Below are positions 1 through 64,000 of a stretch of DNA of 64,000 nt, piece by piece. Origin of the DNA: a virus; the IMG/VR virus record IMGVR_UViG_3300047510_002627, positions 56,752 to 120,751 of that record. One strand, written 5' to 3'. The notes below the pieces were generated by a model. That model was not told the DNA's origin, did not search any database, and saw only the letters and a program-made list of their open reading frames with translations. A program made the translations under genes and the position numbers. Position 1 is the first letter of the stretch. Each line of letters begins with the position of its first letter.

Positions 1-261
1 GACCCAGATAGTTATCTTTATGGCGGTTTAGATGCAAATATGAATTTGTATTCTGATGGAACTTTATTCATATTGAATAGTAATTTCAGGTTGAATCATC
101 AAATAAGATTTAGAAAAATGTTCCCATATAGATTATCGGAACTTTCTTTTGATGCAACAAATACAGATGAAGAGTACTTTACTGCTAGTGTGAGTTTTAA
201 ATATATGATGTATAATATAGCAGATGAAAAAGGATACATTAAACCAAAACGATATAGTTAA
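1..261 (+). CDS. Tail-tube-family protein, C-terminal end (gp54/gp19-like), partial
   Basis: The reading frame is open from base 1, so only the C-terminal 86 residues are seen. They end in an alternating hydrophobic stretch (FTASVSFKYMMYNI) of the kind that closes T4 tail-tube and tube-initiator proteins (gp19, gp54, gp48), where a terminal beta strand packs against the next ring. Position directly before uvsY does not by itself settle which tube protein it is. The start codon lies outside the window; the ATG at 40 is internal. Family assignment is an inference from the C-terminal pattern. Confidence 0.45.
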   Translation, partial: DPDSYLYGGLDANMNLYSDGTLFILNSNFRLNHQIRFRKMFPYRLSELSFDATNTDEEYFTASVSFKYMMYNIADEKGYIKPKRYS

Positions 262-263
262 TT

Positions 264-701
264 ATGGCAATTGATTTAGATCTTATACAGTCAATGTGGG
301 AAAAAGATTCAAAAATAGATATAGATAATCTTCATACAGAATCTTTAAATATTCCCGTATTGCATTCAAAATATTTTGATTTATATAATAAAATAACAAT
401 TCTCAGAACAAACGCAGAAAATAAGAAAAAAACAGTAAGAAAAAATCGTCATGAGTATTATACTGGAAAAGCGGATCCTGATGAGTATGTGGAAAATCCA
501 TTCCCTAAAAAAATCCGTGATAAAGAAACTTTACGACAATATTTGGATGCCGATGAATCACTTTCTCAGATCTCACTTAAAGTAGAATATTATGACATTA
601 TGCTTCGATATTTGGAAGATATAATTAAAACAATCCATAATCGCACTTATCAAATTAAAAATGCAATTGAATATCAAAAATTCATGAGTGGGTTGGGATA
701 A
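264..701 (+). CDS. uvsY: UvsY recombination mediator
   Basis: 145 residues, close to T4 UvsY (137). UvsY loads the UvsX recombinase on gp32-coated single-stranded DNA during recombination-dependent replication and repair. Recognisable shared pattern: an N-terminal stretch with DLIQSMWEKDSKID followed by LHSKYFDLY, then a basic helix (KKKTVRKNRHEYYTGKAD) matching the T4 KKVALKARLDYYSGRGD segment, and a C-terminal helix with RTYQIKNAIEYQKF. It starts 2 bp after the upstream stop and is followed 33 bp later by uvsW, the same neighbourhood as in T4, where uvsY and uvsW are adjacent. Confidence 0.9.
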   Translation: MAIDLDLIQSMWEKDSKIDIDNLHTESLNIPVLHSKYFDLYNKITILRTNAENKKKTVRKNRHEYYTGKADPDEYVENPFPKKIRDKETLRQYLDADESLSQISLKVEYYDIMLRYLEDIIKTIHNRTYQIKNAIEYQKFMSGLG

Positions 702-734
702 CAAATCTAAATACATTAGTTATAGCAATACTTT

Positions 735-2201
735 ATGACTAATGTGACAATCACAAAAAAGAATGAGGTTTACATTAAGTTGGAATGTGAACCTCATGTT
801 TTATATGACTTAGAACCTCATTTCACATTTGATGTTGATGGGGCAAAGTTTATGCCGCATATGAGAAATAAGTATTGGGATGGGAAAATAAGGTTACTTA
901 GTACTCATACTGGAGAAGTTTATGCTGGACTTCTTGATAAAGTAATTGCTAAGTTAAAAAAATATGATTACGATTATACGTTTAAAGAAAACAAATATTA
1001 TGGTCTTCCATTTGAAGTAAACGATGAGATATGCCCAGAAGGGGTTGCAGACTACATGAAAAGTATTTGTAGTCACATTCCCTATGACTATCAAATTAAC
1101 GGTGTTTATGAGTGTCTGAGGTACAATAGAAAACTTATACTGAGTCCAACTGCATCTGGTAAGTCTTTAATGATTTATTCGATCATAAGATATTATGTTG
1201 CAAAGGGGAAAAGGATTCTTATTGTTTTTCCAACTACATCACTTGTCCGTCAAATGTTTAATGACTTTAAGGATTATGGTTGGAATGCTGATGAATATTG
1301 CCATTTGATTTATTCGGGTAAAGAGAAAAATACGGACATGCCCGTTACTCTTTCCACATGGCAATCTTTATATACTTTACCAAAAAGTTTCTTTGAAAAT
1401 TATGACTGTGTAATTGTAGATGAGGCGCATACTGCCAAGTCCAAATCATTAATAGACATTATGAAAAAATGTCATAATGCAAAGTATCGTTTTGGATTTA
1501 CTGGAACTCTTTCTGGAAGTAATACCCATGAGTGGGTTGTTTGTGGTTTATTTGGACCGCAGTATAAAACTATTGGAACATCTGAGATGATTGAGAAGGG
1601 AAGAGCATCTCAACTTGATATTAACTGCTTACTATTAAAACATAAACCTCAAAAATTTGATACGTATGAGGATGAAATACAATTTTTAATTACTAATGAC
1701 AAGAGAAATAAATTTATACGAAATCTTGCTCTTAGTTTAAAAGGAAATACTCTTGTTTTATTTTCAAGAGTAGAAACTCACGGACAGATACTATTTGATT
1801 TAATAAATAATCGTAAGGAAGAAAGTCGAAAGGTTTTCTTCGTTCATGGTGGAGTAGATGCAGAAGAACGAGAAGCAATAAGGCAAATTACTGAACAAGA
1901 AGATAATGCGATTATTGTTGCTTCTTATGGAGTGTTTAGCACTGGAATTTCTATAAAAAGACTTCACAATATAATTTTTGCATCACCTAGTAAATCAAGA
2001 ATAAGAAATCTTCAAAGTATTGGAAGAGTTTTAAGAAAGGGTAAAGACAAAGATAAAGCAACCCTTTATGACATTGCAGATGATACTACATACAATTCAA
2101 AGAAAAACTATACATTAAATCATTTTATAGAAAGAATTAAAATTTATGTCGAAGAAGATTTTAACTATGAAATAATACCAATCAATATAGGAGGAACCTA
2201 A
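735..2201 (+). CDS. uvsW: UvsW RNA-DNA and DNA helicase
   Basis: 488 residues (T4 UvsW 503). SF2 helicase that unwinds R-loops and branched DNA, shutting off origin-dependent replication and driving branch migration. An N-terminal UvsW-type domain with FMPHMRNKYWDGKIRLL precedes the helicase core. Motif I is SPTASGKS with the lysine near residue 143, motif II is DEAH at about 229-232, and motif III is GFTGTLSG. Motif VI is QSIGRVLRKG. It is followed after 1 bp by a small Sm-like gene, so the two are probably co-translated. Confidence 0.95.
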   Translation: MTNVTITKKNEVYIKLECEPHVLYDLEPHFTFDVDGAKFMPHMRNKYWDGKIRLLSTHTGEVYAGLLDKVIAKLKKYDYDYTFKENKYYGLPFEVNDEICPEGVADYMKSICSHIPYDYQINGVYECLRYNRKLILSPTASGKSLMIYSIIRYYVAKGKRILIVFPTTSLVRQMFNDFKDYGWNADEYCHLIYSGKEKNTDMPVTLSTWQSLYTLPKSFFENYDCVIVDEAHTAKSKSLIDIMKKCHNAKYRFGFTGTLSGSNTHEWVVCGLFGPQYKTIGTSEMIEKGRASQLDINCLLLKHKPQKFDTYEDEIQFLITNDKRNKFIRNLALSLKGNTLVLFSRVETHGQILFDLINNRKEESRKVFFVHGGVDAEEREAIRQITEQEDNAIIVASYGVFSTGISIKRLHNIIFASPSKSRIRNLQSIGRVLRKGKDKDKATLYDIADDTTYNSKKNYTLNHFIERIKIYVEEDFNYEIIPINIGGT

Positions 2202-2202
2202 T

Positions 2203-2622
2203 ATGATGGAAGATGATTTTTATGCATCAATAAAATTAATCAGTGGTGAAGAAGTATTCGCAAGAGTAATGCCTTGCATAGAAAATGAAAATATTAATTT
2301 ACTTTTAAATAATCCTGTAACATTCTCTGAAATTAAAAACAGAAATGGAATGTGTGGATATAAAATAGAACCATGGTTAAAAACTTCAAGAGAAGATTTA
2401 ATTATGGTAAATATGGAAAGAGTAATTACTATTTGCGAAAGTACTGATACTGAAATGATACAATTGCATCAATCATTTGTAGATAAGTATCAAAGTATAA
2501 AACACAAAAAACTCAGTAAAGGTAATGTGACTAGAAAGATGGGTTACATTGCTAATATAAAGGAAGCAAAAAATCTCCTTGAAAAGATCTATAAAAAATC
2601 CCCAGATAAACCAAGTATTTAA
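2203..2622 (+). CDS. Small Sm-like/SH3-barrel-type phage protein (paralogue 1)
   Basis: 139 residues, no named function. The N-terminus reads IKLISGEEVFARVMPCIEN.. followed by NPVTFSEI and a strand-rich stretch with PWLKTSREDLIMVNMERVITI. The same order, K-L-x-S-G-E-x-V/I then a P strand and a final V/I-T/I strand, recurs in the genes at 13632 and 16486 and more weakly at 16790, so these are probably paralogues. The pattern resembles Sm/Hfq-type beta barrels, but that is inference. It sits 1 bp after uvsW and 120 bp before gp55. The basic C-terminal tail (KHKKLSKGNVTRK) could bind nucleic acid. Confidence 0.6.
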   Translation: MMEDDFYASIKLISGEEVFARVMPCIENENINLLLNNPVTFSEIKNRNGMCGYKIEPWLKTSREDLIMVNMERVITICESTDTEMIQLHQSFVDKYQSIKHKKLSKGNVTRKMGYIANIKEAKNLLEKIYKKSPDKPSI

Positions 2623-2687
2623 AGATATTAAATTATCTCAAAGGCGACAAACCTAGTCTACTTGCTTTTTGCCCATTTGTCAAGTAC

Positions 2688-2716
2688 TTGCAATATTGAT
2701 GTTAAAATGTTATGAT
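2688..2716 (+). promoter_or_regulatory. Sigma70-like promoter for gp55
   Basis: TTGCAA at 2688-2693 and TATGAT at 2711-2716 with a 17-bp spacer, in the only sizeable gap (2623-2742) of this gene block. It lies 27 bp before the gp55 start, so the late sigma factor would be made from a host-type early or middle promoter. Confidence 0.75.
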
Positions 2717-2742
2717 GTCTACATAGTAAATTAGTAATTTTT

Positions 2743-3240
2743 ATGGCATACGGCAGTATCATGACTAAGAGGAAGAGGTCAGTTCATTACGTTAATAACA
2801 AAGATTTTTTGGAAGCTCTGATCAAATATAGAGAAGAAGTTGATTTAGCGGAGCAAAGAGGTGATCCAAAACCAAGAATAAACAATTATCTTGGAGAATG
2901 TTTCTTAAAGATTGCTACTCATCTATCTTTCAAACCTAATTTTGTAAATTATATTTTTAAAGATGATATGATTTCTGATGGGATTGAGAATTGTATTCAA
3001 TATATTCATAATTTTAATCCAGAAAAATCAAAGAATCCATTTGCATATTTTACTCAAATTATTCACTACGCATTTTTGAGAAGAATTCAAAGAGAAAAGC
3101 GTCAACTAGAAATTAAAAATAAAATTCTTGAACGAACTGGATATGATGAAGTGTTTCATGATGATTCCAGTATTGACGGAATGAACTATAGCGACTATAA
3201 TTCTATTAAGGACTCTGTTCACTCAAAACTTCGTAATTGA
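2743..3240 (+). CDS. gp55: gp55 late-promoter sigma factor
   Basis: 165 residues (T4 gp55 185). Divergent sigma factor that recruits host RNA polymerase to TATAAATA late promoters, activated by the gp45 clamp. The stretch YVNNKDFLEALIKYREE and the segment DDMISDGIENCIQYIHNF..KSKNPFAYFTQIIHYAFLRRIQREKR match T4 gp55 (region-2-like, promoter -10 recognition). The C-terminus lacks an obvious gp45-binding hydrophobic tail such as the T4 one. Start at 2743 fits the promoter 27 bp upstream; an internal ATG at 2761 is the alternative. The stop abuts the gp47 ATG. Confidence 0.92.
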   Translation: MAYGSIMTKRKRSVHYVNNKDFLEALIKYREEVDLAEQRGDPKPRINNYLGECFLKIATHLSFKPNFVNYIFKDDMISDGIENCIQYIHNFNPEKSKNPFAYFTQIIHYAFLRRIQREKRQLEIKNKILERTGYDEVFHDDSSIDGMNYSDYNSIKDSVHSKLRN

Positions 3241-4278
3241 ATGAAAGTAGCAATTATTACTGATCAACACTTTGGAGCAAGGAAAAACTCTAAAATGTTT
3301 CATGAGCATTTTCTAAAATTTTATGAAAATGTTTTTTTCCCAACACTAGAATCCGAAGGTATTGCCACTGTCATAGACATGGGTGATACCTTTGATAGTC
3401 GTAAAGGAATTGATTTTTCTGCTCTTGCTTGGGCAAAAAATCATTACTATGATAAACTCCAAGAAATGGGGGTAAAGGTTCATACAATTGTTGGAAATCA
3501 TACTGCTTATTATAAGAATACAAATGAAATTAATGCAGTAGATTTGCTTCTAAGAGAATATTCAAATATAACAGTATACAGTAACCCAACAGAAATTAAG
3601 ATTGGAAATCTTGATGTTTTGTTATTGCCATGGATAAATGAAGAAAATGAAAAAGAAACTTACTCACTTATTGAAACTACATCTTGCATTTGTGCGATGG
3701 GGCACCTTGAGTTCTCGGGATTTAGAGTTAATTCGCAAATCGTCATGGAGCATGGTCTTTCAAGCAAATTATTTAAAAAGTTCAAACGTGTCTACTCGGG
3801 ACACTATCACACTAGATCGAATGATGGAAAAATTTTCTACTTAGGAAATCCATATGAAATTTATTGGACTGATGTTTACGATAAGAGAGGATTCACAATC
3901 TTTGATACAGAAACTCTTAAACATCAATCCATAGATAATCCTTATAATATTTTTGAAATTGTTTATTATGGAGAAGATACAACTCCAATTGAAAATAACG
4001 ATTACGAAAATAAAATTGTAAAAGTTATTGTAAAGCAAAAAGATAATCAACTTAAGTTTGAAAAATTTTTAGATAATTTGTATTCTCAAAATCCGGCAGA
4101 AGTTAAAATTGTTGAAAATTTTGAAATCAATATTAAAGACTTTGAAGAAGATATTGAATCTGAAGATACGGTCTCTATCTTAGATAGATATATTCAGGAT
4201 TCTGAAATTGATATGGATAAATCTAAAATTAGATCTATTATCAGGGAAATCTACAAGGAGTCGTGCGAGATGATTTAA
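3241..4278 (+). CDS. gp47: gp47 SbcD/Mre11-type nuclease
   Basis: 345 residues (T4 gp47 339). Nuclease subunit of the gp46/gp47 complex, which resects DNA ends for recombination-dependent replication and degrades host DNA. Calcineurin-like phosphoesterase motifs are all visible: DQH at 8-10, GDTFD at 48-52, GNH at 85-87, GHLEFSG at 154-160 and SGHYHTR at 186-192, giving the two-metal site. Begins on the base after the gp55 stop. It is separated from its partner gp46 only by a DUF3110 gene. Confidence 0.95.
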   Translation: MKVAIITDQHFGARKNSKMFHEHFLKFYENVFFPTLESEGIATVIDMGDTFDSRKGIDFSALAWAKNHYYDKLQEMGVKVHTIVGNHTAYYKNTNEINAVDLLLREYSNITVYSNPTEIKIGNLDVLLLPWINEENEKETYSLIETTSCICAMGHLEFSGFRVNSQIVMEHGLSSKLFKKFKRVYSGHYHTRSNDGKIFYLGNPYEIYWTDVYDKRGFTIFDTETLKHQSIDNPYNIFEIVYYGEDTTPIENNDYENKIVKVIVKQKDNQLKFEKFLDNLYSQNPAEVKIVENFEINIKDFEEDIESEDTVSILDRYIQDSEIDMDKSKIRSIIREIYKESCEMI

Positions 4279-4279
4279 C

Positions 4280-4558
4280 ATGTATATAATAACATTGGAT
4301 GGTAGAGAAGAAGAAGGCGCTTATTCAGTCACAAATGAACATGGAGAACAAGTTCTTTACATTTTTGAAGAAGAAGATGATGCAATTCGATTTGCCATGA
4401 TGTTAGAAGATGATAGAAACTATCCTCCCATGCACGTTATTGAAGTTGATGATGACGCAATACTGACTGCATGTAGAGAACATGATTATGAGTATAATAT
4501 ATTTTCACAACATGATTTTGTAATTCCTCCTGACGAAGAAGAAAATGATTTTATTTGA
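4280..4558 (+). CDS. DUF3110-type small acidic protein
   Basis: 92 residues, very acidic. The segment EQVLYIFEEEDDAIRFAMMLED followed by V-I-E-V-D resembles the cyanobacterial DUF3110 family, found in marine cyanobacteria and their phages, with no known activity. Sits between gp47 and gp46 and overlaps the gp46 start by 14 bp, so translation is probably coupled. Its place inside the nuclease operon hints at a link to the gp46/47 complex, but nothing in the sequence proves it. Confidence 0.7.
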   Translation: MYIITLDGREEEGAYSVTNEHGEQVLYIFEEEDDAIRFAMMLEDDRNYPPMHVIEVDDDAILTACREHDYEYNIFSQHDFVIPPDEEENDFI

Positions 4559-6257
4559 AACAATTCGATGGAAAAACTTTTTAAGCACTGGAGATCAGTT
4601 TATTGAAGTTAATTTTTTAAAAGATCAAACAACATTAATTGTTGGTCAAAATGGTGCAGGAAAAAGTACTATTTTGGATGCTCTCACATTTGTTTTATTT
4701 GGTAAATCTTTTCGTGGAATTAACAAACCACAATTGATCAATTCTACAAATGAAAAAGAGTGTGTTGTTGAAATTGAATTCAAAATTGGATCTGTAAATT
4801 GGAAAGTTAAAAGGGGAATAAAACCTTCAATATTTGTTATTGAAAGAAATGGCAAAGAGTTGGATCAGCAACATTCATCCGCAGAACAGCAAAAGTGGTT
4901 TGAACAAACTGTTCTTAAAATGAATTATAAATCATTCACTCAAGTGGTAATTATTGGAAGCAGTAATTTTGTTCCATTTATGCAGTTAACTTCTGTTAAT
5001 CGTAGAGAAGTTATTGAAGATCTTCTTGACATTAAAATCTTTTCTTCAATGAATTCATTGATTAAAGATAAAATAAAATTGACTAAAGATGAAATTAGAA
5101 CTTTAGAACTCAAAAGAGATTCTTTGAGAGACAAAGTTGAAATGCAGGAAGATTTTATTAAAAAAATTAAAAATGAAGGAAATAATAAAGTTAAAGAATT
5201 AGAACAAGAAATTGAAGAGATCATATCTCAAGAAAAAGTGTCAATATCTTATAATAATAAGTATGAAGAAGAAATTATCTATCTTCAAAATAAGATGGAA
5301 GAACTTTCGTATTCTAAAGACACTTTAAAAAAACTTACAAATATTAAAGGTAAGTTGTCACAAAAAGTAGTAACGATTACTGAAGAGCATGAGTTTTTCC
5401 GTAATAATTCGGTATGCCCTACCTGCACACAAAATATAGAAGAATCTTTTAGATTAAATAGAATTAGTGATGCCATAAACAAGGCAAAAGAACTGCAATC
5501 TGGTTATGAAGAACTTGAGCAGACTATTCGTGATGAAGAAATTAAAGAAGATCATTTCCTTCAAATTTCAAAAGAAGTCACTAACTTAACACATGAAATT
5601 TCTCAAAATAATCTTAGGATCACTGGATTCCAACGGAGAATCAGAGATAATGAAAAAGAAATTCAAAGAATTACCAATGACCTGGAAAATGAAAATTCTG
5701 AATATGAAAAGTTAGAGGATTTTAAGAAAAGACTTAATACTATTTTTGAAGAATTGTCCGAGAAAAAGGAAACAAATTCATACTATGAATATTGTTATAG
5801 TCTTTTAAAGGATTCGGGAGTAAAAACTCAAATCATCAAAAAATATCTACCATTCATTAACCAACAGGTGAATAGATATCTTCAGATGATGGATTTTTAT
5901 ATCAATTTTTCTCTTGATGAAGAGTTTAACGAAACGATTCAATCACCGATTCACGAAGATTTTACCTATGGGTCTTTTAGTGAAGGTGAACGACAAAGAA
6001 TTGACTTAGCACTTTTGTTCACTTGGAGAGAAGTTGCTAAATTTAAAAATTCTACAAATACTAATCTATTAATTATGGATGAGGTATTTGATAGTTCTCT
6101 TGATGGTAATGGAACTGAAGAATTTATTAAAATTCTTCGTTATGTTGTTCAAGATGCAAACACTTTTGTCATATCTCATAAAGTTGGTATGGAAGATAGG
6201 TTTGAAAGTGTGCTAAAATTTGAAAAGTATAAAGGATTTAGTAGAGTTGTAAAATGA
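4545..6257 (+). CDS. gp46: gp46 SbcC/Rad50-type ATPase
   Basis: 570 residues (T4 gp46 560). SMC-like ATPase that works with gp47 in end resection. Walker A is GQNGAGKST at about 34-42. Long heptad coiled coils run roughly 170-280 and 300-430, with a zinc-hook CPTC at 291-294 between them. The ABC signature FSEGERQ is at about 478-484, and Walker B LLIMDE ends with D512-E513. The stop overlaps the start of the UDP-glucose dehydrogenase gene by 4 bp (ATGA). Confidence 0.95.
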   Translation: MILFETIRWKNFLSTGDQFIEVNFLKDQTTLIVGQNGAGKSTILDALTFVLFGKSFRGINKPQLINSTNEKECVVEIEFKIGSVNWKVKRGIKPSIFVIERNGKELDQQHSSAEQQKWFEQTVLKMNYKSFTQVVIIGSSNFVPFMQLTSVNRREVIEDLLDIKIFSSMNSLIKDKIKLTKDEIRTLELKRDSLRDKVEMQEDFIKKIKNEGNNKVKELEQEIEEIISQEKVSISYNNKYEEEIIYLQNKMEELSYSKDTLKKLTNIKGKLSQKVVTITEEHEFFRNNSVCPTCTQNIEESFRLNRISDAINKAKELQSGYEELEQTIRDEEIKEDHFLQISKEVTNLTHEISQNNLRITGFQRRIRDNEKEIQRITNDLENENSEYEKLEDFKKRLNTIFEELSEKKETNSYYEYCYSLLKDSGVKTQIIKKYLPFINQQVNRYLQMMDFYINFSLDEEFNETIQSPIHEDFTYGSFSEGERQRIDLALLFTWREVAKFKNSTNTNLLIMDEVFDSSLDGNGTEEFIKILRYVVQDANTFVISHKVGMEDRFESVLKFEKYKGFSRVVK

Positions 6258-7069
6258 GTAAACTAACTGAAATTGTAACTGTAGGAATTATTGGAAACGG
6301 ATTTGTTGGAAATGCAGTATATCAAAACTTTAGGGATAAAGTAACCTGTAAAGTTTATGATGTTGATGCAAATAGATCACTTAATACATTGTCTGAAGTA
6401 TTATCATGTGATTTTATTTTTGTTTGTCTTCCAACACCAATGAAATCTGGCGGGCAGTGCGACCTTTCTATTTTAGATAACTTTTTTGCTACTTGCTCCA
6501 CAAATATAAATGGCATATTTATCATTAAATCCACAGTTCCAATTGGAACTACTAAAAAGTATTCTCAAATGGGATTTAATGTTGTTCATAATCCAGAGTT
6601 TTTGACTGCAAGAAATGCAGTGGAGGACTTTAAAAACTCTGAGAGAAATGTTATTGGTGGTGATCTTAAATTGGTAGAAAAGGTTGATACCTTATTTGTG
6701 AATACTTTTCATTACATTCCTTCTATCTACACAACATCCGATGAGAGTGAGGCAATTAAATACTTTGCAAATAGTTTCTTAGCATATAAGGTAGCATATT
6801 TCAATAAGATCTATGACTTGTGCCAAGCAACTGGAATGGATTATGATACAGTATGCAATGGTGTCACCACAGACAGCAGAATCGGATCATCCCACACAAA
6901 AGTCCCTGGTATTGACAATGACAGAGGTTTTGGAGGAACATGCTTCCCGAAAGATCTGAATTCCCTGATAGTTCAGATGGAATCCCACGGAGTCAATGCC
7001 GATATGCTAAAATCTGTCTGGTCCTACAATCAAGAAATTCGCACGGTCATCGACTGGCCGACTACCTAA
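6254..7069 (+). CDS. Short UDP-glucose/nucleotide-sugar 6-dehydrogenase
   Basis: 271 residues. Family members oxidise UDP-glucose to UDP-glucuronate with two NAD+. The Rossmann GNGFVG is at 14-19, followed by FVCLPTP, STVPIGTT and the NPEFL motif, then GFGGTCFPKD with the catalytic cysteine at about C230. Typical UDP-glucose dehydrogenases are about 390-450 residues; this one stops shortly after the active-site loop and helix and lacks the C-terminal UDP-binding domain, so substrate and activity are uncertain. It overlaps gp46 by 4 bp. Base composition becomes less AT-rich in its last 200 bp. Confidence 0.85.
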   Translation: MSKLTEIVTVGIIGNGFVGNAVYQNFRDKVTCKVYDVDANRSLNTLSEVLSCDFIFVCLPTPMKSGGQCDLSILDNFFATCSTNINGIFIIKSTVPIGTTKKYSQMGFNVVHNPEFLTARNAVEDFKNSERNVIGGDLKLVEKVDTLFVNTFHYIPSIYTTSDESEAIKYFANSFLAYKVAYFNKIYDLCQATGMDYDTVCNGVTTDSRIGSSHTKVPGIDNDRGFGGTCFPKDLNSLIVQMESHGVNADMLKSVWSYNQEIRTVIDWPTT

Positions 7070-7070
7070 C

Positions 7071-7259
7071 ATGAAAGTCCCTAATTGGCAACATCATTCC
7101 AAGAAGGATCAAAAACGGAAACTGAAACCTCAGGCACTCCGACAAGCAAAAGCACGACTGAGACACTTTAAAAAGTGTCACATGACCTCCCCGAAACGGG
7201 AGGTTTTTTCGTGTATACTGATTTCAGTCGAACGAACCCACCATGTCTGTCAACTATGA
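7071..7259 (+). CDS. Small basic protein, unknown
   Basis: 62 residues, start 1 bp after the dehydrogenase stop. The first 35 residues are strongly basic (KKDQKRKLKPQALRQAKARLR), the sort of stretch that could bind nucleic acid. The reading frame then runs through two hairpins and the leader of the next gene, ending 17 bp inside it. The C-terminal part may therefore be read-through of regulatory DNA rather than selected protein. Function unknown. Confidence 0.55.
   Translation: MKVPNWQHHSKKDQKRKLKPQALRQAKARLRHFKKCHMTSPKREVFSCILISVERTHHVCQL
7162..7209 (+). terminator. Tandem hairpins ending in a U-run
   Basis: First dyad GACACTTT (7162-7169) with AAAGTGTC (7172-7179), then a terminator stem ACCTCCC (7185-7191), loop CGAAAC, GGGAGGT (7198-7204) followed by T6. 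It closes the uvsW-to-dehydrogenase block just ahead of the VWA gene and lies within the 62-residue reading frame. Confidence 0.8.
7214..7242 (+). promoter_or_regulatory. Leader element TATACT-N3-TTCAGT before the VWA gene
   Basis: TATACT at 7214-7219, then TTCAGT and an A/C-rich tract (AACGAACCCACC) up to the ATG. No -35 hexamer is seen. The MoxR gene has almost the same leader at 9492-9524, which suggests a shared promoter or translation signal for the two partners. Confidence 0.5.
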
Positions 7260-9438
7260 AGTAAAGGGCGGCGTTGCCCGCATCCTTGCAACTGAAAACT
7301 TGATTGTTGAGCACCGCAAGTGCCAAACTGCTCAATTCAATGTTCAAACCCGTGTTCTAACTCTCCCAATGTGGGATCGAGCATCTGAAGAAGTATTTGA
7401 TCTCCTCGTTGCCCATGAAGTTGGACATGCTCTTTACACCCCCGATGTCAATTGGATTGTTGATCGTAAAATTCCTCCAGGTTATGTGAACGTAGTTGAA
7501 GATGCTCGCATCGAGAAATTGATGAAGCGTCGTTATCCTGGACTCCCTAAAACCTTTTATCGTGGTTATTCTCAAATGCATGAGGATGACTTCTTTGAAC
7601 TCAAAGATGACAAGATTGATACTTTTAGTTTGATTGATCGTATTAATCTTTATTTTAAAATCGGCAATTTCCTGGATCTTCACTTTGATAGTGTTGAGCA
7701 ACGGTTTGTTGACATGGTTGAAAATGCAGAAACTTTTGATGAAGTGTTGAATATTTCTGAGGAAATTTACAACTATTCTAAAAAAGAAAAGGAAGTAGTC
7801 AAGGAAAACGTTCCTGCACAAGTCGATCTCACCCAGGAATCTGGTGGTGCTGGGGATTTTTGTGAACCTCAAGTTCCTCAAGAATCTGGTGATTCTGACG
7901 AAGGGGAGGAGAAAGATAGTGGAGAAGATTCTACTGAAAATAGTGGTGCTCTAAATCCAGATTTTGAATCTTCTAGCGGTGATCAACCTAAAAGTACTAA
8001 TGATTCCACTGATTCATCTGCAGGAAAGGGCGATGAAGAAAAGTCTATTACTGATGAAATTCTGAATCGCAAACTTTCATCTTTGATCAATGATAATGCT
8101 CAACATGATAATTTGTATCTTGAATTTCCTGAATTTAAACTTGAATCCTTTGTGGCATCGAACAATGAAATTCATCAATATTTGAGTGGAGAATTTGCTG
8201 CTCAGCAAGAGCATTGTCCTGTTTACATTAATGGGGAATCTATTTTTTATAATGCAGACCAAACTTATCAAGAATACAAATCTTCTTGCATGAAAGAAGT
8301 GAATTATCTTGTCAAAGAATTTGAATGTAAAAAAGCAGCAGATTCTTATTCCCGTGCTTCTGTATCTAAAACTGGAGTTTTGGATTGCAATAAACTACAC
8401 ACGTATAAGTTGACGGATGACATCTTTAAAAAGGTGACTACCATTCCAGATGGTAAGAATCATGGATTGATTTTTATTCTTGATTGGTCTGGTTCTATGG
8501 GAAATACTATTCTTCCTACTCTGAAACAACTTTACAATCTTATCAATTTCTGTAAAAAGTGTTCAATTCCTTTTGATGTATATGCTTTTACTCAGAATTG
8601 GAAAACGGCACCTATTGATGTGAATCCATATGTTCGTAAAAATGGAACCATGAAAATGGACATCGAATTCTCTCTCATGAATTTGTTTACAAGTTCTGTT
8701 AGCAATCGTGAGTTGGAAAAGCAAATGAAGAATATTTGGAGGGTTGTATATGCTCTTAAAAACTGGACTCCGTATTCTTATCCTGCTCGTCTCAGTCTTT
8801 CTGGGACTCCTTTGAATGAAACCATGATGTGTCTTCGTAAAATTATCCCCCAATTTCAAAAAAAGAATAAAGCACAAAAGGTTCATTGCATTGTTTTGAC
8901 TGATGGTGAAGGTAATCCTTTGAATTATGATAAGGAAGTTCCTTCTCGTAATAATCCTAATGAAGCTTATCTTGGAAATGGTTCGGTTTTTTATCACAAT
9001 GGTAATGTCTTTCTTCGTAATCGTGTTACTGGAAAAGTTCGCAAATTCCTAAAACATGCCCCTTACAGTCATCAAGACACTATTCTTCAATCCATTAAAG
9101 ACGAATTTCCGAGTGTAAACTTCATTGCTTTTCGTATTGTTGAAAGTGGGCATGATGTGAATAAACTTCTGGATCAATATGTTCCTTTTTCAGAAAATGA
9201 CAAAAAGTATAAAGTTCTTGATATTTGGAAAAAGTTTAAAACATTTAGTATTGATTCTACTCCTTATGACAAATATTTTGGACTTGGTAATTCTCAATTG
9301 AATAACACGGTTGACCATTTGGAACAACTTGAAGATGGTGCAACTAAGATTCAAATTCGTAATGCAATGCGTAAAACTCTTTCTACTAAAAAAATGAACA
9401 AGAAAATCCTTTCGGAGTTTATCGAACTGGTCGCATAG
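7243..9438 (+). CDS. VWA-domain zinc metallopeptidase-like protein (CobT-like partner of MoxR ATPase)
   Basis: 731 residues. Near the N-terminus is a zinc-protease motif HEVGH (H58-E59..H62), then a Ser/Glu/Asp-rich linker at about 200-265. A von Willebrand A domain follows, with a MIDAS DWSGS at 414-418 and LTDGEG further on. VWA proteins of this class pair with MoxR/CobS-type AAA ATPases to remodel or insert metals into target proteins; the ATPase follows 95 bp downstream. Start at 7243 keeps an in-frame, well-conserved-looking N-terminus and fits the leader. Cyanophage annotations often call this cobT or peptidase; a cobalamin role is not shown here. Confidence 0.8.
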   Translation: MSVNYEVKGGVARILATENLIVEHRKCQTAQFNVQTRVLTLPMWDRASEEVFDLLVAHEVGHALYTPDVNWIVDRKIPPGYVNVVEDARIEKLMKRRYPGLPKTFYRGYSQMHEDDFFELKDDKIDTFSLIDRINLYFKIGNFLDLHFDSVEQRFVDMVENAETFDEVLNISEEIYNYSKKEKEVVKENVPAQVDLTQESGGAGDFCEPQVPQESGDSDEGEEKDSGEDSTENSGALNPDFESSSGDQPKSTNDSTDSSAGKGDEEKSITDEILNRKLSSLINDNAQHDNLYLEFPEFKLESFVASNNEIHQYLSGEFAAQQEHCPVYINGESIFYNADQTYQEYKSSCMKEVNYLVKEFECKKAADSYSRASVSKTGVLDCNKLHTYKLTDDIFKKVTTIPDGKNHGLIFILDWSGSMGNTILPTLKQLYNLINFCKKCSIPFDVYAFTQNWKTAPIDVNPYVRKNGTMKMDIEFSLMNLFTSSVSNRELEKQMKNIWRVVYALKNWTPYSYPARLSLSGTPLNETMMCLRKIIPQFQKKNKAQKVHCIVLTDGEGNPLNYDKEVPSRNNPNEAYLGNGSVFYHNGNVFLRNRVTGKVRKFLKHAPYSHQDTILQSIKDEFPSVNFIAFRIVESGHDVNKLLDQYVPFSENDKKYKVLDIWKKFKTFSIDSTPYDKYFGLGNSQLNNTVDHLEQLEDGATKIQIRNAMRKTLSTKKMNKKILSEFIELVA

Positions 9439-9471
9439 TGGACAGTTCGCAGGGTGTCCACTCTGGACACC
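9437..9471 (+). promoter_or_regulatory. Two competing hairpins between VWA and MoxR genes
   Basis: AGTGGACA (9437-9444) can pair with TGTCCACT (9455-9462). The latter also forms the perfect alternative stem GGTGTCCA (9453-9460)/TGGACACC (9464-9471) with a 3-base loop. The two folds exclude each other. No U-run follows, so a switch or processing site is more likely than a simple terminator. Confidence 0.55.
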
Positions 9472-9491
9472 CACCACCCCCATCCATGCTC

Positions 9492-9524
9492 TATACTTAC
9501 TTCAGTTCAAACAAACACCACCAA
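9492..9524 (+). promoter_or_regulatory. Leader element before the MoxR gene, copy of the VWA leader
   Basis: TATACT at 9492-9497, then a TTCAGT block and a CA-rich tract (AAACAAACACCACC) up to ATG 9525/9534. It matches the block at 7214-7242 in order and spacing. Confidence 0.5.
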
Positions 9525-9533
9525 ATGATTTCC

Positions 9534-10655
9534 ATGACTAACGATCAAATCATCGAAGAACTCAAGTCCCTTTACGGAACTGAGATCACCACTAGTGATG
9601 TCAATGCATATTGTGCAATGCATGACATTTCTTATCCCACCATCACTCGCCGCCTTGAAAATTATAAGAGTGGTCGTGGTCGGTGGAATCTTGAAGTGAC
9701 TCAGGAACGAGTTGCTGAAATTGAAACCGCTTACAACTCTCCGTCTGCAATTCCCGCCCAAGAAAAGCAATGCATGATTCCTGCAAGGGATGATTCGTTT
9801 GTTCCTTTTGGCAATTTTGCCGATGTTAAAAAAATTATTAAATCTGAGATTTTCTATCCTGTGTTCATCACTGGTCTCTCTGGTAACGGTAAGACCTTCA
9901 GTGTCGAGCAAGCATGTGCTCAACTGAAACGTGAACTGATTCGTGTCAACATTACTATTGAAACTGATGAAGATGATCTTATCGGGGGTTTCCGCCTTCT
10001 CAATGGGGATACTGCTTGGCACAACGGTCCCGTCATTGAAGCACTGGAGCGAGGAGCAATCCTGCTTCTTGATGAAATTGACCTTGCCAGCAACAAAATC
10101 CTGTGCCTCCAGTCCATTCTTGAAGGTAAAGGTGTCTTCCTGAAGAAGATCGGTCGTTATGTGAAACCTGCTCCTGGTTTCAATGTCATTGCCACTGCAA
10201 ACACCAAGGGTAAGGGTTCTGATGATGGTCGTTTCATCGGCACCAACGTGCTCAACGAGGCATTCCTGGAACGATTCCCTGTGACCATGGAGCAGTCCTA
10301 TCCCTCTCCTGCAACTGAGCAAAAGATCCTTGAAGGCACTGCTCTGGATCTTGGGGTGGAAGATACCGACTTCTGCAAACGACTCGTTGACTGGGCAGAT
10401 AACATCCGTAAAACCTTCTTTGACGGTGGTGTGGATGAGATTATCAGCACTCGTCGTCTAGTCCACATCATTCGTGCTTATAGCATCTTTGGTAACAAAG
10501 AGAAAGCATTGAAATCCTGCATCAATCGCTTTGATGAAGAGACCAAACAGATTTTCATTCAAACTTATGATAAGTTCGATGCTGATTTCAATGCTAATGA
10601 AGCAGAAGAAGATGCTCCTGAAGGAAAAATTGTTATCGAGGAAAATTCCTATTGA
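9534..10655 (+). CDS. MoxR/CobS-type AAA+ ATPase
   Basis: 373 residues from ATG 9534 (in-frame ATGs at 9486 and 9525 are alternatives; the frame extends to a GTG at 9438, but that lies in the hairpins). An N-terminal helix-turn-helix-like part (AYCAMHDISYPTITRRL) precedes the ATPase. Walker A GLSGNGKT has K120, Walker B ILLLDEID has D180-E181, and FNVIATANT looks like sensor 1. MoxR ATPases act as chaperones for VWA proteins, so this is the likely motor for the 731-residue VWA/HExxH protein. Richer in C-ending codons than the replication genes around it. Confidence 0.85.
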   Translation: MTNDQIIEELKSLYGTEITTSDVNAYCAMHDISYPTITRRLENYKSGRGRWNLEVTQERVAEIETAYNSPSAIPAQEKQCMIPARDDSFVPFGNFADVKKIIKSEIFYPVFITGLSGNGKTFSVEQACAQLKRELIRVNITIETDEDDLIGGFRLLNGDTAWHNGPVIEALERGAILLLDEIDLASNKILCLQSILEGKGVFLKKIGRYVKPAPGFNVIATANTKGKGSDDGRFIGTNVLNEAFLERFPVTMEQSYPSPATEQKILEGTALDLGVEDTDFCKRLVDWADNIRKTFFDGGVDEIISTRRLVHIIRAYSIFGNKEKALKSCINRFDEETKQIFIQTYDKFDADFNANEAEEDAPEGKIVIEENSY

Positions 10656-10680
10656 CAATGAAGTAGAAACCTGATATGAT
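10652..10680 (+). promoter_or_regulatory. Consensus sigma70-type promoter before the clamp operon
   Basis: TTGACA (10652-10657), 17-bp spacer, TATGAT (10675-10680). It overlaps the end of the MoxR gene and should start transcription of the DUF3310-gp45-gp44-gp62-regA block. It has the CAAT..ATTG dyad spacing also seen at the tRNA promoters. Confidence 0.9.
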
Positions 10681-10681
10681 T

Positions 10682-10709
10682 GGGAGAGGTAATTATGCTT
10701 CTCCCCTTT
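10682..10709 (+). terminator. Hairpin plus U-run overlapping the promoter start point
   Basis: GGGAGA (10682-10687) pairs with TCTCCC (10700-10705), then CTTTTT. It probably ends the MoxR transcript, yet lies exactly where the promoter at 10652-10680 would start RNA, and ATG 10712 follows the T-run. Confidence 0.7.
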
Positions 10710-10711
10710 TT

Positions 10712-11275
10712 ATGGAAAATAATCAAAGTATGTTTGAGGCAGCAGCAAATTTAAATAAAAATCCAGTTAATTTGCCAAACGATCTTAGACAACTTCTAAA
10801 TCAATTATCCGAAGAAGATACTGCATGTGCAGAATGCTATGCAACCGCTCCTGATTGGACAAGACTAACTCCAAACATGCCATCAATTTTGAAGGAGAAC
10901 TCTCAAATGAATGGCCCAAAAATTAATGAAGAACAATTTGAAACTCTCCCCGAAATGCAAAAACAAAACCAAAGCAATTTAAGTAAGGAATCCAATAATG
11001 GGTTTTGGAAATATAATGAAGATAAAATTCTTAAGCAATTGGAAAGTTACATTTCAAGTACTTATAGTCAGCATTATGTTGACCGAACTGGAAATGGAAC
11101 GGAGCAAACTCTAGATAAAATTAAACATAATCGTCGTGAGGGGTTTTGTGCTGGTAATGTTACCAAGTACATTGATCGATATGATACAAAAGGAACTCCC
11201 CGAGCAGATTTGTTTAAAGTTCTTCATTATACAATTCTTCTCATCAACCATCTTGACCTGATTGAAAATAAGTGA
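10712..11275 (+). CDS. DUF3310-like protein
   Basis: 187 residues from ATG 10712; a longer frame beginning inside the -10 box is unlikely. The C-terminal 75 residues carry the pattern YSQHYVDR..GFCAGNVTKYIDRYDTKG..ADLFKVLHYTILLINHLD, which resembles the DUF3310 family of phage proteins, sometimes called nucleotide-kinase-like without proof. The N-terminal 100 residues are polar, low in pattern, and have no recognised domain. First gene of the clamp operon; the sliding clamp starts 2 bp after its stop. Confidence 0.65.
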   Translation: MENNQSMFEAAANLNKNPVNLPNDLRQLLNQLSEEDTACAECYATAPDWTRLTPNMPSILKENSQMNGPKINEEQFETLPEMQKQNQSNLSKESNNGFWKYNEDKILKQLESYISSTYSQHYVDRTGNGTEQTLDKIKHNRREGFCAGNVTKYIDRYDTKGTPRADLFKVLHYTILLINHLDLIENK

Positions 11276-11277
11276 TT

Positions 11278-11946
11278 ATGAAACTCTCTGAAAAAACTAC
11301 CAGCATCCTCAAAAATTTCTCTGTAATTAATAGTTCAATTCTTTTTAAGAAGGGAAATCGACTTCGTACTATTTCGGTAATGAAAAACATTTACGCTGAA
11401 GCAGTTGTGACAGAAGATTTTCCAAAAGATTTTGGAGTTTATGATCTCCCTCAATTTCTTGGAGGATTGAATCTTTATAAGCAACCAGAACTCATTTTTG
11501 ATAATGATGGGTATGTTGTCATTAAAGAAGGTAAGTCACGATCCAAGTTCTTCTTTGCTAGTCAAAATACTATTGTAACTCCTCCCGATAAAGAAATTTC
11601 TCTCAATTCTGAAGATGTGTTCTTTCAAATTGACACAAATCAACTAGATAAACTGATCAAAGCATCCAATACTTATCAAGCACCAGATTTGTCTGTTATT
11701 GGTAAAAATGGTGAAGTTGATTTGATTGTAAGGGACAAGAAAAATGATACCTCTAACGACTTTTCATTTAATGTTGGAGAAACTGATTTGGATTTTTCTT
11801 TGAATTTTAAAGTGGAGAATCTTAAGATTATTACGGGATCTTATGAAGTTGCAATCTCAAAAAATAATCTTGCTAGATTTAAAAGTAAAGATTATGATCT
11901 GACATACTATATTGCTCTTGAACCAGATTCTTCATTTAATGAATGA
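11278..11946 (+). CDS. gp45: gp45 sliding clamp
   Basis: 222 residues from ATG 11278 (T4 gp45 228); an in-frame GTG at 11272 is less likely. Trimeric processivity ring for gp43 and, in T4-like phages, activator of gp55-directed late transcription. Hallmarks shared with T4 are MKLSEKTTSILKNFSVINSSI at the N-terminus, VYDLPQFLGGLNL and the C-terminal YYIALEPDSSFNE. Stop overlaps the next ATG by 4 bp. It precedes the clamp loader gp44 by two small genes. Confidence 0.95.
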   Translation: MKLSEKTTSILKNFSVINSSILFKKGNRLRTISVMKNIYAEAVVTEDFPKDFGVYDLPQFLGGLNLYKQPELIFDNDGYVVIKEGKSRSKFFFASQNTIVTPPDKEISLNSEDVFFQIDTNQLDKLIKASNTYQAPDLSVIGKNGEVDLIVRDKKNDTSNDFSFNVGETDLDFSLNFKVENLKIITGSYEVAISKNNLARFKSKDYDLTYYIALEPDSSFNE

Positions 11947-12161
11947 ATTCAAATACCCTTAGAATTTTAGGAAGTGTACTACTTGTAGTAGGGTACTTCC
12001 TTGTTTTGTATGTAGATATGAAAATCGGATGTACTGTCCGATTGGTTGGGAACTTGGCAATGATCCCATTTGCTGTTAAGATACGTACATGGGATGTCGT
12101 TGTTCTGGAAGCATTCTTTTCATTCATCGACCTCTCAAAAATTATTGAACTTTCATTATGA
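11943..12161 (+). CDS. Small membrane protein, unknown
   Basis: 72 residues with two hydrophobic stretches (LRILGSVLLVVGYFLVLYV and a second around LVGNLAMIPFAV) separated by a short loop with a cysteine. Overlaps gp45 by 4 bp and the next gene by 4 bp, so it belongs to the operon. No family recognised. Confidence 0.6.
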   Translation: MNSNTLRILGSVLLVVGYFLVLYVDMKIGCTVRLVGNLAMIPFAVKIRTWDVVVLEAFFSFIDLSKIIELSL

Positions 12162-12670
12162 ACATCTTTGTTACTTCACCATGGCCTGCGGAATCTGCTA
12201 TTTGTCTACCAGATAAGCACATTGTTAAAATGCCTCTAGAGTGCTGTCAGATGCTTTCCATTGTGGCATCGGAAAAATGGGGACACGGGTATGGATACCT
12301 TTATAAGACCGATCACACCCCGTACAAGACCGATAAGGGGGCATTCAGGAATCATCCATGCACCATCTGGGCAGCAGAGTCGATTCACAATGCTTATTGG
12401 TTGATTAAACATGGACTTAATTTGTGCGATGAGTATTCCTTGAGATATGGTAAAACCCACGCTTGCTACAAAACTCTTGTGGATTCCTTTTACTTATTTC
12501 CTAAAGGTAAAATTGACCAAGTAACATCATTTGCCCGTGCTATGCCAGATGAATATAAACTTGACACAAGCATTGACACTTTTACTGCTTACAAGATGTA
12601 TATCGCATCCAAACCTTGGGTTGCATCTAATTATCTTCGTATGCCGCAACGTAAACCTGAATGGATTTAA
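12158..12670 (+). CDS. Conserved phage protein, DKHIVKM/HPCTIW type
   Basis: 170 residues. The pattern MNIFVTSP..DKHIVKMPLECCQMLS..HPCTIWAAES..YWLIKHGLNLCDEYSLRYGKTHACY is one I recognise from many phage proteins of unknown role; some are loosely annotated as pyrimidine-dimer glycosylase, which I cannot confirm. Conserved Asp, His, Cys and Trp residues suggest an enzyme. Overlaps the upstream membrane gene by 4 bp and ends 3 bp before gp44. Confidence 0.6.
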   Translation: MNIFVTSPWPAESAICLPDKHIVKMPLECCQMLSIVASEKWGHGYGYLYKTDHTPYKTDKGAFRNHPCTIWAAESIHNAYWLIKHGLNLCDEYSLRYGKTHACYKTLVDSFYLFPKGKIDQVTSFARAMPDEYKLDTSIDTFTAYKMYIASKPWVASNYLRMPQRKPEWI

Positions 12671-12673
12671 ATT

Positions 12674-13621
12674 ATGAGTAACACTGATTTTCTTTGGGTC
12701 GAGCAATATAGACCCCAAACTATTGATGAATGCATTCTTCCGGAAAGAACCAAAGAAACATTCAAGCAGTTTGTAAATAAGGGTGAAATTCCTAATCTAC
12801 TTCTTGCTGGACCTCCAGGAGTTGGTAAAACCACAGTTGCAAAGGCATTGTGCTCCGAACTTGGAGTTGATTTTTATTATATTAATGGTTCTGATGAAGG
12901 TCGATTTCTTGACACTGTGAGGAATCAAGCAAAAAACTTTGCATCTACTGTTTCCATCACATCTGATGCAAAACATAAAGTTATTATTATTGATGAGGCA
13001 GACAATACTGGAAATGATGTCCAACTTTTGTTGAGGGCAAATATTGAACAATTTAGTAGTAATTGTAGATTTATTTTCACCTGCAACTATAAGAACAAGA
13101 TTATTGAACCACTACATAGTCGGTGTGCTGTAATTGAGTTTTCTTTGAAGGGTAAAGATAAATCTAAATTGGCGGGAGAATTTCTTCAAAGATTGGAAGA
13201 TATTCTTGATGAAAATTTAGTTTCTTACGATGAAAAAGTTCTAATTCAATTGGTTAAAAATTATTTTCCAGATTGGAGAAGAGTCCTAAATGAATGTCAA
13301 AGATATTCTGCCGGAGGTAAAATTGATTCTGGTATCCTTGCAATGTTTTCTGATGTTGCAGTTGATGATTTGATCGACAATTTGAAGGGTAAAAAATTTA
13401 ATGATGTTCGTAAATGGGTTGTGTCAAACCTTGATAATGACGCAAGCACTATTCTTCGTAAAATTTATGACGCTTGCTATGAAAAATTGACACCAGCGAG
13501 TATTCCTATTGCAATTTTAATTGTTGCAAAGTATCAGTATCAATCAGCATTTGTTGCCGATCAGGAAATTAACCTACTTGCAGCATTAACTGAAATCATG
13601 GTAGAATGTGAGTTTAAATGA
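12674..13621 (+). CDS. gp44: gp44 clamp-loader large subunit
   Basis: 315 residues (T4 gp44 319). RFC/DnaX-like AAA+ ATPase; four copies with one gp62 open and load gp45 at primer ends. Opening FLWVEQYRPQTIDECILP is typical. Walker A GPPGVGKT is at 46-53, Walker B IIIDEAD has D107-E108, and the arginine-finger motif HSRC lies near 146-149. Its partner gp62 is two genes downstream rather than adjacent as in T4. Confidence 0.95.
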   Translation: MSNTDFLWVEQYRPQTIDECILPERTKETFKQFVNKGEIPNLLLAGPPGVGKTTVAKALCSELGVDFYYINGSDEGRFLDTVRNQAKNFASTVSITSDAKHKVIIIDEADNTGNDVQLLLRANIEQFSSNCRFIFTCNYKNKIIEPLHSRCAVIEFSLKGKDKSKLAGEFLQRLEDILDENLVSYDEKVLIQLVKNYFPDWRRVLNECQRYSAGGKIDSGILAMFSDVAVDDLIDNLKGKKFNDVRKWVVSNLDNDASTILRKIYDACYEKLTPASIPIAILIVAKYQYQSAFVADQEINLLAALTEIMVECEFK

Positions 13622-13631
13622 GGTATTAAAA

Positions 13632-13925
13632 ATGTTGAATGTAAAACTTGTTAGAATGTCCAGTGGTGAAGATGTTATTACTAATATAGTCGAAGAGACT
13701 GATTCACACATTAAACTAAAAAATCCTATTGTGTCCTTTCCAACTCAAGAAGGCAGAATCGGATTTGTTCCTTGGTCTCCTTTGATCGATAAAAAAAATC
13801 CAGAAATGGAAGTTTCTAAGAATTTTATCGTTTACATTGCGGATCCAGATGTAACGATTGTTGAACAGTACAATCAAATGTTTGGAAGTAAACTTGTAAC
13901 TCCAAATAAAGATCTTATTCTCTGA
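13632..13925 (+). CDS. Small Sm-like/SH3-barrel-type phage protein (paralogue 2)
   Basis: 97 residues from ATG 13632; a GTG 24 bp upstream overlaps gp44 and is less likely. It opens VKLVRMSSGEDVITNIVEE, then LKNPIVSFP..GFVPWSPL and SKNFIVYIADPDVTIVEQY, the same strand order as the genes at 2203 and 16486. Function unknown; an RNA- or protein-binding small barrel is an inference. Its stop codon shares a base with the next start (13925). Confidence 0.6.
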   Translation: MLNVKLVRMSSGEDVITNIVEETDSHIKLKNPIVSFPTQEGRIGFVPWSPLIDKKNPEMEVSKNFIVYIADPDVTIVEQYNQMFGSKLVTPNKDLIL

Positions 13926-14983
13926 TGTTATCACCCGAACAAGCAATTTGGGCAGCAGATCAATTTATTGACTACTACTCAAAATTCAATAGAATTGATG
14001 ATTATCTTAGATTTGTAAAGAATAGTAGAATTATGGAATCCTCTGGTAAATTATTTGGACCAGAGTATGAAATATTTTCAGATTTCAATATTCATCCAAT
14101 GGATATGGATTTTAAAATTTGCGTAGTTGATACTTCTGCAAAACCTAAATCCAAATATAATCAAGATCTTTATGCTGAAATTTTGAATGATACGGCATCA
14201 AATGCAATAGAAGAAGCAATTCCAGGAAGAACATTGAAATGGATAGTTGAAGAAACCAATACCAATAAAATTGTTGGAGTGATTAGATTTGGGTCTCCAA
14301 CAATAAACAGTAAACCTCGTAATGATTATTTCGGTGAAGTCCTTCCTCTATCTGATATTAACTCTCATTTTGTCATGGGTTTTAATATTGTTCCTACTCA
14401 ACCTTTTGGATTCAATTACTTGGGAGGGAAATTACTGGCCCTTTTAGCTTCATCAAATGAACTAAAGCGTCAATTTGATTCAAAGTATGGTACGGATCTT
14501 AAGTATTTTGAAACCACATCTTTATATGGAACAACTAAAGGTGTATCTATGTATGATGGACTTAAACCATATATTAAACATATAGGGGATACTGAAAGTA
14601 AATTTCTTCCTCTATTTCATGATGATTACTTTCGTGAAATGTTTTGGTGGTTTAATAATAATGCCAACGGTGGAGAACGATTAATCTCTGCCGACAAATC
14701 TTCTAAAAAATTGAAAATTCAAACCAAGATGATTTCAATCATCACAAAGTCTCTTCAAGATGCTTCAAAGTTACATGAGTTTAAACAATGTATTGAACAT
14801 GCCAAATCTTTAACTGAGAAAAAAAGATATTACTTATCAAAATTTGGATATGAAGTTGAAGAGGTAATTCAATGGTGGAAAAGAAAATCTACAAAAAGAT
14901 ATGAGAAATTGAAAAATTCAGGACTTCTTAGAACTGAACTTGAATTGTGGAAACCTGGAGTTGATTTGGAGATTATCCGATGA
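13925..14983 (+). CDS. DruA/DUF4338-like protein
   Basis: 352 residues. The middle reads KIVGVIRFGSP, then NSHFVMGFNIVPTQPFGFNYLGGKLLALL and YGTDLKYFETTSLYGTTKG. This order (G-x-x-R-F-G, a conserved mid region with N..G-G-K-L-L, then YG..ETT..GT) resembles the DUF4338 domain of DruA from the Druantia defence system. The C-terminal 100 residues are basic and helical with WWKRKSTKRYEK. It sits between gp44 and gp62 and overlaps gp62 by 4 bp, so it is expressed with the clamp loader. Role unknown; similarity to DruA is by pattern only. Confidence 0.55.
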   Translation: MLSPEQAIWAADQFIDYYSKFNRIDDYLRFVKNSRIMESSGKLFGPEYEIFSDFNIHPMDMDFKICVVDTSAKPKSKYNQDLYAEILNDTASNAIEEAIPGRTLKWIVEETNTNKIVGVIRFGSPTINSKPRNDYFGEVLPLSDINSHFVMGFNIVPTQPFGFNYLGGKLLALLASSNELKRQFDSKYGTDLKYFETTSLYGTTKGVSMYDGLKPYIKHIGDTESKFLPLFHDDYFREMFWWFNNNANGGERLISADKSSKKLKIQTKMISIITKSLQDASKLHEFKQCIEHAKSLTEKKRYYLSKFGYEVEEVIQWWKRKSTKRYEKLKNSGLLRTELELWKPGVDLEIIR

Positions 14984-15366
14984 CTATTGAATTGAAAGAC
15001 TGGTTAAATTCTATAAACTATACAAAAGAAAATTTGATGGAGGGTGACCCATCGAATAAAAAAGAATATCCATCTTATATTATTAATAGATGTTTGTCCG
15101 GACATTTGGATTGTGTTTTATTTGCTAATGAAATTAACAAATATCCAAGTCTGGATAAGGATCTTCAATATTTGTTTTTTATAAATACATTGAGGAAAAA
15201 GAAGAGATTCTCTCCCTGGCTCCGTAAGGATAGTGTAAAAGATTTGGAATGTGTTAAGCAATACTATGGTTATAGTAATGAAAAAGCATCCCAGGCTTTA
15301 AAGATCCTTAGAAATGATCAAATTAATTGGATCAAACAACGACTTGATATTGGCGGATTAACATGA
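14980..15366 (+). CDS. gp62: gp62 clamp-loader small subunit
   Basis: 128 residues, shorter than T4 gp62 (187). Partner of gp44 in loading gp45. Segments NRCLSGHLDCVLFANEINKYPSLD and INTLRKKKRFSPWLRKDS match the T4 pattern (NALSQFPE.., PRGKRYGKWAK). Overlaps the DruA-like gene and regA by 4 bp each. Confidence 0.88.
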   Translation: MTIELKDWLNSINYTKENLMEGDPSNKKEYPSYIINRCLSGHLDCVLFANEINKYPSLDKDLQYLFFINTLRKKKRFSPWLRKDSVKDLECVKQYYGYSNEKASQALKILRNDQINWIKQRLDIGGLT

Positions 15367-15800
15367 CAAACCAAACTATTGAACCTCAAGTAAATTGGTC
15401 TCCCGACATGATGGTAGAAGTTACCCTTAGGGAACCAGACGATTTCTTAAAAGTAAGAGAAACCCTTACAAGAATCGGAGTAGCATCGAGAAAAGAAAAA
15501 AAATTGTATCAAAGTGCCCATATTTTACATAAACAGGGTAGATACTACATCACTCATTTTAAGGAATTGTTTGCTTTGGACGGCAAACATGCAAACCTTA
15601 CTGTGAATGATGTTCAAAGAAGAAACCGTATTATTCGACTTCTTTCGGATTGGGGACTTATTGAAGTAATTGATGAGGAAAAAATTATGGATATTGCACC
15701 TCTCAATCAAATCAAGGTCATTGCGTACAAAGAAAAAAACGAATGGATTCTTGAACAAAAATATAATATCGGTGTTAAAAAAAGAACAGTTTCTGAGTAA
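15363..15800 (+). CDS. regA: RegA translational repressor
   Basis: 145 residues (T4 RegA 122). Binds start regions of early mRNAs and blocks ribosomes. Strong match in MMVEVTLREPDDFLKVRETLTRIGVA, KLYQSAHILHKQGRYYITHFKELFALDG and LLSDWGLIEVI. It has a 14-residue N-terminal extension relative to T4. The position after gp62 is as in T4 (45-44-62-regA-43). A terminator follows 22 bp after its stop. Confidence 0.95.
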   Translation: MTNQTIEPQVNWSPDMMVEVTLREPDDFLKVRETLTRIGVASRKEKKLYQSAHILHKQGRYYITHFKELFALDGKHANLTVNDVQRRNRIIRLLSDWGLIEVIDEEKIMDIAPLNQIKVIAYKEKNEWILEQKYNIGVKKRTVSE

Positions 15801-15821
15801 TTCGGAAAACACTATAGAATA

Positions 15822-15848
15822 ATGGGGGTTTCAACACCTCCATTTTTT
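15822..15848 (+). terminator. Terminator after regA
   Basis: ATGGGGGT (15822-15829) with ACCTCCAT (15836-15843), then T6. Closes the clamp-regA operon. Confidence 0.85.
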
Positions 15849-15863
15849 ATGCTTATGTTAATA

Positions 15864-15916
15864 TATACTATGGATGCCTTCGGGGTCCACAAAATACAAA
15901 CTCGCTTTTAAAGGAG
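15864..15916 (+). promoter_or_regulatory. -10-like TATACT and strong ribosome site before hsp20
   Basis: TATACT at 15864-15869 without a clear -35. An AAGGAG Shine-Dalgarno at 15911-15916, 8 bases before ATG 15925, decides the hsp20 start. Confidence 0.5.
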
Positions 15917-15924
15917 CTACTATA

Positions 15925-16362
15925 ATGACTAATCTCGCACGATTAAATACGTCGGATCTTCCTACCCTTATGGATAGGATTCATCGATATGGTATTGGTT
16001 TTGATGATTACTTTTTTGATAGATTCTGGAATCTTCACGAAACGACTTCAAATTATCCCCCATATAACTTAGTTACGTTAAGCAATGTCGAATCACGTTT
16101 GGAAATCGCACTCGCAGGATTTAAGAAAAAGGAAGTTTTTGTCTACACGCAAGACGGAAAACTCTTTGTGGAAGGGCAAAAAGAAGACAAGGAAACGGAG
16201 TCCACCTACGTACACAAAGGATTGGCGCAACGATCCTTCACTAGATCTTGGACTCTCGCAGATGACACAGAAGTTAGATCAGTTGAATTTGAGGATGGAT
16301 TGTTGAGCGTTGTTCTTGGTAAAATTGTTCCAGAATCTCATAAACGAAAAGATTATCTATAA
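15925..16362 (+). CDS. hsp20: Hsp20 small heat-shock protein
   Basis: 145 residues from ATG 15925, chosen because of the AAGGAG 8 bases upstream. Alpha-crystallin-domain chaperone, common in T4-like cyanophages, thought to help folding or scaffold assembly. Residues about 50-140 form the alpha-crystallin domain, with SRLEIALAGFKKKEVFVYTQDGKLFVEGQ, a QRSFTRSWTL strand and the closing FEDGLLSVVLGKIVPES, close to the classic GVL motif. A TATAAATA site overlaps its stop codon. Confidence 0.93.
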   Translation: MTNLARLNTSDLPTLMDRIHRYGIGFDDYFFDRFWNLHETTSNYPPYNLVTLSNVESRLEIALAGFKKKEVFVYTQDGKLFVEGQKEDKETESTYVHKGLAQRSFTRSWTLADDTEVRSVEFEDGLLSVVLGKIVPESHKRKDYL

Positions 16363-16365
16363 ATA
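16358..16365 (+). promoter_or_regulatory. T4-type late promoter TATAAATA
   Basis: Exact TATAAATA overlapping the hsp20 stop, 120 bp before the next gene and directly before a terminator, so it may give only a short or read-through transcript. Confidence 0.45.
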
Positions 16366-16410
16366 ATATTGGGCTACCCCCGATAACTATCGTTGTCGCA
16401 TACTCAAATT

Positions 16411-16452
16411 AGGAGGGGAACTGGCAAAAACCAGTTGACACCCCTCCTTTTT
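16411..16452 (+). terminator. Terminator with a nested hairpin and a promoter in it
   Basis: Outer stem GGAGGGG (16412-16418) with CCCCTCC (16441-16447) then T5; inner stem ACTGG (16420-16424) with CCAGT (16431-16435). The loop-proximal side contains the TTGACA of the next promoter. Confidence 0.8.
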
Positions 16453-16463
16453 CTTGGTAAAAT
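16435..16463 (+). promoter_or_regulatory. Sigma70-type promoter inside the terminator
   Basis: TTGACA (16435-16440), 17-bp spacer, TAAAAT (16458-16463). The spacer is the terminator's right arm and U-run. Drives the two Sm-like genes and probably gp43. Confidence 0.85.
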
Positions 16464-16485
16464 GGTAAGAGGTATTAAGAGGAAA

Positions 16486-16863
16486 ATGACCGTAAAAGTT
16501 TTATTGTTAAAATCCGGTGAACAGATCATTGCAGATATTAATGGCATGTTCCGTGGAGAGGATCTAGTTAAGTATCAATTGATTAAACCATGTCAAGTGA
16601 TAATCAATGGGGAATTTCGCGTCACAGAACCTCATGAAGAGGTGGCTGAAAATCAAATGAGCGTTTCTCTTTATCCTTGGCCTGCTCTAACCGAGGATGA
16701 AACGGTTGAGATTTTTTGTGATTGGGCAGTAACTATGGTAAATCCTAGTAGTAATCTTAAAGAAATGTATGAAACACAGGTATTGAAAAATGACAGAAGA
16801 GAAGAAGGAACCGAAATTAATCAAAGCGATTCTTCTGATGAACAATCAATTGTTGATCAGTGA
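16486..16863 (+). CDS. Small Sm-like/SH3-barrel-type phage protein (paralogue 3)
   Basis: 125 residues from ATG 16486, preceded by AAGAGG. Opens MTVKVLLLKSGEQIIADINGM, then IKPCQVII..VSLYPWPALTEDETVEIFCDWAVTMVNPSSNLKEMY. The order K-L/V-x-S-G-E, P strand, PW(P/S)PL/AL and final strand matches the gene at 13632 closely. Function unknown. First gene behind a strong early promoter, just upstream of DNA polymerase. Confidence 0.65.
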   Translation: MTVKVLLLKSGEQIIADINGMFRGEDLVKYQLIKPCQVIINGEFRVTEPHEEVAENQMSVSLYPWPALTEDETVEIFCDWAVTMVNPSSNLKEMYETQVLKNDRREEGTEINQSDSSDEQSIVDQ

Positions 16864-17080
16864 AATTGAACAGATAGCATGTGATATAGGTGAACCAGAT
16901 TGTAGATTGACAGACCCCTATTTGGTAAATCAATTGACGGGGGAAATCGAAGGAACATGGTTACAAGAATTTTCAAAACCAGGAGTAAATTCATTTGAAA
17001 TTCATTCCGATAAAATAGTAACCTTTTTTACTCCAAGAGCAACACTTCTAGAAAAATACACAGAGCATCTTATCAAATGA
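16790..17080 (+). CDS. Small Sm-like-type phage protein (paralogue 4, weaker)
   Basis: 96 residues, overlapping the previous gene by 74 bp in another frame. PKLIKAILLMNNQLLISEIEQIACDIGEPDCRLTDPYLV, then GTWLQEFSKPGVNSFEIHSDKIVTFFTPRATLLEKY. The strand order and the closing LLEKYxEHL (compare NLKEMY and IVEQYNQM in its relatives) suggest a more divergent member of the same family. Its stop overlaps the gp43 start by 4 bp. Confidence 0.55.
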   Translation: MTEEKKEPKLIKAILLMNNQLLISEIEQIACDIGEPDCRLTDPYLVNQLTGEIEGTWLQEFSKPGVNSFEIHSDKIVTFFTPRATLLEKYTEHLIK

Positions 17081-19584
17081 GATTTTATACGAACGTCCAA
17101 ATGATCGGGAATAAGTTTCTCGTTCGTGGTTATGAAAATGGTGAACGTGTGATGTTCAAAGAAGAGTATTCTCCTACTCTTTTTGTAAAATCAAATAAAA
17201 AAACTGAATATAAAACTCTTGAGGGGGAATACGTTCAAGCAATTAAACCTGGAACAGTTAAGGACTGCAGAGAGTTTTATAAACAGTATGAAGATGTAAA
17301 TAACTTTAAAATTTATGGAAATGATAGGTATATCTATCAGTATATTTCTGACAAGTATCCAGAAGAAGAAATAAAGTTTGACATTACTAAAATTAAACTT
17401 TATACTATTGATATTGAAACTACTTCAGAAAATGGATTTCCAGATCCCAAAGAATGTTCAGAAGAAATTCTTCTGATTACAATTCAAGATTATGCAACAA
17501 AACAAATTACAACATGGGGAATCGGTCCATTTGATAACAAACAAGAAAATGTTCATTATATTCAATGTGACTCTGAATATGATCTTTTGGTAAAGTTTCT
17601 CAATTACTGGGAGCACAATATTCCAGAAGTTGTTACTGGTTGGAATATCGAGTTTTTTGATATTCCTTATATTTGTGGTCGTCTTGCAAGAGTTCTTGGT
17701 GAAAAACGGATGAAAAGTTTTTCACCTTGGGGACTTGTAACTGAAAACAAAGTTTTCATGAATAATCGAGAACAAGTAAACTATGATATTGGTGGACTTA
17801 CTCAACTAGATTACTTGAACCTTTACAAGAAGTTTACTTATACTGCCCAGGAATCATATCGTCTGGATTATATTGCTGAAGTTGAATTGGGTCAAAAGAA
17901 ACTAGATCACTCTGAGTTCGATACGTTTAAGGATTTTTATACAAAGGGATGGCAGAAATTTGTTGAGTATAATATTGTTGACGTGGAACTTGTTGATCGT
18001 TTAGAGGATAAGAAGAAATTGATTGAATTGGCAATCAATATGGCATTCGACGCAAAAGTAAACTTTGTAGATGTATTCTACCAAGTCAGGATGTGGGATG
18101 CGATCATTTACAATTATCTTAAGAAAAAGAACATCGTAATTCCTCCTAAAGATCCAACTGAAAAGAATGATAAGTATGCTGGTGCTCATGTAAAAGATCC
18201 AATACCGGGGGTCTATGATTGGATTGTTAATTTTGATCTTAATTCCCTATACCCTCACTTGATTATGCAATCAAACATTAGCCCAGAAACACTAATCGAA
18301 GAAAGATTCCCAAATATTTCTGTGGATAAAATTCTTGACCGTAAAATTTCTATTGATGGTTATGAAGATTATGCAATCTGTCCAAATGGATCTATGTATA
18401 GAAAAGATGTTCGTGGATTTCTTCCTGAATTGATGGAAAAGATTTATAATGAACGTGTGATCTATAAAAAGAAAATGATTGCCGCTAAGAAGAAATACGA
18501 AAAAACTCCCACAGAAGAACTGAGAAAGGAGATTGATCGTTGTAATAATATTCAAATGGCACGTAAGATTCAATTAAATTCTGCTTATGGTGCTATTGGA
18601 AATCAATATTTCCGATACTACAAACTTGAAAATGCTGAGGCAATTACCCTCGGTGGACAAGTGGCGATTCGTTGGATCGAAAGTAAATTGAATGAATACA
18701 TGAATAAAGCTCTTAAAACTGAGGATATTGAATATGTCATTTATGCTGATACTGATTCTGTTTATCTCCATATGGGTCCTTTGGTTGAAAGTATATTCAA
18801 GGGAAGAGAGAAAGTTACTGAAAGCATTGTGGGGTTCCTTGATAAGGTCGCTAAAGTGGAACTTGAAAAATATATTGAAGGTTCTTACCAAGAATTGGCG
18901 GAATACTTAAATTCATACGAACAAAAGATGCAGATGAAGCGAGAGAACATTGCTGATCGTGGAATCTGGACTGCAAAAAAACGTTATATTCTCAATGTAT
19001 GGGATAGTGAAGGAGTTCGGTATGAAGAACCAAAACTTAAGATTATGGGAATTGAAGCAATTAAATCTTCAACTCCAGCTCCTTGTCGGCAGATGATTAA
19101 AAATGCCATTAAAATTATGATGAGTGGTACAGAAGATACTCTCATTGATTATATTGAAAAACAAAGAAAGGAATTTAAAAAGTATTCTCCAGAGCAAATT
19201 TCATTTCCCAAATCCATTTCCGATGTTGTAAAATGGAAATCACCAGCTACAATTTATTTGAAAAATACAGGAAAAGGATGTCCGATTCATGTTAGAGGAG
19301 CACTTTTGTTTAATCATTATGTGAACAAAAGCAAACTGACGAATAAATATTCACTGATTCAAAATGGCGAAAAAATTAAATATTGCTATTTGAAACTTCC
19401 AAATCCCATTCACGAAAATGTAATTTCTTTCATTCAGGAATTCCCGAAAGAATTGGGACTTAATGAGTTCGTAAATTATGACATTCAATTTGAAAAAGGA
19501 TTTCTTGAACCATTGAAAATTATTTTGAATGCAATTGGATGGAAACATGAAAAGATTGCATCTTTGGAGGACTTTTTTACTTGA
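17077..19584 (+). CDS. gp43: gp43 family-B DNA polymerase
   Basis: 835 residues (T4 gp43 898). Replicative polymerase with proofreading. Exo I is YTIDIET with D112 and E114; Exo II lies in VVTGWNIEFFDIPYI. Polymerase motif A is DLNSLYP with D387, motif B KIQLNSAYG has K497, and motif C YADTDS has D558 and D560. The C-terminus (KIASLEDFF) fits the clamp-binding tail of T4 gp43 (..SLDFLF). Overlaps the upstream Sm-like gene by 4 bp and the tiny downstream gene by 1 bp. Confidence 0.97.
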   Translation: MRFYTNVQMIGNKFLVRGYENGERVMFKEEYSPTLFVKSNKKTEYKTLEGEYVQAIKPGTVKDCREFYKQYEDVNNFKIYGNDRYIYQYISDKYPEEEIKFDITKIKLYTIDIETTSENGFPDPKECSEEILLITIQDYATKQITTWGIGPFDNKQENVHYIQCDSEYDLLVKFLNYWEHNIPEVVTGWNIEFFDIPYICGRLARVLGEKRMKSFSPWGLVTENKVFMNNREQVNYDIGGLTQLDYLNLYKKFTYTAQESYRLDYIAEVELGQKKLDHSEFDTFKDFYTKGWQKFVEYNIVDVELVDRLEDKKKLIELAINMAFDAKVNFVDVFYQVRMWDAIIYNYLKKKNIVIPPKDPTEKNDKYAGAHVKDPIPGVYDWIVNFDLNSLYPHLIMQSNISPETLIEERFPNISVDKILDRKISIDGYEDYAICPNGSMYRKDVRGFLPELMEKIYNERVIYKKKMIAAKKKYEKTPTEELRKEIDRCNNIQMARKIQLNSAYGAIGNQYFRYYKLENAEAITLGGQVAIRWIESKLNEYMNKALKTEDIEYVIYADTDSVYLHMGPLVESIFKGREKVTESIVGFLDKVAKVELEKYIEGSYQELAEYLNSYEQKMQMKRENIADRGIWTAKKRYILNVWDSEGVRYEEPKLKIMGIEAIKSSTPAPCRQMIKNAIKIMMSGTEDTLIDYIEKQRKEFKKYSPEQISFPKSISDVVKWKSPATIYLKNTGKGCPIHVRGALLFNHYVNKSKLTNKYSLIQNGEKIKYCYLKLPNPIHENVISFIQEFPKELGLNEFVNYDIQFEKGFLEPLKIILNAIGWKHEKIASLEDFFT

Positions 19585-19718
19585 TGGAACTACCTATAAA
19601 TTCTGTAGAATTTGAAACAATTTTAAAAATGCTTGAAAAGGATAGATCTAAAAATTGGCAATTATGGTCAAAACTTTGGTCTTATAAAATGAACGTATTG
19701 AACAAGGAGAAAAATTAA
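19584..19718 (+). CDS. 44-residue protein bridging gp43 and uvsX
   Basis: Starts on the last base of the gp43 stop (TGATG) and its stop shares a base with the uvsX ATG (TAATG), so it is translationally coupled on both sides. Residues are helical and rich in Lys, Trp and Leu ([15 protein letters not shown]). A GGAG lies near its end, before uvsX. No family recognised; it may be a small accessory protein or mainly a coupling element. Confidence 0.6.
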
Positions 19719-20722
19719 TGGATTTTCTTAAAGATATAATTAAAGAAATTGGTGGTGAATACACCCAACTTGCTTCAGATATTAATGAAACTGAAACTTT
19801 TGTGGATACGGGTTCGTACATTTTTAATGCTCTTGTATCCGGCAGTATATTTGGTGGGGTATCTGGGAATAAGATTACTGCAATCGCAGGCGAAAGTTCT
19901 ACAGGTAAGACTTTCTTCTCTCTCGCCGTCGTTAAAAATTTTCTTGATAATAATCCTGATGGATATTGTCTGTATTTTGATACTGAAGCAGCAATCACAA
20001 AATCCCTTCTGGAGAGCAGGGGAATTGACACAACTCGCTTGGTGGTTGTCAATGTCGTAACTGTTGAAGAGTTTCGCACAAAGGCACTCAAGGCAGTTGA
20101 TATGTATATGAAGAAACCTGAAGGAGAACGCAGTCCTTGCATGTTTGTGTTAGACTCTCTAGGAATGCTTTCTACCAGTAAAGAGATCAATGATGCTCTG
20201 AACGATAAAGAAGTTCGGGACATGACCAAATCTCAACTGATTAAAGGTGCCTTCCGTATGTTGACTCTTAAACTGGGTCAAGCGAATATTCCCATGTTAG
20301 TTACTAATCACACTTATGATGTTATTGGTGCTTATGTTCCTACAAAAGAAATGGGTGGTGGTAGTGGTCTTAAGTACGCCGCTTCTACTATCATTTATCT
20401 TAGTAAGAAGAAAGAGAAGGATGGAACGGAAGTCATTGGAAATATTATCAAGGCAAAGACTCATAAATCGCGTTTAAGTAAGGAGAATCAAGATGTGGAA
20501 GTCCGTCTTTATTATGATGAGCGCGGCCTTGATCGTTACTATGGTCTTTTGGAACTTGGTGAACTTGGTGGACTCTGGAAGAATGTAGCAGGACGTTATG
20601 AAATGGATGGTAAGAAAATTTATGCCAAGGAAATTCTCAAGAATCCCGAGAAATACTTCACTGAAGAAGTAATGGAGAAACTTGATGTAATTGCCAAAGG
20701 TGAGTTTTCTTATGGAGAGTAA
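19718..20722 (+). CDS. uvsX: UvsX RecA-like recombinase
   Basis: 334 residues, shorter than T4 UvsX (391). Strand-exchange protein working with UvsY. Walker A GESSTGKT has K64, followed by [10 protein letters not shown]-like acid motif (CLYFDTEA) and Walker [10 protein letters not shown]. An L2-like region follows [33 protein letters not shown] precedes the start. It overlaps the oxygenase gene by 11 bp. Confidence 0.95.
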
Positions 20723-21257
20723 AGACTTTATCTTTCAAATTGATGATGCAATTTCTCCAAGATCTTGTGAACAAATAATTAATTTATTTGGAAATAATCC
20801 TGGGAAAGAAAGAATCGATCAGGGGGGTACTCCTAATTTTACTCAATTAAACATTAGTCAACATCTTCCAGATTTAGTTGATCCAATATCTGGAAGTGTT
20901 GTTAACCACCTTGAACAATATGAAAAAAAGTTTGAAAATTTTGCGGCATTTTTTCCAGAAGATATATGTCTTGAAGAATTCCGAATAAAGTGCTATGATT
21001 CCTCAAGAAGGGACAGATTTGATCTTCATGTGGATGTTACTGACCAGGATTCTTCCGTTAGGTTATTGGCATTTCTTTATTATTTAAATGATGATTTTAC
21101 TGGAGGTGAAACTATTTTTCCCGATCATGATCTGATTATTAAACCAAAAACAGGATCATTAGTTATTTTTCCCTCAACTTGGCAATATCCTCATAAGGGA
21201 ACACCTGTTAAAACAGGTAAAAAATATATTATGTCAACCTATCTACATTACTATTGA
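20712..21257 (+). CDS. 2OG-Fe(II) oxygenase, prolyl-4-hydroxylase type
   Basis: 181 residues from ATG 20712; the longer frame begins inside uvsX. Members hydroxylate prolines or other residues using 2-oxoglutarate. The metal triad is H106-x-D108 (LHVDV) and H161 (YPHKGTPV), with a lysine near 171 (KKYIMSTYL) for 2-oxoglutarate. [15 protein letters not shown] is typical of the family. Target unknown. Lying between uvsX and gp41 it is co-expressed with replication genes. Confidence 0.88.
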
Positions 21258-22642
21258 TGGAAAAGATTGAATACTTGATTTTGCGGAATTTACTTTTCAA
21301 TGAAGAATATCTTAGGTTAGTTCTTCCATTCATTCAAGAAGAGTATTTTCAAGACAACGCTCAAAAAAATCTCTTCATTGCGATCAGAGATTTTGTGTTG
21401 GAGTATAATAAACCTCCAACAAAAGAAATTCTTCATGTAGAAATTGGAAATAAGCAAGATCTTACGGAAGAAGATTATAAATCAATCACTCACATCATTA
21501 ATTCTTTTGAACAAGTTGATGTTGAATTTGAATGGTTGATGAAAACTTCAGAAGAGTGGTGTAAAGATCGTGCTCTTTATAATGCTATTATGGAGTCTGT
21601 CAATCGCTATGAATCCAATGGAAAACAGGATAGAGGATCTCTTCCTGCATTGATGCAAGATGCGTTGGCAGTTAGTTTTGACACACACATTGGACATGAT
21701 TACTTAGAAGATGCAGAAAAACGATACGAATACCTTCACCGAAAACAAGAAAAAATTCCATTCGATCTTGAATATTTTGACAAAATTACAAAAGGTGGTT
21801 TATCTCCAAAGACTCTTACTGTCGCACTTGCTGGTACGGGTGTCGGGAAATCTTTATTCATGTGCCATTTTGCTAGCTCCGTGTTGCTCCAAGGACGGAA
21901 CGTTCTCTACATTACAATGGAAATGGCAGAAGAGAAAATTGCTGAACGAATTGACGCGAATTTATTGAATGTGTCAATTCAAGATCTGCAAACTCTTCCA
22001 AAGTCGGCATTTGAAACTAAGGTAAAGAAATTAGCAGCAAAGACTCAGGGTAATCTTATAATTAAGGAATACCCAACTGCGTCTGCACATGCAGGACATT
22101 TTAAATCTCTTCTTAATGATTTGGCACTTAAAAAGTCATTTCATCCTGATATCATCTTTATTGATTACCTCAATATTTGTGCTTCCTCTAGGTATAGGGC
22201 AGGAAGTAATGTCAATACTTACACCTTTGTAAAGGCAATCGCTGAGGAAATACGAGGAATTGGACAAGAATTTAATGTGCCAATCGTATCTGCCACTCAA
22301 ACTACTAGGTCTGGTTTTGGAAGTTCTGATCCAGACCTTACCGACACTAGTGAGTCCTTTGGTCTCCCTGCTACTGCTGACCTTATGTTTGCCCTTATTA
22401 GCAGTGAGCAGTTGGAGGAGATGGGACAAATTATGGTGAAGCAACTTAAGAATCGAGATAATGATCGAGGGTGGTATAAGAAGTTTTGTGTGGGTATTGA
22501 CAGATCGAAGATGAGGTTGTATGATGTAGAACAGTCAGCACAAGAAGGAATCCATGACTCTGGGCAAGATGAAGAATACGAATTCAAAGACAAATCTATG
22601 TCTAAAATGAAAGAAAAATTTGGAGGATTTAGTTTTGAGTAA
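21257..22642 (+). CDS. gp41: gp41 replicative DNA helicase
   Basis: 461 residues from ATG 21257, which overlaps the upstream stop (T4 gp41 475). Hexameric DnaB-family helicase that also stimulates gp61. Walker A is GTGVGKS with K198, followed by LYITMEMAEEKIAERI, then PDIIFIDYLN (Walker B) and IVSATQTTRSGF (motif H3). Ends with an acidic region before the next gene, which starts inside it. Confidence 0.95.
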   Translation: MEKIEYLILRNLLFNEEYLRLVLPFIQEEYFQDNAQKNLFIAIRDFVLEYNKPPTKEILHVEIGNKQDLTEEDYKSITHIINSFEQVDVEFEWLMKTSEEWCKDRALYNAIMESVNRYESNGKQDRGSLPALMQDALAVSFDTHIGHDYLEDAEKRYEYLHRKQEKIPFDLEYFDKITKGGLSPKTLTVALAGTGVGKSLFMCHFASSVLLQGRNVLYITMEMAEEKIAERIDANLLNVSIQDLQTLPKSAFETKVKKLAAKTQGNLIIKEYPTASAHAGHFKSLLNDLALKKSFHPDIIFIDYLNICASSRYRAGSNVNTYTFVKAIAEEIRGIGQEFNVPIVSATQTTRSGFGSSDPDLTDTSESFGLPATADLMFALISSEQLEEMGQIMVKQLKNRDNDRGWYKKFCVGIDRSKMRLYDVEQSAQEGIHDSGQDEEYEFKDKSMSKMKEKFGGFSFE

Positions 22643-22949
22643 AAAGTATAAATCTGAAGATTATTTTTCAGTCATTGAAACTAAAACGGGAAAAAAGATT
22701 TGTGATTGTGCTGAACAGGAAGATGCTCTTATGATGGTATCTTTTGATTCCAGTAATAGAACTATTACTAGAAATAATTTTCTGATGGGACAAGTCGTCG
22801 ATATTGAAGTTCCAAAACAACTTCCCACAAATGAAGTTGTTCATATTCCAATTGATACAACTGAGTATAAAAATCACCAAGAAAACTGGATGGTTGATAA
22901 ACTTAAAAAACTACAACAAAGTGACCTGATAGAATTTACTGGAGAATAA
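22635..22949 (+). CDS. Small unknown protein downstream of gp41
   Basis: 104 residues from TTG 22635 (TTGAGTAAA overlapping the gp41 TGA); an earlier in-frame TTG at 22620 is less likely. Strand-rich N-terminus (YFSVIETKTGKKICDCAEQEDALMMVSFD) and a helical C-terminus. No family recognised. Co-transcribed with gp41 and mazG. Confidence 0.55.
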   Translation: MSKKYKSEDYFSVIETKTGKKICDCAEQEDALMMVSFDSSNRTITRNNFLMGQVVDIEVPKQLPTNEVVHIPIDTTEYKNHQENWMVDKLKKLQQSDLIEFTGE

Positions 22950-22952
22950 ATT

Positions 22953-23468
22953 ATGCCAATGAATACCGCAGCAATTCAACAAGGTGGCCGCCCACCAGAA
23001 CCAAATATTACAATTACAAAAGAAGTACAACCTGATCAATCTGTAAAATTTACTATGAGTCAAAAAAAAGTAGATCAAAAACGATACATTGAATTTGTTG
23101 ATGGAGTCACAAGTGCAGAAAGCACTGATTTTGCAACTCTTCTTAAGAGACTTACTGAACTTGAGGTTCAGGATGCAAATGTTCCAAAATTACTCACTGC
23201 CTCTCTTGGTATGAGTGCTGAGGCAGGTGAATTTACTGAAGTTGTTAAGAAAATGGTTTTTCAAGGAAAACCATACAGCGAAGATAATGTATTTCATTTG
23301 AAACGTGAACTTGGTGACATTCTTTGGTACGTTGCTCAAGCATGTATGGCACTTGATACCAACTTTGATGAACTTATGGAAATGAATGTTGAAAAATTAA
23401 AAGCACGTTATCCTGGTGGAGAGTTTGATGTCCACTATTCTGAAAATCGTAAGGAGGGAGATGTATGA
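22953..23468 (+). CDS. mazG: MazG nucleotide pyrophosphohydrolase
   Basis: 171 residues. All-alpha NTP pyrophosphatase; in cyanophages proposed to act on (d)NTPs or ppGpp, the latter disputed. Metal-binding helices are EAGEFTE with E90 and E93, and ELGDILWY with E119 and D122. An N-terminal arm of about 60 residues precedes the domain. Overlaps the next tiny gene by 4 bp. Confidence 0.9.
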   Translation: MPMNTAAIQQGGRPPEPNITITKEVQPDQSVKFTMSQKKVDQKRYIEFVDGVTSAESTDFATLLKRLTELEVQDANVPKLLTASLGMSAEAGEFTEVVKKMVFQGKPYSEDNVFHLKRELGDILWYVAQACMALDTNFDELMEMNVEKLKARYPGGEFDVHYSENRKEGDV

Positions 23469-23596
23469 GCACTCGTCAATTTGTAACTAAGTCTGGTGAT
23501 ACTTGGGAATGGGAAGAAAGTAAAGAAGTTGTTAAAGCAGTTAAAGATTACTGGAAAGTTGTAAACGAAAATCAATCAAAATCTGAAGACAAATAA
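23465..23596 (+). CDS. 43-residue acidic/tryptophan protein
   Basis: Too short for most gene finders. Starts in the mazG stop (ATGA). Sequence has SGDTWEWEESKEVVKAVKDYW, helical with a charged tail. Followed by a terminator 14 bp after its stop. Function unknown. Confidence 0.6.
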   Translation: MSTRQFVTKSGDTWEWEESKEVVKAVKDYWKVVNENQSKSEDK

Positions 23597-23599
23597 ATA
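23592..23599 (+). promoter_or_regulatory. Possible late promoter AATAAATA
   Basis: One mismatch to TATAAATA, 46 bp before the first gene of the virion block, but followed by a terminator. Confidence 0.35.
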
Positions 23600-23610
23600 T
23601 ATGAATATGA

Positions 23611-23638
23611 CCTCTTCTAAATAATAGAAGGGGTTTTT
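23611..23638 (+). terminator. Terminator of the replication operon
   Basis: CCTCTTCTA (23611-23619) with TAGAAGGGG (23625-23633), one G-T pair, then T6. Separates the replication block from the late block. Confidence 0.85.
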
Positions 23639-23645
23639 TATTACT

Positions 23646-24203
23646 ATGCCTCGATATAGAAATAGATCTTCCTTCATGGAAGAGTTAAGAAGATTAGATT
23701 CGATAGATCGGGCAGTAAAAAAAACTTCTTGGGATGATACTAATGTATCTTATGATATTGGTGATCGAAGGACCACTGAGATTAAAACATCAGTAAATGA
23801 TTTTATTGATGAAATTGATTCGGTGGAGGATAATCCAAGACCTCAAAATATAATGGAGAGGTTGATTGAATTGAGTGATAATTCGGAATTTGAAACTCCG
23901 CAAAATAATATGTATAAATTAATTGACATACTAGATGAAAAAAAATATGGATATCCCCAACCAGGAGATATCTTTACTTTTATATACAGAGCAAAAACTC
24001 CAAATTTGATCTATGATATGCATCCAGTTACTATGATAACTGGTCTTGATCGAGGAAAATTTTGGGGATGGAACTATCACCTTAATATGATAAGGCAATA
24101 TTCCGGTAAAGATGGCAGAGTTCTTAGTAATTTTTATAAGATAGATCAAGATGAGTTGCCAATAGTTTTGTCAATCAACACTAAGTTATTGTTACGAACA
24201 TAA
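23646..24203 (+). CDS. Conserved phage protein, virion-block, unknown
   Basis: 185 residues. A polar N-terminal 100 residues leads into a C-terminal domain with PQPGDIFTFIYRAKTPNLIYDMHPVTMITG..FWGWNYHLNMIRQY. The order PGD..F.Y.AKTP..YD.HP..G.N.H resembles a small domain I associate with phage and virion proteins of unknown role. Directly upstream of the two candidate internal head proteins. Confidence 0.5.
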   Translation: MPRYRNRSSFMEELRRLDSIDRAVKKTSWDDTNVSYDIGDRRTTEIKTSVNDFIDEIDSVEDNPRPQNIMERLIELSDNSEFETPQNNMYKLIDILDEKKYGYPQPGDIFTFIYRAKTPNLIYDMHPVTMITGLDRGKFWGWNYHLNMIRQYSGKDGRVLSNFYKIDQDELPIVLSINTKLLLRT

Positions 24204-24204
24204 A

Positions 24205-24798
24205 ATGAAAAGTTTTTCAAATTTCCAAACAGAAGCAAATAAATCACTTGCAGGATTTCATGCAAAAAGATTGGGATTGAAGTATGATAAAAAAACGGGC
24301 GGATATGTTGGAAGACATACTGGAGAATTTGTAGCAAAGTCGGTTAATGGTAATTTAAAATTTTATAATCAAAATCAACAAATTGGCAAAAAGGATCCAA
24401 AACAAATTAGAGGTAATCGTTTTCCTAATGCTGTTGCTTCAGATTATAAACCAAATACACCATTAAGAACCGAAGAACAAATAAAGGAACTCCGAGAACA
24501 ATATATTGCAAAAGAAATATTTTTAGAAGGCGATTGGATACAAAACCCAATGAATGGATTAGTTGGCAAAATCATTCGTAGAGGTACTAATTATCTGATT
24601 TGTGTAACTGAAGAAAATCAAATGTTTAAACCTTGGATACATGATGTTGTTGAATGGACAGAAATATCTGGTGTTCCGGCAGATCAAAGATTAATTGGAA
24701 CTGATTCACATAGAAATTATGTTGCTAAAATGGCGGGTGCTGAAGGAATAAGGAACTTCATAAATAAGTATAAGGCAAAGAGAGTAAATAAGAAATGA
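24205..24798 (+). CDS. Candidate internal head protein with capsid-targeting-like N-terminus (1)
   Basis: 197 residues, basic. N-terminus MKSFSNFQTEA aligns residue for residue with the T4 internal-protein targeting peptide MKTYQEFIAEA, whose cleavage falls after E10. The consensus P3 residue (Leu/Ile) is Gln here, so the site is imperfect. The rest has YDKKTGGYVGRHTGEFVAKS and a tail rich in Lys. The next gene has the same N-terminus, with a perfect site. Whether it is packaged and ejected is inference. Overlaps the next start by 4 bp. Confidence 0.5.
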   Translation: MKSFSNFQTEANKSLAGFHAKRLGLKYDKKTGGYVGRHTGEFVAKSVNGNLKFYNQNQQIGKKDPKQIRGNRFPNAVASDYKPNTPLRTEEQIKELREQYIAKEIFLEGDWIQNPMNGLVGKIIRRGTNYLICVTEENQMFKPWIHDVVEWTEISGVPADQRLIGTDSHRNYVAKMAGAEGIRNFINKYKAKRVNKK

Positions 24799-25112
24799 AA
24801 TCATATCATCAATTTCTTTCTGAAGCAGTCAATATTGCTGGAGATTTTAATGGAAATCTCTATATCAACAGTTCTGAACCCGAAACGAGATCTGTTGGGG
24901 AAGATTATGTTGCTGATTTTGTTTGGGAAGGAAGCATTTATAGATTGGAGTTGGTATCAAATGGAATGCCATCTAAATTAGATTTGGCAGAAAGATTGCA
25001 GACCGAATATCCTGGAGCAATTGTTCATCAGATTTATCCAGCAATTCAAAAAACAGATGTAAACATTTCAAGCACCAAGAGATATCACCCAGGAAAATTG
25101 GAGTGGTTATAA
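24795..25112 (+). CDS. Candidate internal head protein with capsid-targeting-like N-terminus (2)
   Basis: 105 residues. N-terminus MKSYHQFLSEA matches the T4 targeting peptide MKTYQEFIAEA in 5 of 11 positions plus conservative changes, and L8-S9-E10/A11 fits the T4 gp21 protease consensus (Leu/Ile-x-Glu). The mature part would be about 95 residues, mixed alpha/beta, with DYVADFVWEGSIYRLELVSNG. No other family recognised. Stop is 3 bp before the next gene. Confidence 0.55.
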   Translation: MKSYHQFLSEAVNIAGDFNGNLYINSSEPETRSVGEDYVADFVWEGSIYRLELVSNGMPSKLDLAERLQTEYPGAIVHQIYPAIQKTDVNISSTKRYHPGKLEWL

Positions 25113-25115
25113 ATT

Positions 25116-25847
25116 ATGGGATTTAAAAGTTATATTTGGGACGAGGCATGGGAACTTAATATCTCAAGGGGAAAAGTTCGTGGAGCATCAACCATCCATA
25201 AGTTTGGTGCTGTGCCAGCAATGTCTCAGAGCACTACGGGAACCATCTGGGATAAAAATGATACTGTTTACCCTTGGAGTGTTTGGACAACTGCAGGAAT
25301 AATTACTGCTTCAATTGCTAATGCTTCGGATAATGGAAAGGTTGTAACAGTTCTTGGTTTGGACAATGATTTCAATCCAGCATCAGATACTTTCACACTA
25401 TCAAGCATGGCAACAGTATCAGGAACTACACAATTTCGTCGTGTATACAGAGCATATATTTCATCAGGAACTAATAATGTTGGTGATGTGAATTTCACTA
25501 AAAATGGAACGGATGTATTGAGGATTACTGCCGATAAGGGTCAAACTCTTATGGCAATTTATACTGTTCCTGCTGGTAAAACTGGATATCTTTATCAAGG
25601 GGTATGTACTGCTCAAGCATCTGCCGATGGGACAGGAAATATGTTTGTAAGATATTTTGGTCAAAATGCATTTAGAATTGGGCACTCATTTGAAGTCGCT
25701 GGTGTTGGAGGTCAATATACTTATGACTTTGCATTTCCAATACAACTTCCAGAAAAAACTGATATTGATGTGAGAATTACTACAAGAACTAACAATGGAA
25801 GATACACCGCAGCATTTGATATTTTGTTAATTGATAATGATGAATAA
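25116..25847 (+). CDS. Virion structural protein candidate, beta-rich
   Basis: 243 residues, Ser/Thr/Gly-rich beta pattern. Begins WDEAWELNISRGKVRGASTIHKFGAVPAMSQS and has a C-terminal domain with VPAGKTGYLYQGVCTAQASADGTGNMFVRYFG and a jelly-roll-like strand order. This resembles phage receptor-binding or capsid-decorating domains, but no family is certain. In the virion block before a late promoter. Confidence 0.5.
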   Translation: MGFKSYIWDEAWELNISRGKVRGASTIHKFGAVPAMSQSTTGTIWDKNDTVYPWSVWTTAGIITASIANASDNGKVVTVLGLDNDFNPASDTFTLSSMATVSGTTQFRRVYRAYISSGTNNVGDVNFTKNGTDVLRITADKGQTLMAIYTVPAGKTGYLYQGVCTAQASADGTGNMFVRYFGQNAFRIGHSFEVAGVGGQYTYDFAFPIQLPEKTDIDVRITTRTNNGRYTAAFDILLIDNDE

Positions 25848-25849
25848 TT

Positions 25850-25857
25850 TATAAATA
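25850..25857 (+). promoter_or_regulatory. T4-type late promoter TATAAATA
   Basis: Exact TATAAATA, 28 bp before the ATG of the 937-residue protein, the expected distance. Confidence 0.8.
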
Positions 25858-25885
25858 AATACAAGGCAAATCATTTTAGAATAAA

Positions 25886-28699
25886 ATGTCATCAAATATT
25901 GCAAAAAATCTTTATGAGGCTTATCTCACTGAGATGGAACCTCAATTAGGTAAAAAACAAGAAGGTGGTGAAGGTGGTAGTGCGGCAGCATCACCTGATG
26001 AAGCATCTGCAAAAAGAATCAGGCAAGCTGTATACGATATTAGATATCGTGCGAGAAGAGAAGATATTGATGTAAGTCAAGCATATTCTCAGTATATGGC
26101 AAATACATCCATGGCAGCAAATGAAAAGTCTGCTGTAAGAGACAAACTTGGTCTTGGTCCTGGTGGACAAGCAGAAGGTTTTGAAATGGATGAAGACGCA
26201 AAAGCAGGAGAACACTATCTTCGTGTTACTCCACAACGAGGAACTGGAGAAAAGGAATACGTAAGAAAATTTGATCCTCAAAACCCATCTCATCGTGCTA
26301 AGAGACATTCTTTGGAAAAAAGAGGAATCAAAGCAACTGTAACTAAGCATGGAAATCCTTACGATCAGGATCACTCAGGTGCTGGCGAAAAGTATGAGAA
26401 GAAGTATGGTCCAGCAACTGGAAAGAATACTGTAGGTGATAAGGATAAGGATGGTACTGTAGAACCAGACGGTCATGAGTATGCTGGCGTAAAGGATAAT
26501 GCCATTAAAAAGGCGACAGCAAAGAAAGGAGTTAAAAAGGAATCATATTCTTCTTGGAGAGAAGAGATTCGTGAAGTAGTTGAGAAGGCAAATGCCATCA
26601 AAGAAAAGGATCAGCAAATTAAAGAAAAGGCAATAAAAAATAATATAGTTGTAAATCCAGATGTTCCCATTAAAGAATTTGCACATAATCTTGGTGGAGA
26701 ACTTGTAGAATCCGTTGATCTCGGTGAAGATTTTGAAGAACTGATTGCCGATTATGCAACTGAATATTTCTTCCTTGAAGGACTTAATGAAAACGGAATT
26801 GATATTCTTATTGAAGATCTCGGTGTCGATGAATTTGTTGATTATGTTTTTGATCTTTTTGAAGAGTTTGAAGAAGAAATTCTCACCGAAGCAAGAAGAA
26901 GCGGACGTATTGAACCAGTTACTAAAACTGGGAAAGATGTTGGATCACTGAAGGGTGGTGCAAAAACAGCAGCAATTAAGCGTCTTCGTGCTGAAAAGCA
27001 AAGTAGAAGAGATACAGAAGCAGCAGCATCTGCTGAAAGACCATCTAAATTGACTTCATCTCTCAAGAGTCAGTCTGAAAGAGCAAAGGTTGCTAAAGGA
27101 TTGAAGAAGGCATCAACTGAAAAGAAAGTTGAAAAGGCAAAAGAAACACAAGCACCCGCTGCAAATAAATCCTCTGAGGGGACTAAGAAAGAAGTCAAGA
27201 AGGGAATTCTTGGTGCAATCAAAGATAGAGCAGCAAGAGATACTGAACTTCTGAAGCAGTCATGGAAAACTGCTAGGGATGCTGGTAAATCGGCAGAGAA
27301 AAGAGTAGCAAGTGCTGCTGGAACTGCTGCAGGAGTTGCTGTCGGTGCCGCTAAAGCAGTTCATCGTGCTGGACAAGAAGCGGGCAAGAGTGAGGCGGGA
27401 CAAAAGGTTAAGGCAACCCTTGCCAAGGCAGGTAAAGCTGCTGTTGCTGGTGCTTCTGCTGGTGCTAGAAGTGGAGAAAATAATACTGCCGCAGGTAGAG
27501 CAGGTCGTGCTGTCGGAACTTTCGTCAAAAAAATGAAAGAAGATTATGAACTTTGGGTCGAAGAATTGATTGATGAGGGGTATGATGTTTGGGAATACTC
27601 TGAAGATTATCTGATTGAAACGTATCTCCCAGAAGATCTCGATGAGGGACTTGGAAGTGCTTTAAAAGGAATTCTTTCCCCTAAACCATCCGAAAGACAA
27701 AAACTTGCCAAAGAAAGATTAGCAAAACATGCTGAGGCAATGAGAACTGGGGGAACTTCTCCTTATTCACCTCAAAGAAAAACATCATCCACTCCTATTA
27801 AAAAACCAAATACTACAGAAAGAGATCCCTGGTCTGGTGATCCAGAAACTGATAAAGCATGGGCAAAGGGTAAATCGGCATCTAAACCTTATGCATATAA
27901 GGGAACTCATGAAGAATTTGAAGAGTGGTTGGAAGGAATTCTTGAAGAAGGAATTGAATTGGATGAAAATATGCTCTTCTTACTTTATGAATCAACACTA
28001 ACTAATGAAATGATGATGATCGCAGAATCATCTCATGTCAAGAAAGATGGTGTTGATGATAATGGAAATACTTCATGCTGGAAGGGGTATGTAAAAAAAG
28101 GTACTAAAATTAAAGGTGGTAAGGAAGTTAATAACTGCGTAAAGGCAGAAGATACTAAACTTGATAATATTATTGCTCAAATTAGAGGATCTCAACAAGT
28201 TGATGAGGCAGCACCAGCATTGGCTGCTGCGGGTAGATTGGCAATGAGAGCATTGACTTCAAAAACAGCACAAAAGGCTGCCAAGAAGGTTGGAAAGGCA
28301 GCAGTTAAAGGTGCTGCCGCTGGTGCTGCAGAAAGAGCGGGTGAAGTTGCTTATGATACTACAAGGAACATTGGGAAAAAAAACACTGAATGTGAAGAAT
28401 ACGTCAGTGAATTAAATCGTTATGAAAAGGAAACTGGCACATCTTCTGGTTCTCTTAATATGAGGAAAGGCAAACCAACTCAAAAAGGTGGAGATTCTGA
28501 TCCAGTAATGAGATTAGTTAGACAATCCATGCGTAAGCAATCGGGTAAACCTGTTGGTCAGCAGAAAAAGCAAAAAGGCAAGAAACCACCAGCAGCGGGT
28601 GAATACGGATCTGAAAGAAGATCTCCAGCACAAATAGTTGCAAATCGTCGTGCTGCTGCTCAAAGATCACAAGACTCAATGTCATCAAGATTTGACTAA
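25886..28699 (+). CDS. 937-residue modular head-type protein with H1-like basic segments and protease sites
   Basis: Begins SSNIAKNLYEAYLTEMEPQL. Acidic helical modules rich in Asp/Glu (about 270-333, 545-600, 665-715) alternate with Lys/Ala-rich segments (about 336-545 and 775-850) that look like histone H1. Sites matching the T4 prohead protease rule (Leu/Ile-x-Glu or near it) occur at L333-T-E335/A336 and V772-D-E774/A775, exactly at acidic-to-basic borders. A Cys-containing block GNTSCWKGYVKKGTKIKGGKEVNNC sits near 725. This composition suggests a scaffold or internal head polyprotein. No known family is certain. Confidence 0.6.
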   Translation: MSSNIAKNLYEAYLTEMEPQLGKKQEGGEGGSAAASPDEASAKRIRQAVYDIRYRARREDIDVSQAYSQYMANTSMAANEKSAVRDKLGLGPGGQAEGFEMDEDAKAGEHYLRVTPQRGTGEKEYVRKFDPQNPSHRAKRHSLEKRGIKATVTKHGNPYDQDHSGAGEKYEKKYGPATGKNTVGDKDKDGTVEPDGHEYAGVKDNAIKKATAKKGVKKESYSSWREEIREVVEKANAIKEKDQQIKEKAIKNNIVVNPDVPIKEFAHNLGGELVESVDLGEDFEELIADYATEYFFLEGLNENGIDILIEDLGVDEFVDYVFDLFEEFEEEILTEARRSGRIEPVTKTGKDVGSLKGGAKTAAIKRLRAEKQSRRDTEAAASAERPSKLTSSLKSQSERAKVAKGLKKASTEKKVEKAKETQAPAANKSSEGTKKEVKKGILGAIKDRAARDTELLKQSWKTARDAGKSAEKRVASAAGTAAGVAVGAAKAVHRAGQEAGKSEAGQKVKATLAKAGKAAVAGASAGARSGENNTAAGRAGRAVGTFVKKMKEDYELWVEELIDEGYDVWEYSEDYLIETYLPEDLDEGLGSALKGILSPKPSERQKLAKERLAKHAEAMRTGGTSPYSPQRKTSSTPIKKPNTTERDPWSGDPETDKAWAKGKSASKPYAYKGTHEEFEEWLEGILEEGIELDENMLFLLYESTLTNEMMMIAESSHVKKDGVDDNGNTSCWKGYVKKGTKIKGGKEVNNCVKAEDTKLDNIIAQIRGSQQVDEAAPALAAAGRLAMRALTSKTAQKAAKKVGKAAVKGAAAGAAERAGEVAYDTTRNIGKKNTECEEYVSELNRYEKETGTSSGSLNMRKGKPTQKGGDSDPVMRLVRQSMRKQSGKPVGQQKKQKGKKPPAAGEYGSERRSPAQIVANRRAAAQRSQDSMSSRFD

Positions 28700-28716
28700 T
28701 TTTAAAGATACTTTTT

Positions 28717-28724
28717 CATAAATA
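28717..28724 (+). promoter_or_regulatory. Late-type promoter CATAAATA
   Basis: One mismatch to the late consensus, 40 bp before the small membrane gene. Confidence 0.6.
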
Positions 28725-28764
28725 ATCATAGTCGTAATGATTTTTTAAAAATAGGAGGTAAATC

Positions 28765-28956
28765 ATGACTCTTGCAGCAATCTGGGCTTGGATTGCAGCT
28801 AATGAAGCTGCTTTAGCAACAGTCCTGTTAATTGTTTCCGAACTCATGGGAGCAAGCACAAGATTTAAGTCTAATGGAATTGTTTCTTTTGTTCTTATTC
28901 AACTTAAGGAACTTGCTAAGAAGAAAGGTGCAGTTGATCCAACACCCAACGAGTGA
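28765..28956 (+). CDS. Small single-span membrane protein
   Basis: 63 residues preceded by AGGAGGT. One hydrophobic helix (about 5-28, AAIWAWIAANEAALATVLLIVSEL), then a second amphipathic stretch and a basic tail ending KKGAVDPTPNE. Its size and topology are holin-like, but the assignment is only a possibility. Flanked by late promoters, so it is a late gene. Confidence 0.6.
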   Translation: MTLAAIWAWIAANEAALATVLLIVSELMGASTRFKSNGIVSFVLIQLKELAKKKGAVDPTPNE

Positions 28957-28963
28957 TTGGGCA

Positions 28964-28971
28964 TATAAATA
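28964..28971 (+). promoter_or_regulatory. T4-type late promoter TATAAATA
   Basis: Exact match, directly before a terminator hairpin; a second exact copy follows at 29018. Confidence 0.55.
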
Positions 28972-28985
28972 AAATACATTTTGAT

Positions 28986-29018
28986 GGGGAGATATAAAAA
29001 TTAAACTCCCCTTTTTTT
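28986..29018 (+). terminator. Terminator between late genes
   Basis: GGGGAG (28986-28991) with CTCCCC (29006-29011), then T7 that runs into the next late promoter. Confidence 0.85.
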
Positions 29019-29025
29019 ATAAATA
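29018..29025 (+). promoter_or_regulatory. T4-type late promoter TATAAATA
   Basis: Exact match beginning in the T-run of the terminator, 34 bp before the 261-residue virion gene. Confidence 0.8.
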
Positions 29026-29059
29026 TCTTTATAGATCCTAAAATTACGGAAGAAGAAAC

Positions 29060-29845
29060 ATGGCACTCTGGGGTAATAATGATAATGTAACGTCAGCAGG
29101 TATTGTAACTTGCGACTATACGACTACCGATTCTAATGGTAATGTTATCGTAAATGGTTGGTTAACTAATTTTGGTGCGGTTGGGTCAGCAAAAACTGGA
29201 GATGTAATTCGATTTGGTAGAGGAGATGCTACATACATTGGAGATGCTGTAATTGTTTCTATTGCGGGAACCCAGCAACTTTCAATTGCATCCACTACAG
29301 GACTCAGTGGTGCTGCTATTGCTGGTGCTAATTTTACAATTAGTGAATTACCAAAATACACTATATTAGATTCTACTTATAGTAATGCACTGGATACATC
29401 AACTACCCTTAAGGATTTTGGTGTAACTGGAACTGCAACAACTAATTCTCCTGTTGGTTACAGTACTGTTTATGTAGTAACTACAGGTAAAGATATTGTT
29501 ATTGGTGATACTTTATTGAATGATGGAAATGATATCGCAATCATTACTATCAACGCTACAAATGTTGTACTTGGATCAACAATCTCTGCTGGCATTTCTA
29601 CAGGAGACTCTCTTTCATTCAAGAGATATACTGGGGGATATGAGAAAAATGTTTACGGTGTTGCTGGAGCTGGAGTCACAGCATCACATGCAACCAAGTA
29701 TGAATTGTCTCATGCCGGATGGGTTGGAGTAACTACATATGTAGATTGCCATGGAGAATATAGAGTTAAGACTGAAGTACTGGTAGCAATGTCTGGAATT
29801 ACAACAGGCAACGCCCCACTTTACGATGCAAATCCACTTGTATAA
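29060..29845 (+). CDS. Virion structural protein, cyanophage MALWGN type
   Basis: 261 residues, almost all beta/Gly/Thr/Ser, low in Lys. N-terminus MALWGNNDNVTSAGIVTCDY and C-terminus SHAGWVGVTTYVDCHGEYRVKTEVLVAMSGITTGNAP match a pattern I recognise among cyanophage structural proteins. Behind an exact late promoter. Exact place in the particle unknown. Confidence 0.7.
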   Translation: MALWGNNDNVTSAGIVTCDYTTTDSNGNVIVNGWLTNFGAVGSAKTGDVIRFGRGDATYIGDAVIVSIAGTQQLSIASTTGLSGAAIAGANFTISELPKYTILDSTYSNALDTSTTLKDFGVTGTATTNSPVGYSTVYVVTTGKDIVIGDTLLNDGNDIAIITINATNVVLGSTISAGISTGDSLSFKRYTGGYEKNVYGVAGAGVTASHATKYELSHAGWVGVTTYVDCHGEYRVKTEVLVAMSGITTGNAPLYDANPLV

Positions 29846-29855
29846 TAATTGACAC

Positions 29856-30239
29856 ATGTTATTTGATGAATTGAATGAGGACAATTTTCTTTTATTCGCA
29901 ATAAAAAATTATAGAAATCCTCAAGCGGTTACTGAAGAGGATTTCTATAAGGATTTAAATCATTTTAAATATATTAAACGCCTTTTAAAAAGGTATAAAA
30001 AGGATGGCGAATTGAGATGCAATCTTCTCATTATTCATTTTATAATTCTTTATAATATTTTTGGTGATGCTGCAACACCGATGTTATTCTACAAGGTTGA
30101 AGATGAATTGTGGTCTTGTGTAAAAACATTTATAGTATTTTTAAATAAATTGCCACCAGAACCTAAATGCCACCTACATAATATCCCATTTGATGTTGAA
30201 TGCCTTAAACAATTAGGAGAATTATCAAAAGAAAAATGA
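29856..30239 (+). CDS. Small conserved phage protein, helical
   Basis: 127 residues: MLFDELNEDNFLLFAIKNYRNPQ..EEDFYKDLNHFKYIKRLLKRY..NLLIIHFIILYNIFGDAATPMLFYKVEDELW. The pattern is one I recall from many tailed phages of marine bacteria as a hypothetical protein near structural genes. Its stop overlaps the next start by 4 bp. Confidence 0.65.
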   Translation: MLFDELNEDNFLLFAIKNYRNPQAVTEEDFYKDLNHFKYIKRLLKRYKKDGELRCNLLIIHFIILYNIFGDAATPMLFYKVEDELWSCVKTFIVFLNKLPPEPKCHLHNIPFDVECLKQLGELSKEK

Positions 30240-30439
30240 ATATTGATAAACTCATTTCCATAATAAGAGAAAATATGGTTGTTGGTGGTGGTGGATTTAC
30301 AGGATCGTCACCTGCAGAAGGACCAACTGCTGGATTTGATCCTTTGTTAGGGTTCCGAAACAAAAAAAAAGGAAATGTTGATTTTCGTAGAGTTCCTAAG
30401 GATTATAAGAGTTGGGTAAAATCTTTAAAAAATAAATAA
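30236..30439 (+). CDS. 67-residue Gly-rich/basic protein
   Basis: GGGGFTGSSPAEGPTAGFDPLLGFRNKKKGNVDFRRVPKDY; flexible Gly/Pro centre then a basic end. Overlaps the previous gene by 4 bp. Unknown function, likely a virion-associated small protein by position. Confidence 0.6.
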   Translation: MNIDKLISIIRENMVVGGGGFTGSSPAEGPTAGFDPLLGFRNKKKGNVDFRRVPKDYKSWVKSLKNK

Positions 30440-30488
30440 TTAATAACAAAAGGATGAATGCGTGACGTATAAATTAGTGGTATGTAAA

Positions 30489-30923
30489 ATGTCACCATTC
30501 CAATTAAGAAGATCAGATCTCTCAAAATTAGATGTTTTAGAAGCAAAATTTAACATTTATGAAGATTTATCTAGACAGATGATGGATAAGTTGGAAGTCG
30601 CTGTGGATAAGATATCTGAAGCAAACAATAAGATTGCTACGATTCTTAGTAAGCATGACGAAAGAATTGATCAAACAATTAAGAATGATGAAAACTTTGC
30701 CAAACAACTTGATGAATTGAAGGAAGAGAATAAAGAAGATCATAAGGCAGTTGTAGATAGAATACAAAAATTGGAACTCAAAATAGAAGACCTTGTTAAA
30801 TTTCGTTGGATAATTGCTGGTGCAGTAGTTATTATAAGTTTTGTATTTTCTCAATCTGGTATGGTTGTTGATATTTTGACACCTGATACTCAACCAAATT
30901 ATAGAATAGAAACAAAGAAGTAA
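30489..30923 (+). CDS. Coiled-coil protein with C-terminal membrane anchor
   Basis: 144 residues from ATG 30489; a GTG at 30462 is an alternative. Heptads at about 15-105 (KLEVAVDKISEANNKIATIL.., KLELKIEDLVKF), then a single membrane helix (WIIAGAVVIISFVFS) and a short tail. The layout resembles phage holin-associated or spanin-like anchored coiled coils, but no family is certain. Confidence 0.6.
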   Translation: MSPFQLRRSDLSKLDVLEAKFNIYEDLSRQMMDKLEVAVDKISEANNKIATILSKHDERIDQTIKNDENFAKQLDELKEENKEDHKAVVDRIQKLELKIEDLVKFRWIIAGAVVIISFVFSQSGMVVDILTPDTQPNYRIETKK

Positions 30924-30929
30924 TAAATA
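30922..30929 (+). promoter_or_regulatory. Possible late promoter AATAAATA
   Basis: One mismatch; overlaps the stop of the coiled-coil gene and precedes a 44-residue gene by 20 bp. Confidence 0.35.
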
Positions 30930-30949
30930 TTACAAGTTATGGCATTAAG

Positions 30950-31084
30950 ATGCCAATGAAAAAAATTAAAGATAGTAAAAAAATAAATCATTATAATTTA
31001 TTGAAATTAACGAATACCATTCTTAAATGGACTTCTGAAATAACTGCAGAATGCTGTAAGAAGGCAGTTGACAGGGAGTCCTGA
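30950..31084 (+). CDS. 44-residue basic protein
   Basis: MPMKKIKDSKKINHYNL then a helix LTNTILKWTSEITAECCKKAV. The consensus promoter of the primase gene lies in its last codons. Unknown function. Confidence 0.5.
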   Translation: MPMKKIKDSKKINHYNLLKLTNTILKWTSEITAECCKKAVDRES

Positions 31085-31096
31085 ATACTGTAGGAT
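31068..31096 (+). promoter_or_regulatory. Sigma70-type promoter for gp61-nrdA-nrdB
   Basis: TTGACA (31068-31073), 17-bp spacer, TAGGAT (31091-31096), 22 bp before the primase ATG. A short dyad GTAGG/CCTAC covers the -10 box and the start point. Confidence 0.85.
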
Positions 31097-31118
31097 GTGA
31101 CCCTACCCGAGGTTTGTC

Positions 31119-32087
31119 ATGGATCACGTTGATGCAAAATACATCATGCTCTTAAGTTCTCGCTTAGAAAAATTTAAGAAAATAAAAGTAGATACATATA
31201 ATTTCCGTTGTCCAATATGTGGAGACTCTAAAAAAAATAGGACAAAGACTAGAGGTTATCTATACGGCATTAAAAATAATACTAATTATAAGTGCCACAA
31301 TTGTGGTGTAAGTATGTCTTTTAATAATTTTTTGAAAGACTTAGATGTAAATCTTCACAAAGAATATGTTTTTGAAAAATATAAGAAAGGAGTAACTGGT
31401 AAAAATTTCCAAACTGAAGATCCAAAGTTTGAATTTAAGAAACCAGTTTTTGATAAAAAAATAGACTTGCCAAGAGCAGTAGAAAATGAAAAGTCTAAAA
31501 ATTATCTTGAAAGTAGAAATTTAAACCCTTATAAATTTTATTATACCCCCAATTTTAAAAAGTGGACTAATTCTCTCCAACAAACTTTTGATAATACAAA
31601 TTATGATGAAGAGAGAATTGTAATACCGCTTTTTTATAAACGAAACTTAATTGGATTTCAGGGGAGAGCTATCGGTCCAAGTCAGGTAAAATATATTACC
31701 ATTATGCTGGACGAAGATGCACCAAAAATTTACGGACTCGATGAAGTAAATTCGGATGAAACAATTTACATTACTGAAGGGCCTTTCGACTCAACCTTTA
31801 TTAAAAACTCTATTGCTATGTGTGGGGCCGATATTGATATTAGCTCGTTTGGTTGGGGCAGTGTTGTTTACATTTATGATAACGAACCACGCAATCGAGA
31901 AATCGTCAACAGAATCTCCAAAACAATCGATAGAGGTGACAAAGTAGTGATATGGGGATCTGATGTTGGTGAAAAGGATCTTAATGATATGATTCTTGCT
32001 GGACGAGACGTTCAAAATATGGTAGAATGTAGTACCTACCAAGGACTAGAAGCAAAACTTAAGTTTATTAACTGGAAAAAAGTATGA
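31119..32087 (+). CDS. gp61: gp61 DNA primase
   Basis: 322 residues (T4 gp61 342). Makes RNA primers with gp41. The N-terminal zinc finger has C31-x2-C34 (CPICGD) and C59-x2-C62 (CHNC). A TOPRIM-like part follows with YITEGPFDSTFI (Glu) and VVYIYDNEPRN (Asp). Overlaps nrdA by 4 bp, linking primer synthesis and dNTP supply. Confidence 0.93.
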   Translation: MDHVDAKYIMLLSSRLEKFKKIKVDTYNFRCPICGDSKKNRTKTRGYLYGIKNNTNYKCHNCGVSMSFNNFLKDLDVNLHKEYVFEKYKKGVTGKNFQTEDPKFEFKKPVFDKKIDLPRAVENEKSKNYLESRNLNPYKFYYTPNFKKWTNSLQQTFDNTNYDEERIVIPLFYKRNLIGFQGRAIGPSQVKYITIMLDEDAPKIYGLDEVNSDETIYITEGPFDSTFIKNSIAMCGADIDISSFGWGSVVYIYDNEPRNREIVNRISKTIDRGDKVVIWGSDVGEKDLNDMILAGRDVQNMVECSTYQGLEAKLKFINWKKV

Positions 32088-34381
32088 GTAACGGAACGAG
32101 TGTTGTCAAGAGAAATGGACGAATTGAATCTCTTGATTTGGATAAAATGCATCTTATGGTAGATGAAGCAACCAAGAATCTTGCTGGAGTATCTGCAAGT
32201 CAAGTTGAAATGAAATCTGGCATTCAATTTTATGATGGAATCACCACACAAGAAATTCAAGAAATTTTGATTCGTAGTGCTAGTGATCTAATTGATTTGG
32301 ATCATCCAAATTACCAATATGTTGCTGCTAGACTTCTTTTGTTTTCTATTCGTAAACAATTATATGGAAAGATGAGAGAACTTCCTCATCTTGAAGAACA
32401 TATTTTTAATTGTGCTTCTAAGAATCTTTATGATTCTGAAATTTTTGATAAGTATTCAAAAGAAGAAATTGAAAAGGCAAATAGTTTCATTGATCATGAT
32501 CGTGACTATTTGTTTACTTATGCTGGTCTTCGTCAGGTAGTAGATAAATATTTGGTTCAGGATAGAAGCACTGGTGGAGTCTATGAAACTCCACAATATA
32601 TGTACATCATGGTTGCTTTGACTATGTTTGCTAATTATCCTAAGGATAAACGAATGTCATATGTTAAGAGGTATTATGACGCGATCTCAAAGCACAAAAT
32701 CAACATTCCTACACCAATCATGGCAGGTGTTAGAACCCCACTTCGCCAATTTGCAAGTTGCGTTCTTGTTGATGTTGATGACACCCTTGACAGCATTTTC
32801 ACTTCTGACATGGCAATTGGTCGCTATGTTGCTCAAAGAGCAGGAATTGGTATCAACGCAGGTCGAATCAGGGGCATCAACAGTAAGATCCGAGGTGGAG
32901 AAGTTCAACACACTGGTGTTGTCCCTTTCCTCAAAAAGTTTGAAGCAACTGTCCGATGCTGCACTCAAAATGGCATCCGTGGCGGATCAGCAACTGTCCA
33001 CTTTCCAATCTGGCACCAAGAAATAGAAGACATTCTGGTGCTTAAAAATAATAAAGGTACTGAAGATAATCGTGTTCGTAAACTTGACTATTCTATCCAA
33101 ATTACAAAAATCTTTTACCAAAGGTTTATTGAGGGGGGTGACATCACACTTTTCTCCCCACACGATGTACCTGGATTATATGATTCTTTTGGGACGGATA
33201 GATTTGATGATTTATACGTTTCGTATGAAAAAGATCCCTCTATTAAAAAGAAAACTATTTCTGCTCAAGAATTAATTTTTTCTCTTCTTAAGGAACGTGC
33301 AGAAACGGGTCGAATTTATATTATGAATTTGGATCATTGTAATTCTCATAGTTCCTTTAAGGATAAGATTGAGATGAGTAATCTCTGCCAAGAAATCACT
33401 CTTCCAACTTTCCCTCTGCAACACATTGATGAAGAACATGGTGAAATTGCACTTTGTATTCTCTCCGCAATTAATGTTGGCAAAGTAAAGTCGGATGAGG
33501 AACTTGAAGAACTTTGTGATCTTTCTGTTCGTGGATTAGAAGAATTGATTGACTATCAAGACTATCCAGTTAAAGCAGCAGAGATCGCTACAAAGGCACG
33601 GAGATCGCTTGGAGTGGGGTTCATTGGACTTGCTCACTATCTTGCTAAACTTGGATTCAATTATGATTCTCAGGAGGCATGGGACGCAGTTCACGGTCTT
33701 TCAGAATCTTTCCAATATTATCTTCTGAAGGCATCTAATCAAATTGCAAAAGAAAAGGGTCATTGTGAATACTTTGGACGTACTAAGTATTCTGATGGTA
33801 TTCTCCCAATCGACACCTATAAAAAAGATGTAGACGAAATTTCTTCTATTAAATTACAACATGATTGGGAATCTCTTAGGGTATCTATCTTGGAACACGG
33901 TCTTAGGCACTCAACATTGTCCGCACAGATGCCATCGGAGAGCAGTTCCGTTGTGTCAAATGCAACCAATGGAATCGAACCGCCTAGAGATTACTTGTCC
34001 ATTAAAAAATCGAAGAAAGGTCCACTTGTTCAAATTGTTCCACAATATTCGTCCCTTAAAAACCATTATACTCTTCTTTGGGATATGGAGTCTAACCGTG
34101 GTTATATTAATGTTGTTGCTGTGATGCAAAAATTCTTTGATCAGGCAATTAGTGGTAATTGGAGTTATAATCCAAGAAATTATGCGAACAACGAAATTCC
34201 AATTTCCGTGATGGCACAAGACTTTTTAAGTACTTATAAATTTGGATGGAAGACTAGTTACTATCAAAATACTTATGATATGAAATCTGATGAAATTGAG
34301 CATAAAGAAGATACTTTGAGTTCACTTTTAGATGAAATTATGGCCTCCGAAGAAGAGGATTGTGAGAGTTGCAAAATTTAA
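32084..34381 (+). CDS. nrdA: Ribonucleotide reductase class I large subunit
   Basis: 765 residues (T4 NrdA 754). Reduces NDPs to dNDPs with NrdB. An N-terminal ATP-cone (VVKRNGRIESLDLDKMHLMV) precedes the barrel. Active-site region includes ASCVLVDVDD with the cysteine, NLCQEITLP (Asn-x-Cys..Glu) and QMPSESSSVVSNATNG. C-terminus ends EEEDCESCKI, with the redox Cys-x2-Cys pair. nrdB starts 12 bp inside in another frame or just after. Confidence 0.96.
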   Translation: MSNGTSVVKRNGRIESLDLDKMHLMVDEATKNLAGVSASQVEMKSGIQFYDGITTQEIQEILIRSASDLIDLDHPNYQYVAARLLLFSIRKQLYGKMRELPHLEEHIFNCASKNLYDSEIFDKYSKEEIEKANSFIDHDRDYLFTYAGLRQVVDKYLVQDRSTGGVYETPQYMYIMVALTMFANYPKDKRMSYVKRYYDAISKHKINIPTPIMAGVRTPLRQFASCVLVDVDDTLDSIFTSDMAIGRYVAQRAGIGINAGRIRGINSKIRGGEVQHTGVVPFLKKFEATVRCCTQNGIRGGSATVHFPIWHQEIEDILVLKNNKGTEDNRVRKLDYSIQITKIFYQRFIEGGDITLFSPHDVPGLYDSFGTDRFDDLYVSYEKDPSIKKKTISAQELIFSLLKERAETGRIYIMNLDHCNSHSSFKDKIEMSNLCQEITLPTFPLQHIDEEHGEIALCILSAINVGKVKSDEELEELCDLSVRGLEELIDYQDYPVKAAEIATKARRSLGVGFIGLAHYLAKLGFNYDSQEAWDAVHGLSESFQYYLLKASNQIAKEKGHCEYFGRTKYSDGILPIDTYKKDVDEISSIKLQHDWESLRVSILEHGLRHSTLSAQMPSESSSVVSNATNGIEPPRDYLSIKKSKKGPLVQIVPQYSSLKNHYTLLWDMESNRGYINVVAVMQKFFDQAISGNWSYNPRNYANNEIPISVMAQDFLSTYKFGWKTSYYQNTYDMKSDEIEHKEDTLSSLLDEIMASEEEDCESCKI

Positions 34382-34404
34382 GTAGTAAACCCAACGATAA
34401 GCAA

Positions 34405-35586
34405 ATGCAATACAATTTTAAAGTTTCCGAAGAATCTTCAACCAGTATCCAAGGAATGACTGTTTTTAATACAAACGTTGTTGATACCAAAAAGCAGCAC
34501 ATGTTCTTTGGTCAACCACTTGGGATACAAAGATATGATACATTTAAATATCCAGTATTTGATAAACTGACAACTCAACAACTTGGGTTTTATTGGAGGC
34601 CTGAAGAAGTTTCATTGCAAAAAGACCGTGGAGATTATCAAACGCTTCGCCCAGAACAAAAGCATATCTATACAAGCAACCTCAAGTATCAGATTATGCT
34701 TGACTCCGTACAAGGCCGTGGTCCTGGGATGGCTTTTATGCCATACTGTTCACTACCTGAACTTGAATCTTGTATGAACATTTGGCAAACTATGGAAATG
34801 ATTCATAGTCGCTCCTACACATACATCATCAAGAATGTATATTCAGATCCTTCTGAAGTCTTGGACAAAATTGTAACCGATGACAAGATTCTTGAGAGGG
34901 CAAAAAGTGTTACTGAATCTTATGATGATTTTATTAATTCTGCACAACACTATGGAAATTCAAATGATTGGAAACACGCTCTTGAAGGAGTTCATTATGC
35001 AAAACTTTCTTTGAATGATGTTAAACGAAAACTTTATCGAGCAGTTGCAAACGTCAATATCCTTGAAGGTATTCGTTTTTATGTTTCTTTTGCTTGCTCC
35101 TTTGCTTTTGGTGAACTGAAACTTATGGAAGGATCTGCTAAGATTATTTCCTTGATTGCAAGAGACGAAAATCAACATCTTGCAATCACTCAAAATATTT
35201 TGAATAAGTGGAGAGAAGGTGATGATCCAGAAATGAAACAAATTGCTAAAGAAGAAGAAGAATGGGTTTACACTATGTTTAAACGTGCTGTAGATGAAGA
35301 AAAGAAATGGGCAGATTATTTGTTTAAAGATGGTAGTATGATTGGACTAAATGATAAACTACTTCAACAATATGTTGAATGGATTGCAAATCGTAGAATT
35401 AAGGCAATAGGATTAAAACCAATCTATGATATTGCCGCAAATAATAATCCACTTCCTTGGACTCAACATTGGATTTCATCTAAAGGACTTCAGGTTGCAC
35501 CACAAGAAACTGAAGTTGAATCATATGTAATTGGAGGAATTAAGCAGGATGTTGGTAAAGATACTTTTAGTGGATTTAAACTTTAA
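34405..35586 (+). CDS. nrdB: Ribonucleotide reductase class I small subunit
   Basis: 393 residues from ATG 34405 (T4 NrdB 388); a TTG at 34369 inside nrdA would add 12 residues. Ferritin-like diiron protein providing the tyrosyl radical. Ligand motifs are LPELESCMNIWQTMEMIHSRSY (Glu, Glu, His) and IARDENQHLAITQ (Glu, His), with FACSFAFGELKLMEGSAKI before them. Followed by a terminator 7 bp after its stop. Confidence 0.95.
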   Translation: MQYNFKVSEESSTSIQGMTVFNTNVVDTKKQHMFFGQPLGIQRYDTFKYPVFDKLTTQQLGFYWRPEEVSLQKDRGDYQTLRPEQKHIYTSNLKYQIMLDSVQGRGPGMAFMPYCSLPELESCMNIWQTMEMIHSRSYTYIIKNVYSDPSEVLDKIVTDDKILERAKSVTESYDDFINSAQHYGNSNDWKHALEGVHYAKLSLNDVKRKLYRAVANVNILEGIRFYVSFACSFAFGELKLMEGSAKIISLIARDENQHLAITQNILNKWREGDDPEMKQIAKEEEEWVYTMFKRAVDEEKKWADYLFKDGSMIGLNDKLLQQYVEWIANRRIKAIGLKPIYDIAANNNPLPWTQHWISSKGLQVAPQETEVESYVIGGIKQDVGKDTFSGFKL

Positions 35587-35591
35587 TTTTT

Positions 35592-35615
35592 AGAGGGGTA
35601 ACACCCTCTTTTTTT
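35592..35615 (+). terminator. Terminator after nrdB
   Basis: AGAGGG (35592-35597) with CCCTCT (35604-35609), then T7 leading into TATAAATA. Confidence 0.85.
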
Positions 35616-35622
35616 ATAAATA
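35615..35622 (+). promoter_or_regulatory. T4-type late promoter TATAAATA
   Basis: Exact match in the terminator's T-run, 24 bp before the 471-residue head-type gene. Confidence 0.8.
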
Positions 35623-35646
35623 TTTGTATTCTTAGAAACTAGTGTC

Positions 35647-37062
35647 ATGAATCCATTATCTTTATATGAATCTTACGCAGCAGTATATAACGAAGAATTG
35701 CTGTATGTCTCCGAAGACTACTCTTCTATCGATGAATTTTCTGATGAAGAACTCATTGCAATTGTAGAAGAGGTTATTTCTGAAGAAGGATTTGATATTG
35801 ATGAATCACTTGAGTTTCTTGATGAAGCAAAAGTTACTTATGGACATGATACTGAAGATCCAGATGCACAGAAAAAGGCAGAAAGAGTAGATAGAATTAA
35901 ATCTGCTGCATCTAAAGCTGGATCGATGGCTAAAGATGTTGCAAAAAAAGTATATAAAACTGCAAAAGAAAAGGGTCCTGGACTCCTTGATCGTGCCAAA
36001 AAGGCAGTAAAGGGTGCTCTAAAAACTGGAAGATCTCTTCTTGCAAAGGGACTTCGCAAGGGAGCAGAACTTGCAGGTAAGGCGGCTTCCAAGGTCGAAC
36101 CGAAGGAAACGCCAAAAGCAGAACCCAAAGCAGAACCCAAAGCAGAACCAAAGGCATCAGCACCTGAGAGCAAAGGACCTAAGTATAGAAATGTTGGCGT
36201 AGGTAGAAAGGAAAGAGTTGGTGGTAAGGTTGAATCAGAACCTAAATCTGTTTCAGAACCAAATAAGGAAAGAATTGAAAGGGCAAGAGAAAAATTAAGA
36301 AAAGCAGCTAAAGGATCTCCTTCAAGGGGAGTTAGATTTGCTACTCCTGGGGGAAAAGTAGCACCTACAGTAATGCGTAGCGGTAAAGATTCTCCATCTG
36401 AAAGAACTAAAGCAGCATCAAGATTTGCTAAAAAGGCAGGAATTAGTGATAGTTTTGAGTATCTCTTAGGTGTAATTTTTGATGATATGATTAGTGAGGG
36501 ATATGTTAGTGATTATGAAACTGCTTCTTATGTCCTTGAATCACTTACAGAAGATGATTTTGACTATGTATTTGAAACATACTCTGTGTTATTGAATGAA
36601 GCAACTGCAATGGCAAAGCGTGGACTTGATGAACCTGCCATCCGTCAACAGATTGCTAAGAGCACTGGTGGTGGGCAGGCAGCAGATCGTGCAACTGCTC
36701 TGGCAGACAAGCAGACCTATGGACAGAGTGGTGTGGATCCTAAGGCAAGACAGCAACTTGCTGCCAAGCAGAGAGGTGACTTCCGCAACACCACATCCTC
36801 CAATCCAGGATTGCATGGTTACGCAAATAAGGTAACAACCGCTGCAGATAAAGCAAAACAAGCAGCAAGAGGGTTACAGAGGGGAGTTCTTACTCCTGCA
36901 GAGAGACAAAGACTTAACATGGGCGATGAGTCCTTTGATACTTATGATTTGGTTCTTGAATTCCTTTACGTTGAAGGATATGTAGAAACAATTGAAGAGG
37001 CAGAACAAATGATGGTCAATCTGACACAAGAGCAGATTGATGAAATTATTGCGAATAACTGA
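35647..37062 (+). CDS. 471-residue modular head-type protein, relative of the 937-residue one
   Basis: Begins NPLSLYESYAAVYNEEL, like NLYEAYLTEM of the larger protein. An acidic module ends at L58-D-E60/A61. Then comes a Lys/Ala-rich H1-like segment (about 78-155), a PKAE repeat of four copies near 158-174, more basic sequence, and an acidic module SFEYLLGVIFDDMISEGYVSD at about 265 ending at L316-N-E318/A319. A second basic part and a final acidic module EFLYVEGYVETIEEAEQMM follow. Both L-x-E/A sites fit T4 prohead protease cleavage. Behind an exact late promoter. Confidence 0.6.
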   Translation: MNPLSLYESYAAVYNEELLYVSEDYSSIDEFSDEELIAIVEEVISEEGFDIDESLEFLDEAKVTYGHDTEDPDAQKKAERVDRIKSAASKAGSMAKDVAKKVYKTAKEKGPGLLDRAKKAVKGALKTGRSLLAKGLRKGAELAGKAASKVEPKETPKAEPKAEPKAEPKASAPESKGPKYRNVGVGRKERVGGKVESEPKSVSEPNKERIERAREKLRKAAKGSPSRGVRFATPGGKVAPTVMRSGKDSPSERTKAASRFAKKAGISDSFEYLLGVIFDDMISEGYVSDYETASYVLESLTEDDFDYVFETYSVLLNEATAMAKRGLDEPAIRQQIAKSTGGGQAADRATALADKQTYGQSGVDPKARQQLAAKQRGDFRNTTSSNPGLHGYANKVTTAADKAKQAARGLQRGVLTPAERQRLNMGDESFDTYDLVLEFLYVEGYVETIEEAEQMMVNLTQEQIDEIIANN

Positions 37063-37077
37063 TTTTAAATCATGATC

Positions 37078-37085
37078 AATAAATA
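37078..37085 (+). promoter_or_regulatory. Possible late promoter AATAAATA
   Basis: One mismatch, overlapping the left arm of a terminator; 27 bp before ATG 37112. Confidence 0.4.
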
Positions 37086-37111
37086 GGGGAGAGATTATCT
37101 CCCCTATTTTT
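37083..37111 (+). terminator. Terminator, 10-bp stem
   Basis: ATAGGGGAGA (37083-37092) with TCTCCCCTAT (37098-37107), then T5. The next ATG follows the T-run at once. Confidence 0.85.
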
Positions 37112-37267
37112 ATGCCTAAAAATCAACTTACTAAAGATGAATTAAAAGTTCGTATTTTGAAATTAAAAGAAAGATTATATAGAGATCAACCTGGTTGGGA
37201 TTCTAAAGGACTTGCTCATAAATATCTAGACGAAGTTCTTGATATAATTGATGAATACAGATATTGA
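37112..37267 (+). CDS. 51-residue helical protein
   Basis: MPKNQLTKDELKVRILKLKERLY, then GLAHKYLDEVLDIIDEYRY. The pattern of a Lys/Leu helix followed by HKYLxxVLDIIDEY recurs in T4-like cyanophage small proteins as I recall them. It overlaps the nuclease start by 17 bp. Function unknown. Confidence 0.6.
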   Translation: MPKNQLTKDELKVRILKLKERLYRDQPGWDSKGLAHKYLDEVLDIIDEYRY

Positions 37268-37697
37268 ATATGAAAATCCATGGATCTATGAAAACAGGTG
37301 TTTTACTAGCGATGACATTGGGGATTATTTTGGGTTTGTTTACCTCATCATCAACACTAAAACCAGTAAAAAATATATAGGAAGAAAATATTTTTGGTCA
37401 TTTAGAAAACCTAAAGGGAAAAGTAGAAAAGTAAAACTAGAATCCGACTGGAAAAAGTATTATGGATCTTGCCCAGAACTTAAAGAAGATATTAAAAATT
37501 ACGGTAAGGGGGATTTTAAAAGAACTATTCTCTCTTTACATAGAACTAAAGGAAGAGTTAACTTTGAGGAAACCAGACAACTCTTCCTCAACGGAGTCCT
37601 TACAGAATCTCTTGACAATGGAGAACCTGCCTACTACAATAGTAACATCCTCAGCAGGTATTTCAGAAAAGACTACTATGGAAAAAATTGTGATTGA
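37251..37697 (+). CDS. GIY-YIG-like endonuclease
   Basis: 148 residues from ATG 37251. GFVYLIINTKTSKKYIGRKYFWS is a GIY-YIG variant (FVY..YIG) with Arg and Tyr after it. It continues with LESDWKKYYGSCPELKEDI, then FKRTILSLHRTKGRVNFEE (Glu as candidate metal ligand) and GEPAYYNSN. The order fits the phage nuclease superfamily to which T4 SegA-E belong, but it lacks an obvious DNA-binding tail, so it may be a stand-alone nuclease. A promoter for the next gene lies in its 3' end. Confidence 0.75.
   Translation: MNTDIEYENPWIYENRCFTSDDIGDYFGFVYLIINTKTSKKYIGRKYFWSFRKPKGKSRKVKLESDWKKYYGSCPELKEDIKNYGKGDFKRTILSLHRTKGRVNFEETRQLFLNGVLTESLDNGEPAYYNSNILSRYFRKDYYGKNCD
37612..37640 (+). promoter_or_regulatory. 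Sigma70-type promoter inside the nuclease gene
   Basis: TTGACA (37612-37617), 17-bp spacer, TACAAT (37635-37640); 37 bp before ATG 37678. Confidence 0.65.
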
Positions 37698-37923
37698 CTC
37701 TACGGAAGAAGTAGTTATTTGGGTAGTCGATAAAATTAATCAATTAATTGATGAAGATACAGAAGAATCTAGGAAAAATGCAATTTCTTTGATTGAAGAA
37801 TATCAAGAATGGATTAATGCACTTCAAGATAATGAAGAAATTAATTACACTGCCATGAAAAGCGAAGAAAATGAAGGATGGACTGAAGAACAGGAAATTG
37901 ACATACAAGATCCTTGGGCTTGA
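37678..37923 (+). CDS. 81-residue acidic protein
   Basis: From ATG 37678, 20 bp inside the nuclease gene in another frame; a longer frame upstream only shadows it. MEKIVIDSTEEVVIWVVDKINQLID.., then ISLIEEYQEWINALQDNEE and an acidic end IDIQDPWA. Helical, unknown role. A promoter hexamer overlaps its stop. Confidence 0.6.
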   Translation: MEKIVIDSTEEVVIWVVDKINQLIDEDTEESRKNAISLIEEYQEWINALQDNEEINYTAMKSEENEGWTEEQEIDIQDPWA

Positions 37924-37948
37924 CAAATCCTAAATAATAACTTATTAT
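37920..37948 (+). promoter_or_regulatory. Sigma70-type promoter for the lysin gene
   Basis: TTGACA (37920-37925), 17-bp spacer, TATTAT (37943-37948). The predicted start point (about 37955) is the first base of a terminator hairpin. Confidence 0.75.
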
Positions 37949-37954
37949 GTGTAG

Positions 37955-37977
37955 ACCTGTCGAAAGGCAGGTTTTTT
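37955..37977 (+). terminator. Hairpin with U-run at the promoter start point
   Basis: ACCTGTC (37955-37961), GAAA loop, GGCAGGT (37966-37972), then T6. Confidence 0.8.
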
Positions 37978-38016
37978 ATTATGAGATTTTGATTTGATTT
38001 AGAGCCGTGGAAGGTG

Positions 38017-38044
38017 CCCTTTGAGAAAGGGGTGTACCCCCCTT
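38017..38044 (+). promoter_or_regulatory. Two competing hairpins in the lysin leader
   Basis: CCCTTT (38017-38022)/AAAGGG (38026-38031) and AAGGGG (38027-38032)/CCCCTT (38039-38044) share bases 38027-38031 and cannot both form. The gene start 38075 has no clear Shine-Dalgarno, so the leader structure may control translation. Confidence 0.45.
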
Positions 38045-38074
38045 CTATACGGATGTAGAGTTCTATTAAACTAA

Positions 38075-38710
38075 ATGCTTAAAAACCTTACAAGTTTGAC
38101 CGTATCTCTTTTTGGTGCGGTTGTAACATCAGCGGCAACACTGCCAACACCGGGATTTGCTACTTCAAGTAATAACCCATCAAAAATTGAAGAAATTAAA
38201 TCTCAGGAGACAGCGACCAAAGAGGTTGCTCCCGAAACATCCAAAGTGAAACGGTTTATTTGTAACGGATGTAATACTAATGAATTGACAACATTAGATT
38301 TCCTACAAGATCGTGGAATCACTGACAAAAACGCTCTAGCTACCATTATGGGCAATATTCGACAGGAATCTACCTTCGTTCCAAACATTTGCGAAGGTGG
38401 TGCCCGAACTTCCTATCCTAACTGTGGTGGGGGGTATGGTCTTATCCAATGGACTAATGCTCCTCGTTTTTATGGATTAGGAAAACATGCTGCTAGTATT
38501 GGTGGAAATCCTTCTTCACTTGATACTCAATTGAAGTTCATGTTGCATGAAGGTGACTGGAAAATGATCGAACCTTATATGAAAACACCTGGCAAAACAA
38601 TCAATCAATATATGAGACTTGCTAGTAGGTGGATTCGTTGGGGACATCATGGATCTAGAACTAGTTATGCTCATGATTATGCTAATCGATTTGTCTTAGT
38701 GCAAAACTGA
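38075..38710 (+). CDS. Exported phage-tail-lysozyme-type muramidase
   Basis: 211 residues. N-terminal signal-like stretch (about 1-30, LTSLTVSLFGAVVTSAATLPTPGFA), a polar linker and a CNGC pair at 63-66. The lysozyme domain has GITDKNALATIMGNIRQESTF with catalytic-type E98, then GGGYGLIQWTNAPRFYGLGKHA and TRFVLVQN-type end. The pattern matches the phage tail lysozyme fold family. With a signal peptide it could reach the periplasm without a holin. Own promoter at 37920; terminator follows. Confidence 0.8.
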   Translation: MLKNLTSLTVSLFGAVVTSAATLPTPGFATSSNNPSKIEEIKSQETATKEVAPETSKVKRFICNGCNTNELTTLDFLQDRGITDKNALATIMGNIRQESTFVPNICEGGARTSYPNCGGGYGLIQWTNAPRFYGLGKHAASIGGNPSSLDTQLKFMLHEGDWKMIEPYMKTPGKTINQYMRLASRWIRWGHHGSRTSYAHDYANRFVLVQN

Positions 38711-38717
38711 ATAAATA
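38710..38717 (+). promoter_or_regulatory. Possible late promoter AATAAATA
   Basis: One mismatch, overlapping the lysin stop, 26 bp before the CpeT-like gene but followed by a terminator. Confidence 0.4.
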
Positions 38718-38719
38718 GG

Positions 38720-38741
38720 GGGAGAGCAATCTCCCTTTTTT
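38720..38741 (+). terminator. Terminator after the lysin gene
   Basis: GGGAGA (38720-38725) with TCTCCC (38730-38735), then T6 and the next ATG at 38743. Confidence 0.85.
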
Positions 38742-38742
38742 T

Positions 38743-39213
38743 ATGTCTAAATTATTAATTGATTTCAAAGAAAAACTTATAGGTCTTTATCACAATCGAA
38801 ATCAAGCATATAGTCATCCACAACAATGGGCACATATATACATTGAATTTAAAGAGTATGAAGATGGGAGTATCAATTCAAAAAGTTGGTATGCTGTAGA
38901 GAATCCAAATAAACCATACAGGGATACTTTGTTGAAATTGAAAGAAAATGGAAAAACTATAATTGCTACTCCCATAAACAAAGTTACAAATACGAAATCT
39001 TGTGATATTATTTTTGAAAAATATGGTGAGTATTGGATAGGTGAAAATGAGAAATGCGTTATTCCAGATAAAGATACTTACATATCAACATCTATTAAAT
39101 TTGATGGAAAGAATTACTTTTCAAGAGATGCTGGATATGATTTAAAAACTGATAGATTTCTTTGGGGAAAAAATAAACATGATGGTCATTTTCATTTTAT
39201 AAAAACAACTTAA
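38743..39213 (+). CDS. CpeT/CpcT-like phycobiliprotein lyase
   Basis: 156 residues. CpeT/CpcT proteins attach bilins to phycobiliprotein cysteines in cyanobacteria. Family pattern: LIGLYHNRNQAYSHPQQWAHIYIEF, PYRDTLLKL, then CDIIFEKYGEYWIGENEKCVIPDKDTYISTS and FSRDAGYDLKTDRFLWGKN. No membrane segment. An auxiliary metabolic gene; its effect on host light harvesting is inferred from the family. It abuts the next gene without a gap. Confidence 0.8.
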   Translation: MSKLLIDFKEKLIGLYHNRNQAYSHPQQWAHIYIEFKEYEDGSINSKSWYAVENPNKPYRDTLLKLKENGKTIIATPINKVTNTKSCDIIFEKYGEYWIGENEKCVIPDKDTYISTSIKFDGKNYFSRDAGYDLKTDRFLWGKNKHDGHFHFIKTT

Positions 39214-39504
39214 ATGGAAAATCTGCCAGAAAATCCGGAAGAAGTCATAGACATACTTGCTAAAACTAAAATATTAAAAATTGAAGATGAAACTGGATCT
39301 ATAACTTTAGAAGCACACAATCAAGTAAATGTTCAACCAAGTGGAACTCCATTTGGAGCAAAGTTGAAGTTGGAAACAAATGGTTCTATAACACCAACTC
39401 TAACATTTGATACTAAGAAAATGAGAGAGAAAATTAAAAAAAAAGAACCATCCCAATCTATAGACAATGCCCTAGAGGAGTATTTAAAAAATGAAAATAA
39501 TTGA
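39214..39504 (+). CDS. 96-residue unknown protein
   Basis: Strand-rich middle (ILKIEDETGSITLEAHNQVNVQPSGTPFGAKLKLE) between charged ends. Starts on the base after the CpeT stop and overlaps the next start by 14 bp, so part of that operon. No family recognised. Confidence 0.55.
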   Translation: MENLPENPEEVIDILAKTKILKIEDETGSITLEAHNQVNVQPSGTPFGAKLKLETNGSITPTLTFDTKKMREKIKKKEPSQSIDNALEEYLKNENN

Positions 39505-39820
39505 ATATCTAAAACAAATTCATTGGTTTGATCAAGAAAATAAATTCAATATACTTCATTTTAAATTTGGAAAAGAAAGAAAACCAATAACTCACTATAT
39601 GAAAGTTGGAGCGGTTTTTAGATTGACTCTTGATTTAATTTTATTTTTTCCAGGTGCCGATAAAGAAAAAATTTTTAATCTAATTGATGAAGCGCAATTA
39701 CATTTGGGAATTGATTTATTGAATGATTATATTATTCAAGATAAAGAATTGCTTACTTATAGAATTAGGAGAAAAATTCAAAAATCTATAGAAGACTACA
39801 AAATTAAAAATGAGAATTAA
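39491..39820 (+). CDS. 109-residue unknown protein
   Basis: Helical, with HYMKVGAVFRLTLDLILFFPGADKEKIFNLIDEAQLHLG and a basic C-terminal helix. Overlaps its neighbours on both sides. The end (YRIRRKIQKSIEDYK) resembles the end of the next protein (YKVKRDVDRAISDYN), hinting at a shared domain or a common ancestor. Confidence 0.55.
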   Translation: MKIIEYLKQIHWFDQENKFNILHFKFGKERKPITHYMKVGAVFRLTLDLILFFPGADKEKIFNLIDEAQLHLGIDLLNDYIIQDKELLTYRIRRKIQKSIEDYKIKNEN

Positions 39821-40403
39821 CATTCTTGGAAAGCAATCTCTTGCTTCTGCTATTATTGTTGCTGGTGTAAATTGGATTCAATTCTGGTTAAAGAGTAAAA
39901 CCGGAATCCAGTTGGAGGAAAATATTATCTGGAAAATATATTATGAACTTGATAGATTTTCTGAGAGATTAAAACTTCAAAAAATGATAGAAAGCATTAA
40001 TGAAGAAGAATTTTTTGAATTTCTTGATGAATTTATTGAAGTCGTGGATGAGGAGACAGTAAAAAATCCAAAAATACTTGAGAACAGGCAACTTCTTTGG
40101 GAAATGTTTAAAGTTTTAAAGGAGTTTTCTAAAAAGGGTTGGGTGAAAGATAATCCTGTCACGAATGAAGTTAAATATCAAATAAATAAAAAAATAAATG
40201 AAACACCGGAGTTACTTGATTATAAAGTAAAACGGGATGTTGATAGAGCAATATCCGACTATAATAAAGAATCGGAAAAAATTCATAAACCAGAACCAGA
40301 AATAAAACCAATATTTACAGAAACTCTTGAAGGTGAAACACTTTTAGGTGGTGAAATGAGATTAAGAGCACCTTGGATTAACGAAGATGGATCAACAAGA
40401 TAA
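39810..40403 (+). CDS. 197-residue unknown protein
   Basis: Helical, acidic centre (EEEFFEFLDEFIEVVDEETV). Residues around 138-150 (YKVKRDVDRAISDYN) are like the C-terminus of the upstream gene. C-terminal tail is Pro/Glu-rich then ETLLGGEMRLRAPW. No family recognised; overlaps the upstream gene by 11 bp. Confidence 0.55.
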   Translation: MRINILGKQSLASAIIVAGVNWIQFWLKSKTGIQLEENIIWKIYYELDRFSERLKLQKMIESINEEEFFEFLDEFIEVVDEETVKNPKILENRQLLWEMFKVLKEFSKKGWVKDNPVTNEVKYQINKKINETPELLDYKVKRDVDRAISDYNKESEKIHKPEPEIKPIFTETLEGETLLGGEMRLRAPWINEDGSTR

Positions 40404-40551
40404 AGAAGCACTTGACAAAGCGTATTCAGATATGATAAAAAGTTTATTTCAAAATTATGTTTTGGATCAAGATTTCAATAAGTTAAAGAGAGGTTTGACA
40501 CACCTTAAAAAATCAAGAGATACCGTCTCAGATCTCCTTCAGGGGGGTTGA
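40387..40551 (+). CDS. 54-residue helical protein
   Basis: MDQQDKEALDKAYSDMIKSLFQ, then DFNKLKRGLTHLKKSRDTVSDLL. Overlaps the upstream gene by 17 bp; its stop TGA is inside a TTGACA promoter hexamer (40548). Unknown function. Confidence 0.55.
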   Translation: MDQQDKEALDKAYSDMIKSLFQNYVLDQDFNKLKRGLTHLKKSRDTVSDLLQGG

Positions 40552-40576
40552 CAAAGAGAAAGTTCAGTGGTATTCT
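40548..40576 (+). promoter_or_regulatory. Sigma70-type promoter P1 before the tRNA cluster
   Basis: TTGACA (40548-40553), 17-bp spacer, TATTCT (40571-40576). RNA from here would begin in the hairpin at 40581-40616. Confidence 0.7.
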
Positions 40577-40580
40577 TAAG

Positions 40581-40616
40581 AAGTGGTCAGGGCAGTCCTA
40601 AGGACACTCTCCACTT
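40581..40616 (+). ncRNA. Structured leader RNA between promoters P1 and P2
   Basis: AAGTGG (40581-40586) with CCACTT (40611-40616), enclosing GTCC-TAA-GGAC (40595-40605). Begins where P1 transcription should start. No U-run. Confidence 0.4.
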
Positions 40617-40643
40617 GACAATCAAATTCTGATATGATATGAT
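40615..40643 (+). promoter_or_regulatory. tRNA promoter P2 with dyad
   Basis: TTGACA (40615-40620), 17-bp spacer, TATGAT (40638-40643). GACAATC at 40617 and GATTGTC ending 40647 form a dyad across the promoter. Confidence 0.9.
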
Positions 40644-40651
40644 TGTCCCAT

Positions 40652-40728
40652 GTCTCGGTAGCTCAGTTGGATAGAGCATCTGCCTTCTAAGCAGTTGGTC
40701 ACAGGTTCAAGTCCTGTCCGAGACGCCA
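40652..40728 (+). tRNA. tRNA-Arg(TCT) with encoded CCA
   Basis: Acceptor GTCTCGG/CCGAGAC, anticodon loop CTTCTAA giving TCT, T loop TTCAAGT. Discriminator G is followed by an encoded CCA, the only one in this cluster that has it. The next tRNA begins on the following base. Confidence 0.93.
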
Positions 40729-40801
40729 GGGGAATTAGCTCAGTTGGTAGAGCATCGCCTTTGCAAGGCGGGTGTCAGGAGTTCAAGTCTCCTATTCTCC
40801 A
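40729..40801 (+). tRNA. tRNA-Ala(TGC)
   Basis: Acceptor GGGGAAT/ATTCTCC (one G-T), D arm GCTCAGTTGGTAGAGC, anticodon loop TTTGCAA giving TGC. No encoded CCA. Confidence 0.93.
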
Positions 40802-40802
40802 C

Positions 40803-40831
40803 TTGACAATTTGAGGTTTATACCTTATAAT
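40803..40831 (+). promoter_or_regulatory. tRNA promoter P3 with dyad
   Basis: TTGACA (40803-40808), 17-bp spacer, TATAAT (40826-40831): perfect consensus. GACAAT and ATTGTC stand 25 bp apart (start to start), as at P2 and P4. Confidence 0.93.
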
Positions 40832-40845
40832 TGTCTCAACCCAAT

Positions 40846-40917
40846 GGGACTGTCGCCTATGGGTTAAGGCCCACTGCTTATAACGGTGTGAACTGAGTTC
40901 AAGTCTCAGCAGTCCTA
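40846..40917 (+). tRNA. tRNA-Ile(TAT)
   Basis: Acceptor GGGACTG/CAGTCCT (G1-T72 wobble), D arm GCCT..AGGC, anticodon stem CACTG/CGGTG, loop CTTATAA giving TAT, T arm CTGAG/CTCAG. A TAT anticodon for ATA codons is unusual in bacteria, where a modified CAT tRNA is normal. Confidence 0.85.
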
Positions 40918-40918
40918 C

Positions 40919-40947
40919 TTGACAATCATATTAAAATATGATATGAT
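40919..40947 (+). promoter_or_regulatory. tRNA promoter P4 with dyad
   Basis: TTGACA (40919-40924), 17-bp spacer, TATGAT (40942-40947). GACAATC (40921-40927) and GATTGTC (ending 40951) mirror P2. Confidence 0.9.
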
Positions 40948-40951
40948 TGTC

Positions 40952-41071
40952 TTCTGCTTATCTATTTTATAGTAGGTTTAAAGGATAAGCAACAGTAAAC
41001 CTACTTGAAAAAAGGAAAAGTATGAAGCCCGTGAATTTTAAATTCACAATTTGCATCTGCTTTTCTTAATT
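40952..41071 (+). ncRNA. Structured spacer between P4 and tRNA-Gly
   Basis: No convincing gene. Perfect 10-bp stem AGTAGGTTTA (40971-40980)/TAAACCTACT (40996-41005), then a short palindrome GTGAATT/AATTCAC near 41032-41048. It would be the 5' part of the P4 transcript: a leader or small RNA. Confidence 0.45.
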
Positions 41072-41142
41072 GCGGGCATGGTGTAGCGGTAACATCTGAG
41101 CCTTCCAAGCTCCAGTCACCGGTTCGATCCCGGTTGCCCGCT
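41072..41142 (+). tRNA. tRNA-Gly(TCC)
   Basis: Acceptor GCGGGCA/TGCCCGC, anticodon loop CTTCCAA giving TCC, T arm ACCGG TTCGATC CCGGT. Discriminator T, no CCA. Confidence 0.93.
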
Positions 41143-41358
41143 CTTGGAGATCGACGGATTTCCAAAGGGTGTGACAGAAAAATCTATGTGGTCAAGCACT
41201 GGATATTGTATAGTAAGGTAGGGGTGGTGCCCGCTGTAAAACTGGGAGACCAGAGTTACAGAATCCAATGCCAAGGAACCTAAAAGTGCTGGAATAATTA
41301 CGTTGTCAGTGAGACCTTCCAGTTGTGAGTATGACAGAATCTCACCACCCACCAAAAT
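41143..41358 (+). ncRNA. Structured 216-base spacer RNA candidate A
   Basis: No coding sense. GGGTGGTG (41222-41229) pairs with CACCACCC (41343-41350), extendable by GGT/ACC across a 2-base bulge. Inside: CTGTAA/TTACAG (41234-41239/41256-41261) capped by CTGG-GAGA-CCAG, and CTGGAA (41289-41294)/TTCCAG (41317-41322). TGTCA (41304)/TGACA (41332) could add a pseudoknot. Reads as one folded domain of about 135 bases. Confidence 0.45.
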
Positions 41359-41430
41359 TCCTCTGTAGCTCAGCGGTAGAGCGAGCGGCTGTTAACCGCT
41401 TGGTCGCAAGTTCGATCCTTGCCGGGGGAG
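41359..41430 (+). tRNA. tRNA-Asn(GTT)
   Basis: Acceptor TCCTCTG/CGGGGGA with two G-T pairs, D arm GCTCAGCGGTAGAGC, anticodon stem AGCGG/CCGCT with loop CTGTTAA giving GTT, T arm GCAAG/CTTGC. Confidence 0.92.
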
Positions 41431-41629
41431 TTGAAAGGATTGGAAATGTCCGATTCTTTCAAATTGAAAATGCTGGACAAACTTTGGAGGTAACTCCCAC
41501 CCCATTTGGGTGCCTTCCTGAGAACAGGGAAAATAAGGTTTGGTGTTTTCTCTTATCATTGCCCTCTAATGCAGTGAAAGTTGGAGAAGTGATCCTGCGG
41601 ATTCGTCCAAGAGCTCTCCTTCTCCTAAA
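41431..41629 (+). ncRNA. Structured 199-base spacer RNA candidate B
   Basis: Begins with a 13-bp hairpin starting TTGAAAGG at 41431 and ending CTTTCAA at 41462. Then GGAG-GTAA-CTCC (41486-41497) and CACCC/GGGTG (41498-41512). GGAGAAG (from 41583) pairs with CTTCTCC (ending 41625). No coding sense. Lies between tRNA-Asn and tRNA-Val. Confidence 0.4.
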
Positions 41630-41701
41630 GGGCGATTAACTCAGCGGTAGAGTGCCTCCTTTACACGGAGATGGTCACTGGTTCAAATCCAGTATCGCCC
41701 A
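41630..41701 (+). tRNA. tRNA-Val(TAC)
   Basis: Acceptor GGGCGAT/ATCGCCC, anticodon loop TTTACAC giving TAC, T arm CTGG TTCAAAT CCAG. Followed by T6, which may help end the tRNA transcript. Confidence 0.92.
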
Positions 41702-41727
41702 TTTTTTCCAAATTTTACTTATATATA

Positions 41728-41928
41728 ATGAAAGGAAAAACAATTAAAAAATGGGTCCAGAAACCGCTTAGGTTTCATCATCAGGATATTCATGAAGAAT
41801 TAGAAGAAATTAAGGGGTTGATAGGATATGTTAGTGGTCAGATGCAAGAGTTGCGGGATAGAGTTGACAGGATCAACGAAAACACAAGTTTGTGGTTGTC
41901 CAAACAAAATGGAACTGAAGGAGAATAA
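41728..41928 (+). CDS. 66-residue coiled-coil protein
   Basis: From ATG 41728; the frame upstream of it is tRNA. MKGKTIKKWVQKPLRFHHQDIHEELEEIKGLIG, then heptads QMQELRDRVDRINEN. Overlaps the next gene by 101 bp in another frame. Both frames look coding, the downstream one more strongly. Confidence 0.5.
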   Translation: MKGKTIKKWVQKPLRFHHQDIHEELEEIKGLIGYVSGQMQELRDRVDRINENTSLWLSKQNGTEGE

Positions 41929-42085
41929 AGTCTCCGCAGTCGATTTGACTCAGGTTGTTGTGACTAATTCCGAGTTGTCTAAAAAGTCTAAAAAGCAACA
42001 AAAATTTCTTTCAGATCAAGATCTTGCTTTTCAAGAAGCAAGAAAAGCACGAAAAGTGAGAAAATTGGATTTTGAAATCCGATAA
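41828..42085 (+). CDS. 85-residue zinc-ribbon protein
   Basis: MLVVRCKSCGIELTGSTKTQVCGCPNKM has Cys-x2-Cys and Cys-x-Cys. It is followed by VSAVDLTQVVV and a basic tail FQEARKARKVRKLDFEIR that I recall from cyanophage small proteins. Likely a small zinc-binding nucleic-acid or polymerase-binding protein, but this is inference. Confidence 0.6.
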   Translation: MLVVRCKSCGIELTGSTKTQVCGCPNKMELKENKVSAVDLTQVVVTNSELSKKSKKQQKFLSDQDLAFQEARKARKVRKLDFEIR

Positions 42086-42090
42086 TATTT

Positions 42091-42174
42091 GGAGAGGTGG
42101 CCGAGTGGTTTATGGCAGCAGTCTTGAAAACTGCCGTGTTAATAGCACCGTGGGTTCAAATCCCACCCTCTCCG
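42091..42174 (+). tRNA. tRNA-Ser(TGA)
   Basis: Acceptor GGAGAGG/CCTCTCC, anticodon stem GCAGT/ACTGC with loop CTTGAAA giving TGA, long variable arm (GTGTTAATAGCAC) as in class II tRNAs. Confidence 0.93.
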
Positions 42175-42218
42175 TTCTTAATATTTTCTTCAACACTGTT
42201 ACTACATGAACACATTTG

Positions 42219-42247
42219 TTGACAATAGAAATTATTTCTAGTATAAC
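42219..42247 (+). promoter_or_regulatory. Sigma70-type promoter for the small-gene block
   Basis: TTGACA (42219-42224), 17-bp spacer, TATAAC (42242-42247). A 7-codon reading frame (42254-42277) precedes the first gene and overlaps its ATG. Confidence 0.85.
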
Positions 42248-42276
42248 TATATAATGACCTCTATTGATGCAGATTG

Positions 42277-42426
42277 ATGGACGAAGAAAGGATCCAACAA
42301 ATGATAGATCAAGCAATTGATCGTCACAATAAAACAGCATCCCTGATTAGTGCTTGCATTGGATCAGTGTTGCTGTTTTTTTATGCACATGGAGTAATTT
42401 GTTTGGTCAATAAAATTACTGGTTAA
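42277..42426 (+). CDS. 49-residue membrane protein
   Basis: A charged helix (DEERIQQMIDQAIDRHNKT) then one membrane span (ASLISACIGSVLLFFYAHGVICLV). Start overlaps the stop of a 7-codon upstream frame (TGATG), so translation may be coupled. Unknown role. Confidence 0.55.
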   Translation: MDEERIQQMIDQAIDRHNKTASLISACIGSVLLFFYAHGVICLVNKITG

Positions 42427-42450
42427 TGTCCAGGGAGGTATAGGAGTAAA

Positions 42451-42585
42451 GTGTTTGAATTCACAGATGAAGATTTTATCGATCTTTATGAACGAATGAA
42501 CAAACAAAAAATACAAGAATTATTTGAAGAACCATCGACATATGAAGATGATTTAGAAGAAGATTCTTGGTACTTTATAAAATAG
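42451..42585 (+). CDS. 44-residue acidic protein, GTG start
   Basis: GTG 42451 behind GGAGG/AGGAG. FEFTDEDFIDLYERMNKQKIQEL, then EEPSTYEDDLEEDSWYFIK. Very acidic; DNA-mimic-like composition, but too short to claim more. Confidence 0.5.
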   Translation: MFEFTDEDFIDLYERMNKQKIQELFEEPSTYEDDLEEDSWYFIK

Positions 42586-42594
42586 GAGAAATTT

Positions 42595-42819
42595 ATGCCC
42601 GAAACTTTTTTGGGGTTATACGTCTTACTTATTGTTTTAGCAATGCTTATTGCTTATGCTGGATTTGATGAAACTCTTCGTATCTTTGCTTATCTTGATT
42701 TGCAAGTAAGATATTTGCTCATCAGAATGCAGATGAAACAAATGCAAAGAAAAATGGAAAGAGAATTAAAATTACCAGCAAAAGATTGGGAGGATTATTT
42801 GAAAAATGACGAATTCTAG
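42595..42819 (+). CDS. 74-residue membrane protein
   Basis: AGGAG precedes the ATG. One membrane span (about 5-25, FLGLYVLLIVLAMLIAYAGF), then a basic amphipathic helix (RIFAYLDLQVRYLLIRMQMK) and a charged tail. Overlaps the next gene by 14 bp. Unknown role. Confidence 0.6.
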   Translation: MPETFLGLYVLLIVLAMLIAYAGFDETLRIFAYLDLQVRYLLIRMQMKQMQRKMERELKLPAKDWEDYLKNDEF

Positions 42820-43060
42820 AGAAGTTTCAGATCTAAAATTTTCCAGGTTAGAGTGTCCTAAATGTGGTGCTCTCTGGATGAACGGTGATCACTATTGGTC
42901 CGGCACCGGAAAAAAAGGAAATGAATTGGACCTAGCAGGACTTGTCTGCAATAAACTTGGCGATGATACATGCATCAACCCATGCAGGGGTAAAACAGGT
43001 GGTGAAACATGGGAGGATAGACTGGAAAGTTTAGAAAAGGATATGCCAAGAGATGATTAA
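42806..43060 (+). CDS. 84-residue cysteine-rich, zinc-finger-like protein
   Basis: CPKCGALWMNGDHYWSGTG and CNKLGDDTCINPCRG supply four to five cysteines and a histidine for metal binding, as in small zinc ribbons. Overlaps the next tiny gene. Family pattern is familiar from cyanophages as hypothetical. Confidence 0.6.
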   Translation: MTNSREVSDLKFSRLECPKCGALWMNGDHYWSGTGKKGNELDLAGLVCNKLGDDTCINPCRGKTGGETWEDRLESLEKDMPRDD

Positions 43061-43187
43061 AATTTTTGCACATTGGATCTCTAATCATACATATATTATG
43101 ATTATTATTAGTGGATTTATTACTGCACCTATAACTTATTTTATGCTAGATAGTATGGAGCATCCAGAGAGGTACAAGCATAAATGA
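43053..43187 (+). CDS. 44-residue membrane protein
   Basis: One membrane span (YIMIIISGFITAPITYFML) followed by a charged tail EHPERYKHK. Overlaps both neighbours (8 bp and 4 bp), so it is part of the block. Unknown function. Confidence 0.5.
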   Translation: MIKIFAHWISNHTYIMIIISGFITAPITYFMLDSMEHPERYKHK

Positions 43188-43384
43188 CCTACGAAGAGTT
43201 CTTAGATATGCCCACCACATTTTTTGATGATATGGTGAAGGTAATTGCTTTAAAGCATAAGTATCGATTAGAATTCACCGAAGAGGAAAAGAAAATTAAT
43301 CAACATTTGATGAAATATGATGAAGAATTAAAAATTAATGCATTAAGATACAAATTTGAAAGATGTTGGGAGAAAGATAAATGA
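43184..43384 (+). CDS. 66-residue charged helical protein
   Basis: MTYEEFLDMPTTFFDDMVKVI, then Lys/Glu-rich helices. Overlaps neighbours by 4 bp each. No family recognised. Confidence 0.5.
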   Translation: MTYEEFLDMPTTFFDDMVKVIALKHKYRLEFTEEEKKINQHLMKYDEELKINALRYKFERCWEKDK

Positions 43385-43575
43385 AAAGTCTTATTCTCTT
43401 GTCATGTTTTTTACCTTTGATTATCATCTACATAATTATGAAATTATCTGTTTGGATAGCAAGTATAGAAACAGAAACCGAGTATGTCCGAAAAGAATCC
43501 AAACGACCCCATGGACCATACGTGGCAGATGCATATGCAGACGTTGATAAGGAGGAAGAAAAATTTGGAGATTAA
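43381..43575 (+). CDS. 64-residue membrane protein
   Basis: N-terminal membrane span (about 2-27), then a polar tail with RPHGPYVADAYADVDKEEEKF. Preferred over the overlapping frame from 43356 because of its 4-bp overlap with the previous gene and its regular membrane topology. Confidence 0.55.
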   Translation: MKSLILLSCFLPLIIIYIIMKLSVWIASIETETEYVRKESKRPHGPYVADAYADVDKEEEKFGD

Positions 43576-43720
43576 AGAAACTTTAGAATCTGCAATTTCC
43601 AAGTGGTACTTTGATCACGGAATTGCAGAACCTAATTGGAAAATGCAAAAAGATCCACAGTGGTGGATTGATTATTTAAATGAAATTGAAAATGGGGAAC
43701 AAGAAAATGAGGATTGGTAA
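43565..43720 (+). CDS. 51-residue protein, TTG start
   Basis: TTG 43565, 9 bases after AAGGAGG; the frame extends up to 43484 but has no better site. EIKETLESAISKWYFDHGIAEPNWKM..PQWWIDYLNEIENG, Trp-rich and acidic. Unknown function. Confidence 0.5.
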   Translation: MEIKETLESAISKWYFDHGIAEPNWKMQKDPQWWIDYLNEIENGEQENEDW

Positions 43721-43743
43721 TTTTTCACTTTTGGGAGAAATTT

Positions 43744-43908
43744 ATGAAATTTGAAAATTTAACAAATTACGAAAGAGAATTACTCATTGATGCAGTATGG
43801 ATCAGACAAAGATGCTTTATTGCAGGAGATAAAAAGTTTAGAGAATACGGAGAAATTCTTGATGAACTTAAAAAAAATTACGACTACACACCTGGGAGAT
43901 TGAGGTAG
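43744..43908 (+). CDS. 54-residue protein
   Basis: ATG 43744 behind GGGAG. KFENLTNYERELLIDAVWIRQRCFIAGDKKF.., a helical protein with a Cys. Unknown; 4 bp before gnd. Confidence 0.5.
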   Translation: MKFENLTNYERELLIDAVWIRQRCFIAGDKKFREYGEILDELKKNYDYTPGRLR

Positions 43909-43912
43909 AATT

Positions 43913-44944
43913 ATGAAAGTAGGAATGATTGGACTAGGACGAATGGGAGAAGGAATGTCCCGTCGTATGCTAAAGGAAGGTATTGAAGTTTGGGGATACC
44001 GAAGAAATTACGAAAAAGCAAATGAAGCATTTGAAAAAGGATATGTTTCTGGTATTTGTACAACTATCGAAAATCTTGTCAAAGTAGTTAAAAACGATAA
44101 AGGACTTGAGCAACCAGGAATTTTCCAGATGGTTGTGCCAGCAGAAAATGTAGAGGAGACGATCAGTGAGTTACTACGATATTGTGGTGAAGGAGATATT
44201 ATTATTGATCATGGCAATAGCAATTTTAAAGACAGTCGGAAAAGAGCAGAACGTCTGGCAAAGTTGGGTATCCAATATATTGATTGTGGCACTTCTGGGG
44301 GTGTTTACGGTCTGGATCGTGGATACTGTCTTATGGTTGGGGGCGGAAATACTGCAGTCTCCACTTGTTCGCGCATTTTTAATGCCCTTGCCCCAGGAGT
44401 CAACTCTGCCCCCAGGACTGAGCATGACTCAGACATAACTTCCGCAGAGAGGGGTTGGTTGCATTGTGGTGGTCCTGGTGCTGGGCATTTTGTGAAGATG
44501 GTTCATAACGGCATTGAGTATGGTATGATGCAGGCATATGCAGAAGGATTCAACATTCTCAAGAATGCCAACAATGGAGCACAGTATGTCAGAGAAGGAG
44601 ACGCAGAGGTTGCCCCTATGGCAGACCCAGAATCCTACTGCTATGATATTGACGTTGCTGAGGTTGCTGAGTTATGGCGTCGTGGTAGCGTTGTTGGTTC
44701 TTGGTTACTTGATCTTACTGCTTCTGTGCTACGCAGCAGCCCACAGCTTTCTAACTTCTCTGGAGGGGTATCCGACAGTGGTGAAGGTAGGTGGACGGTT
44801 AATGCTGCTGTGGATCTGGGGGTTCCCGCTCCTGTCATCACAACTGCTCTTTATGAAAGATTTAATTCACGCAATCTTGGTACTTTCGCTGCCAAGATTT
44901 TAAACGGCATGAGGTACATGTTTGGTGGACATCATGTCAGATAA
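43913..44944 (+). CDS. gnd: 6-phosphogluconate dehydrogenase (decarboxylating), short type
   Basis: 343 residues, the short class rather than the 470-residue dimeric type. Pentose-phosphate-pathway enzyme making NADPH and ribulose 5-phosphate, an auxiliary metabolic gene in cyanophages that fits nucleotide synthesis with NrdA/NrdB. NADP site GLGRMGEGMSRRML at 7-20, IIDHGNSNFKDS, CGTSGGVYGLDRGYCLMVGG, and the catalytic K195 in GGPGAGHFVKMVHNGIEYGMMQ. Ends with FGGHHVR. A late-type GATAAATA overlaps its stop. Confidence 0.93.
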   Translation: MKVGMIGLGRMGEGMSRRMLKEGIEVWGYRRNYEKANEAFEKGYVSGICTTIENLVKVVKNDKGLEQPGIFQMVVPAENVEETISELLRYCGEGDIIIDHGNSNFKDSRKRAERLAKLGIQYIDCGTSGGVYGLDRGYCLMVGGGNTAVSTCSRIFNALAPGVNSAPRTEHDSDITSAERGWLHCGGPGAGHFVKMVHNGIEYGMMQAYAEGFNILKNANNGAQYVREGDAEVAPMADPESYCYDIDVAEVAELWRRGSVVGSWLLDLTASVLRSSPQLSNFSGGVSDSGEGRWTVNAAVDLGVPAPVITTALYERFNSRNLGTFAAKILNGMRYMFGGHHVR

Positions 44945-44947
44945 ATA
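44940..44947 (+). promoter_or_regulatory. Late-type promoter GATAAATA
   Basis: One mismatch to TATAAATA, overlapping the gnd stop, 31 bp before the next ATG. Confidence 0.6.
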
Positions 44948-44978
44948 AATAAAACAAAAGTAATTACTTAATAATAAA

Positions 44979-45494
44979 ATGGCATTCCCATATACTTTCC
45001 AGTTTCGTGGAGGTCAAGGTCCAAATTTCGATGTTAGAATAACTTCGGGATCTTCAACTGGTACTACAATAATTAGTACTCCAGTAAGTTCTATACTCTG
45101 GATTGAATTAAATGACTTAGAAATACCAACTGGAAGAACACGTAGTTTTGTACCTGGGTCGGACACTGGAATTCCTGGGTCAAACGCTGTGTATGTTCCC
45201 CCAGCAAGAGAATATTTTAATTGGAGAACTGGTGATTCAGGAAGACATCCAATATCGAAAGGAACAACACCATCTACTGGTGAATATAGTTTTGATATTT
45301 GGACAGATCCAAACGGAGGTCAAAGTGATTTGCCCTTACAAATTGCTCAATTTGATTTAACTTGGAATGGTTTACTTAGTGTTTATAATACCATAGCTTT
45401 ACATCCAAACAAACATAGTGTTTTTTATGATTATGGAACTCCTTATGCACTTGGATGGAAACTTGGAGGTACGATCACTATCGCTGGATCCTGA
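44979..45494 (+). CDS. Probable virion protein, beta-rich
   Basis: 171 residues, Gly/Ser/Thr/Pro-rich strands (FQFRGGQGPNFDVRITSGSSTGTT..VSSILWIELNDLEIPTG). No Cys, few helices. The composition is of a tail or decoration protein, and the late-type promoter 31 bp upstream supports a virion role. No family recognised. Confidence 0.5.
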   Translation: MAFPYTFQFRGGQGPNFDVRITSGSSTGTTIISTPVSSILWIELNDLEIPTGRTRSFVPGSDTGIPGSNAVYVPPAREYFNWRTGDSGRHPISKGTTPSTGEYSFDIWTDPNGGQSDLPLQIAQFDLTWNGLLSVYNTIALHPNKHSVFYDYGTPYALGWKLGGTITIAGS

Positions 45495-45504
45495 TTTTAC
45501 CACC

Positions 45505-45533
45505 TTTACAAGTCACTGATTTTACTTTATAAT
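45505..45533 (+). promoter_or_regulatory. Sigma70-type promoter
   Basis: TTTACA (45505-45510), 17-bp spacer, TATAAT (45528-45533), 23 bp before ATG 45557. Confidence 0.8.
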
Positions 45534-45556
45534 AGTCTAGTTCATTGAATAAAAAA

Positions 45557-45775
45557 ATGTCCATTACAGCAAAATTCAAAAAAGATATCAGCACACTCAA
45601 AGCAGCGGCTGAAGGAGAAATTTTACTTGATGTAAAAAATCCAAAACTTTTTAAAAAAGTCAAAAAGTATTACGAAAATGTGGGAATTGTATTTTCTGAT
45701 GATCCTCTTGATAATTATGATATATTAATTGATAACTTGTATTTGGATTTGCAACCTGAAATGTTAGAAAAATAA
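45557..45775 (+). CDS. 72-residue unknown protein
   Basis: From ATG 45557; a TTG 12 bp upstream is possible. SITAKFKKDISTLKAAAEGEILLDVKNPKLFKKVKKYYENVGI, then an acidic strand-helix end. Own promoter and terminator, so a single-gene unit. Function unknown. Confidence 0.6.
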   Translation: MSITAKFKKDISTLKAAAEGEILLDVKNPKLFKKVKKYYENVGIVFSDDPLDNYDILIDNLYLDLQPEMLEK

Positions 45776-45782
45776 TTTTATA

Positions 45783-45809
45783 AGTGGCACAAATTGTGTC
45801 ACTTTTTTT
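45783..45809 (+). terminator. Terminator before the sugar operon
   Basis: AGTGGCAC (45783-45790) with GTGTCACT (45796-45803), one G-T pair, then T6. Confidence 0.85.
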
Positions 45810-45866
45810 GTTCTATATAGATTAGTTAAAATTCTTTGTTAGAATATAGGATGATTTTGGAAAACC

Positions 45867-47540
45867 ATGAATAAAAATAAACTGAATTCTGATTATATCT
45901 GCATTAATGGTGGGCATAATACGTCTATTACTTTTGTCGATAAAAACGATCAAATAAGAATTTTTGAATTTGAAAGATTCTGCAAAAAAAGATATGCGGG
46001 AATTTGGGAATTGTCAAAACGTGATGATAAATCCGAAGAGCGCAAAAAAGTAATTACTGAATTTTTAGAATATACTAAAACTCAGATTAAAGAATATCCT
46101 AAAGTTATTGGATTTAGTGAACTGAATCCAGTTGTACTTGAGTTTGTTTTGAGTGTCTTTCCTGGATGTCAATTTTATCAGATGGGACATCACATGTCTC
46201 ATTGTGCTGGAGCATATTATCAAAGTGGATTTAAAAGAGCACTGGCAATCTCAATAGATGGGGGAGGTCTTGATTATGATAATGAAACCAGTACTTTTAT
46301 TAGAAGTTACTCTATTTTTAAATATGAGGGAGATGAGTGTGAAGTAATCTCTCATACCAATGATGGCAAGAGCGAAATATGCAACCCAGGAATTTATGGT
46401 GCATTTGCATATTATGTAAGTGAAATTAAGAAAGATCTTAATGATGATGGAATACCTGAAAAGAATTCACTTGCGTATGCTGGAAAAATCATGGGTCTTG
46501 CTGCTTATGGTAAAGTGAGATTGGAATGGATAACTCCAATAAGAAATTTTTATATGAATCATCCAACAAAACATTGGAATTCATTTAATATGGAAGAGAA
46601 TGACATAGAAAATAAACTGTTTAAGGATATTGGTATTCAATTAACTCAAGATCACTTTAGTGGACAAGATAGTTATGACCTTGCCGCTACAAATCAATAT
46701 GTTTTTGAAGAATTATGCTTTTCCTTAATTAAAAAATATATCGATGTATACAATATTGATGTTGTATTTTCTGGGGGATCTGCTCTTAATGTTCTTTTCA
46801 ATCAAAAACTGGCAGAATATCTTGAACGTAAATCATTGAAATTATACATTCCTTCTCATCCAGGTGATGAGGGATTGTCTTTTGGGCATTATGTTAGTCT
46901 TCAACATGAATACATTGATCCCTCCCCTTATTGCGGAATTGATATCATGGATAGGGATAAACTAAGTTATTACTATGAAAAATATGATAAGCAAGATAAG
47001 GTCAAAGAAAGAAGTGTAAAACTTATAGTTGATCTGATTAAAGATGGAAAAATTGGGGGAATTATACAAGGGTATTCTGAAGTTGGACCTAGAGCACTTG
47101 GAAATAGAAGTATTATATGTGATCCTTCTATTCGTGATATGAAAGATATTTTAAACTCTAAAGTTAAATTTAGAGAATGGTTTAGACCTTTTGCTCCAGT
47201 TTGTAGAGAAGAAGATAGGGATTTATATTTTGTAAAATCGTATCCTTCCGAATACATGAGTTTTGCTCCAGAAGTAAAAGAAGAGTATCGTGATGTTTTG
47301 CCAGCAATTACACATCAAGACGGTACTGCTAGACTTCAAACTGTAACCTCTTGCCAGCATCAGTTGTTCTATGATATACTTACAGAATTGAGTGACAGGG
47401 GTAACATTGCTGTTATTATGAATACATCGTTTAATATTAGAGGTAATCCAATTCTCACTACATATGAGGATGCATTCCATGTACTGGAAAATACCGAATT
47501 GGATTTTATTGTTACTGAAGATTATTTGTTCATCAAATGA
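45867..47540 (+). CDS. NodU/CmcH-family carbamoyltransferase
   Basis: 557 residues. Transfers carbamoyl from carbamoyl phosphate to a sugar or antibiotic hydroxyl. The N-terminal Kae1/HypF-like part has HHMSHCAGA (H108, H109, H112) and [11 protein letters not shown]. The C-terminal domain opens with [15 protein letters not shown] near 402-415, and [11 protein letters not shown] is near the end. First gene of the sugar operon; its stop overlaps gmd by 4 bp. Confidence 0.92.
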
Positions 47541-48544
47541 AAAAAGCACTAATTACTGGCATCACTGGGCAAGATGGTTCTTATCTTGCTGAATTACTTT
47601 TGGATAAAGGTTACGAAGTACATGGAATCGTTAGAAGAAGTTCTCTCATCAATACGCATAGGATTGATCACATTTATGATAATATCAAGTTGCATTATGG
47701 CGATCTTACTGATTCTACTAACTTAATAAGAGTTATTCAAGAAGTTTGTCCTAATGAAATTTATAATCTTGGTGCCCAGAGTCATGTAAAGGTATCGTTT
47801 GAAATACCGGAATATACTGGGCAAGTTGATGCGCTTGGAACACTTCGTATCCTTGAAGCAGTTCGTATTCTTGGAATGGAGAATGATATTCGCATCTATC
47901 AGGCATCTACTTCAGAACTTTATGGTAAGGTTCAAGAGATTCCTCAGACGGAAACAACTCCTTTCTATCCAAGAAGTCCTTATGGTGTTGCTAAGATCTA
48001 TGGTTACTGGATTGTCAAAAACTATCGTGAGGCATATGGAATGTATGCTTGCACAGGGATTCTTTTTAATCATGAATCTCCTCGTCGTGGTGAGACATTT
48101 GTTACTCGTAAGATTACCAGAGGTTTCAAAGCAATGTCTGAAGGTAGGCAAAATGTTCTTAAACTGGGTAATCTGAATGCTCTTCGTGACTGGGGACACG
48201 CAAAAGATTATGTTGAGGCAATGTGGTTGATGCTTCAACAGGATGAACCTGATGATTTTGTAATTGCCACTGGTAAGCAGTACTCAGTTCGTGAGTTTGT
48301 AGAGAGATCAGCACCTTACTTTGGAATGGATATTGAATGGCAGTTTACTGATCAGGGAACCGAAGTTGGAATTGATAAGAACACTAGATTAGTTCGTATA
48401 ATTGTTGATTCCAAGTATTTCCGACCTGCTGAAGTGGAGACTTTATTGGGAGATGCCACCAAAGCAAAACAGAAATTGGGTTGGGAACCTAAAATTTCTT
48501 TTGATGAATTGGTAAAAGAAATGTGTGAAAGTGAGGGTAAATAA
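47537..48544 (+). CDS. gmd: GDP-mannose 4,6-dehydratase
   Basis: 335 residues. Converts GDP-D-mannose to GDP-4-keto-6-deoxymannose, the branch point for GDP-fucose, -colitose and -perosamine. Rossmann [51 protein letters not shown] (Tyr-x3-Lys), and [16 protein letters not shown] diagnostic of GMD. Central to the sugar route with the genes at 50116 and 51032. Confidence 0.96.
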
Positions 48545-48546
48545 AA

Positions 48547-49485
48547 ATGACAAATTATATTGGTATTACTTGGTATGGTTATTTTGGAAATAATTTACAA
48601 CAACTTGCTGGATCTATTTTTTACGCAAAATGTTGCGAAGGTACGACAATAATCAATACTAGAAACCAATGTCACGACCCAAATTATGAATTAATGAATC
48701 AAATTGATCCACAGTTGGTAGTGGAAAAGGAATTTGATATTGAAGTTAAAACTGCCTCACCATTACACTGGGGTACTAATCATTACTATGGGCATATTTT
48801 TGAATACATTGATTACTCCAAATATTCAAAGTTTTTGGAAAGTAATATTATTAAAGTTTATAGGAATGAAATTTACAATATAATTAACAAAGTTTTTAAC
48901 TTTGATATGTTTAGTAAAGAACAATGGGATTTAGAAAATAGTCTTGTTATACATCTTAGATCTGGAGATGTAATAGAAGAAAATCCGCATCCCAGTTATA
49001 TACAATCTCCTTGGACTTATTTTAAAAAAATACTGGAAAAAGTTAACCCAAAAAAAGTTATCCTTTGTACAGGAAATCAAGGAACTAGGGTTTTAAATTC
49101 TAGCCAACTTACATTAAACCCTTGTTATGATAAAATTATATCTTTTTGCAATGGAAATAATATAGAAGTTGATTCCAGAATAAGAACTCAACAGGAAGAT
49201 GTCTATATACTATCTCATGCAAAGAACATAGTAGTTGGTGGAATTTCTAGTTTTTCTGCAATTTGCATTTACATGAACAAAGAAAACCCATCAGTATATT
49301 ATCCAATTTTCTTTGATGACTGTGATGATATAGAATTAAATAGATATCGTTATTTTAAGATATTTGATAATATGATAGATCTTCATTGCTATAAGTTTGA
49401 AGATTATTATGAAATGGGTAAATGGAAATGTGATTTTAAAACTATGATGGAATTTCCTGAAAATAAAATTAAAGAACTTGTTTAG
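48547..49485 (+). CDS. Putative fucosyltransferase-like glycosyltransferase
   Basis: 312 residues. Begins NYIGITWYGYFGNNLQQLAGSIFYA, like the G-x-(L)GNQ start of GT11, and has SLVIHLRSGDVI (His-x-Arg-x-Gly-Asp) typical of GDP-fucose-using enzymes. C-terminal half has AKNIVVGGISSFSAICIYMN. Closest general type is the alpha-1,2/1,6-fucosyltransferase group; linkage unknown. Confidence 0.6.
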   Translation: MTNYIGITWYGYFGNNLQQLAGSIFYAKCCEGTTIINTRNQCHDPNYELMNQIDPQLVVEKEFDIEVKTASPLHWGTNHYYGHIFEYIDYSKYSKFLESNIIKVYRNEIYNIINKVFNFDMFSKEQWDLENSLVIHLRSGDVIEENPHPSYIQSPWTYFKKILEKVNPKKVILCTGNQGTRVLNSSQLTLNPCYDKIISFCNGNNIEVDSRIRTQQEDVYILSHAKNIVVGGISSFSAICIYMNKENPSVYYPIFFDDCDDIELNRYRYFKIFDNMIDLHCYKFEDYYEMGKWKCDFKTMMEFPENKIKELV

Positions 49486-49487
49486 TT

Positions 49488-50114
49488 ATGGCAAATAAAA
49501 ATATTTTTATAGACTGTGGTACTCATTGTTTTCAAGGATTTAAAGATTTTGCGAACAAGTATAATATAGATTCTAACTGGGATTGCTACTGTTTTGAAGC
49601 AAATCCCTTTACTTACAATGAATCTAAAAAGTATTACAATGAACTTATATCCAGTGGATATAATATAACACATTACAATCGGGCAGTGTCTAATAAGACT
49701 GGTAAAATAAAAGTTAATTGTTCCTTGGAATGGGATAAAGATCCAAATAATAAAGAGTCTTATTTTAATCAAGGATCGAATATTTTAGATAATCCTCCAA
49801 ATTGGGAGCAATGTGTCAACAGAAATTATGATTATATTTCTAATGATGTCTTTGTAGATTGTGAAGATTTTTCTAATTTTATTTTAAGTAATTGTAATTC
49901 CGATGATTATGTTTTAATTAAGATGGATATTGAGGGGTCAGAATTTGATGTTTTGTCTTCTTTGATTGAAACTAATGCTTACAAACTAATCAATGAAATA
50001 TATTGTGAATGGCACCATAGATTTTTTAATGATCAAAGAGAATATCATAAATTATCTGAAAATATTAAACGTACTTTTTTAGAAAATAATATTTTGTTGT
50101 ATGACTGGATCTAA
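49488..50114 (+). CDS. FkbM-type methyltransferase 1
   Basis: 208 residues. SAM-dependent O-methylation, often of sugars. FIDCGTHCFQGF is the motif I loop, CYCFEANPF matches the FkbM pattern (x-FEP/ANP), and VLIKMDIEGSEFDVL is the typical D-x-E-G-x-E motif. Begins 3 bp after the previous stop. Confidence 0.82.
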   Translation: MANKNIFIDCGTHCFQGFKDFANKYNIDSNWDCYCFEANPFTYNESKKYYNELISSGYNITHYNRAVSNKTGKIKVNCSLEWDKDPNNKESYFNQGSNILDNPPNWEQCVNRNYDYISNDVFVDCEDFSNFILSNCNSDDYVLIKMDIEGSEFDVLSSLIETNAYKLINEIYCEWHHRFFNDQREYHKLSENIKRTFLENNILLYDWI

Positions 50115-50115
50115 A

Positions 50116-51042
50116 ATGAAAAATGACTCTAAAATTTTAGTTGCTGGTGCCTATGGAATGGTAGGCAGAGCAATTGTTAAAAATCTTGAAAAAAATGGAT
50201 ATACAAACATCATCAAAGGAACTCGGGATGATGTGGATTTCACAGATCAAGATGAAACCGAACGATATTTCTGTTCGGAAGAACCTGAGTATGTTTTTCT
50301 TGCTGCCGCTAAAGTCGGTGGCATCATGGCAAACAAAAGATACAAAGCAGATTTTTTAACTGAAAATCTTCAGATTCAAACAAATATTATTCAAAGTTCT
50401 TACAATTTTGGTGTTAATAAACTTCTATTCCTTGGGTCTTCCTGCATTTATCCAAAATTAGCAACTCAACCGATTACAGAAGATCAGTTGATGACAGGTC
50501 CTCTTGAACCAACAAATGATGGATATGCCCTTGCTAAAATTGCAGGAATTAAAATGTGTCAGGCATATAATGAGCAGTATGGATTTAATGCTATTTCATT
50601 GATGCCTACTAATCTTTATGGACCTAATGATAACTTTGATTTGGAAACATCTCATGTTCTTCCTGGATTTATTGCCAAGTTTCATAATGCAAAAGAATCT
50701 GGTGAAATTCCTCTTATGTGGGGAGATGGATCTCCCTTCAGAGAATTTTTACATGTAGATGATCTTGCAGATGCCTGCCTTTTCCTTATGGAAAATTATG
50801 ATAGTCCAGAAATTATTAATGTTGGTACTGGCAAAGATATTACGATTAAAGAATTGGCAAAAACTATTGCTAAGGTTGTTGGATATGAAGGAGACATTGC
50901 TTGGGATACAAATAAACCTAACGGAACTCCAAGAAAATTATTAAATGTTGACAAACTACATAGTCTTGGATGGAAGCATTCTATAGAATTGGAAGCAGGA
51001 TTAAAGAAAACTTACGAATGGTATTTGAAGAATGAAAAATAA
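50116..51042 (+). CDS. fcl: GDP-fucose synthetase / GDP-colitose synthase-type epimerase-reductase
   Basis: 308 residues from ATG 50116; the frame runs back to 50101 inside the previous gene. SDR enzyme; Fcl makes GDP-L-fucose from the Gmd product, and the ColC type makes GDP-L-colitose from the 3-deoxy intermediate. Rossmann GAYGMVGRAI, FLAAAKVGGI, LFLGSSCIYPK and DGYALAKIAG (Tyr-x3-Lys) are typical. The next gene encodes a ColD-like enzyme, so the in vivo substrate is open. Overlaps that gene by 11 bp. Confidence 0.9.
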   Translation: MKNDSKILVAGAYGMVGRAIVKNLEKNGYTNIIKGTRDDVDFTDQDETERYFCSEEPEYVFLAAAKVGGIMANKRYKADFLTENLQIQTNIIQSSYNFGVNKLLFLGSSCIYPKLATQPITEDQLMTGPLEPTNDGYALAKIAGIKMCQAYNEQYGFNAISLMPTNLYGPNDNFDLETSHVLPGFIAKFHNAKESGEIPLMWGDGSPFREFLHVDDLADACLFLMENYDSPEIINVGTGKDITIKELAKTIAKVVGYEGDIAWDTNKPNGTPRKLLNVDKLHSLGWKHSIELEAGLKKTYEWYLKNEK

Positions 51043-52198
51043 AATTACTTGGCCTTTGATGAAAGATAACATGACCCTTGGCGATAGGGTTAAGATGGCA
51101 AATTTTTGTTTGACTTCTAATAAATTTACTAATGGATCTAAAGTCAGGCAATTTGAGAATGAGTGGGCAGCATGGGTTGGGAGTGAATATGCTCTTTATG
51201 TTTCTTCTGGAAGCACCGCTAACTATTTACTCCTTGCTGCAGTCAAAGAAGTATTTGGATTGAAGAATGGGGACAAAGTAGTTGTACCTGCCTGCACTTG
51301 GGTTACCAATATCAACCCAGTATTTCAACTGGGGTTTCATCCAATTTTTTGCGATGTTGACATTAATTCATTTACATTTAATGAAGATAATTTGAGATAT
51401 ATTGCTGAAAAGCATCCAGATATTAAATTGGTGTTCACCACTCATTTGATGGGATTTCCTGCTCCCGTAGAAAGATATCGAGAAATTTTCCCGAATGCTT
51501 TATTTTTGGATGATGTTTGTGAATCTCATGGGGCTAAAAATTTTAATGGATCAAAGGTAGGTTCAGATAGTCTTGGTGCTACTTTTAGTTTTTATTTTGG
51601 ACACCATATGTCCACTATTGAAGGTGGTATGATTTGCACCAACGATTGGAGAATCTATGATATGATGAGACTTAAAAGAAGTCATGGTCTTGCAAGAGAA
51701 TCTGATGAAAAAGAAGTCTATTATGAAACGTATAAAGATTTAAATCAACAATTTCTTTTTGTTACTGATGGATACAACTTTAGAAATCATGAGTTGTGTG
51801 CAATTTTGGGAATGTCACAACTTAAAAGACTTGATGGTATGATTGAAAAAAGAAATAATAACTATAAAAAATTTATAAAAATCCTATCAAATCATTGTCA
51901 TAAAGTTCATATACCCTGTGTTCCCGAAGGCATTAGTAGTTTCTGTTTTCCTTTAGTGTTTTATAGTAAGCAGTTAAAGGAAAAATTTGAATTAATATGT
52001 AAAAAAAGAAATGTTGAATATAGACCTATTATTGGAGGAAATCTTTTAGTTCAACCATACTTGAAGCAGTATTCAATCACTAATAATAAAAATAATTTTG
52101 TTGATATTATTCATGATTGCGGATTATATCTTGGAAATAACCAATTTATTGGCGACAGAGAATTGAGTGAATTGAATTTAATGCTTGAGGAATTATGA
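51032..52198 (+). CDS. DegT-family enzyme without the PLP lysine, ColD/RfbH-like sugar 3-dehydratase
   Basis: 388 residues. Overall DegT/DnrJ/EryC1/StrS fold: GSTANYLLLAA, VPACTWVTNINPVF, DDVCESHGA (PLP Asp). At the usual lysine place (six before Glu of EGG) it has FYFGHHMSTIEGG with H191-H192. In ColD and RfbH/E1 enzymes a histidine replaces this lysine and the product is a 3-deoxysugar, not an aminosugar. With Gmd present, GDP-4-keto-6-deoxymannose 3-dehydration is likely. Overlaps the next gene by 4 bp. Confidence 0.82.
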   Translation: MKNKITWPLMKDNMTLGDRVKMANFCLTSNKFTNGSKVRQFENEWAAWVGSEYALYVSSGSTANYLLLAAVKEVFGLKNGDKVVVPACTWVTNINPVFQLGFHPIFCDVDINSFTFNEDNLRYIAEKHPDIKLVFTTHLMGFPAPVERYREIFPNALFLDDVCESHGAKNFNGSKVGSDSLGATFSFYFGHHMSTIEGGMICTNDWRIYDMMRLKRSHGLARESDEKEVYYETYKDLNQQFLFVTDGYNFRNHELCAILGMSQLKRLDGMIEKRNNNYKKFIKILSNHCHKVHIPCVPEGISSFCFPLVFYSKQLKEKFELICKKRNVEYRPIIGGNLLVQPYLKQYSITNNKNNFVDIIHDCGLYLGNNQFIGDRELSELNLMLEEL

Positions 52199-52992
52199 GT
52201 TTTTCTATTAATCATCTTGGTAACAATGGGCATCTTGGAAATCAAATGTTCCAGTATGCATTTGTGAAGGCTATGTCCGTTAAGCACAAACGATCTTTTT
52301 ATATACCTCCATCTGATGTTTTTGGTAAGTATTACTATCAAGATCTTTTTAGCAATATCGATGAAGCATTTAATATTGAATGTAAACGTTCGATGACGGA
52401 CTATGGAAATCTTGTCGAACGATTTTTTCATTTTGATGAAGATTTATTTGAAAATCCTCCAGAGCAAGATATTAATTATGTTGGGTTTTTTCAGAGTGAA
52501 AAGTATTTCAAACACATTGAAAAGGAATTGAGAAATAAAGATTTTCAATTTAAAAGAGAAATTCAAAATGCATGTGAACCAATTATTGCGGAAATGCATA
52601 ACGATGATTGTATCGGTATACACATAAGAAGAAATGATTTTCTGAAAAATCCAAATCATCCAGTGCAACCAAACTCATATTACGAAAAGGCATTATCCGA
52701 ATTTGATAATGATCTTCCCGTATATGTTTTTTCAGATGACCCAGAATGGTGTATGCAGCAAAAGATTTTTGAAGAAGATAGATTTTCTGTTTCTGAGATT
52801 GGAGATGCGTACATGGATTTGTATCTCCTTTCTCAATGCACTCATCACATCATTTGCAATAGTACGTTTGGATGGTGGGGAGCTTGGTTGGCAAATAGTA
52901 TAAATGTTATAGCACCCAAAAATTGGTTTGCTGGTGACTGCAAAGACCATGATACTAAAGATTTGTATTTAAATCATTGGAGAATTTTATGA
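52195..52992 (+). CDS. GT11 alpha-1,2-fucosyltransferase-like (copy 1)
   Basis: 265 residues. GNNGHLGNQMFQYAFVKAM near the start and CIGIHIRRNDFLKNPNHP at mid length are the GT11 motifs (G-x-LGNQ-M-F and H-x-R-R-x-D). End has HHIICNSTFGWWGAWLAN, the family third motif. GDP-fucose or a related GDP-deoxysugar is the likely donor. The gene at 56883 is a clear paralogue. Confidence 0.88.
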   Translation: MSFSINHLGNNGHLGNQMFQYAFVKAMSVKHKRSFYIPPSDVFGKYYYQDLFSNIDEAFNIECKRSMTDYGNLVERFFHFDEDLFENPPEQDINYVGFFQSEKYFKHIEKELRNKDFQFKREIQNACEPIIAEMHNDDCIGIHIRRNDFLKNPNHPVQPNSYYEKALSEFDNDLPVYVFSDDPEWCMQQKIFEEDRFSVSEIGDAYMDLYLLSQCTHHIICNSTFGWWGAWLANSINVIAPKNWFAGDCKDHDTKDLYLNHWRIL

Positions 52993-53786
52993 AGACGTGT
53001 ATTATAACTTATACTAATCGAAAGTTTGTATCAAAAGTACAAACAATGATTACTGAAATTAGAGAAATTGGAAAATATACCGAAGACATTGTTGTTATCA
53101 TTGGAGAAGATCTAAAAGATGAATTGGAATATATTGGTGATGATAGAGTTATTGTAAAATATTTTCCAGAAATTGATAGAGAAGAAAGTATTGCAAAACT
53201 GAGAAAAAAACCAATTACTGAGGGATTGGGAAATCCTGAGTTTAATAAAACATTTATGTGGCATAAACTCTACGCTTTTCATCCATTCTTCAAACAATGG
53301 GATAAGTGTTTTGCTATGGATGGTGGAATGAAAATTTTCAAACCATTAGATAAAATATTAAATCTCGATTGTAAAAATTCTATTCTAGCTCATTATGATG
53401 GATATCCAACTAATAATGATTGGAAATTGAGAAGACAATTTGATGATACTCAATTCCCAGAAATTTTTGCAGAATTGGAAAGTGAATTTGATTTGGATAT
53501 TGATTACTTTCAAGCAACAATGTTCATTTATGATACTTTTTTACTTAAAGAAGATACTTTTGATACTATCATTGATCTTTCTAAGAAATATTTCACCAGT
53601 AAACTTACGGATCAAGGTATAGTAAATCTATATTTTAATAATAAAAAGTATTATAACGTTTGGAAGCAAATTCAAATTAAGGATCATGAAACTTATTATT
53701 ATGATTATATGGAAAGAGATAATTTGAATTATACAAATTACATAATGTTAAAAAGAGCACATACTTGTCCTCATTGGAGACCTTAA
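52989..53786 (+). CDS. Glycosyltransferase-like protein, GT-A type
   Basis: 265 residues from ATG 52989; a TTG 12 bp upstream overlaps GT11. IITYTNRKFVSKVQTMI, KCFAMDGGMKIFKPL with a D-x-(G/D)-type sugar-nucleotide site, then IDYFQATMFIYDTFLL and a C-terminal AHTCPHWRP. Resembles GT8-like enzymes in layout; family not certain. Confidence 0.6.
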   Translation: MKTCIITYTNRKFVSKVQTMITEIREIGKYTEDIVVIIGEDLKDELEYIGDDRVIVKYFPEIDREESIAKLRKKPITEGLGNPEFNKTFMWHKLYAFHPFFKQWDKCFAMDGGMKIFKPLDKILNLDCKNSILAHYDGYPTNNDWKLRRQFDDTQFPEIFAELESEFDLDIDYFQATMFIYDTFLLKEDTFDTIIDLSKKYFTSKLTDQGIVNLYFNNKKYYNVWKQIQIKDHETYYYDYMERDNLNYTNYIMLKRAHTCPHWRP

Positions 53787-54536
53787 ATGAAATCCATCAG
53801 TTTAGCTATACCGTTTTATAATACCTCTAAATTTTTTTTAGATTGTATTAAATATTCTATTGATAATGAATTTGTTTCTGAAATTGTAGTAAATGATGAT
53901 TGCTCCAATTCAGAAGAATGGAAGAATCTTAACGTATTGGTGAAAACTTTAGGCAGTGAAAAAATTAAAATTTTTAGAAACGATAAAAATGTTAAAGCAT
54001 TTAGAAACAAATATATAACTGTAAACAGGTGTACAAACGAATGGGTATATTTGTTGGATAGTGATAATTATCCATTTGAAAATAATTATGACATTTTAAA
54101 AGAAGTTGACCAAACTTTAGAATACATCTGTTATTCTCCTTGTAAATTATTTTGCAAGTATGATCATCAATATGAATATCAAACTATATCAGATTACTCG
54201 TTTAAATATGATTTGATAGGAATTGAAGAATCAAAAGATGCAATATTTAAAAAGACGAAGTGGTTTGATTGGTTTTTAAACACTGGAAATTATTTCTTTA
54301 ATAGAAATTTTTATTTGGACAGTTTGAAAGAAGCATTTTTAGATGAGTCTGTTCCTTTGTTGGATGCTGATACTGCGGCGGCTTTTTATTTTTGGTTAAA
54401 AAACAATGGACAATTTAAAGTTATTCAAAATTTATCTCACAACCATAGACTTAGAGATGATAGTAACTGGTATTCTTGCGGCCAAAATTCTCAATTGTCC
54501 GTAGATTATTACAAAGAATTAATTACAGATTTATGA
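53787..54536 (+). CDS. GT2-like glycosyltransferase
   Basis: 249 residues. SISLAIPFYNTSKFFLDC, IVVNDDCSNSEEW, then EWVYLLDSDNYPFENN (D-x-D metal motif). Single-domain GT-A without membrane segments. Overlaps the next gene by 4 bp and abuts the previous one. Confidence 0.8.
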   Translation: MKSISLAIPFYNTSKFFLDCIKYSIDNEFVSEIVVNDDCSNSEEWKNLNVLVKTLGSEKIKIFRNDKNVKAFRNKYITVNRCTNEWVYLLDSDNYPFENNYDILKEVDQTLEYICYSPCKLFCKYDHQYEYQTISDYSFKYDLIGIEESKDAIFKKTKWFDWFLNTGNYFFNRNFYLDSLKEAFLDESVPLLDADTAAAFYFWLKNNGQFKVIQNLSHNHRLRDDSNWYSCGQNSQLSVDYYKELITDL

Positions 54537-55405
54537 TACGTATTGCTGAAGTTCCTGAGGCATTTATGCCTCCTTTGCCAAATGTATATCCTCCACATCA
54601 AGGAACAAATCCAATGATTGAAGAGAGGGCATATTCTTTCTTTTCGTCAAAAGAAGAATTGGAGTCTGATTATATTTACATACCAATTCAATGGACTTCT
54701 TGGCACATTGATAATAATTACGGACAAAACACAAGTCCTCTAATTGAATTTTGTAATCAATTGACCGAGAAACATCCAAATGAAAAGTTTTTTACTGTGG
54801 TTCAATATGATGGTGGAACATTAGTTCCAATTGATAACTGTAAGATATTCGCTTCTTCTGGAAGTTTTAGTTCTCCAATTGGAAAAGATTCTTTATATGA
54901 ACCTATTCCACTTTTGTGTGATCCCCATAATGGATTACCTAAGGAAGTGAGAGAGTATAAAGTTGGATTTGTTGGGAGAGATACTCATCATGTGAGATCT
55001 AAAATGTATGAGATTCTTTCTAAAATACCAGATTATAAATTTGTTATGAATGCTTACCATAATCAAACTGAAATTTTTCGTGAGGTTTTATATAATTCAG
55101 TATTTGCACTTTCTCCACGGGGTTTTGGTTCAGCTTCATTTAGAATGTATGAGGCAATTCAAATGCAATGCGTTCCAATTTACATTACTGATGAATTTTG
55201 GTTGCCCTTTACAGAATACATCGATTGGAGTAAAATGTGTTTGTTGATTGATGTTGATGAAATTCACACAATACCAAACAAAGTTGATCAATTATTAGAA
55301 AGTGGGGAATATCAAAACATGATAGATTATGGGCAGGAGATATATGAAAAACATTTAACTTGGGATGGATGTCTAAATACGATTGCTAAAATTTTAAGAC
55401 CATAA
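54533..55405 (+). CDS. Exostosin-family glycosyltransferase
   Basis: 290 residues from ATG 54533; frame upstream overlaps the previous gene. RIAEVPEAFMPPLPNVYPPHQGTN, KVGFVGRDTHHVRSKM, then FALSPRGFGSASFRMYEAIQMQCVPIYITDEFWLPF, the exostosin (GT47-type) C-terminal donor site. GT-B fold, donor unknown. Confidence 0.82.
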   Translation: MIRIAEVPEAFMPPLPNVYPPHQGTNPMIEERAYSFFSSKEELESDYIYIPIQWTSWHIDNNYGQNTSPLIEFCNQLTEKHPNEKFFTVVQYDGGTLVPIDNCKIFASSGSFSSPIGKDSLYEPIPLLCDPHNGLPKEVREYKVGFVGRDTHHVRSKMYEILSKIPDYKFVMNAYHNQTEIFREVLYNSVFALSPRGFGSASFRMYEAIQMQCVPIYITDEFWLPFTEYIDWSKMCLLIDVDEIHTIPNKVDQLLESGEYQNMIDYGQEIYEKHLTWDGCLNTIAKILRP

Positions 55406-55427
55406 TAAAAATAATCTGAGGTGTACT

Positions 55428-56057
55428 ATGTTATTGGATTTCAATCAAATTTTAAAAAAATACAATATGGATATAACAGGAATTATTCATATTGGTGCCC
55501 ACTATGGAGATGAGGTTATTGATAATTATATTGTCAATGGTATAACAGATATCATTCTTTTTGAACCAGTTTCAAGAACATTTGATATTCTTGAAGACAG
55601 GATGAAAGATTTGAATGCCAATATCTCTGCTTATCAAGTAGCACTTGGAAGTGAAAAAGGAAAGGCATCCATAAACATAAACACCAATAATGACGGAAAA
55701 AGTTCATCACTATTAAAACCAAAGCAACATCTTATTGATCACTCTTGGGTTCTTTTTGATGGTACAGAAGAAGTTGAAGTAGATACTTTAGATAGTTACG
55801 ATACTGGGAATGCTAATTTTATTAATATCGATGTGCAGGGGTATGAATTAGAAGTATTCAAAGGATCTCAAAATACACTTACAAAAATAGATTATATTAT
55901 TAGTGAAGTTAATAGAGCTGAAATGTATGAACAAAATGTTTTAGTAACTGATTTAGATAATTATCTTTCGCAATATGGGTTTAAACGAGTAGAAACTTTT
56001 TGGCCCACAGAAGAATACAATTGGGGTGATGCTCTTTATATTAAAGAAAAGCAATGA
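55428..56057 (+). CDS. FkbM-type methyltransferase 2
   Basis: 209 residues, behind GAGG. GIIHIGAHYGDEV (motif I), DIILFEPVSRTFDIL, VEVDTLDSY and FINIDVQGYELEVFKGSQ, the classical FkbM order. Distinct from the gene at 49488. Stop overlaps the next start. Confidence 0.9.
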   Translation: MLLDFNQILKKYNMDITGIIHIGAHYGDEVIDNYIVNGITDIILFEPVSRTFDILEDRMKDLNANISAYQVALGSEKGKASININTNNDGKSSSLLKPKQHLIDHSWVLFDGTEEVEVDTLDSYDTGNANFINIDVQGYELEVFKGSQNTLTKIDYIISEVNRAEMYEQNVLVTDLDNYLSQYGFKRVETFWPTEEYNWGDALYIKEKQ

Positions 56058-56896
56058 TGAATAAAAGGCAAATTTATGGAATTGGCAGTCTTATAGATAT
56101 GATTGCTCAATATCCTCATATATTTTGTTCCAGCGGAACTAACAAACCTAAAGAATATGAATGGTCTTCAAAGACTGATGAAAATCATTTAATTTTTATT
56201 GATCAATATATTTTTAATTCATCATCATTTAAAAATAAGTTTAAATTTGCATGGTTAATGGAACCAGAATGTGTAATTCCAAATGTCTATAGACATGTGG
56301 AAAAAAATATTGAAGACTTTGATCTTATTTTTACTCATGATAAACAAATCTTAAGTCTTTCCGAAAAGGCAAAGTTTACTCCTTTTGGTGGTATTTGGAT
56401 TGAACCAGAAAATAGATTTGTTCAAGAAAAAAATAAATTAAATTCTTTTCTTTTTTCTGAAAAGCGTTCAACTCCTGGACATAGATTTAGACATGAAGTA
56501 GCAAAAAATATCACTGGGGTTAATATTGACATGTTTGGTAATGGTGTTGGAAAACATCTTGAATCGAAAACAACATCCTTAAAGGATTATATGTTTTCAA
56601 TCATTATAGAAAATTCAAAAACTGATTATTGGTTCACCGAAAAAATAATAGATTGTTTTGCTGTGGGAACTATTCCAATATATTGGGGTTGTCCATCGAT
56701 AGGAAATTTTTTTGATACTAATGGGATTATTGTTTTTGACACAATTCAAGAACTTGAACAAATATTAAATAATTTGTCACCAGAGTATTACTATGATAGA
56801 CTTGATAGTATAAACAAAAACTTTGAAATTTCCAAAAAGTATTGGATTGCGGATGATTATATTTACTCTTATCTGAAGGATTATGATATCATTTAA
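56054..56896 (+). CDS. GT10 alpha-1,3-fucosyltransferase-like
   Basis: 280 residues. The C-terminal half has YMFSIIIENSKTDYWFTEKIIDCFAVGTIPIYWGCPSIGNFF, the GT10 donor-site signature (F-x-ENS..DY.TEK..A..G.IP.Y.G.). The N-terminal half (KFAWLMEPECVIP..THDKQIL) fits the acceptor domain. Uses GDP-fucose in known members. Overlaps the next gene by 14 bp. Confidence 0.85.
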   Translation: MMNKRQIYGIGSLIDMIAQYPHIFCSSGTNKPKEYEWSSKTDENHLIFIDQYIFNSSSFKNKFKFAWLMEPECVIPNVYRHVEKNIEDFDLIFTHDKQILSLSEKAKFTPFGGIWIEPENRFVQEKNKLNSFLFSEKRSTPGHRFRHEVAKNITGVNIDMFGNGVGKHLESKTTSLKDYMFSIIIENSKTDYWFTEKIIDCFAVGTIPIYWGCPSIGNFFDTNGIIVFDTIQELEQILNNLSPEYYYDRLDSINKNFEISKKYWIADDYIYSYLKDYDII

Positions 56897-57716
56897 TAAT
56901 ATTGGTAATTATGGAAGATTAGGAAACCAGATGTTTCAATATGCTTCTTTAAAGGGGATTGCAAGAAAGCATGGATATGATTTTTGCATTCCACCTAAAG
57001 AAAACTTTGGAACTGTAGATCCTAAAGTTCGTGATGCTGGATGTGACATTTATGATGTGTTTGATTTGCAAAAGAATAATATTATTAAAGTAACATCAAA
57101 TATAGATTTAAAAGAATCTACTATGAACTTTGATGAAAATTTATTTGAAACTTGTCCAGATAATGTAAACATAGATGGGTATTTCCAATCTGAAAAATAT
57201 TTCAAACACATTGAAGATGAGATTCGTAAGGACTTCATGTTTGATGAAAACATACTTGCAGATGCCAATGAATTCCTTACAAAATTTTATCCAGGTGAAG
57301 ACGTAATTTCGTTGCATATACGTAGAACGGATTATAAGGAATATCCAAATCATCATCCAATTTGTTCTTTGAATTATTATCAAAATGCATTATCTTTAAT
57401 TGACTCATTAATTTTCGGTGAAAGGATAGACGAAAAGGCACCAGTAATTATTTTTACGGATGATGAAGAATGGATTGAAACACAAAGTTTATTTAATGAT
57501 GATAGATTCGTAATATCTCAAAACAATACTGTAGATTTTGATTTGTGCTTAATGTCTTGTTGTGATTATCATATAATTGCAAATAGTTCTTTTAGTTGGT
57601 GGGGTGCTTGGTTATCTAAGAGTAAAGGTGTCATAGCACCTAAAAAGTGGTTTGGTGAGTCTTATTCTGATTGGAACCCCGAAGATAGATTTTTAAAAAA
57701 TTGGGTGACGTTATGA
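56883..57716 (+). CDS. GT11 alpha-1,2-fucosyltransferase-like (copy 2)
   Basis: 277 residues. NIGNYGRLGNQMFQYASLKGI, VISLHIRRTDYKEYPNHHP and DYHIIANSSFSWWGAWLS repeat the three GT11 motifs, as in the gene at 52195; the two share FDEDLFE/FDENLFE and GFFQSEKYF/GYFQSEKYFKHIE. Recent-looking paralogues in the same operon. Confidence 0.9.
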   Translation: MISFNNIGNYGRLGNQMFQYASLKGIARKHGYDFCIPPKENFGTVDPKVRDAGCDIYDVFDLQKNNIIKVTSNIDLKESTMNFDENLFETCPDNVNIDGYFQSEKYFKHIEDEIRKDFMFDENILADANEFLTKFYPGEDVISLHIRRTDYKEYPNHHPICSLNYYQNALSLIDSLIFGERIDEKAPVIIFTDDEEWIETQSLFNDDRFVISQNNTVDFDLCLMSCCDYHIIANSSFSWWGAWLSKSKGVIAPKKWFGESYSDWNPEDRFLKNWVTL

Positions 57717-58378
57717 AAACATTAAATGATTATTTTGATCAAGTATACTGCATAAATCTTGATAAGAGAACTGATAGATGGGAAGAATCGCAAGAAGAAT
57801 TCCAAAAACATGATATTACTGCTGAGAGATTTAGTGCTTTAAGTGGTAATGATTTTCCTAAAGATTCTGTATTGGGAAAGAGATATAGATCTATTGGTTT
57901 AAATTCTGGGCAAGTTGGTTGCTCTATTTCCCATAGAGAATTGGTGAAAAAAATAAAGTTAAAAAAATTAAACAACGCATTAATACTTGAAGATGATGTG
58001 GAGTTTGATGATAACTTAAATGAAGTTTTACCTACTGTGATGGATGAAGTTCCTGGTGATTGGGACATGTTATATTTTGGAGGAAATCATTGTGGTAACA
58101 ATGTTTGGAATCCTCAGAGTACATTGGAGCAAATATCTAAAAATATTTTTAAAGTTACAAACTGCTATGCAACACATGCATATGCCATTAGAAATACAGT
58201 GTATGATAAAATAATTTCTGTTTGGGAGGATGATGTCATAGATCATGTAGATGTTTGTTTATCGAAGGTTCAAGCAGAAGTTAATTGCTATATTATTAGA
58301 CCACATCTGGCATGGCAAAGACCTAGTTTTTCTGATTTGCAGAAACAATTTGAAACTTATGATTTTTTAAAAAACTAA
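57713..58378 (+). CDS. GT25 (LPS) glycosyltransferase
   Basis: 221 residues from ATG 57713. YCINLDKRTDRWEESQEEF, GCSISHRELVKKIKL and NALILEDDVEFDDNL are the GT25 motifs (E-D-D metal site). No membrane part. Overlaps GT11 by 4 bp. Confidence 0.88.
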   Translation: MKTLNDYFDQVYCINLDKRTDRWEESQEEFQKHDITAERFSALSGNDFPKDSVLGKRYRSIGLNSGQVGCSISHRELVKKIKLKKLNNALILEDDVEFDDNLNEVLPTVMDEVPGDWDMLYFGGNHCGNNVWNPQSTLEQISKNIFKVTNCYATHAYAIRNTVYDKIISVWEDDVIDHVDVCLSKVQAEVNCYIIRPHLAWQRPSFSDLQKQFETYDFLKN

Positions 58379-58379
58379 A

Positions 58380-59084
58380 ATGACTAATATTTCTATAGCA
58401 ATCCCAACTTGGGAATCTTATGGTAGAGGTTCAGAATTTCTTGATGATTTATTGAGAACCATTGAAATTCAAAAAGGTCATCATTCCTATGAAGTTTGCA
58501 TTTCTGACCATAGTAAAGATGATGAAGTGCTTAATAAAGTTGAAGAATTTAAAGACAGACTTCCAATTCGTTATCAACGAAATGAAAATGATTATGGAAA
58601 TGGTCCAGCAAATACTAACAAAGCAATTGAAATGTGTTCTGGGGATATGATAAAAGTCATGTTCCAGGACGATTTCTTTTATGATGATGAGGCACTTGAA
58701 AAGATTTACAATGCGTTGTATAATAGTGACAAGGTTTGGTTATTGAATGGATGTAATCACACTGCTGATCATGGAAACTCATTTTATTGGGATTTGTATC
58801 CAAGATTCAATGATAAATTATTAGATGGAACTAACACTTTAAGTTCTCCATCTGTTTTATCTTTTAAAAGGGAAGTTAAAAATAGATTTGATGAAAATCT
58901 TGTTCACTTTATGGACATTGATTTTTTCTATGGAATGAGACTTGATCATGGAGATCCTATATTTTTAGATGATGTTTTAATTTCAAATAGGTTTCCAAAT
59001 GATGCATCAATTTCAAGTAATGCACCAAAAGATTTCACAAAAGAATCTAAGTACTGTAAAGAAAAGTATGGAGTAAATGTATGA
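58380..59084 (+). CDS. GT2 glycosyltransferase
   Basis: 234 residues. ISIAIPTWESYGRGSEFLDDLL, VCISDHSKDDEVL, NDYGNGPANTNKAIEMCSGDMIKVMFQDDFFY (D-D-x motif). Ends with a short acceptor part. Overlaps the next gene by 4 bp. Confidence 0.85.
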   Translation: MTNISIAIPTWESYGRGSEFLDDLLRTIEIQKGHHSYEVCISDHSKDDEVLNKVEEFKDRLPIRYQRNENDYGNGPANTNKAIEMCSGDMIKVMFQDDFFYDDEALEKIYNALYNSDKVWLLNGCNHTADHGNSFYWDLYPRFNDKLLDGTNTLSSPSVLSFKREVKNRFDENLVHFMDIDFFYGMRLDHGDPIFLDDVLISNRFPNDASISSNAPKDFTKESKYCKEKYGVNV

Positions 59085-59701
59085 TTGATTTTATTATACC
59101 TTCTATTGCAAGGCCAACACTCAATAGAACATTAAAATCTATACAAGAACAACAATTTATGTTTGCTAAAGACAAAAATTGGAATGTATTTGTTGGATTT
59201 GATGGAATATCTGCGACTAACATTGAGTATAATAATTTAATTCAAGATGATAAATTTAATTTCATCTTCTTTGAAGAAAAACTTGGTAAGGTTGGAGAAT
59301 ATGGAATAGGTAATGCTGGTATTGTTAGGAATGAAATTATAAAAAAAGTAAATTCCCCTAATAAATGGATTGCTTTTGTTGATGACGATGATACTTTAAC
59401 TCCATATTATATTGATAGTTTGTCTGTAGAACTTGAAAACTCAGACCCTCCTTTTGATGTATGTGTCTTCAGAATGAGGTATGATCCAGGTGGAGAAAGA
59501 ATTCTTCCTCCAATAATGAATGATGAATTGGAAGAAGATAAAGTTGGTATATCTTTCTGCGTAAAGAAGGACTTTATCAAAAAACATAATATAAAGTTTG
59601 TCAATGATATACGAGAAGATTTTAAATTCTTGATGGATTTAAAAAACGCTGGAGCAGTTATAAAAGTTTCAAAGTATGTTACTTATAACGTGGGGTTTTG
59701 A
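59081..59701 (+). CDS. GT-A glycosyltransferase, paralogue of the next gene's first half
   Basis: 206 residues. IDFIIPSIARPTLNRTLKSI, VFVGFDGI, GIGNAGIVRNEII, KWIAFVDDDDTLTPYYI (metal D-D-D-D), VCVFRMRYDPGGERILPP, VGISFCVKKDFIKKHNIKFVND. Nearly every block recurs in the N-terminal half of the gene at 59705, so they are tandem duplicates. Confidence 0.82.
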   Translation: MIDFIIPSIARPTLNRTLKSIQEQQFMFAKDKNWNVFVGFDGISATNIEYNNLIQDDKFNFIFFEEKLGKVGEYGIGNAGIVRNEIIKKVNSPNKWIAFVDDDDTLTPYYIDSLSVELENSDPPFDVCVFRMRYDPGGERILPPIMNDELEEDKVGISFCVKKDFIKKHNIKFVNDIREDFKFLMDLKNAGAVIKVSKYVTYNVGF

Positions 59702-59704
59702 TTT

Positions 59705-61123
59705 ATGATTAACTTTGTTGTACCTAGTATTGGTAGGGAAACTTTAAAATTTACTTTGGAATCATTAGTTAATCAAACAGACCCTGATTGGGAATGTTGG
59801 GTTGGATTTGATGGGTTATCTGAAGAAGAAGTGAAAAGCGAAATTCTAATAAAAGATGAAAGGATTCATTACATTTATCTTAAAGATAAATTGGGAAATG
59901 CTGGACATCATGGAAATGCTGGATTAGTCAGAAATAGCATCATATCTCAGATTGATAATGATAGAAAATGGATAGGATTTGTAGATGATGACGACACTTT
60001 AAATATAGATTACGTTAAAACTACAAAACGAATTGAAGAAGAGGCTCCAGATTTTGATGCATGTGTCTATAGAATGCAATATGATAGGCATGGAATGAAG
60101 ATTATTCCTCCTCCAGGAATGAAACAAATTCAACAAAATTTTGTTGGTATTTCTTTTTTTGTAAAGAAAAAGTTTATTGACGATGCTAAAATTGAATTTG
60201 TGAATGATAATGCTGAAGACTTTAAATATTTGAGTTCTATCGGTGAAAATGGTGGAAAAATAGCAATTACTGAATTTGTAATGTATAATGTGAACGGACA
60301 TGAATATGCAAATGAGGAAGATGAAGATATGCATTTGATGGATAAAAATAAATCAGTTTATAAATTGAAGGATTTTGGTCCGATATATTGCATCAATTTG
60401 GATGGTCAACCAAATAGGTGGGACTATATGGAAAGGCAATTTAAGCATTGGGAATTAACTGATTATACTCGTATTACTGCTTATGATGGTAGAGAAGATG
60501 ATCTAAGTGATATTCTTGTTGGAAGGTATCCCGAAATGATGACTTCTGGAGAAATAGGTTGTGTAACATCTCATCTAAAGGCAATTAAGCATTGGTTGGA
60601 TACTTCAGATTCTCCATATGCAATCATTATGGAAGATGATTGCAACATAGACATGGCAAAGTTTTGGGATTTTACTTGGAGGGATTTTATTGCTAGGGCA
60701 CCTTATGCTTGGGATGTAATTCAATTGGCAATTATTTCTACAGGTGAAATTCATATTCCGATTCATACGAGATTTGTCAACGATTTCTCTACAGCATGTT
60801 ATGTAATTACAAGGCACCATGCTGAAAAATTAGTTAAGTATCATGTACGTGGTCATAAGTATAAACTTGACAATGGAGTTAAACCTAGACCAGTTGCTGA
60901 TGATTTGATTTATAATTCTGGTTGTACTTATGCATGTCCAATCTTCTTGTATAAGATTCAATTGGGATCTTCCATCCATCCTGAACATGTGGACATTTTC
61001 CATAGACAATCGCATAATGGACTCTTAAACTTTTGGTCTCAAAGGGGGTCACAGATGTCTCTTAGTGATATAACTAAATTCGACCCCTATCTTGGTAGAA
61101 TTTCTGGAACTTCCCAACAGTAA
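59705..61123 (+). CDS. GT2-GT25 fusion glycosyltransferase
   Basis: 472 residues. First 215: INFVVPSIGRETLKFTLESL, KWIGFVDDDDTLNIDYV, VYRMQYDRHGMKIIPP, parallel to the upstream gene. Last 250: GPIYCINLDGQPNRWDYMERQF, GEIGCVTSHLKAIKHWL, YAIIMEDDCNIDM, the GT25 motifs. Fusion of two transferase types seen separately at 57713 and 59081. Last gene of the operon; no terminator is obvious between it and the porin promoter. Confidence 0.85.
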   Translation: MINFVVPSIGRETLKFTLESLVNQTDPDWECWVGFDGLSEEEVKSEILIKDERIHYIYLKDKLGNAGHHGNAGLVRNSIISQIDNDRKWIGFVDDDDTLNIDYVKTTKRIEEEAPDFDACVYRMQYDRHGMKIIPPPGMKQIQQNFVGISFFVKKKFIDDAKIEFVNDNAEDFKYLSSIGENGGKIAITEFVMYNVNGHEYANEEDEDMHLMDKNKSVYKLKDFGPIYCINLDGQPNRWDYMERQFKHWELTDYTRITAYDGREDDLSDILVGRYPEMMTSGEIGCVTSHLKAIKHWLDTSDSPYAIIMEDDCNIDMAKFWDFTWRDFIARAPYAWDVIQLAIISTGEIHIPIHTRFVNDFSTACYVITRHHAEKLVKYHVRGHKYKLDNGVKPRPVADDLIYNSGCTYACPIFLYKIQLGSSIHPEHVDIFHRQSHNGLLNFWSQRGSQMSLSDITKFDPYLGRISGTSQQ

Positions 61124-61146
61124 AAGTGGTGATTTCCGCACCCCCC

Positions 61147-61175
61147 TTGACAACCTGAAAAAAATCCTGTATCAT
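61147..61175 (+). promoter_or_regulatory. Sigma70-type promoter of the porin gene
   Basis: TTGACA (61147-61152), 17-bp spacer, TATCAT (61170-61175). Confidence 0.9.
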
Positions 61176-61180
61176 AAATA
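61173..61180 (+). promoter_or_regulatory. Late-type promoter CATAAATA overlapping the early -10
   Basis: CATAAATA begins inside TATCAT of the early promoter, so early and late polymerase could start the same transcript. Confidence 0.55.
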
Positions 61181-61183
61181 CAT

Positions 61184-61217
61184 CGAGTTGAGTTGTAACA
61201 AAACTTAACTCGTTTTT
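61184..61217 (+). promoter_or_regulatory. 5' hairpin with U-run in the porin leader
   Basis: 11-bp stem CGAGTTGAGTT (61184-61194) with AACTTAACTCG (61202-61212), one G-T pair, then T5. It sits 2 bases after the predicted RNA start and 28 bases before the ATG: attenuator or 5' stabilising stem. Confidence 0.75.
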
Positions 61218-61244
61218 CTTTAGTAAATTATTTTCTAATCGATT

Positions 61245-62726
61245 ATGAATTTTCTCAAACAACTGATGTTTGTACCTGTTGCACTGGGTCTTGTTGCTCC
61301 TGCGGTAAATGCCGCAGAACTCAATACTGAGGATATCAACAAGTATGCCTCTGCTGAACAGGTTACTAACATTACTCAATTCTCTGATGTTCAACCTACC
61401 GATTGGGCATATCAGGCACTCAGTAATCTCGTTGCCCGTTATGGTTGCGTAGCAGGTTATCCTAACGGCACCTATGGTGGTGGTAAGGCGATGACTCGTT
61501 TTGAGGCAGCAGCACTTCTGAATGCTTGCCTTGATCGTGTAACCGAAACTACCGATGAACTGCGTAAACTTCTTGTTGAATTCCAGCAGGAACTGATTGT
61601 TCTCCGTGGTCGTGTAGATGGTTTGGAAGCAAAGGTTGGTGTGCTTGAGGCACAGCAATTTTCTACTACTACCAAACTGAAGGGCGAAGCAACCTTTGTT
61701 CTGGGTGGAGTTCCTGGACTTGAAACTAATGCTGGTGGAAACGTTGGCAACACCGCATTTAATTATGATGTCCGTCTGAACTTCGACACCTCGTTCACTG
61801 GTCGTGATCTTCTTCGCACTCGTCTGCGTTCTGCTAACTTCAGCAGTGATCCTTTCGGTTCGTCTTCTTCCATGTTCAAACTGGACAAGGCAGACAACAC
61901 TACTGCTCTGACTGGAGACAATGTTGTTCTTGATCGTCTCTACTATCAGTTCCCTGTGAGTGATAGTGTGACCATCACTGCTGGTCCTAAGGTTCGTAAC
62001 ACTGAGATGGCATGGGTTCCTTCTGCTTATAAGTCGGAAATCCTTGACTTCTTCCAAGTTGCTGGTGCTCCTGGTGTCTATAACAAGGCAACTGGTGCTG
62101 GTGTTGGTGCTCAGTATATCGGCAAGGGTGGATTCGTTGCTGGTCTGAACTATGTTGCCGAAGATGGTGAGAATAGTTCTACTGGTGTCTTTGATTCCGA
62201 TGGTGCTCTGAACTTCATTGCTCAACTCGGTTACAAAGGATCTAACTGGGGTATTGGTGCTGGTTATCGTTATGGTTCTGAGGGCACCCGTCCTCGCACC
62301 TACAATGGTCTCCTGGGTGCCTCTGGTGCTCTTGTAGATGGTCAAGAATCTAATGCTGTTGCTATCAACGCATACTGGCAGCCTTCTGAATCTGGTTGGG
62401 TTCCTTCCATCAGTGCTGGTTACGGATATAACTTCGTAAGTGGCACTACTGGTAAGACTGATGCCACCGATTCGGATTCCTGGTTCGTTGGTCTTCAGTG
62501 GGCAGATGCTTTCTTTGCTGGTAATACCGCTGGTATTGCTGTCGGTCAAGCACCTTCCGCCGAAACCGCTGGTGTATCTGATGCCACGATGCTTGAGTTC
62601 TTCTACAAGTTCCAAGTTACCGACAACATCAGCATCACTCCTGCTCTGTTCTACGTTGACAACAATCAGCGTTATCAGGACAGCAGCAAGTGGGGTGGTG
62701 TAATCCAGACCAAGTTCACGTTCTGA
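61245..62726 (+). CDS. Cyanobacterial-type SLH-domain outer-membrane porin
   Basis: 493 residues. Signal peptide about 1-23 (LMFVPVALGLVAPAVNAA). SLH domain at about 45-95 (FSDVQPTDWAYQALSNLVARYGCVAGYPNGTY..AMTRFEAAALL), a coiled-coil region to about 135, then an OprB-type beta barrel to the end, with the classic C-terminal aromatic (TKFTF). Resembles the Som porins of marine Synechococcus and Prochlorococcus. Codon use is richer in C-ending codons than the neighbouring sugar genes, suggesting high expression or host origin. Terminator follows. Confidence 0.9.
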   Translation: MNFLKQLMFVPVALGLVAPAVNAAELNTEDINKYASAEQVTNITQFSDVQPTDWAYQALSNLVARYGCVAGYPNGTYGGGKAMTRFEAAALLNACLDRVTETTDELRKLLVEFQQELIVLRGRVDGLEAKVGVLEAQQFSTTTKLKGEATFVLGGVPGLETNAGGNVGNTAFNYDVRLNFDTSFTGRDLLRTRLRSANFSSDPFGSSSSMFKLDKADNTTALTGDNVVLDRLYYQFPVSDSVTITAGPKVRNTEMAWVPSAYKSEILDFFQVAGAPGVYNKATGAGVGAQYIGKGGFVAGLNYVAEDGENSSTGVFDSDGALNFIAQLGYKGSNWGIGAGYRYGSEGTRPRTYNGLLGASGALVDGQESNAVAINAYWQPSESGWVPSISAGYGYNFVSGTTGKTDATDSDSWFVGLQWADAFFAGNTAGIAVGQAPSAETAGVSDATMLEFFYKFQVTDNISITPALFYVDNNQRYQDSSKWGGVIQTKFTF

Positions 62727-62750
62727 TAAATCACTCATAACCTGAGTGGA

Positions 62751-62776
62751 AGCACCCCTTTCTGGGGTGCTTTTTT
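62751..62776 (+). terminator. Terminator after the porin gene
   Basis: AGCACCCC (62751-62758) with GGGGTGCT (62764-62771), then T6. Confidence 0.9.
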
Positions 62777-62792
62777 ATGTGTAAATCAAAAT

Positions 62793-62821
62793 CTTAACCA
62801 AATCTTAGTGGACTTTAATTT
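62793..62821 (+). promoter_or_regulatory. Pho-box array before pstS
   Basis: CTTAACCA (62793-62800), then CTTAGTGG (62804-62811) and TTTAATTT (62814-62821), spaced at about 11 bp. The first and third fit the cyanobacterial PhoB box PyTTAAPyPy(T/A); the second is degenerate. The array ends about 11 bp before TATAAT, in place of a -35. Confidence 0.7.
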
Positions 62822-62831
62822 CCATCTTTAG

Positions 62832-62837
62832 TATAAT
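62832..62837 (+). promoter_or_regulatory. pstS -10 TATAAT
   Basis: Perfect TATAAT without a -35 hexamer; activation by a PhoB-type factor on the boxes upstream is the simplest reading. Confidence 0.75.
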
Positions 62838-62871
62838 TACTCACGAAGTCTTTATTTTTACTTCACTTTTT

Positions 62872-63834
62872 ATGAAACTTAAAAATCTTATTGCTATGGG
62901 TCTGGTTGCTGCTCCTGTTGCAGCACTTGCTGGATCTCCTCTGAATGGTGCTGGTGCCACCTTCCCTGCACCGATCTACCAACGTTGGTTCCAAGATTAT
63001 GCACGAACTTCTGGGAGTAGGGTTAATTATCAGTCCGTTGGTTCTGGTGCTGGTGTTCGTCAATTTGTCGCAGGAACTGTCGATTTCGGTGCCTCTGATG
63101 AACCTATCTCGTCAAAAGAGGCGGCTAAAGTAAAACGTGGTGTCGTTCAAATTCCGATGGTGGGTGGAACGATTGCCGTTGCTTACAACAAACCTGGATG
63201 CACTCTGAAACTCACGCAGAAGCAAACTGTTGATGTGTTTGCTGGACGTATTAAGGATTGGAAGCAAGTTGGATGTGCTGCTGGACCGATGAAAGTTGTT
63301 TATCGTTCTGATGGTTCTGGAACTACTTTTGCTTTCACTAATTCCCTTGATGCCTTTGGCGGTTGGGGTCCTGGTGTAGGCAAATCTGTCAAGTGGCCTG
63401 TTGGTATTGGTGGCAAAGGCAACGAAGGAGTTGCTGGAACTGTCAAGAACACCCCAGGTTCCATTGGTTATGTGAACACTGGATTTATTAAAGCAAATAA
63501 ACTCCAAGCAGCAGCAATTCAAAATAAAGCAGGTAAGTTCGTTCTTCCTTCTGCTACTTCTGGTGCTGCCGCTTTGAATAATATTACTCTGGATGCTAAT
63601 CTTTCTGGAGAAAATCCCAACCCTTCAGGAGTAACTGCTTATCCTATCTCAACTCTTACTTGGATTCTTGCATATAAAACTGGAAACGGAGAAAAAGCGG
63701 ATGATATTCGTTCTGCTTTGAATTATGCTTTAAGTACTAAGGCACAGAGTATTGCTGATGATTTGGGTTATGTTCCTCTAAGTGGATCTATTCTTAATCG
63801 AGCAAGACTTGCGGTTAATCGTATCGGAAAATGA
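62872..63834 (+). CDS. pstS: PstS phosphate-binding protein
   Basis: 320 residues. Signal peptide about 1-20 (LKNLIAMGLVAAPVAALAG), then NGAGATFPAPIYQRWF, YQSVGSGAGVRQFVAGTVDFGASDEP, VYRSDGSGTTFAFTNSLD, GSIGYVNTGFI: the phosphate-contact motifs of PstS. Would raise host phosphate uptake together with the host PstCAB, which are not in this window. Own Pho-box promoter and terminator; the start codon fits the promoter 35 bp away. Confidence 0.96.
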   Translation: MKLKNLIAMGLVAAPVAALAGSPLNGAGATFPAPIYQRWFQDYARTSGSRVNYQSVGSGAGVRQFVAGTVDFGASDEPISSKEAAKVKRGVVQIPMVGGTIAVAYNKPGCTLKLTQKQTVDVFAGRIKDWKQVGCAAGPMKVVYRSDGSGTTFAFTNSLDAFGGWGPGVGKSVKWPVGIGGKGNEGVAGTVKNTPGSIGYVNTGFIKANKLQAAAIQNKAGKFVLPSATSGAAALNNITLDANLSGENPNPSGVTAYPISTLTWILAYKTGNGEKADDIRSALNYALSTKAQSIADDLGYVPLSGSILNRARLAVNRIGK

Positions 63835-63841
63835 TTATGTT

Positions 63842-63869
63842 CCTCCCCTTCTCTGGGGAGGTTTTTTTT
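63842..63869 (+). terminator. Terminator after pstS
   Basis: CCTCCCC (63842-63848) with GGGGAGG (63855-63861), then T8. Confidence 0.9.
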
Positions 63870-63899
63870 ATTTACTACATAAAATAGATTACTTTTTAA

Positions 63900-64000
<101 letters not shown>

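Follow-up and report, generated by a model that had tools for sequence, protein, structure and literature searches.

Mosaic, polyprotein-like late proteins of a T4-like cyanophage as candidate multi-site substrates of the prohead protease

Two mosaic genes and their setting

The window analysed here is a 64,000-nucleotide stretch of the viral record IMGVR_UViG_3300047510_002627 (positions 56,752 to 120,751), and it carries two separate genes of a T4-like cyanophage whose products, as computed from the sequence, are mosaic and polyprotein-like: protein A (25886–28699, plus strand, 937 aa, pI 9.0) and protein B (35647–37062, plus strand, 471 aa, pI 5.5). Between the two lie tail-fibre-like, DUF7207, primase, nrdA and nrdB genes. 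The head genes are located outside the window, at ~52.9–56.4 kb of the record, with the gp21 prohead protease gene at position 52957. Each of the two genes is preceded by a T4-type late promoter octamer, overlooked by the initial annotation:

25850..25857, plus strand: T4-type late promoter TATAAATA, 28 bp 5′ of the A ATG
35592..35615, plus strand: terminator-like hairpin and T run 3′ of nrdB, read straight from the sequence
35615..35622, plus strand: T4-type late promoter TATAAATA, 24 bp 5′ of the B ATG

Late expression of both A and B is predicted from this octamer. In the relative L011 it is found in the identical position before the A counterpart, in L013 it precedes the relative of B, and in S-SRM01, S-SKS1 and S-T4 it precedes genes located 3′ of nrdB.

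Acidic modules, basic stretches and hydrophobic-x-Glu sites

Protein A is divided as follows, with the evidence for each part in brackets:

25886..25918, plus strand: A 1–11, N-terminal leader MSSNIAKNLYE/A, capsid-targeting-like (cf. the leader class LxEAYxxVY in relatives)
26702..26710, plus strand: site L273-V-E/S, left edge of acidic module 1 (motif scan, relative alignment)
26711..26890, plus strand: A 276–335, acidic helical module 1, net −22 (charge; helices in a low-confidence model)
26882..26890, plus strand: site L333-T-E/A (kept in L011 and ACG-2014f)
26891..27541, plus strand: A 336–552, basic K/A-rich stretch, with 336–564 net +25 (charge)
27542..27646, plus strand: A 553–587, acidic module 2, with sites I562-D-E/G, L576-I-E/T and L585-D-E/G (motif scan, relative alignment, charge)
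27908..28027, plus strand: A 675–714, acidic module 3, with sites L686-E-E/G, L700-Y-E/S and I712-A-E/S (motif scan, relative alignment, charge)
28199..28207, plus strand: site V772-D-E/A, outside the strict T4 rule (motif scan, relative alignment)
28208..28696, plus strand: A 775–937, basic C-terminal part, net +19, pI 10.4 (charge)
28403..28411, plus strand: junction V840-S-E/L, 5′ of the [RL][TN]R[YF]xKETG cassette (cassette contexts)

Protein B is built from similar elements:

35647..35670, plus strand: B 1–8, N-terminal leader MNPLSLYE/S (motif scan, leader comparison with relatives)
35671..35826, plus strand: B 9–60, acidic module 1, with sites I51-D-E/S and L58-D-E/A (motif scan, relative alignment, charge)
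35827..36450, plus strand: B 61–268, basic K/A/P-rich stretch, with 61–284 net +25 (charge)
36451..36600, plus strand: B 269–318, acidic three-helix module 2, with I282-S-E/G and ending at L316-N-E/A (charge, model)
36601..36831, plus strand: B 319–395, swappable cassette ATAMAKRG... (20 independent upstream contexts, Glu at P1 in 20/20)
36928..37059, plus strand: B 428–471, C-terminal acidic module FDxVLExLxxEGYxETxEEAExMMxN... (module copies compared)

The alternation proposed in the initial annotation, between acidic helical modules and basic stretches rich in K/A, is borne out in substance, and the four tripeptides that it quoted, L333-T-E/A and V772-D-E/A in A and L58-D-E/A and L316-N-E/A in B, are all at the residues given. 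While three of them conform to the T4 prohead protease rule and coincide with a shift in net charge (25 aa before and after: −11/+5 at A335, −10/0 at B60, −7/+2 at B318), V772-D-E departs from strict L/I-x-E, and its charge border is weak (−2/+4). Further sites, which the initial annotation passed over along with the leaders, end at E11, E275, E564, E578, E587, E688, E702 and E714 of A and at E8, E53, E284 and E451 of B; some of the sites sit within acidic modules, where L-E-E-G could be a helix cap. The description of the basic segments as H1-like holds for their K/A/P-rich composition, with no H1 match in Pfam; kinship with histone H1 was rejected, as there is no winged-helix match in Pfam and composition is all that is shared. 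AlphaFold models of the two proteins are poor (mean pLDDT 48 and 40) and unfit for fold search; B 269–318 is the best-predicted part of B (pLDDT about 70–74).

The motif [LI]xE[AGS] is in excess in both proteins, with 8 occurrences against 2.5 expected in A (p=0.003) and 6 against 1.4 in B (p=0.004) in whole-protein shuffles. When the 98 ORFs of the 120.7-kb record were ranked by the excess of [LI]xE[AGST], using local block shuffles that keep local composition, A came first (9 versus 3.1), gp22 second and B third (6 versus 1.5); permuted motifs do not single out these three among the 98. The scaffold protein gp22 represents a known substrate class of the prohead protease.

Cassettes and their junctions in relatives

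Conservation of the sites, named beforehand as the test that could refute the protease reading, was found in relatives: all 10 hydrophobic-x-Glu positions of A that entered the charge analysis are kept as such in L011 (78% identical to A), and 5 of the 6 in B are kept in L013 (67% over aligned columns), with L6-Y-E lost. Searches with whole A and whole B for close relatives returned few matches because homology runs cassette by cassette, and queries with single cassettes succeeded. As judged by these shared cassettes, T4-like cyanophages have a large pool of mosaic proteins of which A and B are members, and the plan of these two, for which the initial annotation knew of no described counterpart, is common to many unannotated relatives.

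Across five cassettes, P1 is Glu and P3 is hydrophobic in 57/57 independent upstream contexts, although Glu had already been noticed at the start of three of these five when they were chosen, and the same cassettes served to retrieve the loci. In the four-cassette set, P3 is V in 20 contexts, I in 11, L in 9, M in 8 and A, F and Y in one each. The [RL][TN]R[YF]xKETG cassette follows hydrophobic-x-Glu in 6/6 independent contexts, including that of the S-SCSM1 virion protein gp280. Automatic cassette discovery also yielded the recurrent starts TKNPKK and LDPVG without an invariant Glu, and therefore not all recurrent blocks begin at a site. In a homology-boundary test hydrophobic-x-Glu was enriched 1–6 residues inside left boundaries; since Glu-x-hydrophobic was enriched too, because acidic linkers recur, we give this test no weight. 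With the chosen junctions masked, [LIVM]xE[AG] occurs 391 times in 118 mosaic proteins against 150 expected, while permuted motifs are at 1.2-fold. A 39-aa acidic module ends in hydrophobic-x-Glu in 35 of its 36 non-terminal copies, followed by A, G, S or T in 26 of them (17% in random windows).

Both the sites kept in relatives and the recurrence of hydrophobic-x-Glu at the borders of swappable cassettes, as comparative sequence evidence, favour the earlier reading of A and B as multi-site prohead protease substrates. The label ‘self-cleaving’ finds no support: the cutting would be done by gp21. In cyanophages L-x-E is found in the propeptide region of gp23 (LTE/T in this phage) and in the gp21 tail, where this phage has VSE/Q instead. 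The gp23 site L-T-E/T resembles L333-T-E/A of A. While the aligned gp23 sites have Leu at P3, cassette junctions frequently have V or M there; V/M-x-E goes beyond the strict rule, and cutting at such sites may be doubted. A search of the literature on cyanophage capsid targeting or gp21 sites returned nothing cyanophage-specific. Mass spectrometry places the A-slot homolog gp280 of S-SCSM1, along with its neighbours, among the virion proteins, and gp089 was also detected in finished virions (PMC9602691). The semi-tryptic peptides predicted for S-SCSM1 are APTNAVGSDGFQGG... for the gp23 start, AAESGASVQAK (from A11) for the NMNAT gp281 and AYAAVYSNTVEETYTVTAADK (from A12) for gp089.

Processing in the prohead and its alternatives

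Modular composition, conserved junctions, late-promoter sequences and a genome-wide rank alongside gp22 are seen directly in A and B. We consider it probable that the two are late multi-cassette substrates of gp21, cut within the prohead, with some cassettes retained. We infer targeting, cleavage and the choice of retained pieces as follows: the chain would be carried into the prohead core by its N-terminal leader together with its acidic helical modules; gp21 would then cleave the hydrophobic-x-Glu junctions behind their Glu, setting acidic modules apart from the cassettes, basic and other, of which some or all would remain in the head as internal proteins. That basic pieces might neutralise DNA charge is the most speculative element.

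A variant, somewhat unlikely in our estimation, accepts the cuts and has the freed basic or other cassettes enter the host with the DNA as ejection proteins, membrane-active or acting in host takeover, rather than neutralising DNA. Some basic stretches do start like cationic amphipathic helices (for example S-SRM01 IDE/GIGSLIGKVAKGAIGLAG), T4 ejects its internal proteins and Alt (PMC9026906), and the cassettes vary widely among phages, as expected of payloads. However, neither A nor B has a recognised functional domain, as the PHROGs they match carry no head-protein name and Pfam gave no accepted match, and the present data do not separate ejection from retention.

It is less probable that A and B are uncut mosaic virion proteins, with hydrophobic-(D/E)-E-A serving as a helix N-cap or structural linker that marks cassette starts. 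Mosaic phage proteins are already known (PMC10684548), junctions have V-D-E more often than L-x-E, and Asp, a good helix cap, occupies P2 in 28/51 contexts; at other junctions, however, P2 is also K, V, M, Y, G or L, many sites close rather than open a helix-like acidic module, and it is the strict L/I rule, not VDE alone, that is enriched in A, B and gp22. That the two do no more than fill the core or scaffold, being fragmented by gp21 and largely removed ahead of packaging, we regard as improbable: while the site-rich pattern is common to gp22, and most of the many fragments into which T4 gp22 and gp67 are cut leave the head (PMC9026906), the A-slot homolog and gp089 are detected in finished S-SCSM1 virions, and large basic parts and variable cassettes are unlike generic scaffold. 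Chance matches in acidic Leu-rich helices are very improbable: while [LI]xE/A by itself falls short of significance in A (2 versus 1.1 expected), both proteins are in the genome's top three despite block shuffling, and chance leaves junction conservation across unrelated contexts unexplained.

Processing by gp21 with partial retention would have counterparts in known systems. As in T4 IPI–IPIII and Alt, the leaders end in L/I-x-E (LYE/A at 9–11 in A, LYE/S at 6–8 in B), the proteins are predicted to be late and have basic parts (pI 10.1–10.4 for the predicted pieces A 336–564, A 775–937 and B 61–284), and a homolog is detected in virions. A T4 internal protein, however, has just a short propeptide and a single mature part, whereas A and B combine acidic modules with swappable cassettes and carry several predicted sites. 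No sequence homology to described internal-protein families was recognised in PHROGs or Pfam, and the T4 proteins are themselves poorly conserved (PMC9026906); we suggest that A and B work like them and claim no membership. With gp22 and gp67 they share many L/I-x-E sites along the chain, with several fragments expected. The gp22 of this phage is strongly acidic and encoded in the head gene cluster, whereas A and B have strongly basic parts and are encoded near primase and nrdAB; neither is an acidic core protein of that cluster. In the jumbo phage SPN3US, head proteins are likewise cut more than once, by the prohead protease gp245 at A-x-E sites, but the sites in its head and ejection proteins line N-terminal propeptides that reach 254 aa (PMC10052503), whereas in A and B they run chain-wide, at cassette borders. 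Domain-shuffled phage proteins similarly exchange fragments between phages (PMC10684548); in A and B the exchange borders often coincide with a protease-like tripeptide.

We tentatively propose, at somewhat less than even confidence, a general ‘polyprotein cargo’ system in T4-like cyanophages, in which exchangeable cassettes joined at prohead-protease sites would be brought in by a leader and acidic targeting modules and freed in the head, the cargo changing by recombination at cleavage sites. Cutting would explain the mosaicism, since phages that recombine at a cleavage site keep every freed piece whole. No role has been assigned to many of the virion proteins of T4-like cyanophages; should cutting at hydrophobic-x-Glu hold for A, B and their relatives, unexplained head proteins would share one logic, from targeting module to cleavage site to cargo cassette, and phages could load varied small proteins into their heads.

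Genomic setting and promoters of the two mosaic genes

The late mosaic proteins A and B, in which acidic modules alternate with Lys/Ala-rich basic stretches, belong to a T4-like cyanophage (IMG/VR record of 120,751 bases; window, bases 56752–120751).

24795–25112: small protein with the T4-like leader MKSYHQFLSE|A, among the genes preceding A
25886–28699: protein A, 937 aa
35647–37062: protein B, 471 aa

A cytidyltransferase-like gene is also among those before A, and nrdB precedes B. The order mazG, cytidyltransferase, A-slot gene, primase, nrdA, nrdB and, often, B-slot gene (the slots being the corresponding places in relatives) is similar in seven named phages: S-SCSM1, S-SM2, S-SRM01, S-SKS1, P-SSM2, Bellamy and S-T4. 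The strand opposite A and B holds only ORFs without support (e.g. 25991–26374 and 35838–36173).

The T4-type late promoter sequence TATAAATA lies 28 bp 5′ of the A ATG and 24 bp 5′ of the B ATG, in the latter case directly preceded by a terminator-like hairpin. It is similarly placed before A in the relative from L011 and before the B-slot genes of S-SRM01, S-SKS1, S-T4 and L013. Because the number of octamers in the window is no different from chance (6 vs 6.8 expected), the evidence for late promoters is their placement, with five of the six copies at most 100 bp upstream of an ORF start. Extra copies at 29018–29025 (34 bp before the ORF start at 29060) and 16358–16365 (27 bp before that at 16393) suggest that these ORFs may be other late genes.

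Two further observations concern the window. A 67-aa protein (30236–30439) has a segment like the major capsid protein just past its cleavage region (GPTAGFDPLLGF vs GPTAGFDPVLIS), and S-SCSM1 and S-WAM1 have comparable small genes that carry the label ‘major head protein’. Two ORFs, 61074–62738 (−, 554 aa) and 61245–62726 (+, 493 aa), overlap almost completely on opposite strands; the latter has no PHROG match.

Putative prohead protease sites and predicted pieces

The putative gp23 propeptide site, compared in 64 distinct N-terminal regions of major capsid proteins, is L-x-E with A, T, S, G or Q as the next residue; in this phage’s own gp23 it would be LLTE|TPTV, its L-T-E being identical to A 333–335. 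The C-terminal tail of the protease, gp21, has a conserved L-R-E, likewise a putative site, in most of 67 distinct sequences, and V-S-E|Q at that place in this phage. V and M at P3, two residues before the P1 Glu, are outside the strict rule.

As judged by shuffles within 20-residue blocks, the largest excess of [LI]xE|[AGST] among the 98 ORFs of the record is found in A (9 vs 3.1), gp22 (8 vs 1.9) and B (6 vs 1.5); reordered-letter motifs do not single out these three, and the genome total is close to expected (92 vs 83). T4 gp22 is a known type of multi-cut substrate (PMC9026906).

The tripeptides that the initial annotation quoted as protease-like module borders are present in both proteins; it overlooked the N-terminal leaders and several sites, among them L273-V-E|S, the left border of the main acidic module of A. 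Cuts at [LI]xE|[AGST] and VDE|A yield the following predicted pieces.

A 276–335: acidic, net −22
A 336–564: basic, +25
A 565–587 and 689–714: small, acidic
A 775–937: basic C-terminus, +19
B 9–60: acidic, −19
B 61–284: basic, +25
B 285–318: acidic, −9; the remainder of B is the last piece

Where L/I-x-E-G lies within an acidic module, it could be capping a helix. Structure models of both proteins are poor, with moderate confidence only at A 41–90 (pLDDT ~80–85) and in part of the second acidic module of B (~70–74).

Cassette junctions in other proteins

Many proteins otherwise unrelated to A and B have segments in common with them. For four recurrent cassettes (ATAMAK, AMSSYD, GVRDLDPE and AVYGG) – some cassettes being selected for a starting Glu and used to fetch loci, AVYGG coming from automatic discovery – P1 is Glu in 51/51 independent upstream contexts (<40% identity; background Glu 9%), and P3 is hydrophobic in every one (V20, I11, L9, M8, A1, F1, Y1; background LIVMF 18%). 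A fifth cassette, [RL][TN]R[YF]xKETG, present in A behind V840-S-E, adds 6/6 contexts. TKNPKK and LDPVG, from the same automatic discovery as AVYGG, are without an invariant Glu. Outside the chosen junctions, which were masked, [LIVM]xE[AG] occurs 391 times in 118 mosaic proteins vs 150 expected (permuted motifs, ~1.2-fold).

A separate model was built for the 39-residue acidic module DxFDxVLEYLxxEGYAETxEEAExIMANMSEEWxxxIxE: 11 copies close the protein, and 35 of the 36 others finish in hydrophobic-x-Glu, followed by unrelated sequences. Many short relatives consist of leader, hydrophobic-x-Glu and cassette (e.g. MDIDNLKGLMEAYQQVYASQEVDE|AVYGG), a form resembling the capsid targeting sequences of T4 internal proteins.

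The same genome encodes a third mosaic protein of 464 aa between gp16 and gp17 (L357:3320–4714; record ~43320–44714, outside the window), with an ISE|AKKSEMP junction and one segment in common with the mosaic set. The B relative at L013:895–1983 goes from ATAMAKRGL to NMGE with most of the ATAMAKRG cassette absent, which looks like a deletion or an insertion that never took place.

Virion relatives and proposed head processing

In S-SCSM1, the A-slot protein gp280, gp089, gp282, the NMNAT gp281 and gp279 are labelled as virion proteins (PMC9602691), the labels, given there and in GenBank notes, coming from mass spectrometry of CsCl-purified particles. gp280 (520 aa, net +41) has in common with A an SxWRxxxREV...KEKxxKNxIxxNP block and the KETG cassette, and the acidic module occurs in both gp089 and B. 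Virions of S-SM1 also contained the cytidyltransferase cluster T4-GC 190 (PMC3037559). The cytidyltransferase/NMNAT-like virion protein is encoded here at 24205–24798, with only 197 aa vs ~350–440 in relatives; it is without the GRFNPPxxGH-type core segment but retains its C-terminal part and begins like a leader (MKSFSNFQTE|A).

The arrangement of acidic modules and basic segments proposed in the initial annotation is real and conserved: A and B are modular, enriched in sites, joined at conserved junctions and preceded by late-promoter sequences. Most likely, the leader and acidic modules would carry both chains into the prohead core, where gp21 would cleave at the hydrophobic-x-Glu junctions and set cassettes free, some probably staying in the head. 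The basic pieces may neutralise DNA, be ejected or have another role. On this reading, A and B would be a variation on the established logic of T4 head processing, not a new kind of system.
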